Shown one piece after another: positions 1 through 64,000 of a stretch of DNA of 64,000 bases. How positions within the stretch are numbered: position 1 is the stretch's first letter; every line of letters begins with the position of its first letter. The notes below the pieces were generated by a model, which was given only the letters and a program-made list of their open reading frames with translations, searched no databases and was not told the DNA's origin. This stretch comes from an uncultured Bacteroidota bacterium. GTDB lineage: Bacteria > Bacteroidota > Bacteroidia > Chitinophagales > Chitinophagaceae. The DNA lies in the NCBI GenBank assembly GCA_903906365.1, contig CAIVKC010000045.1, positions 1 through 64,000 of the forward strand, in the 5' to 3' direction. Made by a program: the position numbers and the translations under genes.

Positions 1-1
1 G

Positions 2-648
2 TATATCCGTGTCTCAACGGAGGAACAGGCAGATAAAGGTTATTCGCAGCGCGACCAGGAAGAACGGCTGCGGAAATACTGCTAGCTGCAGCAAAGTAGC
101 ATCCGGAAAAGTGATCCATGAAGACCATTCGGCGAAGACATTCAACCGCCCGGAATGGACCAATCTTCTAACGGATCTTAAAAAGCGAAAGGGGCAGATA
201 GACCTCACACTTTTCACCAAATGGGATAGATTCAGCCGTAACGCCGGTGATGCCTACCAGATGATCAATACCCTCCTTAAATTGGAGGTGGAGCCCCAGG
301 CCATCGAGCAGCCCTTGGACCTGTCCGTTCCTGAAAATAAAAATGATGCTTGCCTTCCACCTGGCTGCCCCGGAAGTAGAGAACGACCGCTGTGCATTGA
401 ACATGCTAAATGCAATACGATGGTGGAAGAAGGAAGGCCCTGACGGTCTTGTCACGCCTCGACCAGATATACGAAGAAGGTGATATGAAGAAGAAGCGGG
501 ACATCATCGGTTCGATCTACCCTGAAAAATTGGTTTTTGACGGATTCCAATATCGAACCACCCGGATCAACGAGGCTGTCGAGCTGATATGCACACTGGA
601 CAAGGCTTGGTACAAAAAGAAAACAGGACAAACCAAAGAGATTTTTGA
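2..648 (+). pseudogene. Decayed large serine recombinase (site-specific integrase/resolvase family)
   Basis: Pieces of one recombinase lie in three reading frames. Frame 2 from base 2 gives the family's N-terminal motif YIRVSTEEQADKGYSQRDQ and hits a TAG at 83-85. Near 109 an extra base in an A-run moves the match to another frame (EDHSAKTFNRPEW, then KWDRFSRNAGDAYQMI, the catalytic-domain core). Near 341 a second A-run shifts it again (MMLAFHLAAPEVENDR). About 440 the match jumps to the family's C-terminal tail (IYPEKLVFDGFQYRTTRINEA), so the zinc-ribbon/middle region is deleted. At least one stop, two frameshifts and an internal deletion make it non-functional. The gene also starts outside the window. 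Its 3' end abuts a tRNA-Leu gene, which suggests the scar of an integrated element. The family call is firm; the element type is unknown. Confidence 0.85.
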
Positions 649-661
649 CTTGTCCTGTTTT
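613..661 (-). terminator. Terminator hairpin downstream of tRNA-Leu(CAA)
   Basis: A perfect 12-bp inverted repeat (620-631 with 650-661, loop 18 nt) is followed on the minus strand by CTTTTTG. It lies immediately downstream of the minus-strand tRNA-Leu. It also overlaps the 3' end of the recombinase remnant, so the remnant's last codons and the tRNA's terminator share sequence. Confidence 0.6.
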
Positions 662-662
662 G

Positions 663-746
663 TGCCCGGAACAGGAATTGAACCTGCACTACCTTGCGAT
701 AACCAGATTTTGAGTCTGGCGCGTCTACCAATTCCGCCATCCGGGC
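663..746 (-). tRNA. tRNA-Leu (anticodon CAA)
   Basis: On the minus strand a 7-bp acceptor stem GCCCGGA/TCCGGGC closes a long-variable-arm tRNA typical of leucine. The D region reads TGGCGGAATTGGTAGACGC and the T arm GGTTCAATTCC. The anticodon stem CCAGA/TCTGG closes a loop CTCAAAA, giving anticodon CAA (codon UUG). No CCA is encoded. It lies 13 bp beyond the hscB stop codon on the same strand and may be transcribed after hscB. Confidence 0.95.
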
Positions 747-759
747 GATTCTTTCCATC

Positions 760-1293
760 TTAATGGGTGGCAATATTACGCAATTGAGCAATTTTGTCCA
801 AAATGCGCTGCATGTATTTTTTCCTGTAATAATAATCCTTCACCTTTAATAAATCCTTTTCGGGCGTAATTCCGGACCGATAGGATGCTATATAGGGTTC
901 CGCCTCCTGATTGATCTGGGAGAGTAACTGGACTGCCTGTTGTTCGCAGGCATCAATCGACTCCGAAGCGGCCCCCGGTTCCATTTCCATGAGTTGTTCA
1001 TTGATGTCCATCACTTCCATCAGGAATTCAGGGCTCAGGCTGTATTTTTCTTCCGCTTCAATGAGGTCATGAAGACTTAGTACATAACGGATCGTGGCAT
1101 CAGGGTCCTGGAAGACTTCGAAGGCTTTGTTGACAAGGGAGGATTTTTCCAGTATCTCCGCTTGTTCTGCCTTTGGAGCACTGGTATGAAAATCGGGGTG
1201 GTATTTTCGGCTGAGCGTATAGAAGGTTTTCCTGATATAGTCCCGATCCACCCTCATTTGCACCGGCAAACCGTATAATTCAAAATAATTCAT
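760..1293 (-). CDS. hscB: Fe-S cluster assembly co-chaperone HscB (DnaJ domain)
   Basis: A 177-residue J-protein. Residues 1-75 form the J domain, with HPD at 32-34 in the context SRKYHPDF. The rest has the charged helical composition of the HscB C-terminal domain, which binds the scaffold IscU/SufU. HscB recruits the specialised Hsp70 HscA and stimulates its ATPase to release Fe-S clusters from the scaffold in the cytoplasm. I chose the ATG at 1293 because the open frame further upstream runs over the divergent neighbour and shows no family similarity. No hscA or isc gene is in the window. The 52-bp divergent spacer to the next gene must hold both promoters. Confidence 0.88.
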   Translation of the reverse strand: MNYFELYGLPVQMRVDRDYIRKTFYTLSRKYHPDFHTSAPKAEQAEILEKSSLVNKAFEVFQDPDATIRYVLSLHDLIEAEEKYSLSPEFLMEVMDINEQLMEMEPGAASESIDACEQQAVQLLSQINQEAEPYIASYRSGITPEKDLLKVKDYYYRKKYMQRILDKIAQLRNIATH

Positions 1294-1296
1294 CTG

Positions 1297-1304
1297 TATA
1301 TTTG
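1297..1304 (+). promoter_or_regulatory. Bacteroidota -7 box for the saccharopine-dehydrogenase-like gene
   Basis: TATATTTG matches the TAnnTTTG -7 consensus exactly, 41 nt before the ATG at 1346. No good -33 TTTG lies at the usual distance, so this is a partial match. Confidence 0.4.
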
Positions 1305-1345
1305 GTCGGTAAAAATAGGATAACTTAACCTGTAAATAACGATTG

Positions 1346-2548
1346 ATGATAAAGATAGGTTTAATCCGGGAAGGGAAGATACCTGCTGATAACCGGGTGG
1401 CGCTGACTCCTTCCCAGTGCAAATGGATACATATGAACTCTGATGAAGTCAGGATCATCGTTCAGTCCTGCAGCCACCGCTGCTTTTCTGACAAAGAGTA
1501 CCAAATGGGCGGTGTAGAGGTGAAGGAGGATTTGAGCGAATGTGATATCTTACTGGGCATCAAGGAAGTTCCCATATCCGACCTGATGGCAGGAAAGACC
1601 TACCTTTTTTTTTCACATACCCGCAAAAAGCAACCCTACAATAAGAGCATGTTCCGGGCCATTTTGGACAAGGGGATCACCCTAATTGATTATGAATGCC
1701 TGGAACATGATGACGGACAGCGGATCCTCGGGTTTGGCTTTTTCGCAGGTATAGTGGGTGCCCATAATGGAATCATGGCCTATGGTATGCGTACAGGGGC
1801 CTACCAGTTGCAAAGGGTTTATACACAAAAAAGTTTCAGGCAGCTGATTCATATCTATTTCGGTCTGAAACTGCCACATATAAAAGTGGTCGTGACGGGA
1901 TCGGGCAGGGTAGCCCACGGGGTATTGGAAATTATGAACCTGCTTGGCATCATTGAAGTGGAGCCGGATGAATTCCTGAGCCGGTCCTTCACTTACCCGG
2001 TATTTACCCAGCTAAAAGGGCAGGATCTTTACGAACACAAACAGTCAGGAAGCTACCAACGGGACGATTTCCACCAGCATCCCCAGGATTACCGCTGTAA
2101 ATTCGGCCCTTATACCAGGGCAGCCGACATACTCATGAATGGCATATACTGGGACAACCAGGTGCCGCGGCTCTTTGAGATGACCGATATAGGGAATCCG
2201 GAATTCCGCATAAAGACCATTGCCGATATCACCGATGACAAAGGGGGATCGGTACCCACCAATCTGGGGGATTCCACCATCGATAACCCCGTCTACGGGG
2301 TAGACAGGCGGCATTTTCATAAAACCGCCCCTTACCTGCCCGGATCCATAGACATGATGTGTGTTGGCAACCTGCCCAACGAGCTCCCCCGGGATGCCTC
2401 CCGGTATTTTGGTGAGCAGCTTATCAAATATGTGCTGGAAGATCTGGTAAAGGGGGGATCTCCGGTTATAGAGCGGGCTACCATGGTTAAAAATGGCCGG
2501 CTCACGCCTCATTTTGCCTATCTCTCCGATTACTGCCAGCCGGATTGA
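1346..2548 (+). CDS. Saccharopine dehydrogenase / alanine dehydrogenase-like NAD(P) oxidoreductase
   Basis: A 400-residue protein. Residues 1-135 resemble the alanine dehydrogenase/transhydrogenase N-terminal fold (IGLIREGKIPADNRVALTP near the start). A Rossmann segment follows with VVVTGSGRVAHG at about 181-192. The overall plan is that of lysine-forming saccharopine dehydrogenase-like proteins. The true substrate cannot be read from sequence; saccharopine or another amino-acid-derived compound is possible. The ATG at 1346 is preferred over the TTG just before it because MIKIGLIRE is the natural family start. It is divergent from hscB and convergent with trmN6, whose stop lies 4 bp away. Confidence 0.72.
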   Translation: MIKIGLIREGKIPADNRVALTPSQCKWIHMNSDEVRIIVQSCSHRCFSDKEYQMGGVEVKEDLSECDILLGIKEVPISDLMAGKTYLFFSHTRKKQPYNKSMFRAILDKGITLIDYECLEHDDGQRILGFGFFAGIVGAHNGIMAYGMRTGAYQLQRVYTQKSFRQLIHIYFGLKLPHIKVVVTGSGRVAHGVLEIMNLLGIIEVEPDEFLSRSFTYPVFTQLKGQDLYEHKQSGSYQRDDFHQHPQDYRCKFGPYTRAADILMNGIYWDNQVPRLFEMTDIGNPEFRIKTIADITDDKGGSVPTNLGDSTIDNPVYGVDRRHFHKTAPYLPGSIDMMCVGNLPNELPRDASRYFGEQLIKYVLEDLVKGGSPVIERATMVKNGRLTPHFAYLSDYCQPD

Positions 2549-2551
2549 CCC

Positions 2552-3280
2552 TCAGGATGGGTATTTTGGAAAATGCAGGTAGTAGTCCTGCATCAGTTCC
2601 TTGAATTCAAGCGTATATTGCCGGTTTTCATCCTGAATGCATAGCTCACTGGAAAGCACACTTTTTTCCGGATTGCGTGAAAAATGCATGGCCACCCGGA
2701 AAAAATCATGGGCCGGAGTCTGTCGGATGAATAATTTTTCCCTAGGATAGAACAGATGCGAAACTGCCAGTTTTTCAAAATAACCGGCCCGGTCATAGGG
2801 GAGGAGGATTCCAAAACTGCCCGATAGTTTCAGGCAGCCATCTATGGACCTGAGCAGTTCCTCCAGGCTGAGCTGGCTGCTGTGACGTGCCAGGTTCTTT
2901 TCGGCGGTAGAGGCAGTCAGGGAACCTTCAAAAAAGGGCGGGTTGGTGATGATGAAGTCATATTTTTCGGAAAACGACCAGGAACGGACATCCCCCGGAA
3001 ATACCGTGCACCGGCTATGCCATTTACTGGCTTCTGTATTTTCTTTTAGTTGTTTGTAGGCCTGGAGGTCCAGTTCAATCCCATGGACGGTTCCACAGGT
3101 CTTCTGTGCAATCATGAGCATCAGCAGTCCGGTACCGCTGCCGATGTCCAGGACCTGGCTGAAGGGCGCCGTCTTAGCCGCAAACCAGGCGCCCAGGATA
3201 CAGGAATCCGTGCAGACTTTCATGGCACACTGGTCCTGATGGATGGTGAATTCCTTGAACTTGAAAAAAGGATTGGGCAT
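2552..3280 (-). CDS. trmN6: tRNA1(Val) adenine-37 N6-methyltransferase (TrmN6/YfiC type)
   Basis: A 242-residue class I SAM-dependent methyltransferase. Motif I is VLDIGSGTGLLML at about 43-55, and the N6-adenine catalytic motif NPPF is at 113-116, preceded by YDFIIT. The N-terminus (MPNPFFKFKEFTIHQD with a following MKVCTD) is typical of the TrmN6/YfiC family, which methylates N6 of A37 in tRNA-Val. Protein-release-factor methyltransferases share NPP(Y/F), but the short length and N-terminal motif favour TrmN6. It is one of several tRNA-modification genes in the window. Confidence 0.85.
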   Translation of the reverse strand: MPNPFFKFKEFTIHQDQCAMKVCTDSCILGAWFAAKTAPFSQVLDIGSGTGLLMLMIAQKTCGTVHGIELDLQAYKQLKENTEASKWHSRCTVFPGDVRSWSFSEKYDFIITNPPFFEGSLTASTAEKNLARHSSQLSLEELLRSIDGCLKLSGSFGILLPYDRAGYFEKLAVSHLFYPREKLFIRQTPAHDFFRVAMHFSRNPEKSVLSSELCIQDENRQYTLEFKELMQDYYLHFPKYPS

Positions 3281-3400
3281 TTTTGTTTTGGTGGTTCGGG
3301 GGTGAATTTACCTGCAAGCTAAGTGATTTTTTCAGGGCGGTGCAGGGAACCCCTAAACCATTCGGGTGGAACTGACCGCCCGGTTGTTTGCCGGCCTGAT

Positions 3401-4405
3401 TTACCATTCCGCCCTGGCATGGGCGCTTACTCCCATCGGGGAAAATTCGCCAGCCAGAAATTTGTAGTAACCGCTGATGGCAATCATGGCTGCGTTGTCG
3501 GTACAATATTCAAAACGGGGAATATGTATATTCCAGCCCTGCTGGGTGCCTGTTATTTCAAAGGCCTGCCTCAGGCCGCTGTTGGCAGAGACGCCACCTG
3601 CAATGCACACTTCTTTGATGCCGGTGAGTTCGGAGGCTTTCTGTAATTTATGAAGCAGGATGGATACGATACGATGCTGCACGGATGCACAGATATCAGC
3701 CAGGTTTTCTTCCACAAATAAAGGATTTAACCTTTTTTGCTCCTGTAAAAAATACAAAATGGCCGTTTTTAGTCCGCTGAAACTGAACTGGAGTCCACCA
3801 ACCTGGGGCTCGGGAAATTGAAAGCGCCCTGGGTTGCCTCCCCTGGCGTGCTTGTCAATCAGCGGTCCGCCCGGGTAGGGGAGGCCCAGCAGTTTGGCAG
3901 ACTTGTCAAAAGCTTCCCCGGCGGCATCATCCATGGTTTCCCCAAGAACTTCCAGCCGGTGGGGGGAATGACAAAGGACGATCTGGGTGTGGCCCCCGCT
4001 GACCGTCAGGCACAAGAATGGAAAAGAGGGCCTGGGTGCTTCGATGAGGTTTGCCAGTACATGGGCCTGCATATGGTGCACCGCAATGAGGGGTATGTGC
4101 AGAGAAAGGGCCAGGGATTTGGCAAACTGGGAGCCCACCAGCAGGGACCCTATCAGGCCGGGCGACTGGGTGAAGGCGATGGCACTCAGGTCTCCCAGGC
4201 GGCATCCGGCGCTTACCAGTGCCCTGTCCACCACGGGAACAATATTTTGCATATGGGCCCTGCTGGCCAGTTCCGGGACTACCCCGCCATACTGCTCATG
4301 AATGGCCTGGGTGGCAATTATATTGGACAGAATCGTGCCGTCTTTACACAGGGCGCAGCTGGTCTCGTCGCAGGAGGATTCTATGGCCAGAATGGTAACT
4401 GACAA
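3401..4405 (-). CDS. tsaD: tRNA N6-adenosine threonylcarbamoyltransferase TsaD
   Basis: A 334-residue protein of the Kae1/TsaD/Qri7 family, which transfers threonylcarbamoyl from TC-AMP to A37 of ANN-decoding tRNAs. It starts ILAIESSCDETS, has the metal-binding HHMQAH at 110-115, a phosphate-binding SGGHTQ at about 136-141, and a C-terminal GGVSANSGLR and DNAAM. I assign the start to TTG at 4405. No ATG lies at the right place, and the frame further upstream is the antisense of the permease gene. The length then matches the usual 335-340 residues. Its partner TsaC is at 14.5 kb. It lies 44 bp beyond the permease stop on the same strand. Confidence 0.93.
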   Translation of the reverse strand: MSVTILAIESSCDETSCALCKDGTILSNIIATQAIHEQYGGVVPELASRAHMQNIVPVVDRALVSAGCRLGDLSAIAFTQSPGLIGSLLVGSQFAKSLALSLHIPLIAVHHMQAHVLANLIEAPRPSFPFLCLTVSGGHTQIVLCHSPHRLEVLGETMDDAAGEAFDKSAKLLGLPYPGGPLIDKHARGGNPGRFQFPEPQVGGLQFSFSGLKTAILYFLQEQKRLNPLFVEENLADICASVQHRIVSILLHKLQKASELTGIKEVCIAGGVSANSGLRQAFEITGTQQGWNIHIPRFEYCTDNAAMIAISGYYKFLAGEFSPMGVSAHARAEW

Positions 4406-4449
4406 GGTTAATAGCTGATTTTTAAGGATTCGAAAAAACAGGCCGGTCT

Positions 4450-5700
4450 TTATTTGGAACGGATGGCCACTACGGGGTCCAGCCGGGCTGCTACAAAGGC
4501 CGGGATAATTCCCGCAAGTATACCCACAAAAAGGCAAATTCCAATGGCCAGACCGATGATATTGAGGGGAATGAAGACACGGAATGGAATAATCAGTGAC
4601 AAAATCTGTGTGGCGATAAACACGCCTACCAGGCCGATGAGTCCGCCGATGATGCAAAGGAAGGCCGATTCCAGCAGGAATTCCGTCAGGATGGTACTGC
4701 GCCGAGCTCCAATGGCTTTTTTCAGGCCGATCTGGCTGGTGCGCTCCCGTACGGTCACAAACATGATATTGGCTACGCCAAACATGCCCACCAGCAGGGA
4801 CAAACCGGCAATGGCCCACCCACCGATATCCATGCCGGTGATGAGGGAATCCAGTTCCTTGGTTGCAGAATCGATATCGGTGAGAGAAAAATTGTCCTCC
4901 TGGGTGGGTTTTAGCTTGCGGATGGAGCGCATATCCCCTTTCAGTTCATCTTTGAGACCTTCCAGGGCCATATTTTCCGAACCCTGCACCATGATGTTGG
5001 GCTGGGCATTTTCTTCCCGGATCATTTGCCGCAGGAATGAATAGGGCATCAGCAGGCTGTGATCATAATCAAAGGCATTAAAGAGGCTCTTACCCTGTTT
5101 GACTATGACTCCTATGATGATAGCATCCTTGTCATTTTTCAGTTTGACCACCTTGCCCAGGGCGTTTTCCGCCTTTCCGAACATATCCTCCGCAATGACG
5201 TAACCTATGATGATGTAATTGAAACCATGATCGTAATCTTCCTGGCGAAAATAGCGGCCGGTCTCCACCCGGACAGCCTGGAGGTCAAAGAATTTTTCGG
5301 AAACCCCGTAATAGTTGACCCCGTTCATGACATTGTCGGCGTATTCCACCTTGTCATTGGTGTTCATGAAATAAGAAATATTGGTCAGCTGGGGGGATTT
5401 GGCTTCCACCAGCTTCATTTCCGCGTATTTCACCTCCGGCCTCTTGACATATTTCCACCAGGGATAATCGGGCCCGCCCCCGTTTTCCCATTTACCAATA
5501 AAAACCGTTCTGGCTGCAATGGATTTGAGTTCGTTTTTGACGGCCAGTTCCATGCTGGTGATGGTGGAAAGCACGCTGATGATGCAAAAAATACCAAAAG
5601 TGATTCCGAGCAGGGACAAAAAAGTCCTGAGCTTGTTGGAGCGCAACTCCTGCAAGGCCATCTTAAAACTGGTCCAAATGATACCTATAAAACGAAACAT
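4450..5700 (-). CDS. ABC transporter permease, MacB/FtsX type
   Basis: A 416-residue inner-membrane protein with the MacB plan. An N-terminal amphipathic stretch leads to TM1 (LRTFLSLLGITFGIFCIISVL, about 26-46). A large periplasmic MacB_PCD domain occupies about 55-280. Three C-terminal TM segments form the FtsX domain (GGWAIAGLSLLVGMFGVANIMF, ESAFLCIIGGLIGLVGVFIA, IGICLFVGILAGIIPAFVAA). It ends in the usual ARLDPVVAIRSK. Such proteins act with a separate LolD/MacB-like ATPase and often a membrane-fusion protein in efflux or lipoprotein transport. Neither partner is adjacent, so the substrate is unknown. Confidence 0.85.
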   Translation of the reverse strand: MFRFIGIIWTSFKMALQELRSNKLRTFLSLLGITFGIFCIISVLSTITSMELAVKNELKSIAARTVFIGKWENGGGPDYPWWKYVKRPEVKYAEMKLVEAKSPQLTNISYFMNTNDKVEYADNVMNGVNYYGVSEKFFDLQAVRVETGRYFRQEDYDHGFNYIIIGYVIAEDMFGKAENALGKVVKLKNDKDAIIIGVIVKQGKSLFNAFDYDHSLLMPYSFLRQMIREENAQPNIMVQGSENMALEGLKDELKGDMRSIRKLKPTQEDNFSLTDIDSATKELDSLITGMDIGGWAIAGLSLLVGMFGVANIMFVTVRERTSQIGLKKAIGARRSTILTEFLLESAFLCIIGGLIGLVGVFIATQILSLIIPFRVFIPLNIIGLAIGICLFVGILAGIIPAFVAARLDPVVAIRSK

Positions 5701-5851
5701 ATCCTGAAATTAGGGAATAGTGCCAAAGTATTGATACTATTTATTTTAAAGGTAATAAGTTTTGTTGAATGGAAAATAGCACTGCGCTTAAGCATACGTT
5801 AAAACAGGGATGCTCCGAAAATTCCTGATATTGCATTCCAAATCAAGGCAT

Positions 5852-6721
5852 ATGTTCACCCTCGAAAATGACCAGCTTCGGATAACGGTCAGCCCCCGCG
5901 GGGCGGAGCTGCAGGAAATCTGTCATAAAGCGAACGGGCTGCAATACCTTTGGGGCGGTGATCCCGCTTTTTGGGGGAAAAAGTCCCCGGTTCTTTTCCC
6001 CATCGTCGGGACCCTGAAAAAAAATACTTTTTATTTTGAGGGGCAACCCTTTGAACTGGGAAGGCATGGTTTTGCACGTGATATGGACTTTGTGGCAGAC
6101 GGGCAGGGCCCCCATGACCTGGTTTTACTGCTGAAGGACAACCAGGCAACCCAGGCCCATTATCCTTTCCGTTTTGAGTTCAGGGTGATCTACCAGCTAT
6201 CATCCAATGCACTCTCGGTTACCTACCAGGTGTTAAACAGGACGAAGGGGGACATTTACTTTTCGGTAGGGGGACACCCTGCTTTTAGGGTACCCCTGGT
6301 TCATGGTACCACCTATTCGGACTATTACCTGCGCTTTGAACAGGATGAAGCCCTGCTGCGATGGCCTATTTCCGGGGAAGGATTGATAGAGACCCGACCG
6401 GTGGAATTGGGGCAGGAGGGAGGGAGACTCGGCCTGACCCATGCACTGTTTGCCAGGGATGCCCTGGTATTTAAATCGCTGCGTTCCCGGGTGGTTTCAT
6501 TGGTTTCGGATAAAACCACGCATGGGCTGGATTTTCATTTCGGGGCGTTTCCATACCTGGGTATTTGGGCCGCCAAAGGGGCAGATTTTGTCTGCATTGA
6601 ACCCTGGTGCGGGATTGCCGACAGCGTGGAGGCAGACCAGCAGCTGGTCCATAAAGAGGGGATGATCAGGCTGGGGGAATCCGCGCTTTTTGACAGGACC
6701 TGGAAGACTGTCTTTTACTGA
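5852..6721 (+). CDS. Aldose 1-epimerase (galactose mutarotase) family protein
   Basis: A 289-residue beta-sandwich protein of the aldose epimerase superfamily. Features are VSPRGAELQEI near the N-terminus, the GRHGFARDMDF motif at about residue 68, a VGGHPAFRVP motif at about 143, and FGAFPYLGIWAAKGADFVCIEPWCGIAD near the C-terminus. These are the sugar-binding motifs of the YeaD/LacX-like branch. It interconverts anomers of an unidentified sugar. The open frame begins 14 codons earlier, but MFTLENDQLRITV is the family-like start. Confidence 0.82.
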   Translation: MFTLENDQLRITVSPRGAELQEICHKANGLQYLWGGDPAFWGKKSPVLFPIVGTLKKNTFYFEGQPFELGRHGFARDMDFVADGQGPHDLVLLLKDNQATQAHYPFRFEFRVIYQLSSNALSVTYQVLNRTKGDIYFSVGGHPAFRVPLVHGTTYSDYYLRFEQDEALLRWPISGEGLIETRPVELGQEGGRLGLTHALFARDALVFKSLRSRVVSLVSDKTTHGLDFHFGAFPYLGIWAAKGADFVCIEPWCGIADSVEADQQLVHKEGMIRLGESALFDRTWKTVFY

Positions 6722-6725
6722 TGGC

Positions 6726-7361
6726 TCAGAACTCAAATTCCTTGACGCTGGGGTCGTTTAGGATGGTATGCACAAAATGACGGTGGTTCTTTTCGGATCC
6801 CTTTACCATCCACTCACCGGTAATGATGTTAGAGACTTTCATTTCACGGCTTCTGCGGAATTTCAGGTGGTTCCTGCGGAATACCTCTTCATAACGTTGC
6901 AGTGTTTCGTTCTTATATTCACAAACGATCTTATAATTGCGGGTCTGGTTGGCGCGGTCAATCCAGCCCTCTACCCAGCTGAAAATCAATAGCATGGATA
7001 ATATAATGGCACAAGAAATCACTGACACCAGTTCGTAGCCCGCCCCGATGCCCATTCCCAGGGCAGCAGTCACCCAGATCATGGCTGCCGTCGTGATGCC
7101 ATTTACTCCAAAATCCCCCTTGAAGATGACCCCTGCCCCCACAAATCCAATCCCGGTAATGATATTGGAAGCGATCCGGTCGGGGTTACCCGTACCTCCG
7201 ATCCATTCGGAGAGGACTGTAAATAGGGTAGCGCCCAGACAAATCAGGGTCAGGGTCCGGAAACCAGCGGATTTACTCCGGTATTCCCTTTCCGCTCCAA
7301 TCAGGCCGCCTATCAGCACAGCCAGCAGCAGTTTTTCGATGATGTGGGGAGGAAGGATCAT
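6726..7361 (-). CDS. MgtC/SapB family membrane protein
   Basis: A 211-residue protein whose first about 140 residues are the conserved MgtC membrane domain: ILPPHIIEKLLLAVLIGGLI, GAEREYRSKSAGFRTLTLIC, IGFVGAGVIFK and GITTAAMIWVTAALGMGIGAG. The C-terminal about 70 residues are a soluble ACT-like regulatory domain. MgtC relatives adjust magnesium homeostasis or ATP synthase/phosphate transport, but the role of environmental homologues is not settled. Its stop is 4 bp from the convergent epimerase gene. A promoter-like element lies 20 nt upstream. Confidence 0.85.
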   Translation of the reverse strand: MILPPHIIEKLLLAVLIGGLIGAEREYRSKSAGFRTLTLICLGATLFTVLSEWIGGTGNPDRIASNIITGIGFVGAGVIFKGDFGVNGITTAAMIWVTAALGMGIGAGYELVSVISCAIILSMLLIFSWVEGWIDRANQTRNYKIVCEYKNETLQRYEEVFRRNHLKFRRSREMKVSNIITGEWMVKGSEKNHRHFVHTILNDPSVKEFEF

Positions 7362-7380
7362 GGCCTTTTTTTATAAAGAT

Positions 7381-7410
7381 AAAAATTACCGGTTCAACTA
7401 AAGACACAAA
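7381..7410 (-). promoter_or_regulatory. Promoter candidate for the MgtC-family gene
   Basis: On the minus strand TTTG (7407-7410) is followed after 18 nt by TAATTTTT (7381-7388). This is a 7 of 8 match to TAnnTTTG at near-consensus spacing, 19 nt from the start codon. Confidence 0.4.
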
Positions 7411-7606
7411 TGCGTTTTTTGTACAACCTTACGGGCACTTATATGGGGCTCCTGCTATTATGGCAGTTGAAATAAGAATAGAATGCGCTTTTGTGATATC
7501 CGGTATAAATTATTGTAATTTAATCACATATAATGAGCTACCTAAAGTGTATTCCCAATGGGGGCACGCCTTTTGAACTTCAACATGTACAACAATAACC
7601 ACCACA

Positions 7607-8062
7607 ATGAAATTTGGTAAATTAGTAGCTTTCGCGGTTGTCATGATAATTGGCTCCAGGCTCCAGGCTCAAAACGGCTCCATGGACTCCACCCGGTCTG
7701 CCCTCAAGCATGAAAAGCAGTCCCTTGAAATCGCCAAAAGGCTCAATGATCGGAAAATGGAACTGGATAAGTTGGAAAGTTCCCTGGAATCAAAAACAAG
7801 GAAAGCCCAGTCTTCGGCAGTCGCTTCACAAGAATCTGCAGACAAAAACATCCAGGCGGCAGAAAGGCTGAGTGCAGACTCCCAGGATAAGGCCCTGGCC
7901 AGAAGAGCAAGCCATAAAGCAAAAGAAGCAAAAAAGGACGCCAGACAGGCCAGGAAAGCTGAGCGTTCCCTGGAAGATCTCAGGCACAAAATTGCCTCGC
8001 TGAAAACCAAGATCGCAGAAGATGAATCCCGGCAAGCCGGTTTCAACGCGGGCCAGAATTAA
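7607..8062 (+). CDS. Small exported Ala/Lys-rich coiled-coil protein, function unknown
   Basis: A 151-residue protein with a signal peptide (MKFGKLVAFAVVMIIGSRLQA, cleavage likely before QNG). An almost continuous alpha-helical coiled coil follows, rich in Lys, Ala, Glu and Ser. It includes KRLNDRKMELDKLESSLESK, an Ala/Lys stretch ARRASHKAKEAKKDARQARK, and a final LRHKIASLKTKIAED. It resembles small periplasmic helical proteins of Bacteroidota, but I recognise no named family. It is transcribed alone, with long non-coding DNA after it. Confidence 0.7.
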   Translation: MKFGKLVAFAVVMIIGSRLQAQNGSMDSTRSALKHEKQSLEIAKRLNDRKMELDKLESSLESKTRKAQSSAVASQESADKNIQAAERLSADSQDKALARRASHKAKEAKKDARQARKAERSLEDLRHKIASLKTKIAEDESRQAGFNAGQN

Positions 8063-8686
8063 CAATTCCCGCCAGCCAAAAGGCCCTGTTCAAATAAAAA
8101 AATGGCGGGTCGGATAATGGTGGGAATTTGTCATATTTTTAATTAAGTAACCTATACAGTATCATTATAAATCAGTAGTTTATATTGCCTAAATTGAATT
8201 CTATTAATCAATTCGATTTTACTTTGATATAAATCATATTAATTAGTTGATATATAAATATTTGGGGTGATTATATTATGTTTTACGTAATATAATCACC
8301 CTAATTCATTAATGCTGATTTCCCCTTCGCTTCATCCAATGCGCTGTATTTCAAAATGGTCCCCACCCAAAGTGGGGATATATAGAGTTAGGGGCCTGAT
8401 CATTATGAAGCGCTCACCGCTTCCAAGGAAAAAACCATTTTAGCAATTACCTAAATAAGGGCACTCTTTTTTTACCGGCCAGCCTCTTGGACCTGGGTGA
8501 TCCTGGGCAAGCAGCGGAGGGCCGGGGGGAACACCTGCAATCCAGGGTTAAAACGCCCGTTTCGACCATGATGCCATTAAAAGCCTCCGTCTACGGCAAT
8601 TCCGGGTCAGGTCCCCTGAATTTATTTTAAAGGATATTCAACAAGGCAAAAGACCTGACGGAGGGCCTACCAAGGAATGCTAATCC
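8063..8686. other. 624-bp non-coding interval with two hairpins
   Basis: No coding frame of convincing composition is present on either strand. Two hairpins are visible: a long AT-rich palindrome (8262-8304) and a short GC-rich one (8360-8378, TCCCCAC/GTGGGGA with a 5-nt loop). Nearer the right end, GTCAGGTC (8606-8613) is complementary to GACCTGAC (8652-8659), and CCTCCGTC (8584-8591) to GACGGAGG (8656-8663). These would form mutually exclusive stems, which may be chance. Confidence 0.5.
8262..8304. repeat. Long palindromic hairpin
   Basis: GGGTGATTATATTA (8265-8278) and its perfect complement (8288-8301) form 14 bp. Adding U-G and A-U pairs on both ends and G8280-C8286 gives up to about 19 bp around a 5-nt loop. 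It lies 200 bp after the coiled-coil gene and has no T-tract, so it is not a standard intrinsic terminator. It could be a transcript-end structure, a protein-binding palindrome or a MITE remnant. Confidence 0.6.
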
Positions 8687-8875
8687 TTAGGGGCGGTCTT
8701 CGTCCATACAGCGCCTTGGCTTTAAAAACCCGGTTATGAAAAGCAGCAGGCCAAAAGCAAAGGTCACCCAGGCATGCGTTTCTTGCCGGAAATGGATGCC
8801 TCCTGCCATGATCAGCAGTCCCATCAACCACCGGACCAGCTGGCCGGCCCGGATGACCCATTGGTTGTCTTTCAT
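8687..8875 (-). CDS. Small membrane protein, DUF2892-like
   Basis: A 62-residue protein with two predicted membrane segments (about 13-27 and 36-53). It has the general plan of DUF2892/YgaP-like proteins: short N-terminus, VRWLMGLLIMAGG, then FAFGLLLFITGFLKPRRC. DUF2892 proteins commonly sit next to or are fused with rhodanese domains, and a rhodanese-bearing reductase starts 240 bp away in the opposite direction. I start it at ATG 8875. A longer open frame to 9007 exists but its extra residues look non-coding and it would run towards the divergent promoter. Family assignment is tentative. Confidence 0.5.
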   Translation of the reverse strand: MKDNQWVIRAGQLVRWLMGLLIMAGGIHFRQETHAWVTFAFGLLLFITGFLKPRRCMDEDRP

Positions 8876-9044
8876 GTTAAGAAATTCCCCCCATGGCTGG
8901 CAAATTGATACAATTCCGCCAAACCGGAGGTAACAAAAGTTACCGGTCGGGGTATGCCAATCTCCCGGAGTGTAACCGGAAAAGCGGAAAACAAAGAATA
9001 TAATCAATAATTCGGTTTAATGGGGACATTACAAAAAGGAACAG

Positions 9045-9062
9045 GTGTGACTATAGTTACAC
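9045..9062. promoter_or_regulatory. Near-perfect 18-bp palindrome, operator candidate
   Basis: GTGTGACTATAGTTACAC pairs at 16 of 18 positions. It lies 53 bp before the CoA-disulfide reductase ATG, in the divergent spacer to the DUF2892-like gene. Size and symmetry fit a dimeric repressor or a CRP/FNR-like site. Confidence 0.45.
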
Positions 9063-9114
9063 TCCATGCCCCGGGTTGTCGGTTACTTTGCGTTGAAATC
9101 ATTAAATAGCAATC

Positions 9115-10800
9115 ATGAAATACATCATAGTAGGTGGGGTGGCAGGAGGGGCAGGTACCGCGGCCCGTGTAAGGCGGTTGGATGAGCAGGCAGAGATCCT
9201 CCTGGTCGAAAAGGGGGCCCATATATCTTATGCCAATTGCGGGTTGCCCTATTATATCGGGGAGGTAATCCAGGACCGAAATAAACTCTTTGTGCAATCT
9301 GCAGCCACTTTCAAGAACCGGTTTGAGGTGGAGGTCCGGACCCTGAGCGAGGTGGTTTCCATCGACCGGCAGGGTAAATCATTGGAAATAAAAGATATGA
9401 ACTCCGGGAGGGTTTACCGGGAAAGCTACGACAAGTTGGTCCTGTCGCCTGGCGCTTCGCCTGTTCGCCCTCCTTTGAGCGGGATCGGGGAAAAGGGCAT
9501 TTTCACCCTTAGAAATGTACAAGATACCGATGCCATTAAGGATTATGTGAAACAATTCCCCGGAGGAAGGGTGGTCATTGTCGGCGGTGGTTTCATCGGA
9601 CTGGAGATGGCAGAAAACCTGCATGGGCTGGGCATGCAGATTACGGTGGTTGAAATGGGGGACCAGATACTGGCACCGGCCGATTTTCCTTTGGCGGCGA
9701 TGGCCCAGCAACACCTGCGGGATAAAGGCATAGACCTGCGGCTGAGAGCTGCCGTAGCAGGATTTAGCAGGGGTACTATGGGACTGGATGTTCATTTAGC
9801 CGATGGAACTTCCCTGCAGGCAGAGGTGGTCCTATTATCCATAGGGGTAAAACCAGAGGGCCGGTTGGCCAGGGAATGCGGCCTACCCACCGGCAAGACT
9901 GGGGGCATCCTGGTCAATGAATATCTGCAGACTGCGGACCCGGATATCTATGCAGTGGGAGACGTGATAGAATTTGAGAATCCGCTGACCGGTCAGATCA
10001 TGCCCACCTACCTGGCAGGCCCGGCCAACAAACAAGCAAGGATTTGTGCCAATAATATGGTGTTGGGCAACAGGCAAACCTATAAGGGATCGGTCAATAC
10101 CGCCATCGTCCAGCTGTTTGACCTGACGCTGGCTGTGACCGGGGTTACTTCAAAACAGCTTACAGCAGCCGGTATAGACCACCGGGTGTCCACGACCCAC
10201 AGCGGCTCTCATGCCGGTTATTATCCGGGGGGATCCCAATTGTCTATTCAGATTTGCTTTGCACCAGGCAGTGGCAGGCTGCTGGGGGCCCAGGTAATTG
10301 GAAAAAGCGGGGTGGACAAAAGAATCGATGTCCTTTCTTCGCTGATTCAACGTCAGGGTACCATCTACGACCTCATGGAATTTGAGCATGCGTATGCCCC
10401 CCCTTATTCCTCTGCCAAAGATCCCCTGAACATGGCTGGTTTTGTGGCGGACAATATACTTTCCGGGAAACTATTTGTAGTCCCCTGGTCCAAAACCCGG
10501 GAATTGGGGGCTTCGGATTTTCTGCTCGATGTACGTGAGGGGTCAGAATATGCAGCCGGACATATCCCCGGCGCGGTCAACATCCCCATGGAAGAACTGA
10601 GAAACCGGTTGGAAGACATTCCGGCGGACAAGACCATTTACATATATTGCCAGATTGGCCTAAGGGGCTACCTGGCCCAGCGGATTCTGTTGCAGCGTGG
10701 TTTTGGCCGGGTGTTCAATATTTCGGGGGGATTCCTGTTATGGAACATTTGTATGCGGGAGTCCGGCTGGATTGAAAAAAAGGCTCCTGCCATGGCCTGA
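9115..10800 (+). CDS. CoA-disulfide reductase-like FAD/NAD(P) oxidoreductase with C-terminal rhodanese domain
   Basis: A 561-residue protein with the CoADR-RHD architecture. An FAD-binding Rossmann fold (IVGGVAGGAGTAAR, 5-18) precedes the single active-site cysteine C42 in SYANCGLPYY, diagnostic of CoA-disulfide/persulfide reductases. A second nucleotide fold carries VIVGGGFIGLEMAENL, and the FAD-closing GDVIEF follows. The dimerisation domain comes next, then a rhodanese domain from about 455 with catalytic C512 in YIYCQIGLRG. It likely reduces CoA disulfides, persulfides or polysulfides with NAD(P)H in the cytoplasm. The rhodanese gene 80 bp downstream and the DUF2892-like gene upstream support a sulfane-sulfur role. 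Confidence 0.88.
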   Translation: MKYIIVGGVAGGAGTAARVRRLDEQAEILLVEKGAHISYANCGLPYYIGEVIQDRNKLFVQSAATFKNRFEVEVRTLSEVVSIDRQGKSLEIKDMNSGRVYRESYDKLVLSPGASPVRPPLSGIGEKGIFTLRNVQDTDAIKDYVKQFPGGRVVIVGGGFIGLEMAENLHGLGMQITVVEMGDQILAPADFPLAAMAQQHLRDKGIDLRLRAAVAGFSRGTMGLDVHLADGTSLQAEVVLLSIGVKPEGRLARECGLPTGKTGGILVNEYLQTADPDIYAVGDVIEFENPLTGQIMPTYLAGPANKQARICANNMVLGNRQTYKGSVNTAIVQLFDLTLAVTGVTSKQLTAAGIDHRVSTTHSGSHAGYYPGGSQLSIQICFAPGSGRLLGAQVIGKSGVDKRIDVLSSLIQRQGTIYDLMEFEHAYAPPYSSAKDPLNMAGFVADNILSGKLFVVPWSKTRELGASDFLLDVREGSEYAAGHIPGAVNIPMEELRNRLEDIPADKTIYIYCQIGLRGYLAQRILLQRGFGRVFNISGGFLLWNICMRESGWIEKKAPAMA

Positions 10801-10879
10801 ACCTGGCGTCACTGGCAAATGGCGTTTTCCAGACAAACAGCATCGATAAATACATTCTTAAAAATTTAAATTCATCCTA

Positions 10880-11197
10880 ATGTTAGAGGCTATCAAAAAA
10901 ATGCTGGGAATGGGCCCGGCTACCGATTTTAAAGCCATCCTTCAAAAAGGAGGCGTAATCATAGATGTTCGGAGCAAACAGGAATTCCAGGGAGGCCATA
11001 TCAGAAATTCAATAAATATTCCCGTTGACCTGTTGACTTCCCAACTCTCCAAAATCAGTAAGGATAAACCGGTGATCACCTGCTGCGCATCAGGAATGCG
11101 AAGCGCCACTGCCAAAAGCATGCTGCTTGCGGCCGGATATAAGGAAGTCTATAATGGAGGAAGCTGGTTGGGATTGCAACACAAAATCGGTCAATAA
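10880..11197 (+). CDS. Single-domain rhodanese (sulfurtransferase-like)
   Basis: A 105-residue rhodanese with the CDC25-like plan: VIIDVRSKQEFQGGHI at about 26-41, INIPVDLL, and the active loop CASGMR with catalytic C69 and R74. There is an extra Cys at 68. The loop is short, as in PspE/GlpE-type single-domain enzymes. It has no signal peptide, so it acts in the cytoplasm, probably as a sulfur carrier for the preceding CoA-disulfide reductase-like protein, with which it may be co-transcribed (79-bp gap). Confidence 0.85.
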   Translation: MLEAIKKMLGMGPATDFKAILQKGGVIIDVRSKQEFQGGHIRNSINIPVDLLTSQLSKISKDKPVITCCASGMRSATAKSMLLAAGYKEVYNGGSWLGLQHKIGQ

Positions 11198-12220
11198 GGA
11201 CTCAAACAGGCCTTTGCGGCCAAATACCAAAACAGATTAGTTCAGATTTGGCATCTACCTGGCTGGGATTGCCAGGGCAAAAGTAAAAATCGGTTAAACC
11301 GATCGGCCTGCCTTTTGATTGGTCCTGCCATAATCCCCGACGCACTCTTTTGGGAAACTGACCGGCAGATCAGCGGGATTTAGTGGTCAGACCGGATCCC
11401 CAAAATCAGCCCAAGAGTCCGCAAAGTTTGCCGGTAGTTTATGCCATGGGATCATATCGGTCCCGTGGGCTTTCCCATCCTGTATTAACTGAGCACAAAC
11501 TACTGCCAGTGCACCCTTCACCTCCCTTTGCGGGTACGCTCCATGGCAGCCCAAAAAGAGGGGTTTAGTGAAAGATTCCGGAAGCTTTTGGCCGGGCTGT
11601 TTTCCGGCTCCCTGCAAAAGTGTAAAAGACCTTCCTGTCATTGCGCATCCCTGGTGGGGTAATGGCGATATAAACGCCCGGTGCGCGAGACAACCACCCC
11701 GAATTTGTAATCTTTAAGACGCTTTTTGCCAGGTGGGCAGTTTAAATGCCCAAACAAAAACGGGGTGGTTATCATCTTATCCTATGGGCAGGCGGATATT
11801 ATAAAAGTAAGCGGGGGGTAAAATGCTATGGAAAAATGTCTTCCAAAAAGTATCCAAGAGGGTCTGAATAGGGTGCCAGCAAATAGGGCAGGCTGAAATG
11901 CATCCGGCCCGGAGAAGCCAGACAACAGGCTCATATGGTATGGTTCGACAAAACCTGCCTGAAAGAATGTTAGTATGGGTCTATTTGTGACCAGACAAGA
12001 GCAGGCGGAAATATAAGCAGGAAATCCTCCCCGGCTTTCAGCATGAGTAGACAAAAAAGGTATTTGCCATAAAGACTGTTACCACGGGAAAACTCGCAAT
12101 GCCCAAAACTGAGGAGGGGTTTACCCCAATTAACAGCTATAATATAATAGCAGCATCCCTTAAAATTAGCCTTGTCCTAAAATCCAGCTGGCTTAGTTCC
12201 CGGCGATGTCCCCTGAAATA
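11198..12220. other. About 1 kb without a recognisable gene
   Basis: Open frames up to 90 codons exist on both strands (for example antisense 11782-12054), but their translations show no family motif or natural start and have non-coding composition. No tRNA, rRNA fragment, CRISPR or long repeat was seen. An old decayed gene or a divergent small RNA cannot be excluded. Confidence 0.45.
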
Positions 12221-12259
12221 AAAAAAGGATTGAAAATCATTGATTTACAATCCTTTTTT
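12221..12259 (-). terminator. Terminator hairpin after tRNA-Leu(CAG)
   Basis: AAAAAAGGATTG (12221-12232) and CAATCCTTTTTT (12248-12259) form a perfect 12-bp stem with a 15-nt loop, directly downstream of the minus-strand tRNA. The A/T-rich arms provide a U-tract on either strand. Confidence 0.7.
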
Positions 12260-12265
12260 ATTCAA

Positions 12266-12352
12266 TGGTGCCCAGGACTGGATTCGAACCAGCACATCCT
12301 TGCGAACGCTGCGACCTGAACACAGTGCGTCTACCAATTTCGCCACCTGGGC
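12266..12352 (-). tRNA. tRNA-Leu (anticodon CAG)
   Basis: On the minus strand GCCCAGG pairs with CCTGGGC. The D arm is TGGCGAAATTGGTAGACGC and the T arm GGTTCGAATCC. The anticodon stem CTGTG/CGCAG closes the loop TTCAGGT, giving anticodon CAG (codon CUG). A long variable arm confirms a class II tRNA. Unlike tRNA-Leu(CAA) at the left edge, CCA is encoded (12266-12268). Confidence 0.96.
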
Positions 12353-12359
12353 AGGGGTG

Positions 12360-12367
12360 CAAATGTA
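12360..12367 (-). promoter_or_regulatory. -7 box for tRNA-Leu(CAG)
   Basis: Minus-strand TACATTTG is an exact TAnnTTTG match ending 7 nt before the tRNA 5' end. That is the spacing expected for transcription starting at or just before the mature end. No clear -33 TTTG. Confidence 0.5.
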
Positions 12368-12433
12368 AAGTGAAAATTATAAACTGAAAAATGAAAATGA
12401 ATAAATTATCATTTTTCTTTTATATCCAAATCA

Positions 12434-13246
12434 TTAAACAGCCACATTGAATTCACGCAGGGCTTCATTGAGGCTCGTTTTCAGGTCCGTGCTCGCTTTA
12501 CGCTGACCAATGATGAGTGCGCAGCTAACATGGTAATCCCCCGCAGGAAATTTCTTGTTATAAGAACCGGGTATAACCACGCTTCTTCCGGGAACCCGTC
12601 CCTGGTATTCCACCGGTTGAGGACCGCTGACATCTATGATTTTGGTAGACTTTGTCAATACGACGTTGGCGCCCAGTACAGCTTCCTTTTCCACGATGAC
12701 CCCTTCCACCACAATGGATCTGCTTCCAATGAAACAACCATCTTCAATAATCACCGGAGAGGCCTGCAGGGGTTCCAGTACGCCGCCTATACCCACCCCG
12801 CCGGAGAGGTGTACCCCCTTACCGATTTGGGCGCAGCTTCCTACTGTTGCCCAGGTGTCCACCATGGTTCCTTCATCTACATAGGCTCCGATATTGACAT
12901 AACTGGGCATCAGCACCACATTTTTAGCCAGATAGGCTCCGTAACGGGCCACGGCATGCGGAACGGCGCGAACGCCCAACTCCTTGTAATTCTTTTTCAG
13001 CAGCATTTTGTCATAGAATTCAAAGGGGGGCAAGTCCCAGGTTTGCATGGGCTGGATCCCGAAATACAGCAGTATGGCCTGTTTGACCCATTCATTGACC
13101 TCCCATCCGGCAGTCCCGGGAAAGGCCGTTCGGAGTTTTCCCTGATCTACCTGTTCTATGACCTCCCTCACTGCGTCTGCATAGGTAACTTGTTTTAAAA
13201 GGTCCCGGTCGGACCAGGCCGCCTCTATGAGTTCTTTGAGTTCCAT
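12434..13246 (-). CDS. dapD: Tetrahydrodipicolinate N-succinyltransferase DapD
   Basis: A 270-residue enzyme of the lysine/diaminopimelate pathway that succinylates 2,3,4,5-tetrahydrodipicolinate. The N-terminal helical domain (MELKELIEAAWSDRDLL) is followed by a left-handed beta-helix of hexapeptide repeats: IGAYVDEGTMVDTWATVGSC, AQIGKGVHLSGGVGIGGV, and EDGCFIGSRSIVVEGVIVEK. The family's IPGSYNKKFPAGDYH segment comes near the end. I start at ATG 13246, not the TTG five codons upstream. It is a stand-alone gene here; other dap genes are not in the window. Confidence 0.93.
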   Translation of the reverse strand: MELKELIEAAWSDRDLLKQVTYADAVREVIEQVDQGKLRTAFPGTAGWEVNEWVKQAILLYFGIQPMQTWDLPPFEFYDKMLLKKNYKELGVRAVPHAVARYGAYLAKNVVLMPSYVNIGAYVDEGTMVDTWATVGSCAQIGKGVHLSGGVGIGGVLEPLQASPVIIEDGCFIGSRSIVVEGVIVEKEAVLGANVVLTKSTKIIDVSGPQPVEYQGRVPGRSVVIPGSYNKKFPAGDYHVSCALIIGQRKASTDLKTSLNEALREFNVAV

Positions 13247-13449
13247 TGATTTTTTTTGCAAACATAGTATTTGCAGGGCAGATGCGAAAGGGAGGATTTT
13301 ATTGGTCGGGGACGTTTTTTTTGGCAGTTTTTAAACGTTTTGGTGAATGGCTGGTCAATAACAGGTTGTTAACCTGAAGAAATAGTCAAATATTCATACT
13401 TCATCAACGCTCGGAGCGTTATGGTTGGAGCCAGAAAATCACCCGTTAC

Positions 13450-14427
13450 ATGAACAATTCGCGAAAGGTCCTTACAGCTATTTTGTCCCTGCTGTTTTTT
13501 CAAATCTCGGCCCGTTCCCAGGACAGCACCCTGGGTCATATTTCCAAGGATACCACCATCCAGACATCGGACACTTTGCTGGGGAAAATGGACATGGATT
13601 CCATTGACCAGGCTTTAAAGGAATTGATCAAACCGGAAAAGTCCTATTTTCAGGCCAGTATTAATTATCTCAATAACAATGTATACCTGGGAAGAAAGGA
13701 TACGGTGCTTACCCCCTATATTACGGCTTCCCTGGGCTATTACCACAAATCCGGCCTTTTTATCAGTACCTCCGCCTCCTATTTACCGGTTTCCGGGCAG
13801 AGCCGGATTGACCTGGTAACAATTGAAGCCGGATATGAAATCAAGACGGACAAATTCGAAGGACAGGCCACCTTTGATAAATTCTTTTACAGCAGCCAGA
13901 GCAATAATGTAAAAGCGGAAATGAAAGCCAGCCTGGCTTTTTTTGCGGGGTATGACTTTGGATTTATTAAGCCCACCGCCACCCCGACCCTGAACCTCAG
14001 CAACAGTGCCGATTTTGCCCTTACCCTGGGACTGGAACATACCTTTTATTCTGATGACAATTCCTTTGACATTACACCGACATTCAATGCCAACGGATCC
14101 ACCCAGAATTATTACAGTTCCTATTACAGGAACCGAAAATTCAAAGTGAAGAAAAAAAAGGTGGTCACCATTCAGAAAGGAACTGTCTACGGGGTGGTAG
14201 AGGGCGCTTCACAATTCAAGATGCTCGATTATGAATTTACCCTCCCGGTGAACTATACGATCAAGAAATTTACCTTCAATTTCACCCCAACTTATGCCAT
14301 CCCGGTCCATCCGGCCGTTGTGGACATTACCACCCAGATTGCCAATCAGCCTCCTAAGACCAGGACCGTTACCGAAAAACCGGGTAACTCATTTTATTGG
14401 CAAGCGGGGGTTACCCTGAAGTTTTAA
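13450..14427 (+). CDS. Predicted outer-membrane beta-barrel protein, function unknown
   Basis: A 325-residue protein with a signal peptide (MNNSRKVLTAILSLLFFQIS, then ARSQD). A short Thr/Ser-rich linker is followed by alternating hydrophobic/polar beta strands throughout, such as YFQASINYLNNNVYLGRK and LTPYITASLGYYHKSGLFIS. It ends SFYWQAGVTLKF, with a C-terminal aromatic as in outer-membrane barrels. I recognise no named family. A lysine-rich turn (RKFKVKKKKVV, about 232-242) is likely a loop. It precedes tsaC on the same strand. Confidence 0.7.
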   Translation: MNNSRKVLTAILSLLFFQISARSQDSTLGHISKDTTIQTSDTLLGKMDMDSIDQALKELIKPEKSYFQASINYLNNNVYLGRKDTVLTPYITASLGYYHKSGLFISTSASYLPVSGQSRIDLVTIEAGYEIKTDKFEGQATFDKFFYSSQSNNVKAEMKASLAFFAGYDFGFIKPTATPTLNLSNSADFALTLGLEHTFYSDDNSFDITPTFNANGSTQNYYSSYYRNRKFKVKKKKVVTIQKGTVYGVVEGASQFKMLDYEFTLPVNYTIKKFTFNFTPTYAIPVHPAVVDITTQIANQPPKTRTVTEKPGNSFYWQAGVTLKF

Positions 14428-14462
14428 CCCCGGAAGGTCCCCGAAGTAATGGAATTTGCCAT

Positions 14463-14470
14463 TATTTTTG
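14463..14470 (+). promoter_or_regulatory. -7 box for tsaC
   Basis: TATTTTTG matches TAnnTTTG exactly, 25 nt before the GTG start chosen for tsaC. This supports that start over any codon further upstream. The -33 region is poor. Confidence 0.45.
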
Positions 14471-14495
14471 CGCTTTATTCACCAAGCCTTCCATC

Positions 14496-15065
14496 GTGGA
14501 ATTTGCATATGATTTAGACCGGTCCCTGGCTGTTTTAAAAAGCGGCGGACTGATATTATACCCTACCGATACCATTTGGGGTATCGGTTGTGACGCTACC
14601 AATCCTTTGGCTGTCCGTCGTGTATTTGCCCTTAAGAAAAGGGAGGAAACCAAAAGTCTCATTGTGCTGGTGGCCGATGAGCGGGATATCCTTACCTATG
14701 TCAGCCAGCCTGATCCGAGTATATTTGAATTCCTACGCACCCTTGAAAAACCCACGACCATTATCTACCAGGGTGCTGTCGGATTGGCCGATAATCTGGT
14801 CAATGCCGATGGGACGGTGGCCATCCGGCTGGTAAAGGATTCGTTTTGCCGGCATTTGATCAAAAGGATGCGAAAACCGCTGGTCTCCACCTCCGCCAAT
14901 ATTTCTGGCCAGCCATCGCCAGCCAATTTTGATGAAATTACCCCTCAGATCATACACGGAGTCGACTACGTGGTTAGTTACAGGCAGTCTGACAGGACGC
15001 ACAGAGCGCCCTCTACCATCCTAAAGCTGGAAAGGGACGGCACCAGGACGGTTATACGCCCTTAG
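14496..15065 (+). CDS. tsaC: L-threonylcarbamoyladenylate synthase (TsaC/Sua5/YrdC)
   Basis: A 189-residue YrdC-fold enzyme that makes threonylcarbamoyl-AMP from Thr, bicarbonate and ATP for TsaD-dependent t6A formation. Key motifs are GGLILYPTDTIWGIGCDA, KKREETKSLIVLV, AIRLV and PLVSTSANISGQPSP, followed by RAPSTIL. There is no Sua5 C-terminal domain, so this is the short TsaC form. No ATG exists near the domain start, so GTG 14496 (MEFAYDLDRSL) is the most plausible start. The open frame extends back over the barrel gene without family similarity. Confidence 0.9.
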   Translation: MEFAYDLDRSLAVLKSGGLILYPTDTIWGIGCDATNPLAVRRVFALKKREETKSLIVLVADERDILTYVSQPDPSIFEFLRTLEKPTTIIYQGAVGLADNLVNADGTVAIRLVKDSFCRHLIKRMRKPLVSTSANISGQPSPANFDEITPQIIHGVDYVVSYRQSDRTHRAPSTILKLERDGTRTVIRP

Positions 15066-15111
15066 TTAGCGGGGACTGGTTTTTATTGACTGCTTTTCGC
15101 ATCTTTGCAGG

Positions 15112-16119
15112 GTGCAAAAATTCCTGATTATCCAAACAGCTTTTATCGGCGATGTCGTACTGGCAACCTGCCTGGTTGAAAAACTTCACCGGCATTTTCC
15201 GGATGCCAGGATAGATTTTATGGTCCGAAAGGGCAATGAATCCCTGTTTAATGGCCATCCCTATATACATGAGGTGCTGGTATGGGACAAAAAGAATGGG
15301 AAATTACGCAATTGGTGGAAACTGCTCCTTCAGATAAGAAGGACCGGTTATGACCGGGTCATCAACGTCCAGCGCTTTGCCTCCACCGGACTGTTGACGG
15401 CTTTTTCGGGAGCCTCCCAAACCATTGGCTTTGATAAAAATCCCCTTAGTTTTCTTTTTTCCCTCAAGATCAGCCACCAGGTTGGAGGCCAGCAGGGGGC
15501 CGTTCATGAAATAGACAGAAACCTGGCCCTGGTGTCCGGATTCACAGACAGCACCCGGGTTATGCCTCGCCTGTATCCCACCTTGCAGGATGAACAATGG
15601 ATACAATCCCTTCATTTGGATCGTTATATCACGGTGGCTCCTGCTTCCGTATGGTTTACCAAACAATATCCCATCGAAAAGTGGATCAGTTTTATTGGTG
15701 CCCTGCCTGCCCACTGGCAGGTTTGCCTGCTGGGCGGACCCGCTGACAAAGACTTGTGCAGTAAAATTCAGGAAGCATGCAATCCCAGGAAGATTTTGAA
15801 TCTTTGCGGAACCCTCTCTTTTTTGCAGTCTGCTTCCCTGATGAAGTCAGCTGCCATGAACTACGTAAATGATTCGGCGCCCCTTCATTTTGCTTCCGCC
15901 TTGAATGCCCCGGTAACGGCGGTATATTGTTCAACCGTTCCTGCCTTTGGGTTCGGACCATTGTCTGATAGGCGTTTTATCGTAGAGACCAAAGAGACGC
16001 TTGATTGCAGGCCCTGCGGGCTCCATGGATACAGAGCCTGCCCCCGGGGGCATTTTAACTGTGCCTGGCAGATCCGCGATGACCAGCTCCTGGAGACCCT
16101 TGAGCTGCCCAATCCCTGA
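15112..16119 (+). CDS. Heptosyltransferase family protein (GT9)
   Basis: A 335-residue glycosyltransferase of family 9. The N-terminus KFLIIQTAFIGDVVLATCLVEKLHRHFP is the hallmark nucleotide-fold entry of WaaC/WaaF. The ADP-sugar-binding half shows VCLLGGPADKDLC, LCGTLSFLQSASL and NDSAPLHFASALNAPVTAVYC. Such cytoplasmic-face enzymes add heptose or another ADP-activated sugar to the LPS core. The donor is not determinable here. The GTG at 15112 starts the family motif directly. A CATCTTTG box (15100-15107) ends 4 nt upstream, so either the transcript is leaderless or the gene is read from tsaC. Confidence 0.86.
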   Translation: MQKFLIIQTAFIGDVVLATCLVEKLHRHFPDARIDFMVRKGNESLFNGHPYIHEVLVWDKKNGKLRNWWKLLLQIRRTGYDRVINVQRFASTGLLTAFSGASQTIGFDKNPLSFLFSLKISHQVGGQQGAVHEIDRNLALVSGFTDSTRVMPRLYPTLQDEQWIQSLHLDRYITVAPASVWFTKQYPIEKWISFIGALPAHWQVCLLGGPADKDLCSKIQEACNPRKILNLCGTLSFLQSASLMKSAAMNYVNDSAPLHFASALNAPVTAVYCSTVPAFGFGPLSDRRFIVETKETLDCRPCGLHGYRACPRGHFNCAWQIRDDQLLETLELPNP

Positions 16120-16210
16120 GCTTGTAAGCCGCGGGCGGGTGCAGTACCTGCACCCATGGGGAGCGGCCAGTTGCTTCCGCGGAGCTGCATCATCTCCGCC
16201 CATCCTTCCT

Positions 16211-16218
16211 TACATTTG
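16211..16218 (+). promoter_or_regulatory. -7 box for cca
   Basis: TACATTTG is an exact TAnnTTTG match ending 8 nt before the cca ATG. This implies a 5' leader of only a few nucleotides. No good -33 match. Confidence 0.4.
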
Positions 16219-16226
16219 CAGCTGTT

Positions 16227-17645
16227 ATGGAAATTCATTATACAGAAAGGGAAAAATTCATCTTTAATATCATATCCCAGGCATCCACCCAGCTGGGCCT
16301 GCCCTGTTATATCTTAGGTGGCTTTGTCCGGGATAAGATTATTGGAAGGCCTACTCAAGACGCTGATATAATGTGTGTGGGGGATGGGATAGCACTGGCC
16401 CACCAGGTGGCCGCTTTGCTCCAGCCAAGGCCCCAGGTGGCCTACTTCAAAAATTTTGGCACAGCCCAGATAAAGACCGAAGACCTGGAAATTGAATTTG
16501 TCGGAGCCAGGAAGGAGAGCTACCGCGATCATTCCCGAAACCCGGATGTGGAGCCGGGTACCCTGGAAGATGACCAGTTAAGGCGGGACTTTACCATCAA
16601 CGCCCTGGCCATCAGCCTGAACCAAACGGACTATGGAACCCTGATTGATCCTTTCAACGGGCTACGAGATATCAGGGAAAAACGCATCCAGACACCAACT
16701 GATCCGCTGCAAACATTCAGCGATGATCCTTTGCGCATGATGAGGGCCATCCGTTTTGCCTCGCAGCTTCAATTTACCATCGCTGCGGGTACCTTTGAAG
16801 CCATAAGGCAGGATGCCGAACGCATCCGGATCATTTCTCAGGAGCGGATTACCGAAGAACTCAATAAAATCATACTAAGTCCCAAGCCCTCCGTGGGGTT
16901 TAACCTGCTGTATAAAAGCGGATTACTCTCCATCATTTTCCCCCAAATGGTCGATCTGGCCGGGGCAGAATATATTGATGGCAAGGGGCACAAGGATAAT
17001 TTTCATCATACCCTCCAGGTGCTAGATAATATTTCCGAACATACCGGAGACCTCTGGCTTCGCTGGGCCGCAGTGCTCCATGATATTGCCAAGCCTGCTA
17101 CCAAGAAGTTTGAAAAAGGACATGGCTGGACCTTTCATGGACATGAGGTGGTAGGTGGCAGGATGGTGCCTAAAATTTTCTCGAGGCTGAAACTGCCCCA
17201 AAACGATAAAATGCGCTTTGTTCGTAAGATGGTTGAGCTCCACCTTCGCCCCATCAGTGTGACCAGGGAAAATATTACGGACTCTGCCATCCGAAGGCTG
17301 CTCTTCGATGCAGGGGAAGATATGGAATCACTGATGACCCTTTGTGAAGCCGACATCACTTCCAAGAACAGGCAAAAGGTGAAGAAGTACCTGGAAAATT
17401 TTGAACTGGTTCGGCAGCGGCTTAAGGAAGTGGAAGAAAAGGACAATATACGCAACTGGCAGCCGCCCGTAACCGGGGAGATGATCATGGAAAAATTTGG
17501 CCTTCCGCCCTCCAAGGTGGTGGGGGATCTGAAAAATGCCATCCGAGAAGCCATTTTGGACGGGGTGATTGAAAACAGTTATGAGGCAGCCTATAGTTTC
17601 ATGATGGAAAAGGCCCGCGAAATTGACCTGGTGGCGGTGAAGTAA
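16227..17645 (+). CDS. cca: CCA tRNA nucleotidyltransferase with HD domain
   Basis: A 472-residue class II nucleotidyltransferase that adds or repairs the 3' CCA of tRNAs. The head domain shows [10 protein letters not shown] (31-40) and the metal-binding DAD at 45-47, then [10 protein letters not shown]. The RNA/nucleotide-binding part follows with [17 protein letters not shown]-terminal HD domain contains [15 protein letters not shown] and HGHE. The HD domain suggests extra phosphatase or phosphodiesterase activity. One of the two tRNA-Leu genes in the window lacks an encoded CCA and would need this enzyme. Confidence 0.93.
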
Positions 17646-17710
17646 ATACTATGGCATATTGGGAAATAATTGGCTGGCCCCTAACCAATTACTATATTGA
17701 TAAATTGTAT

Positions 17711-17718
17711 TATTTTTG
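17711..17718 (+). promoter_or_regulatory. -7 box before the pRiA4b-like gene
   Basis: TATTTTTG is an exact TAnnTTTG match, 126 nt before the ATG at 17845. It is the best candidate in the 199-bp spacer. The -33 element is not well spaced. Confidence 0.35.
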
Positions 17719-17844
17719 CCAATTGCGCCCTTGGACATAGGATCACTGGCAGGGCCATGAGATGATAGATCAAGTCACGGTGAAAAAAATACTATTTTAC
17801 GGGCCAAAATAGGCGCTTTCACCCAAACACCACAAACAGATTTT

Positions 17845-18444
17845 ATGGCAGTAATGAAATTCAGGATTTATTTAGAGGAGGATGACAGTGTCTACCGTGA
17901 TGTCGCAATCAAACATACCCAAACTTTTCAGCAGCTGCATGAAGTGATATTAAAAGCCTATGAATTCGATAAGAAGCACCAGGCCACTTTTTACCGCAGT
18001 AATGATAACTGGCAGCGCGGGCGAGAGATTTCTCTTGAAAAATATGATAAATCCTATAAGGCGGAACCCCTGCTGATGTCCGATACCACCATCGGATCGG
18101 AAATAAAAGATCCAAACCAGAAATTCATTTATGTATACGATTTTGTGAAGAACTGGTCCTTTCTGGTAGAACTGATTAATGTCTCAAAAGAAGAGAATGC
18201 CAAACTTGATTATCCGGTGGTCGTAAAATCCGAAGGAATAGGTCCATCCCAATACGGGACCAGGGGCCTGGTAGGTGACCGGCTCACTGAAATAGAGGAA
18301 AAATATGACCTGAACCGAAATGCAGAAGGCTTTGGGGTGGAAGGTGTATCCGCTGATGAATCCGACATGGGAGAGGAAACAGGGACCGAAGAGGAAGAAA
18401 ATGCAGATGAAGCGGAAGCCGGGTCAGATGAGGAATTGATTTAA
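17845..18444 (+). CDS. pRiA4b ORF-3-like protein with acidic tail
   Basis: A 199-residue protein. Residues 1-150 match the pRiA4b ORF-3-like (MM3350/IS1096-passenger-like) fold: MKFRIYLEEDDSVYRDVAI, TFQQLHEVILKAYEFD, HQATFYRSND and FIYVYDFVKNWSFLVELINV. The last 35 residues are strongly acidic (about half Asp/Glu). The family is found on plasmids and chromosomes and its function is unknown; here it lies between cca and miaA with no transposase nearby, so it is a resident gene. The acidic tail suggests a protein or nucleic-acid-mimic interaction surface, which is inference. Confidence 0.75.
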   Translation: MAVMKFRIYLEEDDSVYRDVAIKHTQTFQQLHEVILKAYEFDKKHQATFYRSNDNWQRGREISLEKYDKSYKAEPLLMSDTTIGSEIKDPNQKFIYVYDFVKNWSFLVELINVSKEENAKLDYPVVVKSEGIGPSQYGTRGLVGDRLTEIEEKYDLNRNAEGFGVEGVSADESDMGEETGTEEEENADEAEAGSDEELI

Positions 18445-18490
18445 ATATCTATAAATTCAGGGATGCGGGCTCTTTATAAGCCCAAAACAT

Positions 18491-19384
18491 TTGAAAACCA
18501 AGAAAGTTATCATTGTGACTGGACCGACTGCGGTCGGTAAAACGGCTGTATCCGTGCAGCTGGCCTCCCATTATCAAACCAGTATCATTTCTGCCGATTC
18601 CCGGCAATGCTTTGTTGAACTAAATATCGGCGTTGCAAAACCTTCCGGGGAACAATTGGCTAAAGTTCCGCATTATTTTATCAGCTCCCATTCCGTGTTT
18701 GACCAGGTCAATGCCTCTTTGTTCGAACAGTGGTCTCTGAATTGGGTTGAAGAGATTTTTGTTCACCAGGATACAGCGATCATGGTAGGAGGTACAGGTC
18801 TGTATATTAAGGCGTTTTGTGAAGGCCTCGATGCGATCCCTGAGATTGACCCCTTAATCCGAAAGTCCATTCTCGAAAAATTTGAAAGCAGCGGACTGGA
18901 TTGGTTGCAGCAGCAGGTGAAGCAGGTGGACCCCGCCTATTATGCGGCCGGGGAAATTCAAAACCCCCAGCGCCTGATGCGGGCTCTGGAGGTCAAACAG
19001 GCGACCGGCCGATCCATTGTTTCCTACCAATCAAAACAAAAAAAGAAACGTGCCTTTGATATTGTCAAGATCGGGCTTCAAACCAGCCGGGATTTATTGT
19101 ATGACAACATCAACCAGCGCGTCGACCAGATGTTGGATGCAGGGCTGGCCGAGGAAGTTCGTCAGCTCATGAGTCTCAGGGATCTCAATGCGTTGCAGAC
19201 GGTGGGATATGCGGAATTGTTTCAATATTGGGATGGCTTGATTTCACTGGAACACGCAGCCGAAATGATCCGGAGAAATACCAGGCACTATGCTAAAAGA
19301 CAGATGACCTGGTTCAGGAAAGACCCCTCCATTCAGTGGGTGGAGCCAGGGGACTGGAATAGAATTAAAGAAATAACCCAATAA
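18491..19384 (+). CDS. miaA: tRNA dimethylallyltransferase MiaA
   Basis: A 297-residue enzyme that transfers dimethylallyl to N6 of A37 in tRNAs reading UNN codons. The P-loop GPTAVGKT is at 11-18, followed by ISADSRQCFVELNIGVAKP, MVGGTGLYIKAF at about 97-108, and NPQRLMRALE. The C-terminal core has QTVGYAELFQYWDG and NTRHYAKRQMTWFR. The start is TTG at 18491, the only codon placing KKVIIVTGPTAVGKT at the N-terminus. The final residues are shorter than in E. coli MiaA, as usual for this phylum. It lies 46 bp after the pRiA4b-like gene. Confidence 0.93.
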   Translation: MKTKKVIIVTGPTAVGKTAVSVQLASHYQTSIISADSRQCFVELNIGVAKPSGEQLAKVPHYFISSHSVFDQVNASLFEQWSLNWVEEIFVHQDTAIMVGGTGLYIKAFCEGLDAIPEIDPLIRKSILEKFESSGLDWLQQQVKQVDPAYYAAGEIQNPQRLMRALEVKQATGRSIVSYQSKQKKKRAFDIVKIGLQTSRDLLYDNINQRVDQMLDAGLAEEVRQLMSLRDLNALQTVGYAELFQYWDGLISLEHAAEMIRRNTRHYAKRQMTWFRKDPSIQWVEPGDWNRIKEITQ

Positions 19385-19389
19385 TAATA

Positions 19390-19419
19390 TTGCCATAACA
19401 TCATTTCATGCAAATTTTG
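19390..19419 (+). promoter_or_regulatory. Promoter of the GH1 gene
   Basis: TTG (19390-19392), 19 nt, then AAATTTTG (19412-19419, 7 of 8 with TAnnTTTG). Spacing is consensus, and the ATG follows 30 nt later. Confidence 0.5.
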
Positions 19420-19449
19420 CAGGCTAATTACAGGCTTTAACCTGAATGC

Positions 19450-20805
19450 ATGGAAAAGAAACAAACGTTGAAATCTTCCTTTTTTGGGGAAGATTTTCTT
19501 TGGGGTGTTGCGATGGCTGCTGCTCAAAATGAAGGAGCCTATGACAGCTATGGAAAAGGTCCATCGATCTGGGATCAATTTTCCAGGCGCCAGGGTAAGA
19601 TAAAAAGCGGTCACAAGCCCTATGTTTCCTGCGATTTTTATCATCGTTACAAAGATGATCTCCTGCTGGTAAAAGCACTTGGTTTTAGGGTCTTTCGATT
19701 TTCCATTTCATGGTCCAGGATTTTGCCCGAGGGCACGGGAAAGATAAATAAGGAAGGCGTTGCTTTTTACCATCGGGTTATCGATGAATGCCTAAAACTG
19801 GAATTGATTCCTTTTGTCACACTCTATCACTGGGACCTTCCGCTGGCCCTGGAAAAGGAAGGGGGCTGGACCAGCCACCTGATGCTCAAGTGGTTCAACC
19901 GGTATGTTACTTTTTGTGCAGAAGAATACGGATCCAAAGTAAAGAACTGGATCGTCCTGAATGAACCCTTTGGATTCACCTCCCTTGGTTACATGCTGGG
20001 CAAACATGCCCCGGGCAGGATGGGGATGACCAATTTCCTTCCCGCAGTTCATCATGCCGCCCTGGCTCAGGCCGAAGGAGGACGAATACTCCGAAAACTG
20101 GTACCACATGCCTATATCGGGACTACATTTTCATGTTCCGAGGTTGTTCCCTTTTCAGAGAAGCCAGATGACCTTTCCGCCGCCAAGCGGGTGGATATCC
20201 TGATGAACCGGCTTTTTATTGAACCGCTCCTGGGAATGGGATTTCCCAGGGAAGACTTCCGGTTTTTGGATAAACTGGAGCTTTACAATAAGGCCTGGAA
20301 ATACAGGGAACGTTATAGCTTCCAGGCAGATTTCATTGGTATTCAGAATTATTTTCCGGTAGTGGTCAAACACAACCCGCTCATTCCGATCCTGAATGCC
20401 TCGGAGGTGAAGGCCCGTACCAGGAAAGTGAACCATACTGCCATGGGATGGGAGATCAACCCCGAGAGTTTCTATAGAACGCTCAAAAGGTTCTCCCAAT
20501 ACCAGGGAATCAAAGAAATTATTGTTACCGAAAACGGAGCCATGTTCAAAGATGAGCTGAGGGACGGGCAGGTCAGGGATCAGGACAGGATCGACTATTT
20601 TCAGCAGTACCTTTCAGCCCTCCTGCGGGCTAAAAGGGAAGGGGTGCCGGTAAGGGGCTATTTTGCCTGGACCCTGATGGATAATTTTGAATGGTCAGAG
20701 GGATTCCACGCCAGGTTTGGACTGATTCATGTGGATTTTAAAACACAACTCCGGACCATCAAGGATTCAGGGTACTGGTTCCGGGACCTGCTCACCGGGA
20801 AATAG
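19450..20805 (+). CDS. Glycoside hydrolase family 1 beta-glucosidase
   Basis: A 451-residue cytoplasmic GH1 enzyme with no signal peptide. It begins with the family motif FLWGVAMAAAQNEGAY, where the usual SAYQVEG is diverged to AAAQNEGA. The acid/base E172 lies in VLNEPF, the substrate-shaping WDLP motif is near 128-131, and the nucleophile E361 is in IIVTENGAMF. The late WTLMDNFEWSEGFHARFGL is also typical. Length is standard. It probably releases glucose or another hexose from beta-linked oligosaccharides. The aglycone-side NEPF and terminal WSEGF motifs are intact, so it should be active. It converges with the glycosyltransferase-like gene (4 bp apart). Confidence 0.9.
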   Translation: MEKKQTLKSSFFGEDFLWGVAMAAAQNEGAYDSYGKGPSIWDQFSRRQGKIKSGHKPYVSCDFYHRYKDDLLLVKALGFRVFRFSISWSRILPEGTGKINKEGVAFYHRVIDECLKLELIPFVTLYHWDLPLALEKEGGWTSHLMLKWFNRYVTFCAEEYGSKVKNWIVLNEPFGFTSLGYMLGKHAPGRMGMTNFLPAVHHAALAQAEGGRILRKLVPHAYIGTTFSCSEVVPFSEKPDDLSAAKRVDILMNRLFIEPLLGMGFPREDFRFLDKLELYNKAWKYRERYSFQADFIGIQNYFPVVVKHNPLIPILNASEVKARTRKVNHTAMGWEINPESFYRTLKRFSQYQGIKEIIVTENGAMFKDELRDGQVRDQDRIDYFQQYLSALLRAKREGVPVRGYFAWTLMDNFEWSEGFHARFGLIHVDFKTQLRTIKDSGYWFRDLLTGK

Positions 20806-20809
20806 GCTT

Positions 20810-22348
20810 TTACTTCCTGTAGTCTTTGACCGGATTTTCTTCGCTCACATAAATGGTCCCGTTGGAAAGTTTATAGAGCTGGATCATCTTCTTATGCTTG
20901 AGTATATCCTCCCGGGTGAGGAGCTCGGAATTTTCATTGTCATCAAACCATACCAGGTAGCAATTGGGTTCCTGGTAAAAATCATTTATTTCCTGGGGAA
21001 AAACTTTATGAGGTATCATATCGCATCGAATGCCTGTAAAAAAGTACAGGGCATCATCTGCATTGGAATAAATATTATATCCCTTGCGGAATATTCCTTT
21101 ATGCGATCTCAGGAAATTGACAAATTCAGAATCCTGCCGCCAGGGATCCTCTGTATAACCGGGGATGCCGGCGTCCCGGATGCCATCGTAGTTCTCTTTG
21201 TTAATAAAATACTGGTTGGCCTGCCATGTCAGCCATAAACAAAGGGCCATGGCCGGCCCCATCCAGCCTGCTTTGCGGCGCAAAACCCTGGTAAATGTGG
21301 TTAATTCCGTAGAAATGGTCCAGATAAATGGGAAGAAAACAGGTGAGAGCAGGCGGCTGTTGATGAGTTCGTAGCGTGAAAAAGTCGCAGAAATGATGAT
21401 AAACAGACTATAGAAAAGGGTAAAAAAAACGGCCATAAGCTCAAAACTGGCCAATGGCCACCTGAACAGTCCGCGAAACCACAGGATGGCCAGGATTAGC
21501 AGGATTACGACTCCAGCCCAGAAGCCGAAAACGGGGTGGTCTTTAGGAAGGGGCAGCCAGTAACTTAAGGTATTTCCGTAATAATACAGGTTATCATGAA
21601 GACTGGTGAGGCTTTTTTCACGCATACCGGTAAGTGTACCTTCTATAGTATGATTGCGGATCAGATTTAGGGCCAGTAGCAAAGAACCGCCAAAACCATA
21701 GAGCAGGGCATGTTGAAATTTTTTGGTAAATGGCAGGGTACCCTGTAATAGAATCAGTAAACCGCCGGTGGCCAGCAGGGTGACCCCTGCATAGCGCGTA
21801 ATGCAGGCCAGCGCCGTAATGCCGGTGCAGGCAAGCAGTGATTTGAGTGTGCCAGACTGCAGGTAGGACCGGACTGTTATGAAAAATGCGAGCAGCAGTA
21901 ATATGAATAGGGTTTCCGACCAGAGCATGGAATACACCTCAAGCAGACAGGGGCTAAGCGCCATACAACTTAATACAGCCTGTTTTTGCCATGTGGACCG
22001 GATAAGAAAACCCTCCATAATCCGTCCGGATATGAGTATTACCATTGCAAACAGCAAGGCATTCAAGGCTGGGGCATAGGTCATGGGGTCCAGACCGGTC
22101 AGGAAAATACCAATACTGAGAAAAAAGGGATAAAAGGCCGGAAATACGACCAGGGGCCTTTCATTAAAGTCTAGGAGTGTCCCATGGGAATGGATATTCC
22201 TGGCTGCGGACATATAGACTACTGAGTCAGGGGAAACTCCTATACCACTGTGTCTGGTATAGAGCAGGATGATTATAAAGCCTACAGCAGCTGCCGGTAA
22301 AGCATCTAGATTTCTTTTTGGAAACGCCTGTTGTATGAATGATCGCAT
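20810..22348 (-). CDS. Polytopic membrane protein, ArnT/PMT-like (GT-C) glycosyltransferase candidate
   Basis: A 512-residue protein with about 10-12 predicted membrane helices. The first helix (AAAVGFIIILLYTRHSG) is followed by a periplasmic loop GVSPDSVVYMSAARNIHSHG with an acidic residue in the position used for catalysis by GT-C transferases. A soluble C-terminal domain follows the last helix (from about residue 400). GT-C enzymes move sugars from polyprenyl phosphate to lipid, glycan or protein in the periplasm. Family membership is inferred from topology and the first loop, so the exact function is open. ATG 22348 is chosen because the earlier codons do not resemble an N-terminus. Confidence 0.6.
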   Translation of the reverse strand: MRSFIQQAFPKRNLDALPAAAVGFIIILLYTRHSGIGVSPDSVVYMSAARNIHSHGTLLDFNERPLVVFPAFYPFFLSIGIFLTGLDPMTYAPALNALLFAMVILISGRIMEGFLIRSTWQKQAVLSCMALSPCLLEVYSMLWSETLFILLLLAFFITVRSYLQSGTLKSLLACTGITALACITRYAGVTLLATGGLLILLQGTLPFTKKFQHALLYGFGGSLLLALNLIRNHTIEGTLTGMREKSLTSLHDNLYYYGNTLSYWLPLPKDHPVFGFWAGVVILLILAILWFRGLFRWPLASFELMAVFFTLFYSLFIIISATFSRYELINSRLLSPVFFPFIWTISTELTTFTRVLRRKAGWMGPAMALCLWLTWQANQYFINKENYDGIRDAGIPGYTEDPWRQDSEFVNFLRSHKGIFRKGYNIYSNADDALYFFTGIRCDMIPHKVFPQEINDFYQEPNCYLVWFDDNENSELLTREDILKHKKMIQLYKLSNGTIYVSEENPVKDYRK

Positions 22349-23050
22349 GCGAAAACAGCAATGAATAAAACTTTGCGAATATAGGTAAAATGGCGTTGGA
22401 CAAAAGGTCAGGACTTGAATGGGGCCGGCGGAGGGTCCATCGGGTAGAAAAATCAGGAGCACTTCAATCCGATGGAGGGCAAAAGGGGCCTACTGGTTCC
22501 TTACGGGTTTGCAATAGTCTTGACCCTGCTGGCTGGGTGGTCAGGAAAGTGTAGCTCGCTGGTAAATCCCCGGACCAGGATTGGGTTTGCAAACACCCCC
22601 GGCCCCCGTAACCCAGCCCTCCGGACAGCTAAGATTTGTCAGGGTGCAGGCCGCTTTCCAGGCAGGTATAAGTGTAACAGGGTAATTCTTTGCCGGCTGC
22701 CATGGCATTGAATTTTTAATTCACCACCCATCAGGCATCTGGAGCCGGGGATATAAAATAGTGTTTTGGTCTGGCAGACCCGTCACAATATCCTGAAAGG
22801 GGATTACTTAAGAAACGAAAGGCCGGGGAGAAACAACAAAATCCCCGGTTTTATAAAATGCCAGTCCTGCAGGATTTACACCCGGACAGAGGACAGCCCG
22901 CCTCCCGGTGTTGCCAGGCAAAACGCAGGGCGTTAATTTAGGAACCTGTAATTGGACTTGGCTAAAAAAACAGGGTGGCGGCCGGGGGAGCCGTCAGGAA
23001 TTGGGTAATGCCTTCAATATACCGGTTAAGAGGATCCTTATTAAAAGATA
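22349..23050. other. About 700-bp non-coding interval
   Basis: It holds the upstream region of the glycosyltransferase-like gene and the distal side of the lipoprotein terminator. The only open frame of note (22472-22711, 79 codons, plus) has no recognisable features. I see no RNA gene. Confidence 0.4.
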
Positions 23051-23087
23051 AAGAGGAAAGATTTATCTGTTAAAATCTATTCCTCTT
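23051..23087 (-). terminator. Terminator hairpin for the Tyr/Gly-rich lipoprotein gene
   Basis: AAGAGGAA/TTCCTCTT plus AGATTT/AAATCT form 14 bp with one bulged A and an 8-nt loop. On the minus strand it is followed by TATCTTTTAA. It starts 50 nt past the stop codon. Confidence 0.6.
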
Positions 23088-23137
23088 CAAAAAAAATGTT
23101 TGGGGCCCCTTATCAAATCAGAGCCAACTGGATATTT

Positions 23138-23899
23138 TTAAGGTTTACCGGGACGGCTGAAACTCCTACTACCCCCACCCATGGAACCTCCGCCAAAATT
23201 GGAAGGCGTGTAGCTTCTGGCTGGCTGGGAATTGCTAGGCCGATTGTAATTGTTTTGATTATTGTAGTTGGGGCGGCTGAAACTCCTGCCGGATGAACCA
23301 TTTGTATTTCGGTTGTAGGGGCTGACATAGCCAGCCTGGCTGCTCCGGTTTGTAAAGGAATAGCCGCTCCTCCTGGGACTGTTACCATTGACGCCCGCAT
23401 TGACGTTTTGGAATGCTGAATTGGAATAGCTGTTCCTGCTGAAGGGATGCAGCTGGCTGTAGGAATAGCCTAAAGCCGGTGAATGGGGGTTAACCACCAC
23501 CACACTGCCATAATAGGGATTGTAGCATCCATTCCAGGCAAAATAGGCATTCATATAGCTGAAAAGCGGATCCCAGAATCCAAATGACATCCAGGGCGAG
23601 TAACCACTGTAAAAACCAATTCCGCCATAACTATAAGGGGAATACATACCCCCATATCCATAACCATAATCATAGTTATCAAAGGCAGACCAGCGGTTCG
23701 GGTTCTGAACCCTCATCATCAGGTACTGGTCATTGGGATTTGCCGTATAGTACTCGTCGCTGTTTGCTGCAGCAGAAGTAGTGGTTGTTCTTCCCTGGGA
23801 ATAGTAAACATCATCGGAGTTCTGGGCCGTTCTATAGGCCGAAGAACAACTGCTGAATAATGCCGCTGTACAGATTATAAATAAGTATCTTGTTTTCAT
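23138..23899 (-). CDS. Tyr/Gly/Ser/Asn-rich lipoprotein, function unknown
   Basis: A 253-residue predicted lipoprotein. The signal peptide ends in LFSSC with lipidated C18, followed by SSAYRTAQNSDD. The mature chain is of low complexity: aromatic- and Gly-rich around 75-125 (YDYGYGYGGMYSPYSYGGIG), then Ser/Asn/Arg-rich to a C-terminal tail of FGGGSMGGGSRSFSRP. No enzyme motif is present. The composition suggests a surface-exposed or matrix-like protein. It is divergent from proS with a 223-bp shared spacer. Confidence 0.65.
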   Translation of the reverse strand: MKTRYLFIICTAALFSSCSSAYRTAQNSDDVYYSQGRTTTTSAAANSDEYYTANPNDQYLMMRVQNPNRWSAFDNYDYGYGYGGMYSPYSYGGIGFYSGYSPWMSFGFWDPLFSYMNAYFAWNGCYNPYYGSVVVVNPHSPALGYSYSQLHPFSRNSYSNSAFQNVNAGVNGNSPRRSGYSFTNRSSQAGYVSPYNRNTNGSSGRSFSRPNYNNQNNYNRPSNSQPARSYTPSNFGGGSMGGGSRSFSRPGKP

Positions 23900-23909
23900 T
23901 CTACAGGCT

Positions 23910-23943
23910 TTTGAATGTTTTCAATGTGAAGTCGTTATTTTTG
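23910..23943 (+). promoter_or_regulatory. Promoter candidate for proS
   Basis: TTTG (23910-23913), 22 nt, TATTTTTG (23936-23943, exact -7). The implied leader is about 170 nt and contains two small hairpins (AGCTAA/TTAGCT and CGGGA/TCCCG). Confidence 0.45.
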
Positions 23944-24122
23944 CGCTTTCACCCTTTAAAGTTACAACAAATACTTAGCTAAATAGTTAGCTTTAAAAAT
24001 AAATATATCAGGTCCTGGCGGCCCGGGAAGCTCCCGGAAATGGGGAAAAATTGATTTCCTCTGAAGAAAACATACTCCAAAACCGGGCCTGTACAGGGAT
24101 CATTTAACCCAGAAACGAAACT

Positions 24123-25601
24123 ATGAGCAAAGAAATTACAAGCAGGGCCTCCGATTATTCCCAATGGTATAATGACCTGGTTATTAAAGGCAGCCTCGCC
24201 GACTATTCGGCCGTCAGGGGATGTATGGTGATTAAACCGTATGGCTATGCACTTTGGGAAAATATGAGGGATGTGCTGGACAGGATGTTCAAAGAAACCG
24301 GACATCAAAATGCCTATTTCCCCTTATTTGTGCCAAAAAGCCTTTTTGAAGCGGAAGAAAAAAACGCGGAAGGTTTTGCCAAGGAATGTGCCGTAGTTAC
24401 CCATTACCGTCTAAAAAGCGATCCGGACCATAAAGGCAAGCTGATCGTGGATCCGGAAGCCAGGCTGGAAGAGGAACTGGTCGTCCGCCCAACCAGTGAA
24501 GCCATCATTTGGAATACGTATAAAGGGTGGATTCAGTCCTACAGGGACCTTCCCCTGCTGATTAACCAGTGGGCCAATGTGGTCAGGTGGGAAATGCGTA
24601 CGCGACTTTTTCTGCGTACCGCTGAATTCTTATGGCAGGAAGGTCATACAGCCCATGCAACCTCCCAGGAAGCCCAACAGGAGACTTTACAGATGCTGAA
24701 AGTGTATGCCACCTTTGTGGAAGAATATATGGCCCTTCCCGTTATCAGGGGGGTAAAATCTGAAAGCGAACGATTTGCCGGTGCAGTGGATACCTATTGT
24801 ATAGAGGCCCTGATGCAGGACGGTAAAGCCCTGCAGGCTGGAACCTCCCATTTTCTGGGTCAGAACTTTGCCAAGGCCTTTGATGTAAAATTCTCCGACC
24901 GGGACAACAAACTGGACTACGTCTGGGCCACCAGCTGGGGGGTAAGCACTCGCCTGATCGGTGCCCTTGTCATGGCCCACAGCGATGATGAAGGATTGGT
25001 GCTTCCACCCAGGATCGCACCCCTGCAGGTGGTGATCATTCCCATTTACAAGGGTGCTGAAAAAAAGGATTTGCTCGATGCCCGGGCAAGGGATCTGGCA
25101 TCCAGACTCAAGACAGCCGGGGTACGCGTCAAATTCGATGACAATGATAATGCCCGCCCGGGATGGAAATTTGCGGAATATGAGCTAAAAGGCGTGCCCC
25201 TCCGTCTGGCCATGGGCCTCAGGGACCTGGAAAACAATACTGCAGAGCTGGCCAGAAGGGATACACGGGAAAAAACCAATGTGTCCATGGAAGGCCTGGT
25301 GGAAAGGATTGTTCAGCTGCTGGAAGAGATTCAGCAAAATATGTTTAATAAGGCATTGATTTTCAGGGATGAGCATATAAGCCGGGCAGACACCTGGTCG
25401 GATTTCGAAAGGTTGCTGGACGAAAAAACCGGTTTTATTTCCGCCCACTGGGATGGTACGGCCCAAACAGAAGAAGCCATTAAGGAGAAAACCAAGGCGA
25501 CCATTCGCTGCATCCCGCTGGACAATGTGCCTGAACAAGGGGCCTGCATCCTAACCGGAAAGCCAAGCAGCCAGCGCGTGCTCTTTGCAAGGGCTTATTA
25601 G
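24123..25601 (+). CDS. proS: Prolyl-tRNA synthetase, archaeal/eukaryotic-type
   Basis: A 492-residue class IIa synthetase of the short type lacking the INS editing insertion. It begins [20 protein letters not shown]. Motif 2 carries [11 protein letters not shown] and [20 protein letters not shown] followed by HTAH. Motif 3 is around [23 protein letters not shown]. An anticodon-binding domain and the C-terminal zinc-type domain follow, ending RVLFARAY. It charges tRNA-Pro with proline. It is the only aminoacyl-tRNA synthetase in the window and appears monocistronic, or at most followed by the small membrane genes. Confidence 0.95.
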
Positions 25602-25648
25602 ATGGTTAGGGACCTAAAAAGGGGAAATCACCGATTAAAACAGCTGTT

Positions 25649-25975
25649 TTGATTTCATCTTACTATTTATATAGTATTCAATGGCTTGAAAATCATTTGA
25701 TTTCCTGCCCTTCCCGGAAATACCTTCATATGGAATGCCCTGGCTGCGGGTTTCAGCGCAGCGTACTGTTACTGCTTCAGGGGGAAATCAGGGAAAGTGT
25801 ACGGATGTACCCTGCCACCCTGCCCATTTTAATGCTGGTCGTATTTTCCTTATTGCACCTTAACATGCATTTTACAAGAGGAGCCCTTATAATAAAATAT
25901 TTGTATATACTGGTGGCAATTGTAATCCTAGTATTTTATATTTACAAGATACTTAATCATAAAATACTTATTTAA
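25649..25975 (+). CDS. DUF2752 small membrane protein
   Basis: A 108-residue protein with the DUF2752 signature CPGCGFQRS at about 31-39, followed by hydrophobic helices (TLPILMLVVFSLLHLNMHF; LYILVAIVILVFYIY). No ATG precedes the motif in frame, so TTG 25649 is used; a later TTG is possible. The two Cys of the signature suggest a metal or redox site, which is untested. It overlaps the next ATG by one base (TAATG), indicating translational coupling. Confidence 0.75.
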   Translation: MISSYYLYSIQWLENHLISCPSRKYLHMECPGCGFQRSVLLLLQGEIRESVRMYPATLPILMLVVFSLLHLNMHFTRGALIIKYLYILVAIVILVFYIYKILNHKILI

Positions 25976-26340
25976 TGGAAAATCAGGAACCTTTTCAAAC
26001 CCGACCCGCCTTTCAGCAGAACCCCATTCCCCTTCCTAATGCCACTGCCGTCCTGGTACTTGGAATCATTTCCATACTCGGATGCTTTTGTTATGGTCTG
26101 GGCGGACTTATTTGCGGGATCATTTCCCTGGTACTGGCCGGTAAAGACTCCAAATTATACAATGAGGATCCATCCAGGTATACAGCGGGATCTTACAGCA
26201 ACCTGAGGTCCGGTAAGATATGCGCCATCATTGGACTTTCCATGTCCATTATCTATGTAATTATTGTCATATTTGTAATTGCCACCGTCGGACTTGCTGC
26301 ATTGTCCAATCCGCAGCATTTCATGGATAGCTTTAGATAA
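25975..26340 (+). CDS. CCC-motif / DUF4190-like small membrane protein
   Basis: A 121-residue protein. A Pro/Gln-rich cytoplasmic N-terminus of about 22 residues is followed by two paired hydrophobic segments, ATAVLVLGIISILGCFCYGL and GGLICGIISLVLAGKDSK. The mid-section has NEDPSRYTAGSYSNLRSGKI, and a last helix is ICAIIGLSMSIIYVIIVIFV. This is the Bacteroidota CCC-motif membrane protein layout, and it commonly follows DUF2752 genes, as here. Function unknown. It ends at a bidirectional terminator. Confidence 0.75.
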   Translation: MENQEPFQTRPAFQQNPIPLPNATAVLVLGIISILGCFCYGLGGLICGIISLVLAGKDSKLYNEDPSRYTAGSYSNLRSGKICAIIGLSMSIIYVIIVIFVIATVGLAALSNPQHFMDSFR

Positions 26341-26361
26341 TTCTTTGATCCATCTGGGTTC

Positions 26362-26389
26362 ATAAAGGAGGGTTTCGGCCCTCCTTTAT
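26362..26389. terminator. Bidirectional terminator between convergent genes
   Basis: AAAGGAGGG/CCCTCCTTT (26364-26372 with 26379-26387), extended to 11 bp, 6-nt loop, flanked by T-rich sequence on both strands. It separates the CCC-motif gene from the RDD gene and overlaps the latter's stop codon. Confidence 0.75.
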
Positions 26390-27111
26390 TAATTTTCACT
26401 GGCAGTGAGGTAGTTGTAATCAGCGATTACCACCTGCAGGAAATAGGCTGGTTCCAGGTTGGTTTCCACCCCCAGCAGGCTTTTTACTTTTTCTGCGGCC
26501 TGAAAAGCAAGGTAATTATTACCTGTCTTCTGCACCTGCAAACTGACTTCCTTGATCAGCTGGACATCCTTATCAGAGAGGCTGGTGACCCGCGGGAAGG
26601 ATACGGTATAGTGTATGTCGGGTGTTGGGGCAAAGAGGGTTTGCTGAAAAGAAGTGCGTGGGCTGGTCTTTATAAGGGTGGTTCCTGCCACCATATCGCC
26701 GAGTCTTTGTTTTCGCTCACTTACTGCAACACAAATCAGGGCACATAAAGAATAGGTCATGGTGGAATCTATCAGCCTGAAAAGCCAGCGTATCAGGTAT
26801 TGACCAATTGTTGGCTGGTTTCCTTCAATGGAAATTACCCTTATTTTCATGATCCTTTTTCCGATGCTTTGTCCATTGAACAGGGCCTCGGATGACAGGT
26901 CATAGAATGCGATGGGAAGGGTGACCAGGGTTATAATCAGGTAGCTCTTGTTTTCGAAAACGTGGAATTGTGAGAATAAAACCATCACTACTATAATATA
27001 AGCAATAATGATAAGCCAGTCAAATATGGCCCCGGCCATACGTTCACCCAGGCTGGCCAGGTCATATTCCAGCTCAATATTTTGAGAAGTAGTAATACGA
27101 ATGGTATTCAT
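26389..27111 (-). CDS. RDD family membrane protein
   Basis: A 240-residue protein with the RDD domain in its N-terminal two-thirds. After MNTIRITTSQNIELEYDLAS comes LGERMAGAIFDWLIIIAYIIVV (helix 1), a second helix around SYLIITLVTLPIAFYDL, then GQSIGKRIMKIRVIS and RWLFRLIDS, and a final SERKQRLGDMVAGTTLIK. The C-terminal about 80 residues are soluble. RDD proteins are poorly understood, and ion transport has been proposed for some. It is divergent from the SpoIIM-DUF58 run, an arrangement often kept in Bacteroidota, suggesting a common process. ATG 27111 matches the family start. Confidence 0.82.
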   Translation of the reverse strand: MNTIRITTSQNIELEYDLASLGERMAGAIFDWLIIIAYIIVVMVLFSQFHVFENKSYLIITLVTLPIAFYDLSSEALFNGQSIGKRIMKIRVISIEGNQPTIGQYLIRWLFRLIDSTMTYSLCALICVAVSERKQRLGDMVAGTTLIKTSPRTSFQQTLFAPTPDIHYTVSFPRVTSLSDKDVQLIKEVSLQVQKTGNNYLAFQAAEKVKSLLGVETNLEPAYFLQVVIADYNYLTASEN

Positions 27112-27204
27112 AATAATTAAAAGTAAAGGATGATTCTTTAAAAACAAAACCATCATGGAAAAGGGAAGTAAATACTATTTATTGTTATCTTTCGGACACA
27201 AACT

Positions 27205-28239
27205 ATGCGTGAAGCCCAGTTTTTAAAACAAAATGCGGAAAAGTGGAAGCAATATGAACGGGATCTCCATACTCAGAAGGATCCTGATACTTTTGCTGAC
27301 CGGTTTATTGAACTGACCGACGATCTTTCCTATTCCAAAACATTTTATAAATCCAGTAATACCACCAAGTACCTCAATGGCCTGACGGCCCAGTTTCACC
27401 AGAAAATATATAAGAATAAAAAGGAGAAAGCTTCCCGTATACTCCAATTCTGGCAGTTCGAATTGCCTTACCTATTCAGACAATACCATCGCCAGTTATT
27501 GTATTCCTTTCTTTTTTTTACGGCATTTTGTCTGGTCGGAGCCCTTTCAGCGAAATATGATGAAAATTTTATACGGATGATCCTTGGTGATAATTATGTG
27601 AATATGACCAATGAGAATATCGAAAAAGGGGATCCTTTCGCCGTATATAAACATGCCGGACAGCTGACCATGTTTTTTGGAATTGCCTTTAATAATATCC
27701 GGGTCGCCTTTCTGGCGTTTGTATCGGGGATCACGTTTTCCATTGGAACCGTTATGCTGCTCATTCAAAACGGACTCATGATGGGTTCTTTCGAGTATTA
27801 TTTTTTTTCCAAAGGACTTGGCGTTCAGTCCCTGCTGGCGATTTTTATACACGGCACCCTTGAATTGTCTGCCATAGTCATTGCCGGCTGTGCCGGACTA
27901 ATTATGGGAAGCAGCCTGCTGTTTCCCCAGACCTTTGGCAGGTGGGAGTCCATTCTCAAAGGCGGGCGGGATGGTATGAAAATAGTACTGGGCCTGGTGC
28001 CTTTTTTTCTGATGGCTGCTTTTCTTGAAAGTTTTGTTACCCGCTATTATAAGCAAATCCCCCTGTGGCTGAACCTGGGCATTCTGGGCCTATCGCTTTG
28101 GCTGATTATCGGATATTTTATATGGTACCCCATCTTGCTTCACCGCCGCCTTGCAAAAACCCTGGATCATAATAACGACCCATCACAAGACCAAAACCTT
28201 AAACTATGGCTGAACAGGAAATTAACTTCAGGAAAGTAA
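27205..28239 (+). CDS. SpoIIM-like (DUF95) integral membrane protein
   Basis: A 344-residue protein of the stage II sporulation protein M family. About 95 cytoplasmic residues (MREAQFLKQNAEKWKQYERD) are followed by five or six helices with the family's motifs NNIRVAFLAFVSGITFSIGT and HGTLELSAIVIAGCAGLIMG. The organism is not a spore former. In non-sporulating bacteria this family recurs next to RDD, DUF4129, MoxR and DUF58 genes. It is the first gene of a tight six-gene run and overlaps the next gene by 34 bp. Confidence 0.82.
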   Translation: MREAQFLKQNAEKWKQYERDLHTQKDPDTFADRFIELTDDLSYSKTFYKSSNTTKYLNGLTAQFHQKIYKNKKEKASRILQFWQFELPYLFRQYHRQLLYSFLFFTAFCLVGALSAKYDENFIRMILGDNYVNMTNENIEKGDPFAVYKHAGQLTMFFGIAFNNIRVAFLAFVSGITFSIGTVMLLIQNGLMMGSFEYYFFSKGLGVQSLLAIFIHGTLELSAIVIAGCAGLIMGSSLLFPQTFGRWESILKGGRDGMKIVLGLVPFFLMAAFLESFVTRYYKQIPLWLNLGILGLSLWLIIGYFIWYPILLHRRLAKTLDHNNDPSQDQNLKLWLNRKLTSGK

Positions 28240-29099
28240 GGGAGTTCGGTGATAACCTCAACGACACCTTTTTATTTATTAAACAGAATCTGAAAGGGCT
28301 GCTAGGCGCCTTCTTTGGATTTTGCGGCATCTTTATGCTGGGCAAAGCCATTTTCAGCGGATTATATGAATCAAGGAGTTTCGGCTTCCTTGACCGGCTT
28401 GGCGGCGGCTTTGCTGCCGGCGGGCAGCGGACGGCGATTTCGGAGATATTTACACCCGAATATTTCCTGATTATATTTTTCAGTTGGCTGACGTTCGTAT
28501 CCATGCGGGTGGTGCTGGCCGCCTATATTAAATTCTATGTTGAAAACGACGGCCTGCATCCATCCATGGACCAGGTTTGGGTTTATTTTAAAAAATACTT
28601 CTTCCGGGTGTTCTTTTACAGTATACCCATCTGGGTATTAATTATTATAGGGACCCTGTTTTGCCTGTTGCCCGGTATCTACCTGGCCGTTGTCTTTACC
28701 GCTTTTGATATGGTGCTGGTCATAGAAGACGCTACGATGGGGGAGGCCTTCAACCGTTGCTTTCTGATCATTAAGGATCAATTCTGGATTTCTCTGGCCA
28801 TTTACCTGGTGGCCCTCATCATTTATTCCTTCGGAGGGATGATCATCAGCCTCCTGATCGGCGGTCTGGTCGGTCTTGCGACCTATTTTACCACAAAGAG
28901 TATTGGCACAACGGCCGGTGTTGTTACCTCATTTCTGAATATTTTCTCGGGGGTTTTTTACATTGTTTTTTTTGTGTCCAGTGCCTTTCAATACTTCAAC
29001 CTCGCGGAACGCCACGATGGTACCGGTATCCTCCAGCGGATCGATGCCCTGGGAGGGGATCAGTCTGGAAGTCATGAACAAATACCAGAAGAGTATTAA
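28206..29099 (+). CDS. Integral membrane protein of unknown function (SpoIIM-MoxR cluster)
   Basis: A 297-residue protein with about six hydrophobic segments. Examples are LKGLLGAFFGFCGIFMLGKA (about 30-49), YFLIIFFSWLTFVSMRVVLA, FFYSIPIWVLIIIGTLFCLL and WISLAIYLVALIIYSFGGMI. A Gly/Ala-rich loop (GFLDRLGGGFAAGGQR) lies between the first two. The EDATMGEAFNRCFLII segment recalls DUF4013/DUF975-type proteins, but I cannot assign a family. It overlaps the SpoIIM-like gene by 34 bp and lies 5 bp before the DUF4129 gene, so it belongs to that operon. Confidence 0.72.
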   Translation: MAEQEINFRKVREFGDNLNDTFLFIKQNLKGLLGAFFGFCGIFMLGKAIFSGLYESRSFGFLDRLGGGFAAGGQRTAISEIFTPEYFLIIFFSWLTFVSMRVVLAAYIKFYVENDGLHPSMDQVWVYFKKYFFRVFFYSIPIWVLIIIGTLFCLLPGIYLAVVFTAFDMVLVIEDATMGEAFNRCFLIIKDQFWISLAIYLVALIIYSFGGMIISLLIGGLVGLATYFTTKSIGTTAGVVTSFLNIFSGVFYIVFFVSSAFQYFNLAERHDGTGILQRIDALGGDQSGSHEQIPEEY

Positions 29100-29104
29100 T
29101 ATCC

Positions 29105-29800
29105 ATGAAAACAGCTGTAACCCTCATATGTTTTATCTGCCTTCAGGTGATCGGTCAGGCCCAAACCACCTTGAGGTACGATACCTCCCGTGTTTCCCGT
29201 CGCGCTTTTTCGGCCGTTCGGATGGACGGATATAAATCAAATCCGGAATTTCAATATGAAAAGGTTTCAACATCCGCCAAGTCGGGGTGGGACCTGTTCT
29301 GGGACTGGGTCTGGTCAAAGATCGACCAGCTTTTTAATAACGTGCACACGGGCAATCTCTTTTTCTGGATTATTTTGGTCATTTCGGTATCCGTGCTGGC
29401 TTATTTTGTCATTCAGGCAACCGGAATGAGGGATGGTATGCTGTTCGGAAAACGAAACCTGCAGCAAGGCCTTGCCTTTTCCACCATGGAAGAAGACATC
29501 CACGCCATTGATTTTGATTCGGCCATCCAAAAAGCAACTGAACAGGGGAATTTCAGGCTTGCCGTCCGGATGCTTTACCTGCTGGCACTCAAAAAGCTGA
29601 CGGACGGGGGCAAAATCAGCTGGAAGGCCGGGAAGACCAATCTTATGTACTGGCAGGAGTTGTCGGGGACCCTGCTGCAGGAACCTTTTTTTGAACTGAC
29701 CCGTCAGTTTGAAAGTAACTGGTATGGTAACCTTTCCGTTTCAGGCCAGGAATTCAATCAGCTAAACGGATTGTTCAGGGAATTTTACACCATCATTTAA
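29105..29800 (+). CDS. DUF4129 domain protein
   Basis: A 231-residue protein. It has a signal peptide (MKTAVTLICFICLQVIGQAQ), a short periplasmic part rich in aromatic residues (SGWDLFWDWVWSKIDQLF), and one membrane helix (NLFFWIILVISVSVLAYFVIQA). A cytoplasmic C-terminal DUF4129 domain follows, with DFDSAIQKATEQGNFRLAVRMLYLLALKKL and TNLMYWQEL and a family-typical FNQLNGLFREFYTII end. DUF4129 is also found at the C-terminus of TgpA-type transglutaminases next to MoxR/DUF58 genes; here no transglutaminase domain is present. Confidence 0.8.
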   Translation: MKTAVTLICFICLQVIGQAQTTLRYDTSRVSRRAFSAVRMDGYKSNPEFQYEKVSTSAKSGWDLFWDWVWSKIDQLFNNVHTGNLFFWIILVISVSVLAYFVIQATGMRDGMLFGKRNLQQGLAFSTMEEDIHAIDFDSAIQKATEQGNFRLAVRMLYLLALKKLTDGGKISWKAGKTNLMYWQELSGTLLQEPFFELTRQFESNWYGNLSVSGQEFNQLNGLFREFYTII

Positions 29801-29808
29801 TTGAAACA

Positions 29809-30996
29809 TTGAAAGGATATAAGCGTTTTGTCATAGCATTTGGGGTCCTGCTTGTCCTGTACGTGCTTGCTGAAGTCAACCGGCCGAAGCCCATCAATTG
29901 GACCGTGACAATGTCCAAGGATGATAAGAACCCGTTTGGAAGTTTTATACTCTATAAGCAGCTTCCAGATCTGTTTCCCAACGCCTCAATCAATTCCTAC
30001 CGGTTACCTGTGTATGATCAGATTAATAATTATAAAGATTCCAACACCGCATACCTTCTGTTAGATCCTAATCTAAAGCTCTCTGATGAGGATATGAATG
30101 AATTACTTAATTATGCCGTGATTGGAAACCATGTTTTTGTTTCATCTTTTGAACTGGGTAAGCAGCTGGAGGATTCCCTGATGCTGCATAGGAAAATGCG
30201 TGTGACCATGAAAAAAGCCGATACTTCCAGGCTGGGCTTTGTCAATCCTGCATTCCGTAATGAGGGGCAATACAACTTCAGTCATTTTGCCGTGGACGGA
30301 TATTTTAGCAAATTAGACACCACGACCACCATTGTACTTGGGACAAATCAAAATAAGGAAGTTAATTTCGTGAAGATACCCTATGGGGACGGGGCCTTTT
30401 ATATTCATGCCAATCCGGTTTGTTTTACTAATTACTTCATGCTTACCGGTCCTAACGCAGGCTATACGGCTACCGCCTTGTCCTATTTGCCTTCGGGCCT
30501 GAAACGAATCTATTGGGATGAGTATTACAAAAAAGGACGGGCCGGGAACAATTCCCCTATGCAGTTCTTCTTGTCAAATACTTTTTTGGCCTGGTCATAT
30601 TGGATAGCCCTGGTCTGCATACTGGTTTTTGTTCTGTTCGAAATGAAACGAAAACAGCGCATCATTCCTGTGATTGCGCCTCTTCGGAACAGCACACTTG
30701 ATTTTGTGGAAACTGTCGGCAAGGTTTATTTTAACAGCCATGATAATAAAAATATTGCCTTGAAGAAAATCCATTTCCTCATGGAATTCATCCGCACCAG
30801 GTTTTTTCTGCCCACCAATCATCTCAACGCTGAATTCATGGAAATGCTGAGTAAGAAATCCGGGGTACCCCAGGCAGAAATCAAAGAAATGATGGACCAG
30901 GTTAACCACCTCCAGCTGAATGGGACGGTTAGTGACAGGGCGCTGCTTCAACTAAGTACAACCATTGACCAATTTTATAAAAAAGCCAAACAATAA
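29809..30996 (+). CDS. DUF4350 domain protein
   Basis: A 395-residue protein with an N-terminal helix (KRFVIAFGVLLVLYVLAEVN). The DUF4350 extracytoplasmic domain of about 230 residues includes KDDKNPFGSFILYKQLPDLFP and DEDMNELLNYAVIGNHVFVSS. A second helix (AWSYWIALVCILVFVLFEMKR, about 265-285) leads to a cytoplasmic helical tail of about 110 residues. The fold recalls glutamine-amidotransferase-like IFT52/GldG modules, but no catalytic triad is evident. The start is TTG 29809, 8 bp after the DUF4129 stop. Function unknown; the context is the MoxR cluster. Confidence 0.78.
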   Translation: MKGYKRFVIAFGVLLVLYVLAEVNRPKPINWTVTMSKDDKNPFGSFILYKQLPDLFPNASINSYRLPVYDQINNYKDSNTAYLLLDPNLKLSDEDMNELLNYAVIGNHVFVSSFELGKQLEDSLMLHRKMRVTMKKADTSRLGFVNPAFRNEGQYNFSHFAVDGYFSKLDTTTTIVLGTNQNKEVNFVKIPYGDGAFYIHANPVCFTNYFMLTGPNAGYTATALSYLPSGLKRIYWDEYYKKGRAGNNSPMQFFLSNTFLAWSYWIALVCILVFVLFEMKRKQRIIPVIAPLRNSTLDFVETVGKVYFNSHDNKNIALKKIHFLMEFIRTRFFLPTNHLNAEFMEMLSKKSGVPQAEIKEMMDQVNHLQLNGTVSDRALLQLSTTIDQFYKKAKQ

Positions 30997-30997
30997 T

Positions 30998-31978
30998 ATG
31001 GAAGAGACAACCCCACATGAATTTCGGACAAATGCCGGCGGCCTGAACCAGTCCTTCCTCCGGGTTAGGGAGGAGATAGGAAAGGTTATTATCGGTCAGC
31101 ACCAGATGATTGACTTTTTAATGGCAGCCATCCTCGCTGACGGCCATGTCCTCATAGAAGGGGTGCCAGGAGTTGCAAAGACACTCACTGCAAAACTGCT
31201 CGCGCGTACCATCGACGTGGGTTTTTCCCGCATCCAGTTTACTCCCGACCTGATGCCAAGCGATGTGCTGGGAACCTCGGTATTTAACCCCCAGAACGCC
31301 ACTTTTCAATTTAAACACGGTCCGGTCTTCAGCAATATTATCCTAATCGACGAAATCAACAGGTCTCCGGCCAAAACACAGGCTGCCCTTTTTGAGGTCA
31401 TGGAAGAAAAGCAGATGACATTTGACGGAATAACTCACCAGATGCCGGCTCCCTTCATGGTGCTGGCAACCCAGAATCCTGTAGAACATGAGGGGACCTA
31501 TCGGTTGCCCGAAGCCCAGCTCGACAGGTTTATGTTCAAGGTACTCGTAAACTACCCGACCCTGGAAGAGGAAATCAGGATACTACACAATACCCATGAG
31601 GGAAAAACGACCCACTTCCAGGATATTGTTCAGAAGGTCCTTACTGCCAGTGCCATTGAGGAATTCCGCAAACAGGCAGCCGGTGTTCATATTGAACCAA
31701 AGGTGCTTGAATACATTGCACTTATAATTCATGAGACAAGAAATAACAAGTCCCTTTATCTGGGTGCCTCTCCCAGGGCCTCTGTCGCGGTGCTTAAAGG
31801 AGCCAAAGCATTTGCCATAATGTCCGGCAGGGATTTTGTGACCCCCGATGATGTGATAGCAGTGATTCCGGCCGTGCTTCGTCACCGGATTATACTTACA
31901 CCCGAAAAGGAAATGGAAGGGGTGTCCCCGGATGATATCATAGAGACCATCCTGAAAAAAGTTGAAGTACCAAGATAA
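30998..31978 (+). CDS. MoxR-family AAA+ ATPase
   Basis: A 326-residue cytoplasmic AAA+ protein of the MoxR subfamily (AAA_3). Walker A GVPGVAKT is at 55-62, Walker B LIDEINRSPAKTQAAL at about 116-131, and sensor 1 is VLATQNPVEHEGTYRLPEAQLDRF. The C-terminal lid contains GASPRASVAVLKGAKAFA. MoxR ATPases act as chaperones that load cofactors or remodel complexes, usually with a VWA/DUF58 partner encoded next door, as here. ATG 30998 lies one base past the DUF4350 stop. The frame also reads 11 codons upstream without conservation. Confidence 0.92.
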   Translation: MEETTPHEFRTNAGGLNQSFLRVREEIGKVIIGQHQMIDFLMAAILADGHVLIEGVPGVAKTLTAKLLARTIDVGFSRIQFTPDLMPSDVLGTSVFNPQNATFQFKHGPVFSNIILIDEINRSPAKTQAALFEVMEEKQMTFDGITHQMPAPFMVLATQNPVEHEGTYRLPEAQLDRFMFKVLVNYPTLEEEIRILHNTHEGKTTHFQDIVQKVLTASAIEEFRKQAAGVHIEPKVLEYIALIIHETRNNKSLYLGASPRASVAVLKGAKAFAIMSGRDFVTPDDVIAVIPAVLRHRIILTPEKEMEGVSPDDIIETILKKVEVPR

Positions 31979-33335
31979 AAACCATGCTTTGAAGAATTTT
32001 TTTAGGGTATATATCGGGGATCTTTATTTCAGCAGCCGCTTTTATGCAGCCCTTTGCATCTGTTCGGCGCTGTTCCTTTTCAGGTTTTTTTTATCCTGGC
32101 TGGGGATTATTCCTTATGTAATGATTGGACTTGCTGGGGCCCTTGCCCTGGCAGAGTATCTTATGTTGTTTCTGAGGTCCCGATGTATTTCGGCTGTAAG
32201 GTCCCATGCCGACAGGTTCAGCAACGGCGATGAAAATGCCGTAAGAATTGACCTGGAGAATTATTATGACTTTAAAATAAACCTGAGGGTCATCGATGAA
32301 ATTCCTCATCAGTTCCAGCGGAGGGATATCCTCTTTGAAGTGGATTTGGATCCCAGGGGCTCCAGGTACATTGAGTACAAGCTGCGCCCCGTTAAAAGAG
32401 GCGTCTATGAGTTTGGCCGTATAAATGTATATGCATCCGGCAGCCTGGATCTGGTGAGAAGAAGGTTTCGTTTTGGAAACATTACACCGGTATCTGTTTA
32501 TCCTTCCTTCCTGCAATTGAGAAAATACCAGCTGATGGCCATTCACAACCGGCTGAGTGAAGTGGGCGTAAAAAAGGTTCGAAAGCTGGGACATAGCATG
32601 GAGTTTGAACAAATCAAAGAGTATGTCCCCGGAGACGATTACAGAACACTGAACTGGAAGGCGACCGCCCGTAAAGGCCAGCTGATGGTAAATCACTTTA
32701 CAGATGAAAAAAGCCAGCAGATATACTGCGTTATCGACAAAAGCAGGGTTATGAAGATGCCATTTGAAGGGATGAGTCTGCTTGATTATGCCATCAATGC
32801 CTCATTGGTACTCTGCAATGTGGCCCTGATCAAACAGGACCGTGCCGGACTCATTACCTTTTCAGACCAGATCGGAACCTTTCTGATGGCAGATAAGAAA
32901 ACTTCCCAAATGCATTCACTGCTGGAAGTCCTTCACAAGCAGAAAACCAGGTATTTGGAAAGTGATTTTGAAAGACTGTATGCATGTATCAGGACCAGGA
33001 TTCCCCAAAGAAGCCTGGTGGTATTGTTTACTAATTTTGAATCGATGTCCGGTTTAAAAAGGCAATTGCCTTATTTGCGAAAAATAGCTGAACATCAATT
33101 GTTGCTGGTAGTGTTTTTTGAGAACACCGAATTATCCGGATTGATTAATGAGGAAGCCCGGGATATAGAGAGTATCTACACCAAAACAATCGCCGAGAAA
33201 TTTGCTTTTGATAAAAAGCAGATTGTAAAGGAGCTTCAGCAGGTTGGTATCCTGAGTATCCTGACCGCTCCGCAGCAGGTCACTGTAAACAGTGTGAATA
33301 AATACCTGGAAATAAAGGCAAGACAGGCCATTTGA
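31962..33335 (+). CDS. DUF58 domain protein (VWA-like MoxR partner)
   Basis: A 457-residue protein with two N-terminal membrane helices (about 24-60), an Ig-like region, and the DUF58 core (KKVRKLGHSMEFEQIKEYVPGDDYRTLNWKATAR). A VWA-like domain follows from about 255. The metal-site motif reads IDKSRVM where a canonical MIDAS has DxSxS, so the last serine is missing. The partner ATPase is upstream, and this gene overlaps its end by 17 bp. The start is TTG 31962, although a second TTG at 31989 giving MKNFFRVYIGDLY is equally plausible. Confidence 0.85.
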   Translation: MKYQDKNHALKNFFRVYIGDLYFSSRFYAALCICSALFLFRFFLSWLGIIPYVMIGLAGALALAEYLMLFLRSRCISAVRSHADRFSNGDENAVRIDLENYYDFKINLRVIDEIPHQFQRRDILFEVDLDPRGSRYIEYKLRPVKRGVYEFGRINVYASGSLDLVRRRFRFGNITPVSVYPSFLQLRKYQLMAIHNRLSEVGVKKVRKLGHSMEFEQIKEYVPGDDYRTLNWKATARKGQLMVNHFTDEKSQQIYCVIDKSRVMKMPFEGMSLLDYAINASLVLCNVALIKQDRAGLITFSDQIGTFLMADKKTSQMHSLLEVLHKQKTRYLESDFERLYACIRTRIPQRSLVVLFTNFESMSGLKRQLPYLRKIAEHQLLLVVFFENTELSGLINEEARDIESIYTKTIAEKFAFDKKQIVKELQQVGILSILTAPQQVTVNSVNKYLEIKARQAI

Positions 33336-33368
33336 GATTTTCTGGCAACAGGATGAGTACTAACTATC

Positions 33369-33376
33369 TAACTTTG
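33369..33376 (+). promoter_or_regulatory. -7 box for truB
   Basis: TAACTTTG is an exact TAnnTTTG match ending 13 nt before the truB ATG. The -33 region is weak. Confidence 0.4.
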
Positions 33377-33389
33377 TGAAAATTTATTC

Positions 33390-34097
33390 ATGGAAAAACC
33401 GCAGGGAAGCATATATGAGCAGGGACAGGTTTTGCTAATTAACAAACCCAGAGACTGGACTTCCTTTGACGCTGTCAGGAAAATCCGGAACCTGGTTAAG
33501 ACCAAAAAGGTGGGCCATGCGGGTACCCTGGATCCCCTGGCCACGGGGCTATTAATAATTTGCACCGGTAAATTCACCAAAAGGATCAATGAATTCATGG
33601 CCCAGCAAAAAGAATACACCGGAACATTCACGCTGGGGGCGGTCACACCCACTTTTGACCTGGAAAGTGAACCAGGGGATTTCAAGGATATTTCCCAGCT
33701 GAAACCTGAGATGATTATGGAAGCGGCCGCCAAACTGACGGGTGAATTATTGCAGGTCCCCCCCATTCATTCAGCCATCAAAAAAAACGGGAAGCGTGCC
33801 TATGAACTGGCCAGGCAGGGAAAACAGATTGCCATGGAACCCAGGAAGGTCACCGTCAGTGAATTTGAAATTACCGGCATCGATTTGCCCCTTGTTGGTT
33901 TTAGGGTAGTATGCTCGACGGGAACCTATATCCGCAGCCTGGCCCAGGATATAGGTGTTTTACTGGGCACCGGGGCCTATTTAAGCAGTCTGTGCAGGAC
34001 AAGAATTGGTGCATTTACCCTGGAAGGAGCGCTTACCATGGAAGAGGCCCAGAAATTAATAAATGAGAATCTGGACGGGATCAAAACGGATAATTGA
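33390..34097 (+). CDS. truB: tRNA pseudouridine-55 synthase TruB
   Basis: A 235-residue pseudouridine synthase that isomerises U55 in the T loop of tRNAs. The catalytic D48 lies in GHAGTLDPLATGLL. Other family motifs are LLINKPRDWTSFDAV at the N-terminus, PPIHSAIKKNGKRAYELARQG, and STGTYIRSLAQDIGVLLGTGA. The short length indicates that the C-terminal PUA domain is absent or reduced, as in many Bacteroidota. Its 3' end overlaps the convergent tamL stop by 17 bp. Confidence 0.93.
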   Translation: MEKPQGSIYEQGQVLLINKPRDWTSFDAVRKIRNLVKTKKVGHAGTLDPLATGLLIICTGKFTKRINEFMAQQKEYTGTFTLGAVTPTFDLESEPGDFKDISQLKPEMIMEAAAKLTGELLQVPPIHSAIKKNGKRAYELARQGKQIAMEPRKVTVSEFEITGIDLPLVGFRVVCSTGTYIRSLAQDIGVLLGTGAYLSSLCRTRIGAFTLEGALTMEEAQKLINENLDGIKTDN

Positions 34098-36450
34098 TCC
34101 CCAGCTGAAACTGGCCGTCCAGCAGGTGGAGATCATAGAACCAGTGATCGGCATACTGGAGGCGCTGGGGATCGCGTATCTTATAAGCCCAGTCCAAACG
34201 GATTATGAAATAGTCAAAGTCAAATCTCAAGCCTGTACCCGCATCAACGGCAAATTCTCTGTAGAATCGGCCAATATTAAAATCACTGCCCTGCGCCGAC
34301 TGGACGGTATCGATCACATGCCGGTCCCAGATATTACCAACATCGGTAAATACGGCGCTGTTGATCTTAACGCCAAATATGTTTCCCAAAGGGAAACGGA
34401 ATTCCATGTTTCCCTCCAGAATGATGTCACCAAATCGGTCCAGTTTGCTTGATTTTCCCGTGTCATAGAATTTGGAAGACCCCAGGCCCAGTTGCCTCAC
34501 CTGCCAACCGCGCATACTGCTGGCGCCCACAAATCCGGGACCTCCTGCGAAATAGGCCTTGTAGAATGGCAGGGTCTGGTTTCCGGAATGATTCCCCCCG
34601 TACTCAAGCCCGGCCCCTCCGTAGACGCGCATGGCCAGCTGTGTTTTGGGGAAGTCAATGTGGTGGCGGTATTCTATATCACCTTTTACGAATCTAAACA
34701 ACTCTCCACGGTTGATGGATGGAATTAAGCCCAGCAGCCCTCCGCTTTCCTCTGCCGTGATGCGAAGGAAATTGGCCCGGTTCCCTTTTTGCTTAATTGA
34801 GCTGTAAAGGAATTGGGTGCTCAGAATAAATCCGGTTTTAAAGGCTTCGTTTAAGGTGGGGAAAGTATCTAGGTACCTCTTAAAGCTATCCGATTTATAG
34901 AGGTTCGCGTATTCAATGTTGGGCAGCCGGAATACGTAGGATCTTGAGCTCTTTTTTTCTTTGTTGATGGTATTCCATTCATAACCCCAGGCTGCCGCGA
35001 CGGCACGAACGGTGAAAAAATCCCTTCGTTCTGTATAAGATGCATTGAGGTTGAGAACAGTGCGCAGGTTTTCATATTTCCAGTCTTTGATCAGATTGGA
35101 GGCAGGGATCAGGCGGGGAAAATAAATATTGTGAGACAGGCTGGCCTGGGTAGTCTGGATGAAATTGGAGCCAAATTCTACACCCCCTCTCAGGTTGGTG
35201 CTGGTTTGTACTGACTGCTTGAATGCATTGCGGTTTCTTAGTCCCAGGTTCAGATCGACCCCAAAAAGGCTGCTGGCAAGAATATCATTGGTGTTATAGC
35301 TGGCTTCCGGGTTTATACTGAGTTTTTGTTTTTTCGCGGGGTATAACCTGATCGTTGCATCCACCAGGGAATCGGAGGTATCTGATTCCTGGAGGTCGAT
35401 CACGGCATTCTGCCAGGCACCCAGTTGTGTGTTAAAGCGATTGAGGGTTTTATAATAATTATCCTGTTTGTAGAGTTTTCCGGGACGCAGGTACACGTTT
35501 CTTGCCAGGAAGGGAAGCTTGAATTTGTTGTATTTAGATATGATGGAAATGTTGTTAAGGACGGTAGTGTCGCTTTTGGGCACCTGGAAAGTATCTTCCA
35601 GAATCTGCAGATCCGGAAAGAGCGTAACCTTTCCAACCGAATACCGGGCAATCTCACTGGAATCATTGATCGGCCTTTGTTTTATAACTACCGTGATGGT
35701 CGGATTCTGGCGCTTTCCTTTAAGTTCTTCCAGCAGGATGGCCTGCTGAAATGGGTCCAGGGTGGGGTCTATCAGGGCAGCAGCCACCGTGTCCACCTCG
35801 GCATAGATATTCTTGCTGGAAATTTTGTAATATCCGTTGTTGCGGAATAGTTCGACCAGCCGGTCTATTTCCGAGGAAACCAGCTGCTTGGAATAAGGCT
35901 TTGAAACCTGTAAAAGGGATTGTGCCCTGTTTGCCATGGCCATGGCCTGCAGATCATGGGTCAGCAGACTGTATCCAATGGAGTCGATACGAAGATTTTT
36001 GCCCGGCGTCACCTGGAAACTAATGAGGGTCCGATACTGGTCTTTGACGGTATCGATTCTGAAAGTATCGGTTACCACGGGTGCATAATAGCCCAGGGAA
36101 TTAAGCAGGGAAATCATAAAAACCCTTGACCGGCTGAGATTAATGGTGTCAAAAACGGGTGGACTGGGCAGTCTTTTATAAACCGGGGCAAAGGGTTTCC
36201 AGCTCATAAAAGCTGTTATGGTTCTTACACGCAAACTGTCATCGAGCTGGTTATTGAGCCTCAGCTCGAGGTTTTGTTTTTCATCATTTGGCTGGCTGCT
36301 GTTGACTTTTACGCTGGTCCTGAATACGAAGGGCTTTCCGGGCTGGTAATTTTTGGGCAGGACACAGGAAATGCCAAAAACCATGGATACAAGCAGTGTC
36401 ACAGTTAAAGTGTTGAATAAAGTTGCTGTAACTTGCCGCCTGTAAATCAT
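34081..36450 (-). CDS. tamL: TamL-type outer-membrane assembly lipoprotein (BamA/TamA family)
   Basis: A 789-residue protein. The N-terminal hydrophobic segment ends in FGISC with a candidate lipidated C29, then VLPKNYQPGKPFV. POTRA-like repeats fill about 45-380 (for example LRIDSIGYSLLTHDLQAMAMANRAQ). A C-terminal 16-strand BamA-type barrel shows the family's GGPGFVGASSMRGWQVRQLG segment (the lid-lock VRGY/F motif is replaced by MRGW) and ends QLGINYPF. TamL is the lipidated TamA homologue of Bacteroidota that works with TamB in outer-membrane biogenesis. No tamB lies in the window. The lipobox is imperfect, so lipidation is likely but not certain. Confidence 0.82.
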   Translation of the reverse strand: MIYRRQVTATLFNTLTVTLLVSMVFGISCVLPKNYQPGKPFVFRTSVKVNSSQPNDEKQNLELRLNNQLDDSLRVRTITAFMSWKPFAPVYKRLPSPPVFDTINLSRSRVFMISLLNSLGYYAPVVTDTFRIDTVKDQYRTLISFQVTPGKNLRIDSIGYSLLTHDLQAMAMANRAQSLLQVSKPYSKQLVSSEIDRLVELFRNNGYYKISSKNIYAEVDTVAAALIDPTLDPFQQAILLEELKGKRQNPTITVVIKQRPINDSSEIARYSVGKVTLFPDLQILEDTFQVPKSDTTVLNNISIISKYNKFKLPFLARNVYLRPGKLYKQDNYYKTLNRFNTQLGAWQNAVIDLQESDTSDSLVDATIRLYPAKKQKLSINPEASYNTNDILASSLFGVDLNLGLRNRNAFKQSVQTSTNLRGGVEFGSNFIQTTQASLSHNIYFPRLIPASNLIKDWKYENLRTVLNLNASYTERRDFFTVRAVAAAWGYEWNTINKEKKSSRSYVFRLPNIEYANLYKSDSFKRYLDTFPTLNEAFKTGFILSTQFLYSSIKQKGNRANFLRITAEESGGLLGLIPSINRGELFRFVKGDIEYRHHIDFPKTQLAMRVYGGAGLEYGGNHSGNQTLPFYKAYFAGGPGFVGASSMRGWQVRQLGLGSSKFYDTGKSSKLDRFGDIILEGNMEFRFPLGNIFGVKINSAVFTDVGNIWDRHVIDTVQSAQGSDFNIGRFYREFAVDAGTGLRFDFDYFIIRLDWAYKIRDPQRLQYADHWFYDLHLLDGQFQLGINYPF

Positions 36451-36568
36451 ATTGAATAATAACAGATTTTAAGATTGGTTAATATGAAATCGCCCCGCAA
36501 GTTAAGCATTGGGACCTCTTTTCTTGCATAGTCAGCACCAAATAACATAATCTGGAAAATGAAATAGT

Positions 36569-37315
36569 ATGCTGGTAAAATCACAAATCAAATATATTCA
36601 AAGTTTGGGCCAGAAAAAATTCAGGGACAGCGAGGGGCTTTTTGTCGCAGAAGGCCCCAAAATTGTGCATGAACTGCTCTCAGCCCATAATGTAAAACCA
36701 AGGCATATTTATGCAACCGGACCCTGGCAGGAACAAAACCCGGGTTTTGCAGCTTCTTACCCCGCCTCTGTACTGACTGTGGTAACGCCCGGTGAACTCA
36801 ACCGCATTTCCTTTCTTACAACACCCAACCAGGTGCTGGCCCTTTTTGAAAGGCCCGTATTCAATCCCGGCGGGCTGGAAGATACCATTAGCCTGGTGCT
36901 GGATGGGATACAGGATCCCGGGAACCTGGGAACTATCATACGGATTGCAGACTGGTTTGGCCTGGCGCATATCATCTGCAGCCATGAAACCGCGGATGCC
37001 TTCAATATAAAGACCATACAGTCCTCCATGGGTAGCATCAGCAGGGTAGAAGTGCGATACGAAGAACTCGGGGCTTTCCTGGACTCCCATAAACATCTTC
37101 CTGCCTATGCAGCCACCCTTTCCGGCACCAGTATTTATGAGGTGGATCGAATTTCCTGCGGACTTATCCTGATAGGCAATGAATCCCGGGGAATCAGTGA
37201 GGAACTCCTTAGGCGGGTTTCCCACCATATCACCATTCCGGGGGCCGGTCATGCAGAATCCTTGAATGCAGCTGTGGCGTCGGGTATCATTCTATCCCAC
37301 CTGGTTCAGGGATAA
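36569..37315 (+). CDS. TrmH/SpoU-family RNA 2'-O-methyltransferase
   Basis: A 248-residue SPOUT methyltransferase. The N-terminal substrate-binding domain begins IKYIQSLGQKKFRDSEGLFV and includes VAEGPKIVHELL. The three SPOUT knot motifs are DGIQDPGNLGTIIRIADWFG, LILIGNESRGIS and IPGAGHAESLNAAVASGIIL. It uses SAM to methylate 2'-OH groups on rRNA or tRNA. The exact nucleotide cannot be assigned (RlmB- or TrmH-like). It is divergent from tamL with a 118-bp spacer, a pairing often seen in this phylum. Confidence 0.88.
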   Translation: MLVKSQIKYIQSLGQKKFRDSEGLFVAEGPKIVHELLSAHNVKPRHIYATGPWQEQNPGFAASYPASVLTVVTPGELNRISFLTTPNQVLALFERPVFNPGGLEDTISLVLDGIQDPGNLGTIIRIADWFGLAHIICSHETADAFNIKTIQSSMGSISRVEVRYEELGAFLDSHKHLPAYAATLSGTSIYEVDRISCGLILIGNESRGISEELLRRVSHHITIPGAGHAESLNAAVASGIILSHLVQG

Positions 37316-37493
37316 ACCGCTGTCAATCGAACCAGCCTGCTAATGGGAAGGTAAAGGGGACCTGGTTAGTTCACCAGATGAACGCACCGATTGGAACAAA
37401 ACCGGATGATCTTTATCTCAATGGGAAGCGATTAAAACCCGAATCGCCCTATGGAAAATTGGCCTGTGAATTCCCGACCGCCAGCAAATGGAA

Positions 37494-38723
37494 TCAGTTG
37501 AACTGGATAGCCCGGACCGGCTGGATTCTTTTAATGATGAAGGTTGGAATGATAAGTATCAGAAAGCATACAAGGAAAGTACCGGCATCGATGAGGCCAA
37601 GCTCCCACCATTCCAGCTTAACATATGCTTTTGAAATAAAGTAAGACTCCTCTGGCAATGTTATAAATCCATATTTCTGCTGAAGCCAGCAAACCAGCAA
37701 ACCCAGCACATTGCCCAGCACAATGCCGCTTAGGGTAATTATGGCCCCGTGATAGAGAAATATTTGCTGAATGGTCTGGTTGGGGCTTCCAACCGCTTTA
37801 AGTATTCCAACCATACGGGTTCTTTCCAGGACCAGGATAATCAGGCAGGTAATAAGGTTCAGGGTTGCCACCACGATCATGATGATTAATACGATGGCAA
37901 TCGTTGTATTCATCTGGTTGAGCCAGTCGAAAATATTGGGATAAACCTCCCGGATGGTAAGACTGTTCCATTCCTGGGGAAGTTCCTTGAGCATGGCCTT
38001 GTTGACAGGGTCCATCTGCTTGTAGTCCTTTACAAAGATCTCGTAACCCCCAATTTCATTTCTGTTCCAGTTGTTGAGGTGTTGAATCAGGGATAGGTCA
38101 CAAATGGCTATGAGCTTGTCATAATCCTCAATACCGGTTTTGAAAATACCCCCGACTGTCATGGGCCTGACTCTTCTTGTACCGTCGGGTTGGATGAAAT
38201 AGATGAGTACCCGGTCGTTTACTTTGAGTTTCAGCTGGCCTGCCGTATAGGAGGACAGGTCGATCTGGTTGCTGTAGCCGGTATCGGGAAATTGAATCCA
38301 GTGACCGCTTTGCAGGAAGGGGTTGAGGTTATTGAAATCGTATTGCCTTTCAACTCCTTTCAGCAGGACGCCCTCAATGCTGGCGTTGCCTTTGACTATG
38401 GCATTCTTGGTTCCAAAGGCCTGAATGGTCCTGATCTGGCTGTTGGACCGGAGCAATTGCAATACGGTATCGTTGCGTTCGATGGGAGTTTCCTCCGCAA
38501 TCGATACCTTACTGGCTTCATATCTTTGCACACGGATATGCCCCCAGAAACTGAATACCTTCTGTCCCACCGCATATTGAAAACCTGTGGTAAAAGCGAC
38601 GGTCAGTATCATAGCTGCCACGCTGATCACCGTTGCGGTGATTGCCAGCCGGATGATGAACCGGGAAAAAGAGTGCTGCTCGTTGAAAGCAATGCGTTTT
38701 GCTAAAAAGGCTGGTACATTCAA
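37494..38723 (-). CDS. FtsX-type ABC permease, LolC/LolE-like
   Basis: A 409-residue inner-membrane protein with the LolC/E plan. An N-terminal helix after NVPAFLAKRIAFNEQHSFS is FIIRLAITATVISVAAMILT. A large periplasmic domain occupies about 50-265. Three C-terminal helices follow (TIAIVLIIMIVVATLNLITC, GAIITLSGIVLGNVLGLLVC, LIDAGTFLVCFLILIIPTF), and the end is IQPVRAIQFN. LolCDE releases lipoproteins from the inner membrane; the ATPase LolD is not adjacent. The gene is alone on its strand and convergent with the methyltransferase gene. Confidence 0.85.
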   Translation of the reverse strand: MNVPAFLAKRIAFNEQHSFSRFIIRLAITATVISVAAMILTVAFTTGFQYAVGQKVFSFWGHIRVQRYEASKVSIAEETPIERNDTVLQLLRSNSQIRTIQAFGTKNAIVKGNASIEGVLLKGVERQYDFNNLNPFLQSGHWIQFPDTGYSNQIDLSSYTAGQLKLKVNDRVLIYFIQPDGTRRVRPMTVGGIFKTGIEDYDKLIAICDLSLIQHLNNWNRNEIGGYEIFVKDYKQMDPVNKAMLKELPQEWNSLTIREVYPNIFDWLNQMNTTIAIVLIIMIVVATLNLITCLIILVLERTRMVGILKAVGSPNQTIQQIFLYHGAIITLSGIVLGNVLGLLVCWLQQKYGFITLPEESYFISKAYVKLEWWELGLIDAGTFLVCFLILIIPTFIIKRIQPVRAIQFN

Positions 38724-38840
38724 CCGGAATAATTTTATTTTCCAAAAATAGACTTCACTGGGGGATTCCTAAAAGTTTTTTCCTTTTTTATGCTAACATT
38801 GTAAATGGGATGTCATTGTGAACACTAATACTATTTCAGG

Positions 38841-40106
38841 ATGAAATATCTGATTATGATCTTGTTTTGCTGGGCAGGGTTGGCAGGTTATTCCCAGGAC
38901 TCGGTATACGTTACCAATATCAGGACTCCCCAGCTGTTTACTTATGGAAACCAGCTTGGCTATCCAATTATCAGGCTTAACAGCGGGGACCAGCTGGAAT
39001 TGCATTTTGATGATTTGGATGCGGATGTAAAGAACTACTCTTACAGTTATGTTCTCTGTAATGAAGACTGGACGCCAGCGGTCATTAGCGAATTTGACTA
39101 TATCCGGGGATATTCACAGGTGAGAATCAGTGATTACAGGCTGTCTTCGGTTGCCCTCACCAAATACACCCACTACCAGGCCCTTCTTCCTGACAGGAAT
39201 TGTATGCCTATTCACTCGGGTAATTATATAGTTAAGGTTTTTTTAAACGGGGATACCTCCCAGCTGGTGTTTACCAGACGCATGCTGGTAGCCGGCAAAG
39301 GCGCTTCCATCGGCGCTCAGATACTTCAGCCGTTCAGCCCCGAGACCTCCAGGACACATCAGAAAATACAAATGACCGTCAATACCGGCACGTTGGCCAT
39401 CAGCGATATGTTTCAGCAGATTCATGTTTGGATTTTGCAGAATAACCGGTGGGACAATGCCATCCATGATGTCAAGCCCAATTTCTACTCCGGCAACACG
39501 CTGCAATATAACAGTGATGATGCATTTGTGTTTCCGGGTGGCAATGAATGGCGCTGGGTAGACATCCAGGGAACTTTTCATTTTCTAAGCGACCGGCTTT
39601 TAAAGGGAAATTACGGGCCGGCCTCCACCGAACTGATCGTCAGGCCTGATCCTGACCGTTCCAGGCTGCCTTATTACTATTATGCGGACTACGACGGCAT
39701 GTATTATATTCAAACTACAGAAAGCATCAACCCCGTTTGGCAGACAGATTATGCCACCCTGCAGTTCAGTTTTGTACCCGCCGACCACAACCCCTACCCG
39801 GATAGGGATGTGTATATTTTTGGGGAGCTGACGGGGTATGGCCTTCATGATGCTTTTAAAATGAGCTTCAACCCTGATAGGGGGGCTTATCAGACTTCCC
39901 TGTTGCTGAAGCAGGGGTTTTACAATTATAGTTATGTTACCATTGACCGTCATGATCCAAAAAGGATGGCGTCTTTTGAATTCACCGAAGGAAATCACCT
40001 GGAAACTGAAAATAATTACATGATATTGGTTTACTTCAGGCCCCTGGGAGGAAGGGCCGATGAACTGGTCGGCTTCACCAGCATGAATTCCAAAATGACC
40101 CAATAA
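38841..40106 (+). CDS. DUF5103 protein, type IX secretion system plug-like
   Basis: A 421-residue exported protein with signal peptide MKYLIMILFCWAGLAGYS and mature start QDSVYVTNIRT. It matches the DUF5103 family throughout: YSYVLCNEDWTPAVISEFDYIRG, LPDRNCMPIHSGNYIVKVF, and a C-terminal E-set-like domain with DRDVYIFGELTGYGL. A member of this family plugs the periplasmic side of the SprA/Sov T9SS translocon, so the call is a structural component of type IX secretion. Other T9SS genes are not nearby. An orphan T9SS sorting domain occurs at 61.8 kb. Confidence 0.85.
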   Translation: MKYLIMILFCWAGLAGYSQDSVYVTNIRTPQLFTYGNQLGYPIIRLNSGDQLELHFDDLDADVKNYSYSYVLCNEDWTPAVISEFDYIRGYSQVRISDYRLSSVALTKYTHYQALLPDRNCMPIHSGNYIVKVFLNGDTSQLVFTRRMLVAGKGASIGAQILQPFSPETSRTHQKIQMTVNTGTLAISDMFQQIHVWILQNNRWDNAIHDVKPNFYSGNTLQYNSDDAFVFPGGNEWRWVDIQGTFHFLSDRLLKGNYGPASTELIVRPDPDRSRLPYYYYADYDGMYYIQTTESINPVWQTDYATLQFSFVPADHNPYPDRDVYIFGELTGYGLHDAFKMSFNPDRGAYQTSLLLKQGFYNYSYVTIDRHDPKRMASFEFTEGNHLETENNYMILVYFRPLGGRADELVGFTSMNSKMTQ

Positions 40107-40218
40107 TCTGATCCCATTTATATAGGGGTAGCCCTTTTTTTAAAGGGTCGAGGGGTTGTGCCGAAGGCAGTTTAGCGTGAAAATTATGAACAGATCCCTG
40201 CCTGAGTCTGATTTAGTT

Positions 40219-40249
40219 TTTGCATTATCTTTCTCGCTCCTTATCTTTG
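40219..40249 (+). promoter_or_regulatory. Promoter of the SRP RNA
   Basis: TTTG (40219-40222), exactly 19 nt, TATCTTTG (40242-40249) is a full match to the Bacteroidota housekeeping promoter. The RNA's 5' stem begins 5 nt after the -7 box, which fixes the TSS distance and serves as a ruler for the his and trp promoters. Confidence 0.75.
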
Positions 40250-40253
40250 CGCG

Positions 40254-40357
40254 GGCAAGTCTTATACGACCAGCTCCTGCTGAATCCCCCAGGACCGGAA
40301 GGTAGCAAGGGTAAGTGGTCGTAGCGGTGCGATGTAAGTAACTTGCCTATTTTTTTT
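40254..40357 (+). ncRNA. ffs: Small signal recognition particle RNA (4.5S-type)
   Basis: The conserved SRP domain is clear: CCCAGGACCGGAAGGTAGCA with its GGAA tetraloop and the asymmetric loop AGCAAGG that binds Ffh. It is flanked by GACCA/TGGTC, and the outer stem GGCAAGT (40254-40260) pairs with ACTTGCC (40341-40347). A T-run at 40350-40357 ends transcription. The length of about 95 nt is the short bacterial form without an Alu domain. It targets inner-membrane and some exported proteins with Ffh and FtsY. Confidence 0.92.
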
Positions 40358-40376
40358 CTTTTAATCGATTTTCAAT

Positions 40377-41030
40377 ATGAAATTCTTTATTGATACTGCC
40401 AATCTGGCTCAAATTAAAGAAGCAAATGATTTAGGTATCCTGGATGGAGTGACCACCAATCCATCCCTGATGGCCAAAGAAGGGGTAAAGGGAGATGCAG
40501 CTGTATTAAACCATTATAAGACCATTTGTGAACTGGTGGAAGGGGATATCAGCGCCGAGGTAGTTTCCACTGATTATGAAGGAATTATAGCGGAGGGTAA
40601 GATACTGGCAGCCATCGCGCCCAACATCGTGGTTAAGATTCCCATGATCAAAGATGGCATCAAGGCCCTTAAATATTTTTCAGACCAGGGCATCAAGACC
40701 AATTGTACCCTGGTTTTCTCCGCAGGCCAGGCCATTCTGGCTGCCAAAGCGGGAGCTACCTATGTTTCGCCATTTATAGGAAGAATTGATGACAGCAGCT
40801 GGGACGGTGTTCAGCTCATTGAGCAGATTTCCCATATTTACACCCTGCAGGGATTTGGAACGGAGATACTGGCCGCGTCCATCCGCAATTCCCTGCACAT
40901 TGTCCGCTGCGCCGAGGCGGGTGCCGATGTGTGTACCTGCCCCCTGGAATCCATATTGGGTTTGCTCAAACATCCGCTGACGGATATCGGTCTGGCTAAA
41001 TTCCTGGCGGATGCCAAAGCCTTCCAATAG
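40377..41030 (+). CDS. Transaldolase / fructose-6-phosphate aldolase (FSA-type)
   Basis: A 217-residue TIM-barrel aldolase of the short transaldolase (TalC/FSA) subfamily. It starts [17 protein letters not shown], carries [13 protein letters not shown], and has the Schiff-base lysine K87 in IVVKIPM, followed by [12 protein letters not shown] and [14 protein letters not shown] and short transaldolases are nearly identical in sequence. Transaldolase in the pentose-phosphate pathway is the likelier role in a genome lacking a long-form enzyme nearby. It begins 20 nt past the SRP RNA terminator. Confidence 0.9.
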
Positions 41031-41091
41031 AGCGGACCATGCGGACCTTGGTGTCATTTTGATAACTGCCGCCAGGTTGTTTAGGGTAAAT

Positions 41092-41122
41092 TTTGTAGCC
41101 TTGGCTTAAGCCGTTAATTTTG
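41092..41122 (+). promoter_or_regulatory. Promoter of the his operon
   Basis: TTTG (41092-41095), exactly 19 nt, TAATTTTG (41115-41122) matches the Bacteroidota promoter fully. Using the SRP RNA spacing, transcription should start near 41127-41130, only about 3-6 nt before the leader-peptide ATG. Confidence 0.65.
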
Positions 41123-41132
41123 AGCATTATTT

Positions 41133-41183
41133 ATGAATTCTATTTTTCACATACATCATCACCATACTTACCTGGGCAGGTAG
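41133..41183 (+). CDS. hisL: Histidine operon leader peptide (attenuator peptide)
   Basis: A 16-codon open frame reads MNSIFHIHHHHTYLGR, with His at position 6 and four consecutive His at 8-11 (codons at 41148-41150 and 41154-41165). It lies between a good promoter and an intrinsic terminator, 142 nt before hisG. Ribosome stalling at the His codons under histidine shortage is the established mechanism for his attenuation in enterobacteria. The peptide has no function of its own beyond sensing charged tRNA-His. His density, position and the matching RNA structures together make chance unlikely. Confidence 0.88.
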   Translation: MNSIFHIHHHHTYLGR

Positions 41184-41250
41184 GCCGGAGATGTTTTGTG
41201 CAAATAAAAATAAAACATAAAGGGCTTACCACACGGTAGGCCCTTTTTCT
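41167..41250 (+). promoter_or_regulatory. His attenuator: alternative RNA stems and intrinsic terminator
   Basis: Four segments are visible. Segment 1 (CUUACCU, 41167-41173) pairs with segment 2 (AGGUAGG, 41178-41184). Segment 2 extended (GGUAGGCC, 41179-41186) pairs instead with segment 3 (GGCUUACC, 41223-41230) as antiterminator. Segment 3 (GGGCUUACC, 41222-41230) pairs with segment 4 (GGUAGGCCC, 41235-41243) as a terminator followed by TTTTTCT. Segment 2 is repeated almost identically as segment 4, and segment 1 as part of segment 3. A ribosome stalled on the His codons would cover segment 1 and free segment 2 for antitermination. Confidence 0.88.
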
Positions 41251-41324
41251 ATGTTACCATGGCCGGTCAGTCAGCCTGAAATTACAAAACGGGAGGATGA
41301 ATAAACGGCCACAAAACAGTAAAA

Positions 41325-42188
41325 ATGGGGGAGACCAAATTAAAAATTGCCATTCAGAAAAGCGGCAGACTCCATGACGGGTCAGTGAATCTGCTGCGGG
41401 AATGCGGTATTGATGTAATCAATGGTATCAATAAGCTCAAGACCGAGTCAAGCAATTTTCCGCTGGAACTGTATTTTTTCAGGGATGATGACATCCCCCA
41501 GTATGTAGAAGATGCGGTGGCTGACATCGGTATTGCCGGAGAAAATGTGGTCTATGAAAGCAACCGGAAAGTGGGCGTGGTCGAAGACCTCGGTTTTGCC
41601 ACCTGCCGGCTGAGCATTGCTGTCAGAAAGGGAGACCAGTACGACGGAGCCTCCTTTCTGGAAGGGAAAAAGATTGCAACCACCTATCCTTTGCTTTTGC
41701 AGCAGTTCCTGGATAAAAACCAGGTAAAGGCAGAGATACATCAAATCAGCGGTAGTGTGGAGATTGCCCCTGGTATCGGACTGGCCGACGCCATTTGTGA
41801 CATTGTCAGCAGCGGATCCACATTATTTATGAATGGACTGAAGGAAGCAGAAATGATACTGAAATCCAGGACCGTGTTGATTAAAAACGGGAATTTAAGC
41901 GCGGAAAAGGAAGCCTTACTGGAGAAATTGCTTTTTCGCGTACAGGCTGTTAAAAAGGCAAAGAATAACAAGTATATTCTTCTTAATGCCCCCAATGAGA
42001 ACCTGCAGCAGATCATTTCCTATTTGCCTGGCATGAAAAGCCCGACGGTTCTTCCCCTGGCTCAACCCGGCTGGAGCAGCGTGCACAGCGTACTGAACGA
42101 AAATGATTTCTGGGAAATTATTGAAAAATTGAAATCAGCCGGTGCTCAGGGTATCCTGGTTGTACCTATTGAAAAAATGATTCTATAA
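41325..42188 (+). CDS. hisG: ATP phosphoribosyltransferase, long form (HisG)
   Basis: A 287-residue long-form HisG, first committed enzyme of histidine synthesis (ATP + PRPP to PR-ATP). The catalytic half shows LKIAIQKSGRLHDGSVNLL, the PRPP loop ADAICDIVSSGSTLFMNGL at about 149-167, and VADIGIAGENVV. The last about 75 residues form the ACT-like regulatory domain (GILVVPIEKMIL) through which histidine inhibits long-form HisG. No HisZ is needed. It is the first structural gene behind the His attenuator. Confidence 0.95.
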   Translation: MGETKLKIAIQKSGRLHDGSVNLLRECGIDVINGINKLKTESSNFPLELYFFRDDDIPQYVEDAVADIGIAGENVVYESNRKVGVVEDLGFATCRLSIAVRKGDQYDGASFLEGKKIATTYPLLLQQFLDKNQVKAEIHQISGSVEIAPGIGLADAICDIVSSGSTLFMNGLKEAEMILKSRTVLIKNGNLSAEKEALLEKLLFRVQAVKKAKNNKYILLNAPNENLQQIISYLPGMKSPTVLPLAQPGWSSVHSVLNENDFWEIIEKLKSAGAQGILVVPIEKMIL

Positions 42189-42197
42189 TTACATAAA

Positions 42198-43487
42198 ATG
42201 AAATTAATAGACATAACAAAGGAAGGTTTACCCCCTGCAGGGGGATGGGAGCAACTGCTGGCCAGGCCCGTTTTGGATAACAGGTCCCTGGAGGCTACCG
42301 TAGTAAATATTTTGAAGGAAGTAAGGGAAAATGGGGACGAGGCCGTCAAAAGATTTTCCCTCATGTTCGATAAAGTCTCCATCGGTGACCTGATCGTGCC
42401 TGAGGATGACATTATCCAGGCTGCCTCCCTGGTTAGTGAAGAACTCAAGACAGCCATCCGGCAGGCAAAGGAAAATATTGAAACCTTTCACTACAGGCAG
42501 TTTCAGCAGCCGGAAACGGTGGAAACCATGCCGGGGGTATTCTGCTGGCGCAGAACGGTACCCATCGAAAAGGTGGGATTATATATTCCCGGAGGATCCG
42601 CCCCGCTGTTTTCCACCCTGCTTATGCTGGCTGTACCGGCGGCGATAGCCGGCTGCCGGGAGATCATTCTATGCTCCCCCCCCGACACACAGGGTAAACT
42701 GCACCCGGCCATTCTGTATGCAGCCAGCATCTGCGGTATCACCCGGATTTACCGGGTGGGTGGTGTTCAGGCCATTGCGGCCATGGCCTACGGGACCAAG
42801 TCGATGCCCCGGGTTTACAAGATTTTCGGACCCGGTAACCAATATGTTACCTGCGCCAAGCAACTGGTTCAAAAAGACGGATTGGCCATCGACATGCCGG
42901 CCGGACCCAGCGAAGTGGCTATTTTCGCGGATGAATCGGCCAATGCTGCCTTTGTAGCAGCGGATCTGCTTTCCCAGGCCGAACATGGTGTGGACAGTCA
43001 GGTCATACTGGTAACCACCTCGGCCCAGCTGGCCGGCCAGGTTGAAAAGGAGATCAATCAACAGCTCCCTGAGCTGCCTCGGAACAAAATTGCCGCACGG
43101 GCACTTGATAACAGCCTGGTCATTCTGGTTAATAATGATCAGGATGCCATACAGCTGCTCAATGAGTATGCCCCTGAACATCTTATTTTGGCTTGCAAGG
43201 AGGCAGATGCGCTGGCCGATCAGGTCATTAATGCCGGCTCCGTATTTCTGGGGAACTATTCCCCGGAAAGTGCGGGGGACTATGCGAGCGGAACCAATCA
43301 TACCCTGCCCACCAACGGCTATGCCAGATCTTACAGCGGGGTCAGCGTGGACAGTTTTGTCAAGAAAATTACCTTCCAGAAATTAACTTACCAAGGGCTG
43401 GCCGGTATCGGTAAAACAGTGGAGCTGATGGCCGCTGCCGAAGGGCTGCAGGGGCATGCCCGGGCGGTGCGGATCCGGTTGGAATAA
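42198..43487 (+). CDS. hisD: Histidinol dehydrogenase (HisD)
   Basis: A 429-residue zinc- and NAD-dependent enzyme that oxidises histidinol twice to histidine, the last pathway step. Family motifs are YIPGGSAPLFSTLLMLAVPA, GPGNQYVTCAKQLVQ, DMPAGPSEVAIFADE, LLSQAEHGVDSQVILVT (with catalytic/zinc Glu and His), EYAPEHLIL and the terminal zinc-site region GNYSPESAGDYASGTNHTLPT. Length is normal. It begins 9 bp after hisG. Confidence 0.96.
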   Translation: MKLIDITKEGLPPAGGWEQLLARPVLDNRSLEATVVNILKEVRENGDEAVKRFSLMFDKVSIGDLIVPEDDIIQAASLVSEELKTAIRQAKENIETFHYRQFQQPETVETMPGVFCWRRTVPIEKVGLYIPGGSAPLFSTLLMLAVPAAIAGCREIILCSPPDTQGKLHPAILYAASICGITRIYRVGGVQAIAAMAYGTKSMPRVYKIFGPGNQYVTCAKQLVQKDGLAIDMPAGPSEVAIFADESANAAFVAADLLSQAEHGVDSQVILVTTSAQLAGQVEKEINQQLPELPRNKIAARALDNSLVILVNNDQDAIQLLNEYAPEHLILACKEADALADQVINAGSVFLGNYSPESAGDYASGTNHTLPTNGYARSYSGVSVDSFVKKITFQKLTYQGLAGIGKTVELMAAAEGLQGHARAVRIRLE

Positions 43488-43530
43488 CCATCATTGCCCT
43501 GTTTGGGAATATTGAGAAAAAGCATAAATT

Positions 43531-44580
43531 ATGTTTCAGTTAGAAAATCTTTTACGGGAAAATATCCGTCAGCTGACCCCTTATTCTTCGGCCAGGGATG
43601 AATTTAAGGGTGAGGCCAGGATATTTTTGGATGCTAATGAAAACAGCCTCGGATCTCCTCTGACCCGTTGGTATAACAGATATCCTGACCCGCTGCAGTG
43701 GAAACTGAAGGAAGCCATCGGTCTTATCAAAGGAGTTGACCCAACTAATCTCTTTTTGGGGAACGGAAGTGACGAATGCATAGACCTGCTCTACCGGGCT
43801 TTCTGTAATCCGGGTAAGGACAATATCATTATCAATCCACCCACATACGGAATGTATGAAGTAAGTGCCCGGATCAATGACGTACAAATAAAAAAGGCAC
43901 CTCTGCTCGATAATTTCCAGCTGGACCTGGTGCATTTGGAAAACCTGGTGGATGATGCCACCAAAATCATCTGGATATGTTCACCAAACAATCCCACGGG
44001 CAATGCGATTGACCGAGAAGACATTGAAATTGTGCTGAATAATTTTGAAGGCCTGGTGGTAGTCGATGAAGCGTATATCAATTTTTCCAGGCACAAATCA
44101 TTCATTCAGGAACTCGGGGATTACCCCAACCTGGTAGTTCTGCAAACATTCAGCAAGGCATGGGGACTTGCCGGACTGAGGCTTGGAATGGCATTTGCCG
44201 CTGAAAACATCATTGATATTTTAAACAGGATTAAACCCCCTTATAATATCAACCAGTCTACCCAGGAAATTGCACTAACGGCCCTCCAGGAGGTCGGACA
44301 GGTCAATGAAATGATTAAGCTCATTGTCGCGATGCGGGATGAACTCAGCGTCCAGCTTAGTTCCCTTCCCTTTGTATTAAAGGTCTACCCAAGCGATGCC
44401 AACTTCCTGCTGGTCAAAATGTCAGATGCCCAGTCTGTTTATGACCATTTGCTCCGCGAGGGTATTGTGGTCAGAAACCGCAGCAACGTCGAGCTCTGCG
44501 CGGGCTGCCTTAGAATTACCGTTGGAACAGATTCAGAAAATATGGGATTGATAACCGCGCTCAGGCATTTTTCCGCGTGA
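43531..44580 (+). CDS. hisC: Histidinol-phosphate aminotransferase (HisC)
   Basis: A 349-residue fold-type I PLP aminotransferase. The PLP lysine K209 lies in QTFSKAWGLAGLRLGMA. Other motifs are FLDANENSLGSP near the N-terminus, LGNGSDECIDLL, SPNNPTGNAI with the PLP-ring-binding Asn, VVVDEAYINF, and the C-terminal arginine context CLRITVGT. It converts imidazole-acetol phosphate to histidinol phosphate. It lies 43 bp after hisD. Confidence 0.95.
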   Translation: MFQLENLLRENIRQLTPYSSARDEFKGEARIFLDANENSLGSPLTRWYNRYPDPLQWKLKEAIGLIKGVDPTNLFLGNGSDECIDLLYRAFCNPGKDNIIINPPTYGMYEVSARINDVQIKKAPLLDNFQLDLVHLENLVDDATKIIWICSPNNPTGNAIDREDIEIVLNNFEGLVVVDEAYINFSRHKSFIQELGDYPNLVVLQTFSKAWGLAGLRLGMAFAAENIIDILNRIKPPYNINQSTQEIALTALQEVGQVNEMIKLIVAMRDELSVQLSSLPFVLKVYPSDANFLLVKMSDAQSVYDHLLREGIVVRNRSNVELCAGCLRITVGTDSENMGLITALRHFSA

Positions 44581-44622
44581 GAAATTGTACATTTAAATTA
44601 AAATATTAATATAGATTATTAT

Positions 44623-45924
44623 ATGAAGAACTTAAATCCTAGATATTTATATCTGATTGCCGCCTTATGCGGCAATGCAATGCTTGCCTGCGGGGAAGAC
44701 AGTACCCGGGTGGCACCAGCTTTTGTGAATGAGGCAAGAGCTGCCCTTTCGGGGGGGCTTGTATTGCCCGAAGGGTTTCAGGCAGCGGTTTTTGCGGACG
44801 GACTGGGGGCAGCACGTCATCTCGCAGTCAATAACAACGGAGATGTGTACGTCAAACTCGCGAGCCGCAAGAATGGACAGACCATTATTCGACTCCGGGA
44901 TGCCAAACACGAGGGCAGGGCCAGCGATATTTCGGGGTTTGCCAATTATAAAGGCACCGGCATTGCGATTAAAAATGGTTACCTCTACGCTTCCTCGGAT
45001 GAAGATATTTATCGCTATAAACTGGACGCACAGAACAATGTCATTTCTGATAAACCCGAAATTGTTGTGAAGGGATTGCTGAGCCGGGGTGAGCACGAGG
45101 CAAAGGCCATTGCCCTGGATGACGATGGGAACCTGTACGTCAATATTGGCGCCTATTCAAATGCCTGCCAGGTGGTGGATCGCAAAAAGGGATCGCCTGG
45201 AATGAATCCCTGTCCGATACTGGATTCAGCAGGAGGCATATGGCAATTCAAGACGGCCAAACTCAACCAGACCTATGGTGATGGAGTAAGGTATGCAACC
45301 GGACTGCGCAATGTAGTTGGTATCAGGTGGAACACCGCCACCCATTCCCTGTTTGTGATGCAGCACGGCCGCGACCAGCTGCACGACCTTTTCCCCGATC
45401 TCTATGACAGTAAACAAAGTGCCGAACTCCCTGCTGAATGTATGTATGAGCTGCATAAGGGTTCAAACTGCGGTTGGCCCTATATTTATTACGACCAGTT
45501 CAGGCATGCAAAGATCCTTGCCCCCGAATTTGGCGGAGATGGAAAAAAGACTGCTGGCGGGGATGCCCAGGATCCTGTAGTGGCGTTCCCAGGACATATG
45601 GCTCCCAATGACCTGCTTTTTTACAGCGGAAGTCAATTCCCCGCTAAATACCGTAACGGTGCCTTTATTGCTTTCCATGGTTCCTGGAACCGGGCCCCGG
45701 AGCCCCAAAAGGGATATCTGGTAGCCTTTGTTCCCTTTAAGGATGGCAAACCTTCGGGAGAATGGGAAGTATTTGCAGATAATTTTTCAGGAAGCCCCGA
45801 GCAGACGGCTTCAGGGAGAGCTGATCACCGTCCCTGTGGTCTTGCCGAGGGCCCTGATGGTTCCATATATGTTTGTGATGACAATAAGGGGACCGTTTGG
45901 AAAATTACCTATTCAGGAAAATAA
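44623..45924 (+). CDS. Sorbosone/glucose dehydrogenase-like beta-propeller lipoprotein
   Basis: A 433-residue six-bladed propeller of the PQQ-dependent sugar dehydrogenase-like (GSDH/sorbosone dehydrogenase) family. It has a lipoprotein signal ending in AMLAC (C23), then GEDSTRV. Family motifs are LPEGFQAAVFADGLGAARHLAV, DGNLYVNIGAYSNAC, TGLRNVVGIRWN, MQHGRDQL, SNCGWPYIYYDQ, FIAFHGSWNRAP and the terminal GSIYVCDDNKGTVWKITY. It is an envelope oxidoreductase, likely passing electrons to the cytochrome c encoded next (11-bp gap). PQQ dependence is inferred. Its position inside the his operon, between hisC and hisB, has no obvious metabolic reason. Confidence 0.82.
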   Translation: MKNLNPRYLYLIAALCGNAMLACGEDSTRVAPAFVNEARAALSGGLVLPEGFQAAVFADGLGAARHLAVNNNGDVYVKLASRKNGQTIIRLRDAKHEGRASDISGFANYKGTGIAIKNGYLYASSDEDIYRYKLDAQNNVISDKPEIVVKGLLSRGEHEAKAIALDDDGNLYVNIGAYSNACQVVDRKKGSPGMNPCPILDSAGGIWQFKTAKLNQTYGDGVRYATGLRNVVGIRWNTATHSLFVMQHGRDQLHDLFPDLYDSKQSAELPAECMYELHKGSNCGWPYIYYDQFRHAKILAPEFGGDGKKTAGGDAQDPVVAFPGHMAPNDLLFYSGSQFPAKYRNGAFIAFHGSWNRAPEPQKGYLVAFVPFKDGKPSGEWEVFADNFSGSPEQTASGRADHRPCGLAEGPDGSIYVCDDNKGTVWKITYSGK

Positions 45925-45935
45925 TACATTCAAAA

Positions 45936-46364
45936 ATGAGGCTTTATATCAGCAAGGCTGCCTTATTGGCGATGCCTGGTTTAGTTGGTTTTGCCCTGAC
46001 AGGGTCCTATCGCCAGGGTGGTTTAACAGATTCCATAGAAAGGGGCAAAAAAGTATACGCCGAACAATGCCTTTCCTGCCACCAGGTGGATGGGGGAGGG
46101 GTACCCCATATGATTCCCCCTTTGATAAAAACCAAATGGGTGCTGGGCGATAAAGCTACGCTGGTTAATACCGTACTGCTTGGACTCAACGGGGAAATTG
46201 AAATAGACGGTAATACTTTCCATAATGTAATGGCCCCGCACAGTGAATTGTCAGACCTGCAGATTGCAGATGTTTTGACTTTCGTCAGGAACAGTTTCGG
46301 AAATAAGGCTAAAGCAGTTACTGCCGCCGAGGTTAAAAAAATCAGGGCAAACCTAAAACATTAA
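45936..46364 (+). CDS. Exported class I cytochrome c
   Basis: A 142-residue protein with a signal peptide-like N-terminus (MRLYISKAALLAMPGLVGFA) and one haem-binding motif CLSCH at 45-49, within IERGKKVYAEQ...QVDGGGVPHMIPPL. A downstream NVMAPHSELSD supplies a candidate axial Met at about 98. It is typical of the small cytochromes that accept electrons from periplasmic dehydrogenases. ATG 45936 is preferred over an earlier in-frame start that would destroy the signal peptide. Together with the preceding gene it forms an electron-transfer pair inside the his operon. Confidence 0.85.
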   Translation: MRLYISKAALLAMPGLVGFALTGSYRQGGLTDSIERGKKVYAEQCLSCHQVDGGGVPHMIPPLIKTKWVLGDKATLVNTVLLGLNGEIEIDGNTFHNVMAPHSELSDLQIADVLTFVRNSFGNKAKAVTAAEVKKIRANLKH

Positions 46365-46464
46365 ACCGGCCAATCCTTGATATCAAGCCGCCCAGGTCAA
46401 TGGCTTTGAAGGAATAGGGCCATTGTAAGCTCCTTAAAATTCAAAAATCAACCCAACAGCCGAC

Positions 46465-47604
46465 ATGAAAAAAATCCTGTTTATCGACCGCGACGGAACA
46501 CTTATTAATGAAGCACCGCCATCCTACCAGGTTGATAGTTTTGATAAACTTGTTTTTTATCCGGCCGTATTCGAGTTCATGGGCAGAATTGCCAGGGAAT
46601 TTGATTTTGAGCTGTTGATGGTCACCAACCAGGACGGGCTGGGCACAGCGGCATTCCCTGAAGAGAGTTTCTGGGGAGTGCAGCAGTTTGTCATTAACAG
46701 CTTTGCTGGGGAAGGTGTCCATTTCAGCGGGGTTTTTATTGACAGAAGCTATCCTGCCGACCATGCTCCCACCAGGAAACCTGGAACGGGGATGCTGACG
46801 GCCTATATGAACAATGAGGCCTATGATTTGGAAAACTCTTTTGTGATCGGGGACAGGATCACGGATGTGCAGCTCGCCAAAAACCTTGGTTGCAAAGCCA
46901 TATGGTTAAACAATGACCCCGAACTGGGGGGAAAGGAAATCAGTGATTCCAGGGCAGCCCTGGATGAGGTTATAGCATTGGAAACCCCATCCTGGAGCAG
47001 GATTTATGAATTTCTAAAACTGGGTCTTAGATCGGTTGTGCACGAAAGGAATACCAGTGAAACGCAGATCAGGATTGAATTACAAATAGACGGAAGCGGA
47101 AAGGCCCATATCAACACCGGGATAGGCTTTTTTGACCATATGCTCGAACAAATTGCGCGTCATGGTAAAATGAATCTCACTGTCCGCACCCACGGGGACC
47201 TGCATATAGATGAACACCATACCATTGAGGATACCGCCATTGCGCTGGGAGAGGCCTTTGCCAAGGCCCTGGCTGATAAGAGAGGCATGGAACGCTATGG
47301 TTTTGCCCTGCCCATGGATGAATCCGAAGCTAAAGTGCTCATAGATTTCGGGGGCAGGAACTGGCTGGTCTGGAATGCAACCTTCAATAGGGAAAGCATT
47401 GGCGGCATGCCTACTGAAATGTTTTTTCATTTTTTCAAATCCTTCAGCGATGCCGCTAAATGCAACCTCCATATTTCATGTACCGGCGAAAATGAGCACC
47501 ATAAAATAGAAGCCATTTTCAAGGCCTTTGCCAAAGCCATTCGTATGGCAGTAAAAAGAGATCCTTTAAGTAATTACCTGCCCACTACCAAAGGAATCCT
47601 TTGA
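46465..47604 (+). CDS. hisB: Bifunctional histidinol-phosphatase / imidazoleglycerol-phosphate dehydratase (HisB)
   Basis: A 379-residue fusion. Residues 1-170 are a HAD phosphatase (nucleophile D8 and D10 in [22 protein letters not shown], and [16 protein letters not shown]). Residues about 188-379 are IGP dehydratase with metal sites [34 protein letters not shown] and [18 protein letters not shown]. The enzyme does pathway steps 7 and 9. The loop at 92-103 that in E. coli HisB carries three Cys and one His for zinc reads [12 protein letters not shown] and has no cysteine. It is separated from the cytochrome gene by 100 bp. Confidence 0.94.
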
Positions 47605-47636
47605 TCCGGTGATTGGACATAATACCAGGAAGGTAA

Positions 47637-47918
47637 TCAGGCCAGTACATCGCTGAATTCCGGTTTTTTGTCAAAAACCGATTTTGCAAAAGGACAGAGC
47701 GGGATGATTTTGATACCCTGCTTCCTGGCATATTCCACCGCGGTATGGACAAGCTGGTAACCCACATTCTTTCCGCGCAACCGGTCATCTACCTCCGTAT
47801 GTTCAATGATCATTTTGTCAGGAGTGGGCATGGTGTATACCAACTCTGCCTCGATGGCTCCATCCTGACCCACGTAAAACAGGCCTTTGTTGCCGAGCAA
47901 TTTATGCTGGATAAGCAT
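47637..47918 (-). CDS. Small GNAT-fold N-acetyltransferase (YjdJ-like)
   Basis: A 93-residue single-domain GNAT protein of the short YjdJ/NATD1-like group. It has the core motif IIEHTEVDDRLRGKNVGYQLVHTAVEYARKQGIKIIPLCPFAKSVFDKKPEF, with the acetyl-CoA loop RLRGKNVGYQL. The ending is the family's diagnostic LCPFAKSVF. The substrate is unknown. I start at ATG 47918, where family similarity begins; an ATG at 47954 is possible. It is the only minus-strand gene between hisB and trpE, lying between the two attenuated operons. Confidence 0.85.
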   Translation of the reverse strand: MLIQHKLLGNKGLFYVGQDGAIEAELVYTMPTPDKMIIEHTEVDDRLRGKNVGYQLVHTAVEYARKQGIKIIPLCPFAKSVFDKKPEFSDVLA

Positions 47919-47954
47919 GTGCTGATTTTTTGAACAAGGTACCAATTGTTCCAT

Positions 47955-48418
47955 TAATATTCCCCGTCGGCCCTGTGAAATCCATGGCAGGCCGCTGTCG
48001 GGATACTACCGGGATCCCCATAACTGGCCAGGCTGGGACAATGGGCAAAAAGGGGGAAAGGAATCCAGGTCTCCTTCAGGCTCTTTAAAGCGTAACTTTT
48101 TTACAGCCTGGTTTTTCCTTAACGGGCAAAAACCAGGTCCCCGAAAGGCTGCGGCTGACACCATTAACTCATTGGTGGCAAATACCCGGCTAAAAACAGA
48201 AACCCATTTTGAAGGGAGAAGCCGATTTGCCTTTCAGGCAATCCGCTCTTAAAAAAAAGGAACTGGATGAAACGGCCTGTTACAAAATGGAGGTCAGGCC
48301 CGGGGGGACTTCAGCGGAGGTTGTACCGTTTTATGGTTTTGATTGTAGGCGGAGGGTGATAGGGTAAGGATCTTAATTGGCATTGGCCGGGGGCGGGGTA
48401 AGGGAGAGGAAGAAAAAA
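47955..48418. other. About 460-bp non-coding interval before the trp promoter
   Basis: No coding frame or structured RNA was recognised here. It contains the upstream region of the acetyltransferase gene (read leftwards) and everything upstream of the trp promoter. Confidence 0.4.
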
Positions 48419-48450
48419 TTTGGCAAAATCATTTTTCCAATTCATATTTG
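48419..48450 (+). promoter_or_regulatory. Promoter of the trp operon
   Basis: TTTG (48419-48422), 20 nt, CATATTTG (48443-48450, 7 of 8 with TAnnTTTG). By the SRP RNA ruler, transcription should start near 48455-48457, at or just before the leader ATG (48458). Confidence 0.6.
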
Positions 48451-48457
48451 CACTGCG

Positions 48458-48520
48458 ATGAGCAATAATATTCAAAATAACAATTGGTGGTGGCATGCAA
48501 ACTCCGAACGGGGCGTGTAA
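48458..48520 (+). CDS. trpL: Tryptophan operon leader peptide (attenuator peptide)
   Basis: A 20-codon open frame whose residues 10-12 are three consecutive Trp (codons at 48485-48493), in the context QNNNWWWHANSERG, ending at TAA 48518-48520. It is followed by a strong intrinsic terminator and then trpE. Tandem Trp codons are the hallmark of trp leader peptides, which sense charged tRNA-Trp. Three UGG codons in a row in a short frame at this place are very unlikely by chance. The predicted mRNA 5' end is within about 3 nt of the AUG. Confidence 0.9.
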   Translation: MSNNIQNNNWWWHANSERGV

Positions 48521-48580
48521 TGCTGTCAATTTGAATTGTATTACCATATTTGGCCCCGATCTATTCGGGGCTTTTTTATT
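48502..48580 (+). promoter_or_regulatory. Trp attenuator: alternative RNA stems and intrinsic terminator
   Basis: Terminator: GCCCCGA (48553-48559) pairs with TCGGGGC (48565-48571), 7 bp with a 5-nt loop, followed by TTTTTTATTTT. Competing antiterminator: CGGGGC (48509-48514, in the last leader codons) pairs with GCCCCG (48553-48558), brought close by a middle hairpin GTAAT/ATTAC (48517-48521 with 48540-48544). Protector stem 1:2: CTCC (48502-48505) with GGGG (48510-48513). A ribosome stalled on the Trp codons (48485-48493) would cover the 48502 arm and favour the antiterminator. Confidence 0.85.
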
Positions 48581-48633
48581 TTGGGAACCTGGTGAAAGAC
48601 CGGAAGTCCGCCAGCAGCAATTAACCATTTTTA

Positions 48634-50061
48634 ATGGGCGTTATGAAAAAAATTGAAATACAGACAACATTCAGGAAAATGCTCTCCGATGTCCACACGC
48701 CGGTGGGTATTTACCTGAGACTCAGGGACCGGTTCCGGGATACCATTTTACTGGAAAGTACCGATTATCATGCGGCGGAGAACAGCTATTCTTTTATTGC
48801 CATCAATGCCATTGCTGGAATCGAAATTACTGATGTGGATAGCATCGAATTTAAATTGCCGGGTGAAAGGCCTCAAAGGGTTCCTGTAAAAAACAGGACG
48901 GATGTACCGGGTATGTTGTGGGATTTTATGCAGCGTTTTGAGGTAAATCCCGTTTCGGAGAAACCGGTCAAAGTTGCCCAGGGATTGTTCGGGTATACCA
49001 CTTTTGATGCAGTTCAGTTCTTTGACACCATCAGCCTGTCGCCCGGAAAGGCGGGCAATGATTCGGCCATTCCCATGGTACGCTACCGGTTTTACCAGTA
49101 TGTCATTGCCATCAATCACTTCAAGGATGAATTGTTCCTGTGTGAAAATAAGGTAGCGGGCCTTGAAAGTGAACTGCAGGTGGTTGAAGCCCTCATAAAA
49201 AGCAAGGATGTTCCTACCTATCCCTTTTCGACATCCGGGCCGGAAACCTCCAATTTGACCGACCAGGCCTACATTCAGATGGTGGAAAAGGGCATACAGA
49301 GCTGTTTCAGGGGGGATGTCTTCCAGATTGTGCTGAGCAGGCGTTTCCAGCAGGGCTTTACAGGGGATGAGTTCAACGTCTACCGTGCCCTGCGTAATAT
49401 CAATCCTTCTCCCTACCTGTTCTTTTTTGACTACGGAGACTATAAACTCATGGGGTCCTCACCTGAATCTCAACTCATCATCCAAAACGGTAAGGCCATC
49501 GTTCATCCGATTGCGGGTACTTTTAAGCGAAGCGGGGATGATGATACAGACCAGCGCGAAGCCGACAGGCTGCTCCATGATGCCAAGGAAAATGCAGAAC
49601 ACGTCATGCTGGTAGACCTCGCCCGCAATGACCTCAGCCGGATTTGTGATGAAGTGACTGTCATGCATTACCGCCAGGTTCAGTATTACTCCCATGTGAT
49701 TCACCTGGTCAGTGAAGTGAGGGGAAAAGTCCCCGAGGGATGTAACCCTTTTGAATTAATGGCTGTTACATTTCCGGCAGGCACCCTCAGCGGAGCTCCC
49801 AAATTCCGGGCCATGGAATTGATAGACAGCTATGAGCCGACCGCCAGGAGCTATTACGGGGGGTGTATCGGTTTTATGGGTTTTGACGGAAGCTGCAACC
49901 AGGCCATTATGATCCGTACTTTTTTGAGCCGGCAGAACACGCTTTTCTATCAGGCAGGTGCCGGAATAGTGGCAGCCAGCCAACCTGCCAGTGAGTTGCA
50001 GGAGGTAAACAATAAACTGGGGGCCCTCAAGAAGGCCATAGAACTGGCCACCCACATTTAA
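48634..50061 (+). CDS. trpE: Anthranilate synthase component I (TrpE)
   Basis: A 475-residue chorismate-utilising enzyme that makes anthranilate with ammonia from TrpG. The N-terminal regulatory half includes LLESTDYHAAENSYSFIAIN, which carries the LLES motif used by Trp for feedback inhibition. The catalytic half has GDVFQIVLSRRFQ, LMGSSPESQLI, HPIAGTFKRS, ENAEHVMLVDLARNDLSRIC, TFPAGTLSGAPKFRAMELI and YYGGCIGFMGFDG. ATG 48634 or 48643 are both possible. It is the first structural gene behind the Trp attenuator. Confidence 0.95.
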   Translation: MGVMKKIEIQTTFRKMLSDVHTPVGIYLRLRDRFRDTILLESTDYHAAENSYSFIAINAIAGIEITDVDSIEFKLPGERPQRVPVKNRTDVPGMLWDFMQRFEVNPVSEKPVKVAQGLFGYTTFDAVQFFDTISLSPGKAGNDSAIPMVRYRFYQYVIAINHFKDELFLCENKVAGLESELQVVEALIKSKDVPTYPFSTSGPETSNLTDQAYIQMVEKGIQSCFRGDVFQIVLSRRFQQGFTGDEFNVYRALRNINPSPYLFFFDYGDYKLMGSSPESQLIIQNGKAIVHPIAGTFKRSGDDDTDQREADRLLHDAKENAEHVMLVDLARNDLSRICDEVTVMHYRQVQYYSHVIHLVSEVRGKVPEGCNPFELMAVTFPAGTLSGAPKFRAMELIDSYEPTARSYYGGCIGFMGFDGSCNQAIMIRTFLSRQNTLFYQAGAGIVAASQPASELQEVNNKLGALKKAIELATHI

Positions 50062-50099
50062 ATAAGGTTGATATTTTGTAAGCAGGGAAATAAATAAAG

Positions 50100-50681
50100 A
50101 TGAAAATACTGGTTTTTGATAATTACGATTCCTTCACCTATAACCTGGTTCACCTGGTTGAGCAGATTACTCATGAAAAAGTCGATGTATTCCGCAATGA
50201 CCAGCTTCCAATGGAAAAGGTAAAGCAGTATGATAAAATTATTCTTTCGCCCGGACCCGGAGTGCCCGCTGAGGCCGGTATGCTTCTAGCGCTGATCCGG
50301 GAATATGCCGCCACAAAATCCATCCTGGGGGTATGCCTTGGACACCAGGCTATCGGAGAGGTATTTGGGGCGGCACTGGTCAATCTCTCGGCTGTATACC
50401 ACGGAGTGGCTACCAGTATCAACCTGCTGCCTCCCTCGGTAACCCGCCCGGATTACACCTTAAAAGGGCTGCCCAACCAAATCACCGTTGGGCGATACCA
50501 CAGCTGGGTAGTTAGTGACCAGGCTTTTCCGGATACCCTGGAAATAACAGCCCGCGACGACAGCGGCTATATCATGGCACTCCAGCATAAAACCTATGAT
50601 GTTCAAGGAATGCAATTCCATCCGGAAAGCATCCTGACGCCGGACGGGGAAAAAATTATGCGCAACTGGCTTGGAAAATAA
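50100..50681 (+). CDS. trpG: Anthranilate synthase component II, glutamine amidotransferase (TrpG)
   Basis: A 193-residue class I glutamine amidotransferase. The triad is C79 in ILGVCLGHQAIGE with His and Glu in GMQFHPES near the C-terminus. DNYDSFTYNLVH and LSPGPGVPAEAGM are the family start and oxyanion loop. It delivers ammonia to TrpE. The same protein may also serve a PabB enzyme for folate synthesis, since this family is often shared. It is 38 bp after trpE and 29 bp before trpD. Confidence 0.95.
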   Translation: MKILVFDNYDSFTYNLVHLVEQITHEKVDVFRNDQLPMEKVKQYDKIILSPGPGVPAEAGMLLALIREYAATKSILGVCLGHQAIGEVFGAALVNLSAVYHGVATSINLLPPSVTRPDYTLKGLPNQITVGRYHSWVVSDQAFPDTLEITARDDSGYIMALQHKTYDVQGMQFHPESILTPDGEKIMRNWLGK

Positions 50682-50710
50682 GCATTGACAACAAAGAACC
50701 TGCAGAAGAC

Positions 50711-51703
50711 ATGAAAAAGACACTACAATATTTATTCGAATACAAGACACTCTCCCGGAAGATGGCCGCTGAAGTGCTCGTCAATATTTCCAAAGGACTG
50801 TACAATGAAAGCGAGATGGCAGCCTTCATAACCGTATTTCTCATGCGGAGTATTACCATCGATGAACTGCAGGGCTTCCGTGATGCCCTGCTGGAATTGT
50901 GTGTGCGGGTGGATTTGAACGGGCATGAAGTAATGGATATAGTGGGTACGGGCGGCGACGGTAAAAATACCTTCAATATTTCAACCCTTGCCTGTTTCAT
51001 TGTGGCAGGTACCGGCCAAAAAGTGGCCAAGCACGGAAATTACGGTGCATCTTCGATCAGCGGCGCCTCCAATGTTATGGAAATGCTGGGTTATAGGTTT
51101 AAAAATGACCCGGGCCAGCTCAAAAAGGAAGCGGAAATAGCCAATATCTGTTTTTTGCATGCTCCTCTTTTTCACCCGGCCCTAAAAGCCGTAGGGGCCA
51201 TCCGCCGGAATTTGGGTATCCGGACATTCTTTAACATGCTGGGACCCATGGTTAACCCGGCCTTCCCGGTATTCCAGCTGGTCGGTGTATATAACCTGGA
51301 AATGGCCAGGATATATAATTATCTGTTGCAGCAGACAGGCGGTTCTTTTACCATAATCCACGGCCTGGATGGCTATGATGAGATTTCCCTGACCAATGAC
51401 ACCAAGGTTATCAATAACCAGGGGGAGCGGATTATGACACCCGAACAACTCGGCAAAAGGTCCGTTGAAGCCAAGGATATTTATGGCGGAAACACGGTGG
51501 AAGAAGCGGCCCGGATATTTACCCAAATCCTGCAAGGAGAAGGAACCTGGGCCCAGAATGCCGTAGTGCTGGCTAATGCCGCCATGGCTTTGCACTGCAC
51601 GGGTAATTTCGAAAGCTACGATCATTCTTATGAGGCTGCCGTCAGAAGCCTGGAAGGGGGAATGGCCCGGGATGCATTAAAAAAATTGATTCAATTGCAG
51701 TGA
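50711..51703 (+). CDS. trpD: Anthranilate phosphoribosyltransferase (TrpD)
   Basis: A 330-residue class III phosphoribosyltransferase joining anthranilate with PRPP. It has an N-terminal helical domain (SRKMAAEVLVNISKG), the PRPP-binding VGTGGDGKNTFNIST at about 78-92, KHGNYGASSISGASNVMEMLG, and RRNLGIRTFFNMLGPMVNP. The C-terminal half is complete (GEGTWAQNAVVLANAAMAL). It is a separate protein, not fused to TrpG. Confidence 0.95.
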   Translation: MKKTLQYLFEYKTLSRKMAAEVLVNISKGLYNESEMAAFITVFLMRSITIDELQGFRDALLELCVRVDLNGHEVMDIVGTGGDGKNTFNISTLACFIVAGTGQKVAKHGNYGASSISGASNVMEMLGYRFKNDPGQLKKEAEIANICFLHAPLFHPALKAVGAIRRNLGIRTFFNMLGPMVNPAFPVFQLVGVYNLEMARIYNYLLQQTGGSFTIIHGLDGYDEISLTNDTKVINNQGERIMTPEQLGKRSVEAKDIYGGNTVEEAARIFTQILQGEGTWAQNAVVLANAAMALHCTGNFESYDHSYEAAVRSLEGGMARDALKKLIQLQ

Positions 51704-51741
51704 TACCCTAAGCTACATAATACAGGTAAAGAATTGGTTAT

Positions 51742-52533
51742 ATGAATATTCTGGAAAAAATAGTTGAACATAAACGGGCGGAGATAGCTGAACGAAAGCG
51801 AAGTATTTCTGTTATGGAACTGGAACAGAGGGCTTTTTTCAGCCGGCAACCCTTATCGCTCAAAAAGTTCCTCCTGGATCAGACAAGGACGGGAATCATT
51901 GCGGAATTCAAACGAAAGTCCCCATCCAAAGGTATCATCAATGAGCGGGCTGCGGTGGCTGAGGTAACGGCCGCCTATGCCCTTCATGGGGCATCGGGAC
52001 TTTCCGTCCTTACAGACAGCCATTTTTTCGGAGGCAGGCTGATGGATCTGGAGGAAGCGCGTTTCAATGAAGTTCCTATCTTGCGAAAGGATTTTATGAT
52101 CGATGAATTCCAGGTCATTGAAGCCAGGTCAGCGGGAGCTGATGTGATCCTGCTTATTGCAGCCTGCCTGAGCCCGGCAAGGGTAAAATCACTGGCTGCC
52201 ACTGCCAGGTCACTGGGCATGGAGGTGTTGCTTGAAATTCATCAGCACAGTGAACTGGATCATATCTGTGATGACATTGATCTGGTGGGTGTTAACAACC
52301 GTGACTTGAGGACTTTCACGGTAAACGTTGAGCTATCTGTTGATCTTGGAAGACAGATTCCGGCCGAAAAGATTAAAATCTCAGAGAGCGGAATAGGTTC
52401 CGTGGAAACCATAAAGTATTTGAAGAATGCCGGATTCAGGGGGTTCCTGATCGGTGAAAATTTCATGAAACAACCTGAACCCTCGATTGCTTTTGCCTCA
52501 TTCGTTCACCAGCTAAAGGGCGGCGCACTATGA
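51742..52533 (+). CDS. trpC: Indole-3-glycerol phosphate synthase (TrpC)
   Basis: A 263-residue TIM-barrel enzyme that closes the indole ring. Typical segments are ILEKIVEHKRAEIAERK at the N-terminus, IIAEFKRKSPSKGIIN with catalytic Glu/Lys, LSVLTDSHFFGG, PILRKDFMIDEFQV, GVNNRDLRTF, SESGI and GFLIGENFM. It is not fused to TrpF as in enterobacteria. Its stop overlaps the trpF start by 4 bp (ATGA), indicating translational coupling. Confidence 0.95.
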   Translation: MNILEKIVEHKRAEIAERKRSISVMELEQRAFFSRQPLSLKKFLLDQTRTGIIAEFKRKSPSKGIINERAAVAEVTAAYALHGASGLSVLTDSHFFGGRLMDLEEARFNEVPILRKDFMIDEFQVIEARSAGADVILLIAACLSPARVKSLAATARSLGMEVLLEIHQHSELDHICDDIDLVGVNNRDLRTFTVNVELSVDLGRQIPAEKIKISESGIGSVETIKYLKNAGFRGFLIGENFMKQPEPSIAFASFVHQLKGGAL

Positions 52534-53165
52534 GAATTAAAGTATGTGGTATGACCCAGATCAACCAGGTAAAGGAACTGGACGAAATGGGTATTGATTT
52601 TGCGGGTTTCATATTCTATCCCAAATCACCACGCTATGTGGGCAGGCACCTGCAGGGAGCTACCTTGAAGAAAACCAGGCTTCGGCTGGGTAAGGTAGGC
52701 GTTTTTGTTCACCCCACCTATGAAGAAGTAATGAAGCAGGTGGATGAGTTTGGGCTTGATATGGTGCAGTTGCACGGCGATGAAACAACCAGATTCTGCG
52801 AACAGGTGGCCAATTATGTTACGGTTATTAAAGTATTCCGGCTGGCGGAAAATGACCCCATTGACTGGATTATCCGGCCTTATGAAGATTGCTGTGACAT
52901 GTTTTTATTTGACACCCTGGGGGTGGGTTATGGAGGTACGGGGAAAAAATTCAACTGGGATATTCTTAAAACCACCTCTTTGGATAAACTTTTTTTCCTT
53001 AGCGGGGGTATTGAGCCGGAGGATGCGGCAAAATTAAAGGAGTTTGCCAAAGAACCAGTAGCCAGGAAATTATTTTCCATTGACATCAACAGCAAGTTCG
53101 AACTGGAGCCTGGCATTAAGGATATGGGTAAGATCAGGAAGATGTTGGAAGATCTGCGGTCATGA
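52530..53165 (+). CDS. trpF: Phosphoribosylanthranilate isomerase (TrpF)
   Basis: A 211-residue TIM barrel that isomerises PRA to CdRP. Catalytic Cys is in IKVCGMTQINQV (residue 6), catalytic Asp in the FDTLG segment, and the phosphate sites are FLSGGIEPED and FSIDINSKFELEPGIKD. FAGFIFYPKSPRYV and GVFVHPTYEEV are typical. The family usually ends with SSGVE where this protein reads DINSKFELEPG, a mild divergence also common in this phylum. Confidence 0.94.
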   Translation: MRIKVCGMTQINQVKELDEMGIDFAGFIFYPKSPRYVGRHLQGATLKKTRLRLGKVGVFVHPTYEEVMKQVDEFGLDMVQLHGDETTRFCEQVANYVTVIKVFRLAENDPIDWIIRPYEDCCDMFLFDTLGVGYGGTGKKFNWDILKTTSLDKLFFLSGGIEPEDAAKLKEFAKEPVARKLFSIDINSKFELEPGIKDMGKIRKMLEDLRS

Positions 53166-53258
53166 ATAGGGGCCGCTTCTACTCCCCAGGTCTTTGCGAC
53201 CCCGGAACCAGGAAACGGTCTGCGACACGTTATTTTACGCTATTATAAGAATCAGCAC

Positions 53259-54470
53259 ATGAATAAGACAAGTGAACAAATTTTTTCCAGACCCACAGCC
53301 CAGGGGTATTATGGTAAATTCGGCGGAGCCTATATTCCGGAGATGCTCCACCGCAATGTGGAAGCACTGAAAAGCCGCTATCTTGAAATCATCTATGAGG
53401 CGGGTTTTCAAAAGGAGTTCCATGCCCTGCTGAAGGACTTTGTTGGCCGCCCGACCCCGCTGTACCTGGCAAAAAGGATGAGCAGGCGGTACAATACGAA
53501 TATATACCTGAAAAGGGAGGATCTCTGTCATACAGGTGCACATAAGATAAACAATACCATTGGACAGATTCTGCTGGCAGAAAAAATGGGTAAAAAGCGG
53601 ATCATCGCCGAAACCGGAGCCGGACAGCATGGGGTCGCCACAGCCACGGTTTGCGCCCTTAAGGGCATGGAGTGCATTGTGTATATGGGCGAAAAGGACA
53701 TTGACAGGCAGGCACCCAATGTGGCTAGGATGAAAATGCTGGGTGCCCGGGTGATCCCAGCCACCAGTGGCAGCAAGACCCTAAAGGATGCCACCAATGA
53801 GGCGATCCGTGACTGGATTAATAATCCGCACGATACCCACTATATTATTGGCAGCGTGGTGGGACCGCATCCCTATCCGGATATGGTGGCCCGGTTTCAG
53901 AGTGTTATCAGCGAGGAAATACGCTGGCAGTTAAAACAGGAAACCGGTTCACCCTTCCCAACACATGTCCTGGCCTGCGTCGGCGGTGGCAGTAACGCGG
54001 CTGGAGCCTTCTATCATTTTCTGGATGATCTGCACGTCGGTTTAATTGCTGTGGAAGCTGCCGGACATGGCCTAAGCAGCGGCTTGAGTGCAGCTACCAC
54101 CCAGCTTGGCAGCCCTGGCATACTTCATGGCAGCAAAAGCCTCGTCATGCAGACTGCGGATGGTCAGGTCATTGAGCCACACAGTATTTCAGCAGGATTG
54201 GATTATCCGGGTATCGGGCCCCTACATGCGCACCTTTTTGAAAGTGGCCGGGCCACTTTTCTGAGTGCAACCGACGATGAGGCCCTGGCAGCAGCTTTTG
54301 ACCTGGCTAAAACGGAAGGAATTATTCCTGCCCTGGAATCCGCTCACGCACTGGCTGCCCTGGAACAGCTGTCGCTCAATGAAAAGGATACGCTGGTAAT
54401 CTGCCTGAGTGGCCGCGGTGATAAGGACCTGGCAGCCTATATGCATGCCATGGAAAATGGCGATTTCTGA
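53259..54470 (+). CDS. trpB: Tryptophan synthase beta chain (TrpB)
   Basis: A 403-residue PLP enzyme. The PLP lysine K96 lies in EDLCHTGAHKINNTIGQ, and the phosphate-binding loop is CVGGGSNAAGAFYHF. The substrate-binding region carries AETGAGQHGVATATVCAL. It starts with GYYGKFGGAYIPEML, the true TrpB1 N-terminus, not TrpB2. It condenses indole with serine and forms the alpha2-beta2 complex with TrpA encoded next. The 93-bp gap after trpF is the largest within the trp genes, and I see no terminator in it. Confidence 0.96.
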   Translation: MNKTSEQIFSRPTAQGYYGKFGGAYIPEMLHRNVEALKSRYLEIIYEAGFQKEFHALLKDFVGRPTPLYLAKRMSRRYNTNIYLKREDLCHTGAHKINNTIGQILLAEKMGKKRIIAETGAGQHGVATATVCALKGMECIVYMGEKDIDRQAPNVARMKMLGARVIPATSGSKTLKDATNEAIRDWINNPHDTHYIIGSVVGPHPYPDMVARFQSVISEEIRWQLKQETGSPFPTHVLACVGGGSNAAGAFYHFLDDLHVGLIAVEAAGHGLSSGLSAATTQLGSPGILHGSKSLVMQTADGQVIEPHSISAGLDYPGIGPLHAHLFESGRATFLSATDDEALAAAFDLAKTEGIIPALESAHALAALEQLSLNEKDTLVICLSGRGDKDLAAYMHAMENGDF

Positions 54471-54526
54471 CCATCTCCCCGGGGAGAAACCATGACTTAA
54501 ATTTGTTATATCCCAGAACAGGAAAT

Positions 54527-55300
54527 ATGAGCCGGATAAAGAAATTTTTCGAATTAAAGAAGAACAGGATACTGAATGTCTATTGCACCGCCGGGTATCC
54601 CGGACTCAGCAGTACACTGGAGGTCATGAAATCCCTGCAACAAAACGGAGCTGACCTCATTGAACTGGGAATGCCCTATAGTGATCCACTGGCTGACGGG
54701 CCTGTCATCCAGGCATCCAGCAGCAAAGCCCTGATGAATGGCATGACCATTGAGCTTCTTTTCGAGCAATTGAAGGGATTTCGGGATAGCATCCATGTGC
54801 CTGTGGTACTGATGGGTTATATGAATCCCGTACTCCAGTATGGATTCCCGGAATTCTGCCAGTCAGCCCGGGAAGCCGGCATCGATGGATTGATCCTGCC
54901 TGATCTCCCTGTGTATGAATATGAGACAGAATATGGTGAAATCATCCGTCGCAACGGCCTGGACTTTATATTCCTGGTCACCCCCGAAACCCCTGAGGAA
55001 AGAATTCGTACACTCGACAGCCTGAGTTCAGGCTTCCTGTATGCAGTCTCCTCTTCCTCCACCACCGGGAGCGATCACAACATGACTGATGTAGGGGCCT
55101 ACCTGCAGCGGCTCAGGGATATGAAACTAAAAAACCCGGTACTTGTAGGATTTGGCATTGGAGACCGGAAAAGCTTTGACGCCGCCTGCGCTTATGCAAA
55201 TGGGGCCATCATCGGAAGCGCCTATATCAAAACCCTGGAACATGCCCAGGATATTGAAAAGGCCACGGCTTCTTTTTTGAAGAACATATTAAACAGATAA
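54527..55300 (+). CDS. trpA: Tryptophan synthase alpha chain (TrpA)
   Basis: A 257-residue TIM barrel that splits indole-glycerol phosphate to indole. Catalytic E46 and D57 are in LIELGMPYSDPLADGP. Other motifs are VLMGYMNPVLQYG, GLILPDLPVYE, FLVTPETPEERI, YAVSSSSTTGSD and VGFGIGDRKS. I start at ATG 54527 (MSRIKKFFE); a TTG 24 bp earlier adds non-conserved residues. hisH begins only 19 bp after its stop, with no terminator visible between them. Confidence 0.95.
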   Translation: MSRIKKFFELKKNRILNVYCTAGYPGLSSTLEVMKSLQQNGADLIELGMPYSDPLADGPVIQASSSKALMNGMTIELLFEQLKGFRDSIHVPVVLMGYMNPVLQYGFPEFCQSAREAGIDGLILPDLPVYEYETEYGEIIRRNGLDFIFLVTPETPEERIRTLDSLSSGFLYAVSSSSTTGSDHNMTDVGAYLQRLRDMKLKNPVLVGFGIGDRKSFDAACAYANGAIIGSAYIKTLEHAQDIEKATASFLKNILNR

Positions 55301-55319
55301 AACTAAACAAGCACCACCT

Positions 55320-55910
55320 TTGAATCTGACCATAATTAAATACAATGCGGGTAATATTCAGTCGGTCCTTTATGCCCTGGAAAGGATAGGGGCAGCAGCC
55401 GTTGTTAGCGATGACCCTCAGCTCATAGCCTCATCAGACAAAGTGATATTCCCGGGGGTGGGTGAGGCCAGCAGTGCCATGACCTATCTTAGGGAGCGCA
55501 ATCTCGATAGGCTATTGAAGGACCTTAGCCAGCCTGTGCTGGGCATCTGCCTTGGTATGCAACTCATGTGTGCCCGCAGCGAGGAGAATGACACCAATTG
55601 CCTGGGAATCTTTGATGAAGAAGTGAAGAAATTTACCCCCGGCACCAAGGAATGGAAAGTGCCGCAGATCGGATGGAACAACATTCATCATCTTAAGACA
55701 GGGCTTTTCCGAAATGTTCAGGAAGGCAGTTTCTGTTATTTTGTTCACGGTTACGCCGTTTCCCTGGGAAGTCATACCATAGCGGAAACGGATTATATTC
55801 TTCCCTATTCTTCAGCCCTGAACAGGAAAAATTTTTATGGCGTGCAGTTTCACCCTGAGAAAAGTGCCGTTGTGGGAGAACAAATATTAAAAAATTTCTT
55901 GAGTATATAA
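55320..55910 (+). CDS. hisH: Imidazole glycerol phosphate synthase glutaminase subunit (HisH)
   Basis: A 196-residue class I amidotransferase. The nucleophile C77 is in VLGICLGMQLM, and the His/Glu pair is in GVQFHPEKS near the C-terminus. The N-terminal NLTIIKYNAGNIQSV and FPGVGEASSAM are diagnostic for HisH over other amidotransferases. It feeds ammonia to HisF. The start must be TTG 55320, giving MNLTIIKYN. It lies 19 bp after trpA and therefore most likely on the trp transcript. Confidence 0.95.
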   Translation: MNLTIIKYNAGNIQSVLYALERIGAAAVVSDDPQLIASSDKVIFPGVGEASSAMTYLRERNLDRLLKDLSQPVLGICLGMQLMCARSEENDTNCLGIFDEEVKKFTPGTKEWKVPQIGWNNIHHLKTGLFRNVQEGSFCYFVHGYAVSLGSHTIAETDYILPYSSALNRKNFYGVQFHPEKSAVVGEQILKNFLSI

Positions 55911-55911
55911 T

Positions 55912-56625
55912 ATGGAAATTATTCCCGCAATAGATATCATCGATGGCAAATGCGTCAGGCTGACCCAAGGGGATTACGCACAAAAAACAATATACAATGA
56001 AAATCCCCTGGAAGTAGCCAGGCAATTTGAGGATGCCGGGCTCCAAAGACTTCACCTGGTCGACCTGGACGGGGCCAGGGAGGGCAGGGTCCGTAACTGG
56101 AAAGTACTGGAAACTTTGTCCTCAAAAACTTCCTTAAAGATTGATTTCGGGGGTGGCATCAAACAGGAAGGGGATCTCTACATTGTTTTCAATTCAGGGA
56201 CTGCTTATGCTACCATAGGCAGTCTGGCCGTACGGCAGGAAGCCCTATTTACCGATTGGATCAAACGATATGGGGCAGACCGGTTTTTACTGGGTGCCGA
56301 CGTGAAAAATGAAAAGATCGCCATTGGCGGCTGGCTTGAAATTACCGATATCTGGATATATGATTTTATTGAAAAGTATACTTCCCTGGGTATCCGGCAG
56401 ATTTTTTGCACAGATGTCAGTAAGGATGGCAAACTGGAAGGGCCTTCCCTTTATTTGTACAGGGAGGTTCTCCGGCAGTTCCCAGACCTGCATCTGATTG
56501 CCAGCGGCGGGGTCAGTTCGCTGCAGGATCTCGACGAGCTTCAAAAGGCAGGCTGTCTGGGTGCTATTGTGGGGAAAGCCATCTATGAGGGCAGGATAAC
56601 CCTGAAGGAACTGGTCAGATTTTAA
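55912..56625 (+). CDS. hisA: ProFAR isomerase (HisA)
   Basis: A 237-residue (beta-alpha)8 enzyme that isomerises ProFAR to PRFAR. D8 in IPAIDIIDGKCVRLTQGDY is the general base. The second catalytic Asp is in LGADVKNEKIAIGGW. Phosphate sites are FGGGIKQEGD and ASGGVSSLQDLDEL. Length is slightly short but complete. Its ATG follows hisH with one base between stop and start, so the two are coupled. Confidence 0.95.
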   Translation: MEIIPAIDIIDGKCVRLTQGDYAQKTIYNENPLEVARQFEDAGLQRLHLVDLDGAREGRVRNWKVLETLSSKTSLKIDFGGGIKQEGDLYIVFNSGTAYATIGSLAVRQEALFTDWIKRYGADRFLLGADVKNEKIAIGGWLEITDIWIYDFIEKYTSLGIRQIFCTDVSKDGKLEGPSLYLYREVLRQFPDLHLIASGGVSSLQDLDELQKAGCLGAIVGKAIYEGRITLKELVRF

Positions 56626-56972
56626 AAAATAGGAAAACGCCACATGGGTTGCAATTTATTCCCTACTGGTCTTCAGATACAATCGCTCCCAAAATGGCTG
56701 ATCTGCGGTTTGCAGCTGCAGTCTGCAGCGGACTTTCAGGCCGCCAGCAATGGGTGGGTTGGTTAGCGGGTAGCATAGGTAACTCCATTTGGGGTTGACA
56801 GGCTTAGGCAGGACTGGAAGGGGATATCCGGAAACGATGTATGTAAGGATGCCTCACCGCTAATCAGATGGGTCCGTTTATAACGCCTATTGGCCAGGCA
56901 ACAGAAAATAACAGGTGGGCCGGATATAAGCCCGGGATTTGGGCTGGCCTTAACAACAATAAATTGATATTT
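56626..56972. other. 347-bp gap between hisA and hisF
   Basis: No separate gene is seen. The frame preceding hisF stays open for 35 codons (from 56868) but is not HisF-like. A GATATTTG box overlaps the hisF start codon itself, and its nearest TTTG is 24 nt upstream, so it is not a convincing promoter. No terminator hairpin is evident. The gap is unusual inside an otherwise tight run. Confidence 0.4.
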
Positions 56973-57734
56973 GTGCTGACTAAAAGAATTATTCCCTGCC
57001 TTGACATCCGCGATGGCCGCACAGTAAAAGGGGTGAATTTTGAGGATATCCGCGATGCAGGCGACCCCGTGGAACTGGGTTCCTTTTATGCCCGGCAGGG
57101 AGCCGATGAACTGGTATTTCTGGATATTACGGCCACCCATGAAAAAAGGAAGACCCTGCATGAACTGGTAAACAGGATAGCACATCAGATCAATATCCCT
57201 TTTACGGTAGGGGGCGGGATTTCTTCGCCCCAGGATGTCAGTATCCTGCTGCAAAACGGGGCAGATAAAATTTCCGTAAATACAGCGGCCTTCGAAAGGC
57301 CGGAACTGGTCACCCAGCTGGCCAGGGAATTTGGCAGCCAGTGTGTGGTGCTGGCCATTGACACCAAAAGGGAAGCGGACGGGCAATGGTACGTTTATCT
57401 GAACGGGGGCAGGAAAAAGACCGGTATGAGCTGCTATGAATGGGCCAGCAGGGCGGTTGACCTGGGTGCGGGGGAAATACTGCTGACCTCCATGAATCAT
57501 GATGGTACCAAGTCCGGTTTTGCCATCGATATTACCAGGAAACTGGCCCTAGGTTTACCGGTTCCTGTGATTGCTTCCGGTGGGGGAGGGAACCTTTCCC
57601 ACTTTGAGGAGGTTTTTGAACAGGGAAAGGCTGATGCCGCTTTGGCAGCCAGCATTTTTCACTTTAAAGAAGTGGCCATACCGGAATTGAAGCGATATTT
57701 GCAGGACAGAAACATTCCTATGCGCCTCCCTTAG
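56973..57734 (+). CDS. hisF: Imidazole glycerol phosphate synthase cyclase subunit (HisF)
   Basis: A 253-residue TIM barrel, the cyclase partner of HisH. Catalytic D11 is in [16 protein letters not shown], and the second Asp in [15 protein letters not shown]. Phosphate sites are [10 protein letters not shown] and [15 protein letters not shown]. Start is GTG 56973 ([11 protein letters not shown]); the longer open frame upstream has no family similarity. It makes IGP and releases AICAR into purine synthesis. Confidence 0.95.
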
Positions 57735-57823
57735 GCAGGTTTGCTCTTATCCGCGCGGTGAATGTAATCATGGCCGCCCCGATAACTGGAAAAAACCGGG
57801 ACGGTAATTATATTTTAAAAAAA

Positions 57824-58432
57824 TTGAATATTTTGAACATCGATTTTAACAAATATGCGGATGGCCTTGTGCCAGCCATCGTGCAGGATCATTTGACCCA
57901 AAAAGTGCTGATGCTGGGATTCATGAACCGGGAAGCTTATGAAAAAAGCATCCAGGAAGGGAAAGTGACTTTTTTCAGCAGATCCAGAAACAGGTTATGG
58001 ACCAAAGGGGAGGAGAGTGGCAATTTCCTGCTTACCAGGGGCATAGCGGCGGACTGTGACCAGGATACCCTCCTGGTGAAGGCGGAGCCGCTCGGACCGG
58101 TATGCCATACCGGGGCGGATACCTGCTGGAATGAAATAAACATCCGGGATGGTTTCCTTTTTGAATTGGAAAAGATCATTGCTCAGCGAAAGCAATCCTC
58201 ACCGGAATCCTCTTATGTATCCCGTCTTTTCTCCCAGGGCATTAACAAGATCGCCCAAAAAGTGGGGGAGGAGGCTGTGGAGCTCATTATAGAAGCAAAG
58301 GACAATAATAATGAGGAACTTTTCCTCAATGAAGCCGCCGACCTGCTTTTCCATTACCTGATACTGGTCAATGCCAAAGGATATACTTTACAGGAAGTTA
58401 TTTCCGTTTTACAAAAACGCCACAAAAAATAG
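57824..58432 (+). CDS. hisI: Bifunctional PR-AMP cyclohydrolase / PR-ATP pyrophosphatase (HisIE)
   Basis: A 202-residue fusion. The HisI half shows QKVLMLGFMNREAY, TFFSRSRNRLWTKGEESGN, metal-binding CDQDTLLVK and the zinc Cys motifs VCHTGADTCW. The HisE half from about 115 shows SYVSRLFSQGINKIAQKVGEEAVELIIEAK and LFHYLILVNAKGYTL. It carries out steps 2 and 3 of the pathway. Start is uncertain: TTG 57824 or 57833, ATG 57770 and GTG 57758 are all in frame. The two TTGs place the conserved NIDFNKYADGLVPAIVQD closest to the N-terminus. Confidence 0.93.
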   Translation: MNILNIDFNKYADGLVPAIVQDHLTQKVLMLGFMNREAYEKSIQEGKVTFFSRSRNRLWTKGEESGNFLLTRGIAADCDQDTLLVKAEPLGPVCHTGADTCWNEINIRDGFLFELEKIIAQRKQSSPESSYVSRLFSQGINKIAQKVGEEAVELIIEAKDNNNEELFLNEAADLLFHYLILVNAKGYTLQEVISVLQKRHKK

Positions 58433-58442
58433 TTTATCAACC

Positions 58443-59540
58443 ATGAAACAAATCTTCTTTTCCTTACTGTTCACTTCTTTATCTTCCCTTGTTATGGCGC
58501 AGACCGAAGCGGGTTTCGTCATTACCGGGAATGTCAGTGGTCTTGCCGAGAAATCCAAGGTTTTTCTCACCGATGCCAACAACCCCAAAGACACGGTTTC
58601 CAGGGGAGTGGTTAAAGATGGCGTATTCGTCCTGACAGGCCACGCTGTCCAGCCCAATATCATGGAATTGAATTTTGGGAGTGCCCAGAAAAAGGCCCCG
58701 CTGTTTATTGGAAATGAAACCATTTCTGTAAAAGGTCGGGTGGACAACCTGCGCGAGCTAGTGGTTACCGGTTCAAGTTCCAACGATGATTTCCTGGAAT
58801 TTCAGCATACCTTCAATCCCTATATTGTTCAGCTCAATGCCATCAGCCAGTTGTCCAATTCTGCCCAGGGACAGCCAAAAGCGGATTCCCTGTCTAAGGC
58901 TTATGCGGGGCTGGTGGCCAGTATACAGGCTTCGCAGGATAAGTTCCTTGAAAACAAAAAATCATCTTTTGTAAGCCCCTTTGTATTGGTAGTGCTCAGC
59001 CAGCTCTCCGATGATGTCATGCTGCTGGAAAAAAGGCTTCACTCCCTTTCCCCGGAAGTGCAAAACAGCATGTACGGAAAATACCTGCAGGAACAGATCG
59101 AAAATGGAAAAGTCGGCGCAGTGGGAACGGCAGCCATCGACTTTACTCAAAATGATACAACCGGCAAACCCGTCACTCTTTCATCTTTTAAAGGAAAATA
59201 TGTATTGGTTGATTTCTGGGCCAGCTGGTGCCGACCCTGCCGGATGGAGAACCCCAATGTGGTGGCCACCTACAATAAATTCAAAGCAAAAAATTTCACC
59301 GTACTGAGTGTTTCCCTGGACAAGGCCCGCAATCCGTGGATCGAAGCCATTAACCAGGACAATCTGCAGTGGACTCATGTCAGTGACCTCAAATTCTGGA
59401 ACAATGATGTAGCCGTTAAGTATAAGATCCAGAGTATTCCACAAAATTTCCTCATTGACCCCAACGGGGTAATCGTTGCCAAGAACCTGCGGGGGCCGGA
59501 TCTGGAGGCGAAATTATGTGAACTGATCGGCTGTAATTGA
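58443..59540 (+). CDS. Thioredoxin-fold protein, TlpA/ResA-like with DUF4369 N-terminus
   Basis: A 365-residue exported protein. Signal peptide MKQIFFSLLFTSLSSLVMAQ is followed by a DUF4369-like beta domain (FVITGNVSGLAEKSKVFLTD), a helical linker of about 110 residues, and a C-terminal thioredoxin domain with WASWCRPC (CxxC) and QSIPQNFLIDPNGVIV with the cis-Pro. It is a periplasmic thiol-disulfide reductase of the AhpC/TSA-TlpA type, common in Bacteroidota. It starts 10 bp after hisIE and is followed by a strong terminator, so it appears to be the last gene of the trp-his transcript. Functional connection to histidine is not evident. Confidence 0.88.
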   Translation: MKQIFFSLLFTSLSSLVMAQTEAGFVITGNVSGLAEKSKVFLTDANNPKDTVSRGVVKDGVFVLTGHAVQPNIMELNFGSAQKKAPLFIGNETISVKGRVDNLRELVVTGSSSNDDFLEFQHTFNPYIVQLNAISQLSNSAQGQPKADSLSKAYAGLVASIQASQDKFLENKKSSFVSPFVLVVLSQLSDDVMLLEKRLHSLSPEVQNSMYGKYLQEQIENGKVGAVGTAAIDFTQNDTTGKPVTLSSFKGKYVLVDFWASWCRPCRMENPNVVATYNKFKAKNFTVLSVSLDKARNPWIEAINQDNLQWTHVSDLKFWNNDVAVKYKIQSIPQNFLIDPNGVIVAKNLRGPDLEAKLCELIGCN

Positions 59541-59554
59541 TTCAATCAGCTAAA

Positions 59555-59592
59555 AGCAAAGCCTGCAGAAATAGATGTCTGCAGGCTTTGCT
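59555..59592. terminator. Bidirectional terminator at the end of the trp-his run
   Basis: AGCAAAGCCTGCAGA (59555-59569) and its perfect complement (59578-59592) form a 15-bp stem with an 8-nt loop, between convergent genes. It is the strongest hairpin between genes in the 48-60 kb region and closes the trpE-to-thioredoxin run. Confidence 0.78.
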
Positions 59593-59607
59593 GTTTGGGT
59601 ACAAATC

Positions 59608-60726
59608 CTAATTAATGTCTTTTCCTTCCTGTAGCATCTTTATGAGTTTGGCTGCATTGTTCTTATTGAGGTCATCCTTGGCCATGGGCAGGGCCTTCTG
59701 GGCAAATTCAAGCGCTTTCTTGTAATTGCCCAGCGCTGAATAGGCTCTTGCCATTCCCATATTGGTGGTAAATTCTGCGGGGTGTTTGTCGAAGTTGGTT
59801 TTGAAAACCTCAAAAGCCTCCTTGCTCTTTTTTTGTTCCAGCAATTGCCTGGCATACTGGTGCAGTTCAAAGGAACTTCCTAAAGGCAATGCTTTTTTCA
59901 TGATATCAGCAGCTTCTGCATTGCGACCAAGTTTATCGAGAACCTGCGCTTTCATACTCCATGCCTGAAAACTCTGGTCTCCTCCGAAATTCACACTGGT
60001 TGCAGAGTCACTCCAAAGCAGGGCTTCCTGCAGGTTGGTGTTTTTCTGAACGCACCACTGCGCCGCCTGTGCCCAGGCTTCCCAGGTAAAACCCTTGTCT
60101 GACCTCAGTTCCCTGCGAAAGGATTCGATTTGTTCATTCAGGTAATCCACCTCTACCCGGAATGGAATCATGAGTCTTTCCCACTCCAGGGCTACGGTTG
60201 CCGCATTTTCGGTCTGATTCAGGAATTCATATTTTAACCATTCAACGCTTCTATCCATGGCTATGGGCTTGACTTTTACCTGAAGCATGTCCTCCCTGGG
60301 GTCATAATAAAAACTTCCCCAGGAAGAGTTGTTTTTGGAAAAAATCAGGGTGCATTCCTGCGGATCATAGGCTACAAAAAAACCATATTTTCCAGCAGCA
60401 ATGGCCTGACCCTCTATTTTCACATCATGGCTGAATTCAATGGTCGTATTCTCGTTGGCGCCTGCCCTCCAGGGAGCCTGTTTGGTATTGCCAAAACCCT
60501 GGTCTGTATAACCCACGGGTACCAGTTTGCCCCAGATCTGACCTTCCCTCCCTTTTACCCCTGGCCGGTCATAATGGATGGTAACATCAGTCAGGCCAAT
60601 TCTTTCGCTGACCGAAGCTTTTTTGTTGCCTCCGCTGGGAAGGACCGTTAATTGTGCGGATGAAAACTCCGTGGACCCAAGTAGCAGGCAGGCCAGTAGG
60701 ATACCGGCGGCAAGAATCTGTTTCAT
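59608..60726 (-). CDS. DUF2911 domain protein with TPR-like repeats
   Basis: A 372-residue exported protein. It has a signal peptide (MKQILAAGILLACLLLGSTEFSSA), the DUF2911 domain at about 30-185 (YDRPGVKGREGQIWGKLVPVG, WRAGANENTTIEFSHDVKIEG, AGKYGFFVAYD, WSLDEW-like WGSFYYDPREDML), and a C-terminal helical part with TPR-like repeats (AWSMKAQVLDKLGRNAEAAD, MGMARAYSALGNYKKALEFA). DUF2911 is frequent in Bacteroidota and its function is unknown. The TPR part suggests protein interaction in the periplasm. It is monocistronic. Confidence 0.85.
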   Translation of the reverse strand: MKQILAAGILLACLLLGSTEFSSAQLTVLPSGGNKKASVSERIGLTDVTIHYDRPGVKGREGQIWGKLVPVGYTDQGFGNTKQAPWRAGANENTTIEFSHDVKIEGQAIAAGKYGFFVAYDPQECTLIFSKNNSSWGSFYYDPREDMLQVKVKPIAMDRSVEWLKYEFLNQTENAATVALEWERLMIPFRVEVDYLNEQIESFRRELRSDKGFTWEAWAQAAQWCVQKNTNLQEALLWSDSATSVNFGGDQSFQAWSMKAQVLDKLGRNAEAADIMKKALPLGSSFELHQYARQLLEQKKSKEAFEVFKTNFDKHPAEFTTNMGMARAYSALGNYKKALEFAQKALPMAKDDLNKNNAAKLIKMLQEGKDIN

Positions 60727-60939
60727 GTGTGGATGTTTTTATAGATTTAATTAGGAAAACAGCGCTCATCCAAAAGTATCATTCCTTTGGGCGGCTTCTG
60801 AAAAATTTGTACCAATGCCCCTCATGGAGGATATGTAGCCTGAATGAGGGATAGATGGCATCCTTTGGTCGGAGGATACCTGAACGGGCTGGCAACAATA
60901 CCCTTTGGCCTGATCCGATGCTTGTTTGAACCTGTCGGG

Positions 60940-61674
60940 TTAAGGGGTTTGTCCGGGCTGGGCCAGCTGTCTTTTGTAAAGCTGAACCGCATTTTCAAAA
61001 CCCAGATACAGGGCATCACAGATCAGGGCGTGACCAATGGAGACCTCGTCCAGGGATGGAATATGCCGGGAAAAGTATGCGAGGTTCTGCAGGTCCAGGT
61101 CATGACCGGCATTGAGTCCCAGTCTCAAAGAAACTGCCCGATCTGCGGCTTCCAGGTAGGGTGCTATGGCAGCCTCGGGGTTGGTCAGATAATTCCTGGC
61201 ATAGGCTTCTGTATATAACTCAATTCTGTCGGTGCCGGTCTGGGCTGCCCCTTCCACCATGGCAATGACCGGATCTACAAACAAGGAGACGCGGATACCG
61301 GCTTTTTGAAAGACCCCGACGATTTCTCTGAGGTAAACTTTGTGTCGTACGGTATCCCAGCCATGGTTGGAGGTGAGTTGGTTGAGGGCATCGGGCACCA
61401 GCGTGACCTGAGTAGGTTTTGCAGACAATACAAGGTTCACGAATTTTTCCTCTGTGGAATTTCCCTCAATATTAAATTCGGTGGTAATTATTTCCCGTAT
61501 ATCTAATACATCCTGGTAGCGGATATGGCGTTCATCGGGTCTGGGATGCACCGTTATGCCGTCGGCCCCGAACCGCTGGGCGTCTATGGCAGCCTTTACA
61601 ATGTTGGGGTTGTCTCCCCCCCGGCTGTTTCGCAGCGTAGCGAACTTATTGATGTTGACGGAGAGTTTTGCCAT
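60940..61674 (-). CDS. pdxJ: Pyridoxine 5'-phosphate synthase (PdxJ)
   Basis: A 244-residue TIM barrel that condenses 1-deoxy-xylulose 5-phosphate with 3-amino-1-hydroxyacetone phosphate to pyridoxine phosphate, the DXP-dependent route to PLP. Family motifs are LSVNINKFATLRNSRGGDNP, GITVHPRPDERHIRYQDV, EFNIEGNST, QVTLVPDALNQLTSNHGWD, RVSLFVDP, ELYTEAYA and LNAGHDLDLQNL, EVSIGHALICDAL. Several enzymes encoded nearby (HisC, TrpB) use PLP. It lies 213 bp from the DUF2911 start on the same strand. Confidence 0.95.
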   Translation of the reverse strand: MAKLSVNINKFATLRNSRGGDNPNIVKAAIDAQRFGADGITVHPRPDERHIRYQDVLDIREIITTEFNIEGNSTEEKFVNLVLSAKPTQVTLVPDALNQLTSNHGWDTVRHKVYLREIVGVFQKAGIRVSLFVDPVIAMVEGAAQTGTDRIELYTEAYARNYLTNPEAAIAPYLEAADRAVSLRLGLNAGHDLDLQNLAYFSRHIPSLDEVSIGHALICDALYLGFENAVQLYKRQLAQPGQTP

Positions 61675-61765
61675 GGGGCAAAGATAAAAGACAGGATTGA
61701 AAAGCAGAGCTAAAATCAGCGCATGCTATATTTCTATACCCGGGCGGTCATGGCGGGCATCCTGA

Positions 61766-62038
61766 TTATTTTTTAACCAATATGGCGTTGTAGAGGTCCC
61801 TACCTTCTATATTTTTTATGTTGAGGTAGTAGGTTCCCGGACTCAGGTAAAACAATCTATCCATTTGAACATGGTTGTTACCCTGTTCGAATCCAACGCC
61901 CAGCATCCGGTGAATTTTGCCCGAGGAGTCCGATAGACGGACGATACAAAATGAATCATCCACCTGCCTGGATTCAATATCAATACTAAATGAATCCACA
62001 AATGGGTTGGGACTTATGGAAATTGGGAGATGTCGCAT
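61766..62038 (-). CDS. Orphan T9SS type A C-terminal sorting domain (short ORF or remnant)
   Basis: A 90-residue open frame that is entirely a type A T9SS sorting domain. It has ISPNPFVDSFSIDI (the PNP(F/A) start motif), VRLSDSSGKI, an L-SPGTYYLNI turn motif and a final YNAILVKK. It has no signal peptide and no passenger, and an in-frame TAA lies seven codons upstream of the ATG. Without export signal it cannot reach the T9SS, so it is probably the tail of a truncated secreted protein whose body was lost, or a gene broken by frameshift. No passenger coding sequence is visible in the 180 bp upstream. Confidence 0.6.
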   Translation of the reverse strand: MRHLPISISPNPFVDSFSIDIESRQVDDSFCIVRLSDSSGKIHRMLGVGFEQGNNHVQMDRLFYLSPGTYYLNIKNIEGRDLYNAILVKK

Positions 62039-62218
62039 AATCGGGTTGGGTATAGATTAGGTTTGAATGGGAACCAATATCCTGCCATACACTTAAGTTA
62101 ATGAAAACCAGATTCTTGATTATTTTCGGGGACTGTGATTTTTCCGGAGTAGGGAAATTCAGGTTTCATTTTGGGACATCAGAAACTGCCAGCAAAAGGG
62201 GGAAATACCTGAAATCCA

Positions 62219-64000
62219 TTAAAAACGGGCCACCAGTTTAAGATTGAGCAGCCTGGGGGTAAGCCGCTGGGGGAGGGCGTATACGGTATTTGAAAAATCC
62301 TTGATCAGCAGGTAGGAAATGGTATTGGCCCGATCGATGAGATTGAATACCTCCAGGGTGGCCCAGATATTTTCGAAATTCCGGAAAGGGCTGTGGCTTC
62401 GCCGGTTATTTTTTTCGCTGTCCAGCAACAACGCGCTGAAACCAATGTCTACCCGTATGTAGGGGTCGATGATCAGGGCGTTGCGGTATTTTACACTACC
62501 TGGTATATTAAACGGCAGGTTGCTTCCATACAAAAGGTTCAGAAAAGCTTTGAGGTTCTTGTTGGTGGCCAGGTAATCCTGCAGGTACATTCCCATCGTG
62601 AACAGGCGGTCTGTAGGACGTCGAACCCAGCCCTGCTGGACTTTCACACTGTCCACGGGATGGTTGGCGGAATCCAGGGTGTAATTGTAATAATAATTGC
62701 CGTCTATTTTTTCCTTGGTCCGCATAATTCCCAGGCTGATCCAGCTCTCTGCATCCTTTACCAGCTCGCCGAAAAGACGGGCCTCCAGCCCGGCGGCATA
62801 GGCCCTTGCATTGTTTTGACCATAGTATTGTATATGGACATTGGTGATGTCATAGGGAACCACATCGGTCATACCCTTATAGTATCCTTCGGCAGAAATC
62901 CGAAAGGGGCGATCGGTAATTTTGAAGTTGTAGTCCAATCCTGCCACGGCCTGCCAGCTGCGCTGGGCCCTGAGATCCTTATTGAGTGTCCCGTCCGGCC
63001 TGACGAGTTCGCGGAAAAACGGGGGCTGGTCATAGATACCCAGGGCCGCCCGGTAAATGAGGTCACGGGAGGACCGGGCTGGTTTCCATGACAATCCTAC
63101 CCTGGGTGACAGCAGAAGCTGGTTGTTGAGTGAATTATAATTATAGCGCGCACCGGCCTGCAGGGTAAGATCATGCCGGTCCTTGAAAGCGAAATTATCC
63201 TGGATGAACCCGCTGAACCTGGTAATCCCCAAATCAGCGTTTGCATTTACATAGTTGCTGATCTGGCTGGAGCCCGGCAGGTAGGGCAATGAATAGCCTG
63301 CGGAATCCTGGTAATCCCATTGGTGAATTTTATAATGGACCTGCTGCTGTTCGGCGCTGATGCCCCATTGCAGGAAATGACCGCCGATGTCCAGGAAGCC
63401 CTTGTGGGTGGCGTTGTATACCGTGATATCGAGCCGGTTCCTGGCATAGTTTTGGTAAACTCCGGCACCCAGCGGATTGGTGATAAGGCCAAAATCCGCG
63501 CTGCTTTTGTCGAAATTCCTTTCCCCGAATATATAGGCCCCGGTAATGTCGTAGGATTCATTTTCATTGTCTTCAAATCGGGAAACACTCCATTTGAGCC
63601 GGAGGTTTTTGGAGGGTTGCTGTGTAAAGGACAAACCCTGAAGGTTGGTCTGATAGGCATCCTTTTCCTGGCCGTTAAAAAAGATGTCAAGCCCCAGATT
63701 GGCGGTGATGTAAGGAGAAAACACCGAAGAAGTTAGCTGGCTGGACTGGGGTATAAGATTGAATTTTGTCTGGGAGAATGTACCCATGAATTCCAGTACA
63801 TTCCTGTTATTGAACTGGTAGGAGAAGACCCCCTGCACATCCGCCGAGGATGGTGCATAGTTGCCCCTGGTCTCCTGGCTGCTGAGCAGGTTTTTGTTGC
63901 TTCGGTTGCGTACGCCTACCAAATAGGTAAATTTATTTCCGGCTGCCAGCCCCTGCAAGTGAAATCCCTGCTCAAGCAGACCCAGATAGGCCGATCCTCC
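62219..64000 (-). CDS. TonB-dependent outer-membrane receptor, C-terminal part (continues beyond window)
   Basis: About 593 residues of the C-terminal beta-barrel of a TonB-dependent receptor; the reading frame is open through 64000 (GGSAYLGLLEQGFHLQGL precedes the first possible start), so the plug, TonB box and signal lie outside. Alternating strands and periplasmic turns are clear, for example LTLQAGARYNYNSLNNQLLLSPRVGLSWKP and YEVNLK-like endings, and it ends LNLKLVARF with the C-terminal aromatic. It resembles the Bacteroidota receptors with a carboxypeptidase-like N-terminal domain. No SusD partner lies downstream, which argues against a SusCD polysaccharide pair on that side. Confidence 0.85.
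   Translation of the reverse strand, partial: GGSAYLGLLEQGFHLQGLAAGNKFTYLVGVRNRSNKNLLSSQETRGNYAPSSADVQGVFSYQFNNRNVLEFMGTFSQTKFNLIPQSSQLTSSVFSPYITANLGLDIFFNGQEKDAYQTNLQGLSFTQQPSKNLRLKWSVSRFEDNENESYDITGAYIFGERNFDKSSADFGLITNPLGAGVYQNYARNRLDITVYNATHKGFLDIGGHFLQWGISAEQQQVHYKIHQWDYQDSAGYSLPYLPGSSQISNYVNANADLGITRFSGFIQDNFAFKDRHDLTLQAGARYNYNSLNNQLLLSPRVGLSWKPARSSRDLIYRAALGIYDQPPFFRELVRPDGTLNKDLRAQRSWQAVAGLDYNFKITDRPFRISAEGYYKGMTDVVPYDITNVHIQYYGQNNARAYAAGLEARLFGELVKDAESWISLGIMRTKEKIDGNYYYNYTLDSANHPVDSVKVQQGWVRRPTDRLFTMGMYLQDYLATNKNLKAFLNLLYGSNLPFNIPGSVKYRNALIIDPYIRVDIGFSALLLDSEKNNRRSHSPFRNFENIWATLEVFNLIDRANTISYLLIKDFSNTVYALPQRLTPRLLNLKLVARF

Follow-up and report, generated by a model that had tools for sequence, protein, structure and literature searches.

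A possible two-input attenuator: a histidine codon behind the tryptophan run in the leader of linked trp-hisHAFIE genes of Chitinophagaceae

How could histidine genes that lie behind a tryptophan operon still answer to histidine? This question is raised by the window, a 64,000-nucleotide stretch of DNA from an uncultured Bacteroidota bacterium of the family Chitinophagaceae. On its + strand, the gene order is trpEGDCFBA-hisHA-(347 nt)-hisF-hisIE behind a single Trp leader and terminator, and hisGDC and hisB are located behind a separate His leader, distinct from the Trp leader. The trp operon is placed inside the his operon (hisGDC(B)-trp-hisHAFIE versus hisGDCBHAFIE), an arrangement in common with the trp supraoperon of Bacillus. 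All ten his and trp proteins scanned exceeded the cut-off of their own NCBIfam family. The features are as follows.

41133-41183, + strand: His leader ORF, MNSIFHIHHHHTYLGR
41219-41246, + strand: His attenuator terminator, 12 pairs and a T run
41325-44580, + strand: hisG, hisD and hisC
46465-47604, + strand: hisB (bifunctional)
48634-50061, + strand: trpE
50100-53165, + strand: trpG, trpD, trpC and trpF, in an order that agrees with relatives
53259-54470, + strand: trpB
54527-55300, + strand: trpA
55320-55910, + strand: hisH, TTG start, 19 nt after trpA
55912-56625, + strand: hisA, 1 nt after hisH
56884-56964, + strand: between hisA and hisF, apparent relic of a gene for a LysE-family exporter (44% identity, E 3.7e-4)
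56973-57734, + strand: hisF, the GTG start being our choice
57758-58432, + strand: hisIE ORF; the gene itself probably starts inside it

These coordinates confirm the short gaps on either side of hisH given in the original prediction, as well as its division of the pathway into hisG, hisD, hisC and hisB behind a His attenuator and hisH, hisA, hisF and hisIE behind a Trp attenuator. The hisA-hisF gap was absent from that prediction; it contains what appears to be the decayed C-terminus of the LysE-type exporter gene, and this remnant alone turned up when a new gene or promoter was considered there.

The trpA-hisH junction is not a matter of chance. The synteny survey that the original prediction had called for revealed that hisH adjoins trpA on the same strand in 21 of 21 genomes of the same genus with a trpA match (in G020, trpA is divided between contigs). 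The two genes are adjacent in 77 of the 107 sampled family genomes having both (54 genera), one of the 107, G159, containing hisH as a contig-end fragment below the cut-off. Full match lists of 40 outgroup genomes showed linkage within 3 kb in G256, G290 and G490 and at 7.9 kb in G371; the first three reject the idea that co-directional trp-his linkage is absent outside the family. Among the 77 linked genomes, hisG shares the strand and lies upstream by no more than 25 kb in 28, is located elsewhere in 48 and was not found in one, so the Trp leader is, for most of these genomes, the sole leader ahead of hisHAFIE. A His-rich leader of the His type precedes hisG in 69 of 71 regions. The same pattern occurred ahead of hisH in 2 of 101 regions and ahead of hisF in 0 of 82, and on these counts we rejected a separate His leader between trpA and hisH or between hisA and hisF. 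A his leader attenuator stands ahead of hisG in this genome, but none such precedes hisHAFIE in the linked genomes.

The region between hisB and trpE contains the following elements.

48443-48450, + strand: trp promoter -7 element, CATATTTG, as called by a lineage-trained promoter model (score 28.4)
48458-48520, + strand: Trp leader ORF, MSNNIQNNNWWWHANSERGV
48485-48493, + strand: three Trp control codons
48494-48496, + strand: His codon CAT directly behind the Trp run, a proposed second control codon
48509-48514, + strand: antiterminator strand (region 2) CGGGGC, within the leader ORF, 15 nt past the Trp run
48520-48528, + strand: potential pairing partner of TGGTGGCAT in the control codons (48488-48496)
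48552-48572, + strand: Trp attenuator terminator, 8 pairs and a T run

This region has the anatomy of a ribosome-mediated attenuator of the trp/his class: a run of end-product codons in the leader ORF, an intrinsic terminator between the leader and the first gene and, as judged from sequence and folding, a competing antiterminator with a strand that a stalled ribosome would expose. As in multi-amino-acid attenuators, codons for both downstream pathways are present, Trp and His being adjacent, with a single codon for His. The window folds gave −16.9 kcal/mol for the antiterminator versus −15.7 kcal/mol for the terminator. Upstream of trpE, 73 of 75 regions contain a Trp-type leader by a loose pattern that also occurs ahead of hisD (17/71), trpG (17/78) and trpB (19/91) and in shuffled sequences (15/375); the His-codon tests below rest instead on the WW(W) runs as read. 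The terminator is present in 84 of 91 Trp leaders. In these 84, the antiterminator strand lies inside the leader ORF in 74 and 11–18 nt past the Trp run in 68 (16% in shuffles), with a mean pairing score of 18.0 versus 11.8 in shuffled sequences. An Rfam scan of the window returned an SRP RNA and two tRNAs only, and the gathering score of Trp_leader or His_leader was not reached.

We consider it somewhat probable that a two-input attenuator for Trp and His maintains the histidine response of the captured his genes, within one trp-hisHAFIE transcription unit. Transcription would start at the promoter just upstream of the leader peptide and pass the attenuator, where CGGGGC in the end of the leader ORF would serve as the antiterminator strand. 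With a ribosome stalled on a Trp codon, this strand would be free to pair with the terminator's 5' arm, letting transcription proceed through trp into hisHAFIE; a ribosome at the stop codon would cover the strand, allowing the terminator to form. By spacing, CAT would be the last codon at which a stall leaves the strand free, so that read-through should also be expected when charged tRNA-His runs short. We infer this stalling at the His codon and its physiological effect, and the operon may well respond to a shortage of either Trp or His. Where hisHAFIE depends on the Trp attenuator, selection would keep the His codon, and the half of the pathway that was captured would go on answering to histidine.

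The comparison of leaders points in this direction. His stands directly behind the Trp run in 60 of 63 linked operons, namely 57 of 60 family operons and G256, G290 and G490; a further 17 linked family genomes out of the 77 gave no readable leader, 14 because the DNA retrieved had no usable trpE start and three because no leader was found despite such a start. The exceptions, G056, G115 and G153, have Gln instead. His was found in 14 of 55 unlinked records, comprising 21 from the family, G371, four from family f17 and 29 others, with G385 counted twice for its two trpE copies. Among the 21 unlinked family leaders, His occurs in eight; 11 of the 32 unlinked family genomes were unreadable (nine without a usable trpE start, two with such a start but no leader found). 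For G096, the leader used is a manual correction of a longer reading, and the linkage status of G256, G290, G490, G371 and G155 was assigned after their leaders had been seen. In a correlated-evolution test of 89 taxa, on a tree that is the gene tree of the trp operon, the loss of His depended on linkage (LR 22.7, p = 1.5e-4), with fitted loss rates of 3.4–4.8 in unlinked versus 0.12–0.15 in linked leaders. Within the genus, 29 of 29 leaders read WWWH, while the N-terminal half varies freely. The codon behind the Trp run in linked leaders is CAT in 47, CAC in 13 and CAA in three, and the 47 CAT and 13 CAC codons indicate that the His residue is kept through synonymous change. Outside the family, four linked operons were read with His after the Trp run (G256, G290, G490 and Carboxylicivirga, whose leader has WWHH, with two His codons), which suggests a parallel origin; a fifth, broken by 7.9 kb with opposite-strand genes, is without it. 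We give about even odds to the broader proposal that the Trp attenuator has turned into a two-input sensor, its His codon being kept while trp precedes hisHAFIE and tending to vanish after the two part.

Other explanations of the locus have to be weighed against the two-input attenuator. hisHAFIE might have a start site of its own, within trpA, at hisH/hisA or between hisA and hisF, where the 347-nt gap favors such a site, and the attenuator would then be of little weight. The lineage-trained model (134 sites of relatives, the window being left out of training) placed the trp promoter at rank 1 among all window positions on both strands and found no site with both promoter elements from trpA to hisIE. 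Its best site there, 55920, scores 13.2, more than the promoter of the window's His leader (11.7), but lacks the TTTG core and compares with 28.4 for the trp promoter. A generic sigma-70 scan offers further sites, including 55913, 56336, 56353 and 56964; however, it found 37 sites against 23.7 expected by chance, and its generic consensus differs from the one known for this phylum. Terminator-like stems on the + strand between trpA and hisIE are weak ones only, with 5 pairs each, at 56436 and 57071. A separate start site is therefore very improbable, and the original claim that no promoter or terminator is visible at trpA-hisH holds, since the scans from trpA to hisIE gave no convincing promoter and no convincing terminator. 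Its further claim that hisHAFIE is read from the Trp-attenuated operon is the simplest expectation from anatomy and conservation, as no independent promoter stands out; here we infer co-transcription, and with it dual sensing.

It is also conceivable, though unlikely, that hisHAFIE is simply carried behind a Trp-only attenuator, the His codon being a neighbor without regulatory meaning. The linkage and the attenuator are both well supported, and three Trp codons stand against one His codon; plain Trp control, however, predicts neither the dependence of the His residue on hisH linkage nor that His is, among nine leader traits, the one most tied to linkage. Two rivals are serious, namely pairing of the codon within the RNA and a drift of unlinked leaders in general. 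TGGTGGCAT could form 9 pairs with the segment right behind the leader stop codon in the window, as a protecting hairpin; 28 of the 55 linked leaders with His include the codon's third base in the best such pairing, and same-genus leaders use CAT throughout (29 of 29). In contrast, the pairing is clearly better than in shuffles (≤2/40 shuffles) in only 28 of 84 leaders, His is retained in 27 of 28 linked leaders with the third base outside the best local pairing (27 His, 1 Gln; unlinked 4 His, 7 Gln), and RNA structure alone offers no reason for the dependence on linkage. That such a structure is what keeps CAT is quite improbable. As for drift, dependence on linkage extends, more weakly, to further leader traits (CA codon, LR 14.1; N at +3, 10.6; S/L at +4, 9.0; RG, 6.3), a sign of general drift among unlinked leaders. 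Counting against the two-input reading itself are its single His codon, a weak sensor beside three Trp codons, the His codons of unlinked records and the Gln of three linked leaders. The original prediction held that His starvation alone would not raise hisHAFIE without internal promoters. This is doubtful, because the His codon adjoins the Trp run and its presence tracks hisHAFIE linkage, so the Trp attenuator may open directly in response to a shortage of His.

Known systems provide partial parallels. The trp supraoperon of Bacillus subtilis is controlled by the TRAP protein. In E. coli, an Arg codon follows the Trp codons of the trp leader, and Arg starvation also relieves termination. The leader described here resembles that of E. 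coli in its short ORF with Trp codons, antiterminator and terminator, and the Arg response provides a precedent for sensing by the codon that follows the run; here, however, the next codon is His, the downstream his genes are linked, and the antiterminator strand is within the leader ORF. In the ilvGMEDA and thr leaders, one attenuator answers to several amino acids made by its operon. These leaders serve one branched pathway with several codons for each amino acid, whereas two separate pathways are involved here, with one codon as the second input. The trp genes of B. subtilis are inserted in an aro operon and followed by hisHb/hisC, tyrA and aroF (in the naming of PMC1173090), under TRAP control (PMC4027176). 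Both systems place a whole trp operon in another biosynthetic operon, with a gene of histidine role downstream of trpA; in B. subtilis, however, that gene encodes an aminotransferase, hisHb not being the HisH glutamine amidotransferase, and the partner is aro under TRAP, while here the partner is his and control would be read from a leader peptide. Neither trp-hisHAFIE linkage nor a leader of the Trp-His kind is the subject of any paper found in our search of open-access literature; such papers could exist elsewhere.

Synteny by itself does not reveal which amino acid controls captured genes. The Trp-His leader also bears on how few control codons suffice for sensing. If the two-input attenuator is true, two operons merged and the regulator was then adjusted by a single codon, so that one RNA switch would read two unrelated amino acids.

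Protein family scans gave every gene of the trpA-hisH-hisA stretch its name, and these genes lie as the original prediction had placed them, directly behind one another. The 347-nt separation of hisA from hisF had been absent from that prediction. The features of the window are as follows.

44623-46364: sugar-dehydrogenase-like gene and cytochrome-c-like gene, between hisC and hisB
47637-47954, - strand: small acetyltransferase-like gene, between hisB and the trp leader
48458-48520, + strand: Trp leader ORF
48552-48572, + strand: terminator, ahead of trpE
55300, + strand: end of trpA
55320, + strand: start of hisH (TTG), with hisA one base behind the gene
56884-56964, + strand: apparent C-terminal remnant of a LysE exporter, all that the hisA-hisF gap holds

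Of the 25 contiguous relatives that were fetched, 12 had the sugar-dehydrogenase-like and cytochrome-c-like pair in the same place and 2 more had one of the two genes alone, and the acetyltransferase-like gene had the same opposite-strand position ahead of trpE in several relatives. A LysE-type exporter gene fills the hisA-hisF gap in the same-genus genomes G011 and G164; other family genomes also carry full-length LysE-like ORFs there. The hisH-hisA gap of loci L040, L045, L048 and others holds a GNAT-like acetyltransferase gene of ~135 aa, which formed a BLAST cluster of 17 loci from both linked operons (hisHAFIE behind trpA on the same strand) and unlinked ones.

The original prediction held that hisHAFIE appears to be transcribed from the trp operon under Trp attenuation, and the synteny survey that it had proposed showed a conserved junction. 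Among 39 relatives searched, 21 genomes of the same genus gave a match to trpA, and hisH adjoined it in every one. In the family, trpA was above the cut-off in 109 of 147 genomes, 107 of which also had hisH; the two genes were on the same strand and <2 kb apart in 77 of these 107, from 54 genera (median distance between model matches, 60 nt). In these linked genomes hisG was at most 25 kb upstream in 28 and elsewhere in 48, while in 25 of the 32 non-adjacent genomes it lay 3.5-4.4 kb ahead of hisH, and loci fetched from that group had the compact order hisGDCBHAFIE. The gene orders thus indicate two states, with the trp operon between hisB and hisH or the his operon whole, and a HisH-HisA-HisF tree with 131 taxa shows at least 9 switches between them.

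Chitinophaga vietnamensis (L240; Chitinophagaceae) has the same trp-his block as the window, so the family sampled here is probably Chitinophagaceae. In 40 outgroup genomes of the class, trpA and hisH were co-directional within 3 kb in 3 and at 7.9 kb in 1. Carboxylicivirga sp. A043 (Marinilabiliales) carries trpEGDCFBA, then 1.9 kb, then hisHAFIE. G256 and G290 have a DAHP-synthase-like gene and an apparent aromatic amino acid hydroxylase gene (named by eye) between trpA and hisH; loci L218 and L219 hold such genes there, in an aromatic supraoperon ending in his genes. In outgroup family f30 (G212, G231, G250, G303, G365), trpA and hisH appeared by eye, among the matches listed, ~3 kb apart and convergent. 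In Bacillus, the trp operon is inserted between aroH and hisHb, according to PMC1173090. The available portions of PMC4833913 and PMC9413887, which treat leader peptides and His attenuators, contain no mention of the trp-hisHAFIE arrangement, and our search of open-access literature found no paper on it.

A promoter model trained on 134 leader promoters of relatives, with the window left out, ranked site 48443 first among all window positions on both strands (score 28.4). Ranks 2 and 3 sit directly ahead of tRNA and SRP RNA, a good control for the model; the SRP RNA of this genome is the small Bacteroidales type. On the + strand of 53.0-58.5 kb, the top score was 13.2 at 55920, without a TTTG core, followed by 7.1 (55315; also 58454, behind hisIE) and with 2.8 at the hisF start, as judged by a model that is not very sensitive, since the window's own His-leader promoter scored 11.7. 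A generic sigma-70 scan found several sites in this stretch, and 37 in the region as a whole vs 23.7 expected.

Of 75 regions ahead of trpE, 73 held a Trp-type leader; ahead of hisG, a His-type one was present in 69 of 71. Behind 84 of 91 readable Trp leaders was a terminator; the complement of its 5' arm started within the leader ORF in 74 of these 84, and 11-18 nt past the Trp run in 68 (shuffles, 16%). The window's terminator contains GCCCCG, with which CGGGGC (48509-48514) can pair. An RNA that starts at 48507 and stops where the terminator 5' arm ends was predicted to fold as antiterminator (-16.9 kcal/mol), and with the whole terminator included the terminator fold was predicted to win (-21.3 for the full stretch). 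Five unlinked relatives (L138, L148, L157, L226, L233) have another Trp leader type, WWLSRWQxVNS.

In linked family leaders, His followed the Trp run in 57 of 60, and in unlinked ones in 8 of 21. All 29 same-genus leaders read WWWH, as does that of C. vietnamensis; the Carboxylicivirga leader reads WWHH, and that of G371, where 7.9 kb including opposite-strand genes part trpA from hisH, reads WWWS. The three linked exceptions carry Gln and belong to genomes whose hisG lies elsewhere. Adding G256, G290 and G490 gave 60 of 63 linked leaders with His, under criteria for these and for the likewise distant or interrupted G371 and G155 that were fixed after the leaders had been seen.

The entrance footprint of a ribosome extends ~12 nt past the first base of the A-site codon. 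A ribosome stalled at His would cover to about +12 and leave free the antiterminator strand, which mostly starts at +13 to +16; stalled one codon further, it would cover the start of that strand. That His would be the last sensing position is a geometric argument from this footprint. According to Elf and Ehrenberg (PMC1183508), the control region ends at the last codon where stalling favours the antiterminator.

Alternatively, the codon may serve RNA pairing, since CAT can pair with a segment behind the leader stop, and its third base fell within the best local pairing in 28 of 55 linked His leaders. However, among leaders with that base unpaired, linked ones still kept His (27, vs 1 with Gln), whereas unlinked ones had His in 4 and Gln in 7. 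Against the reading that ties His to linkage counts its retention in 14 of 55 unlinked records, outgroup leaders and G371 included.

That tie was examined by a correlated-evolution test on a TrpDCBA tree of 89 taxa, with His present in 60 linked and 10 unlinked taxa and absent from 3 linked and 16 unlinked ones. Dependence of His and linkage was preferred (lnL -65.9 vs -77.2, LR 22.7, p = 1.5e-4), and His depending on linkage, in that direction only, gave LR 22.3. The other eight leader traits gave 14.1 for H-or-Q, which overlaps, 10.6 for N at +3, 9.0 for S or L at +4, 6.3 for RG, 5.6 for G, 3.5 for WWW, 1.2 for T/A/S at +2 and 1.0 for length. By this ranking, unlinked leaders drift generally, but His is the trait most tied to linkage.
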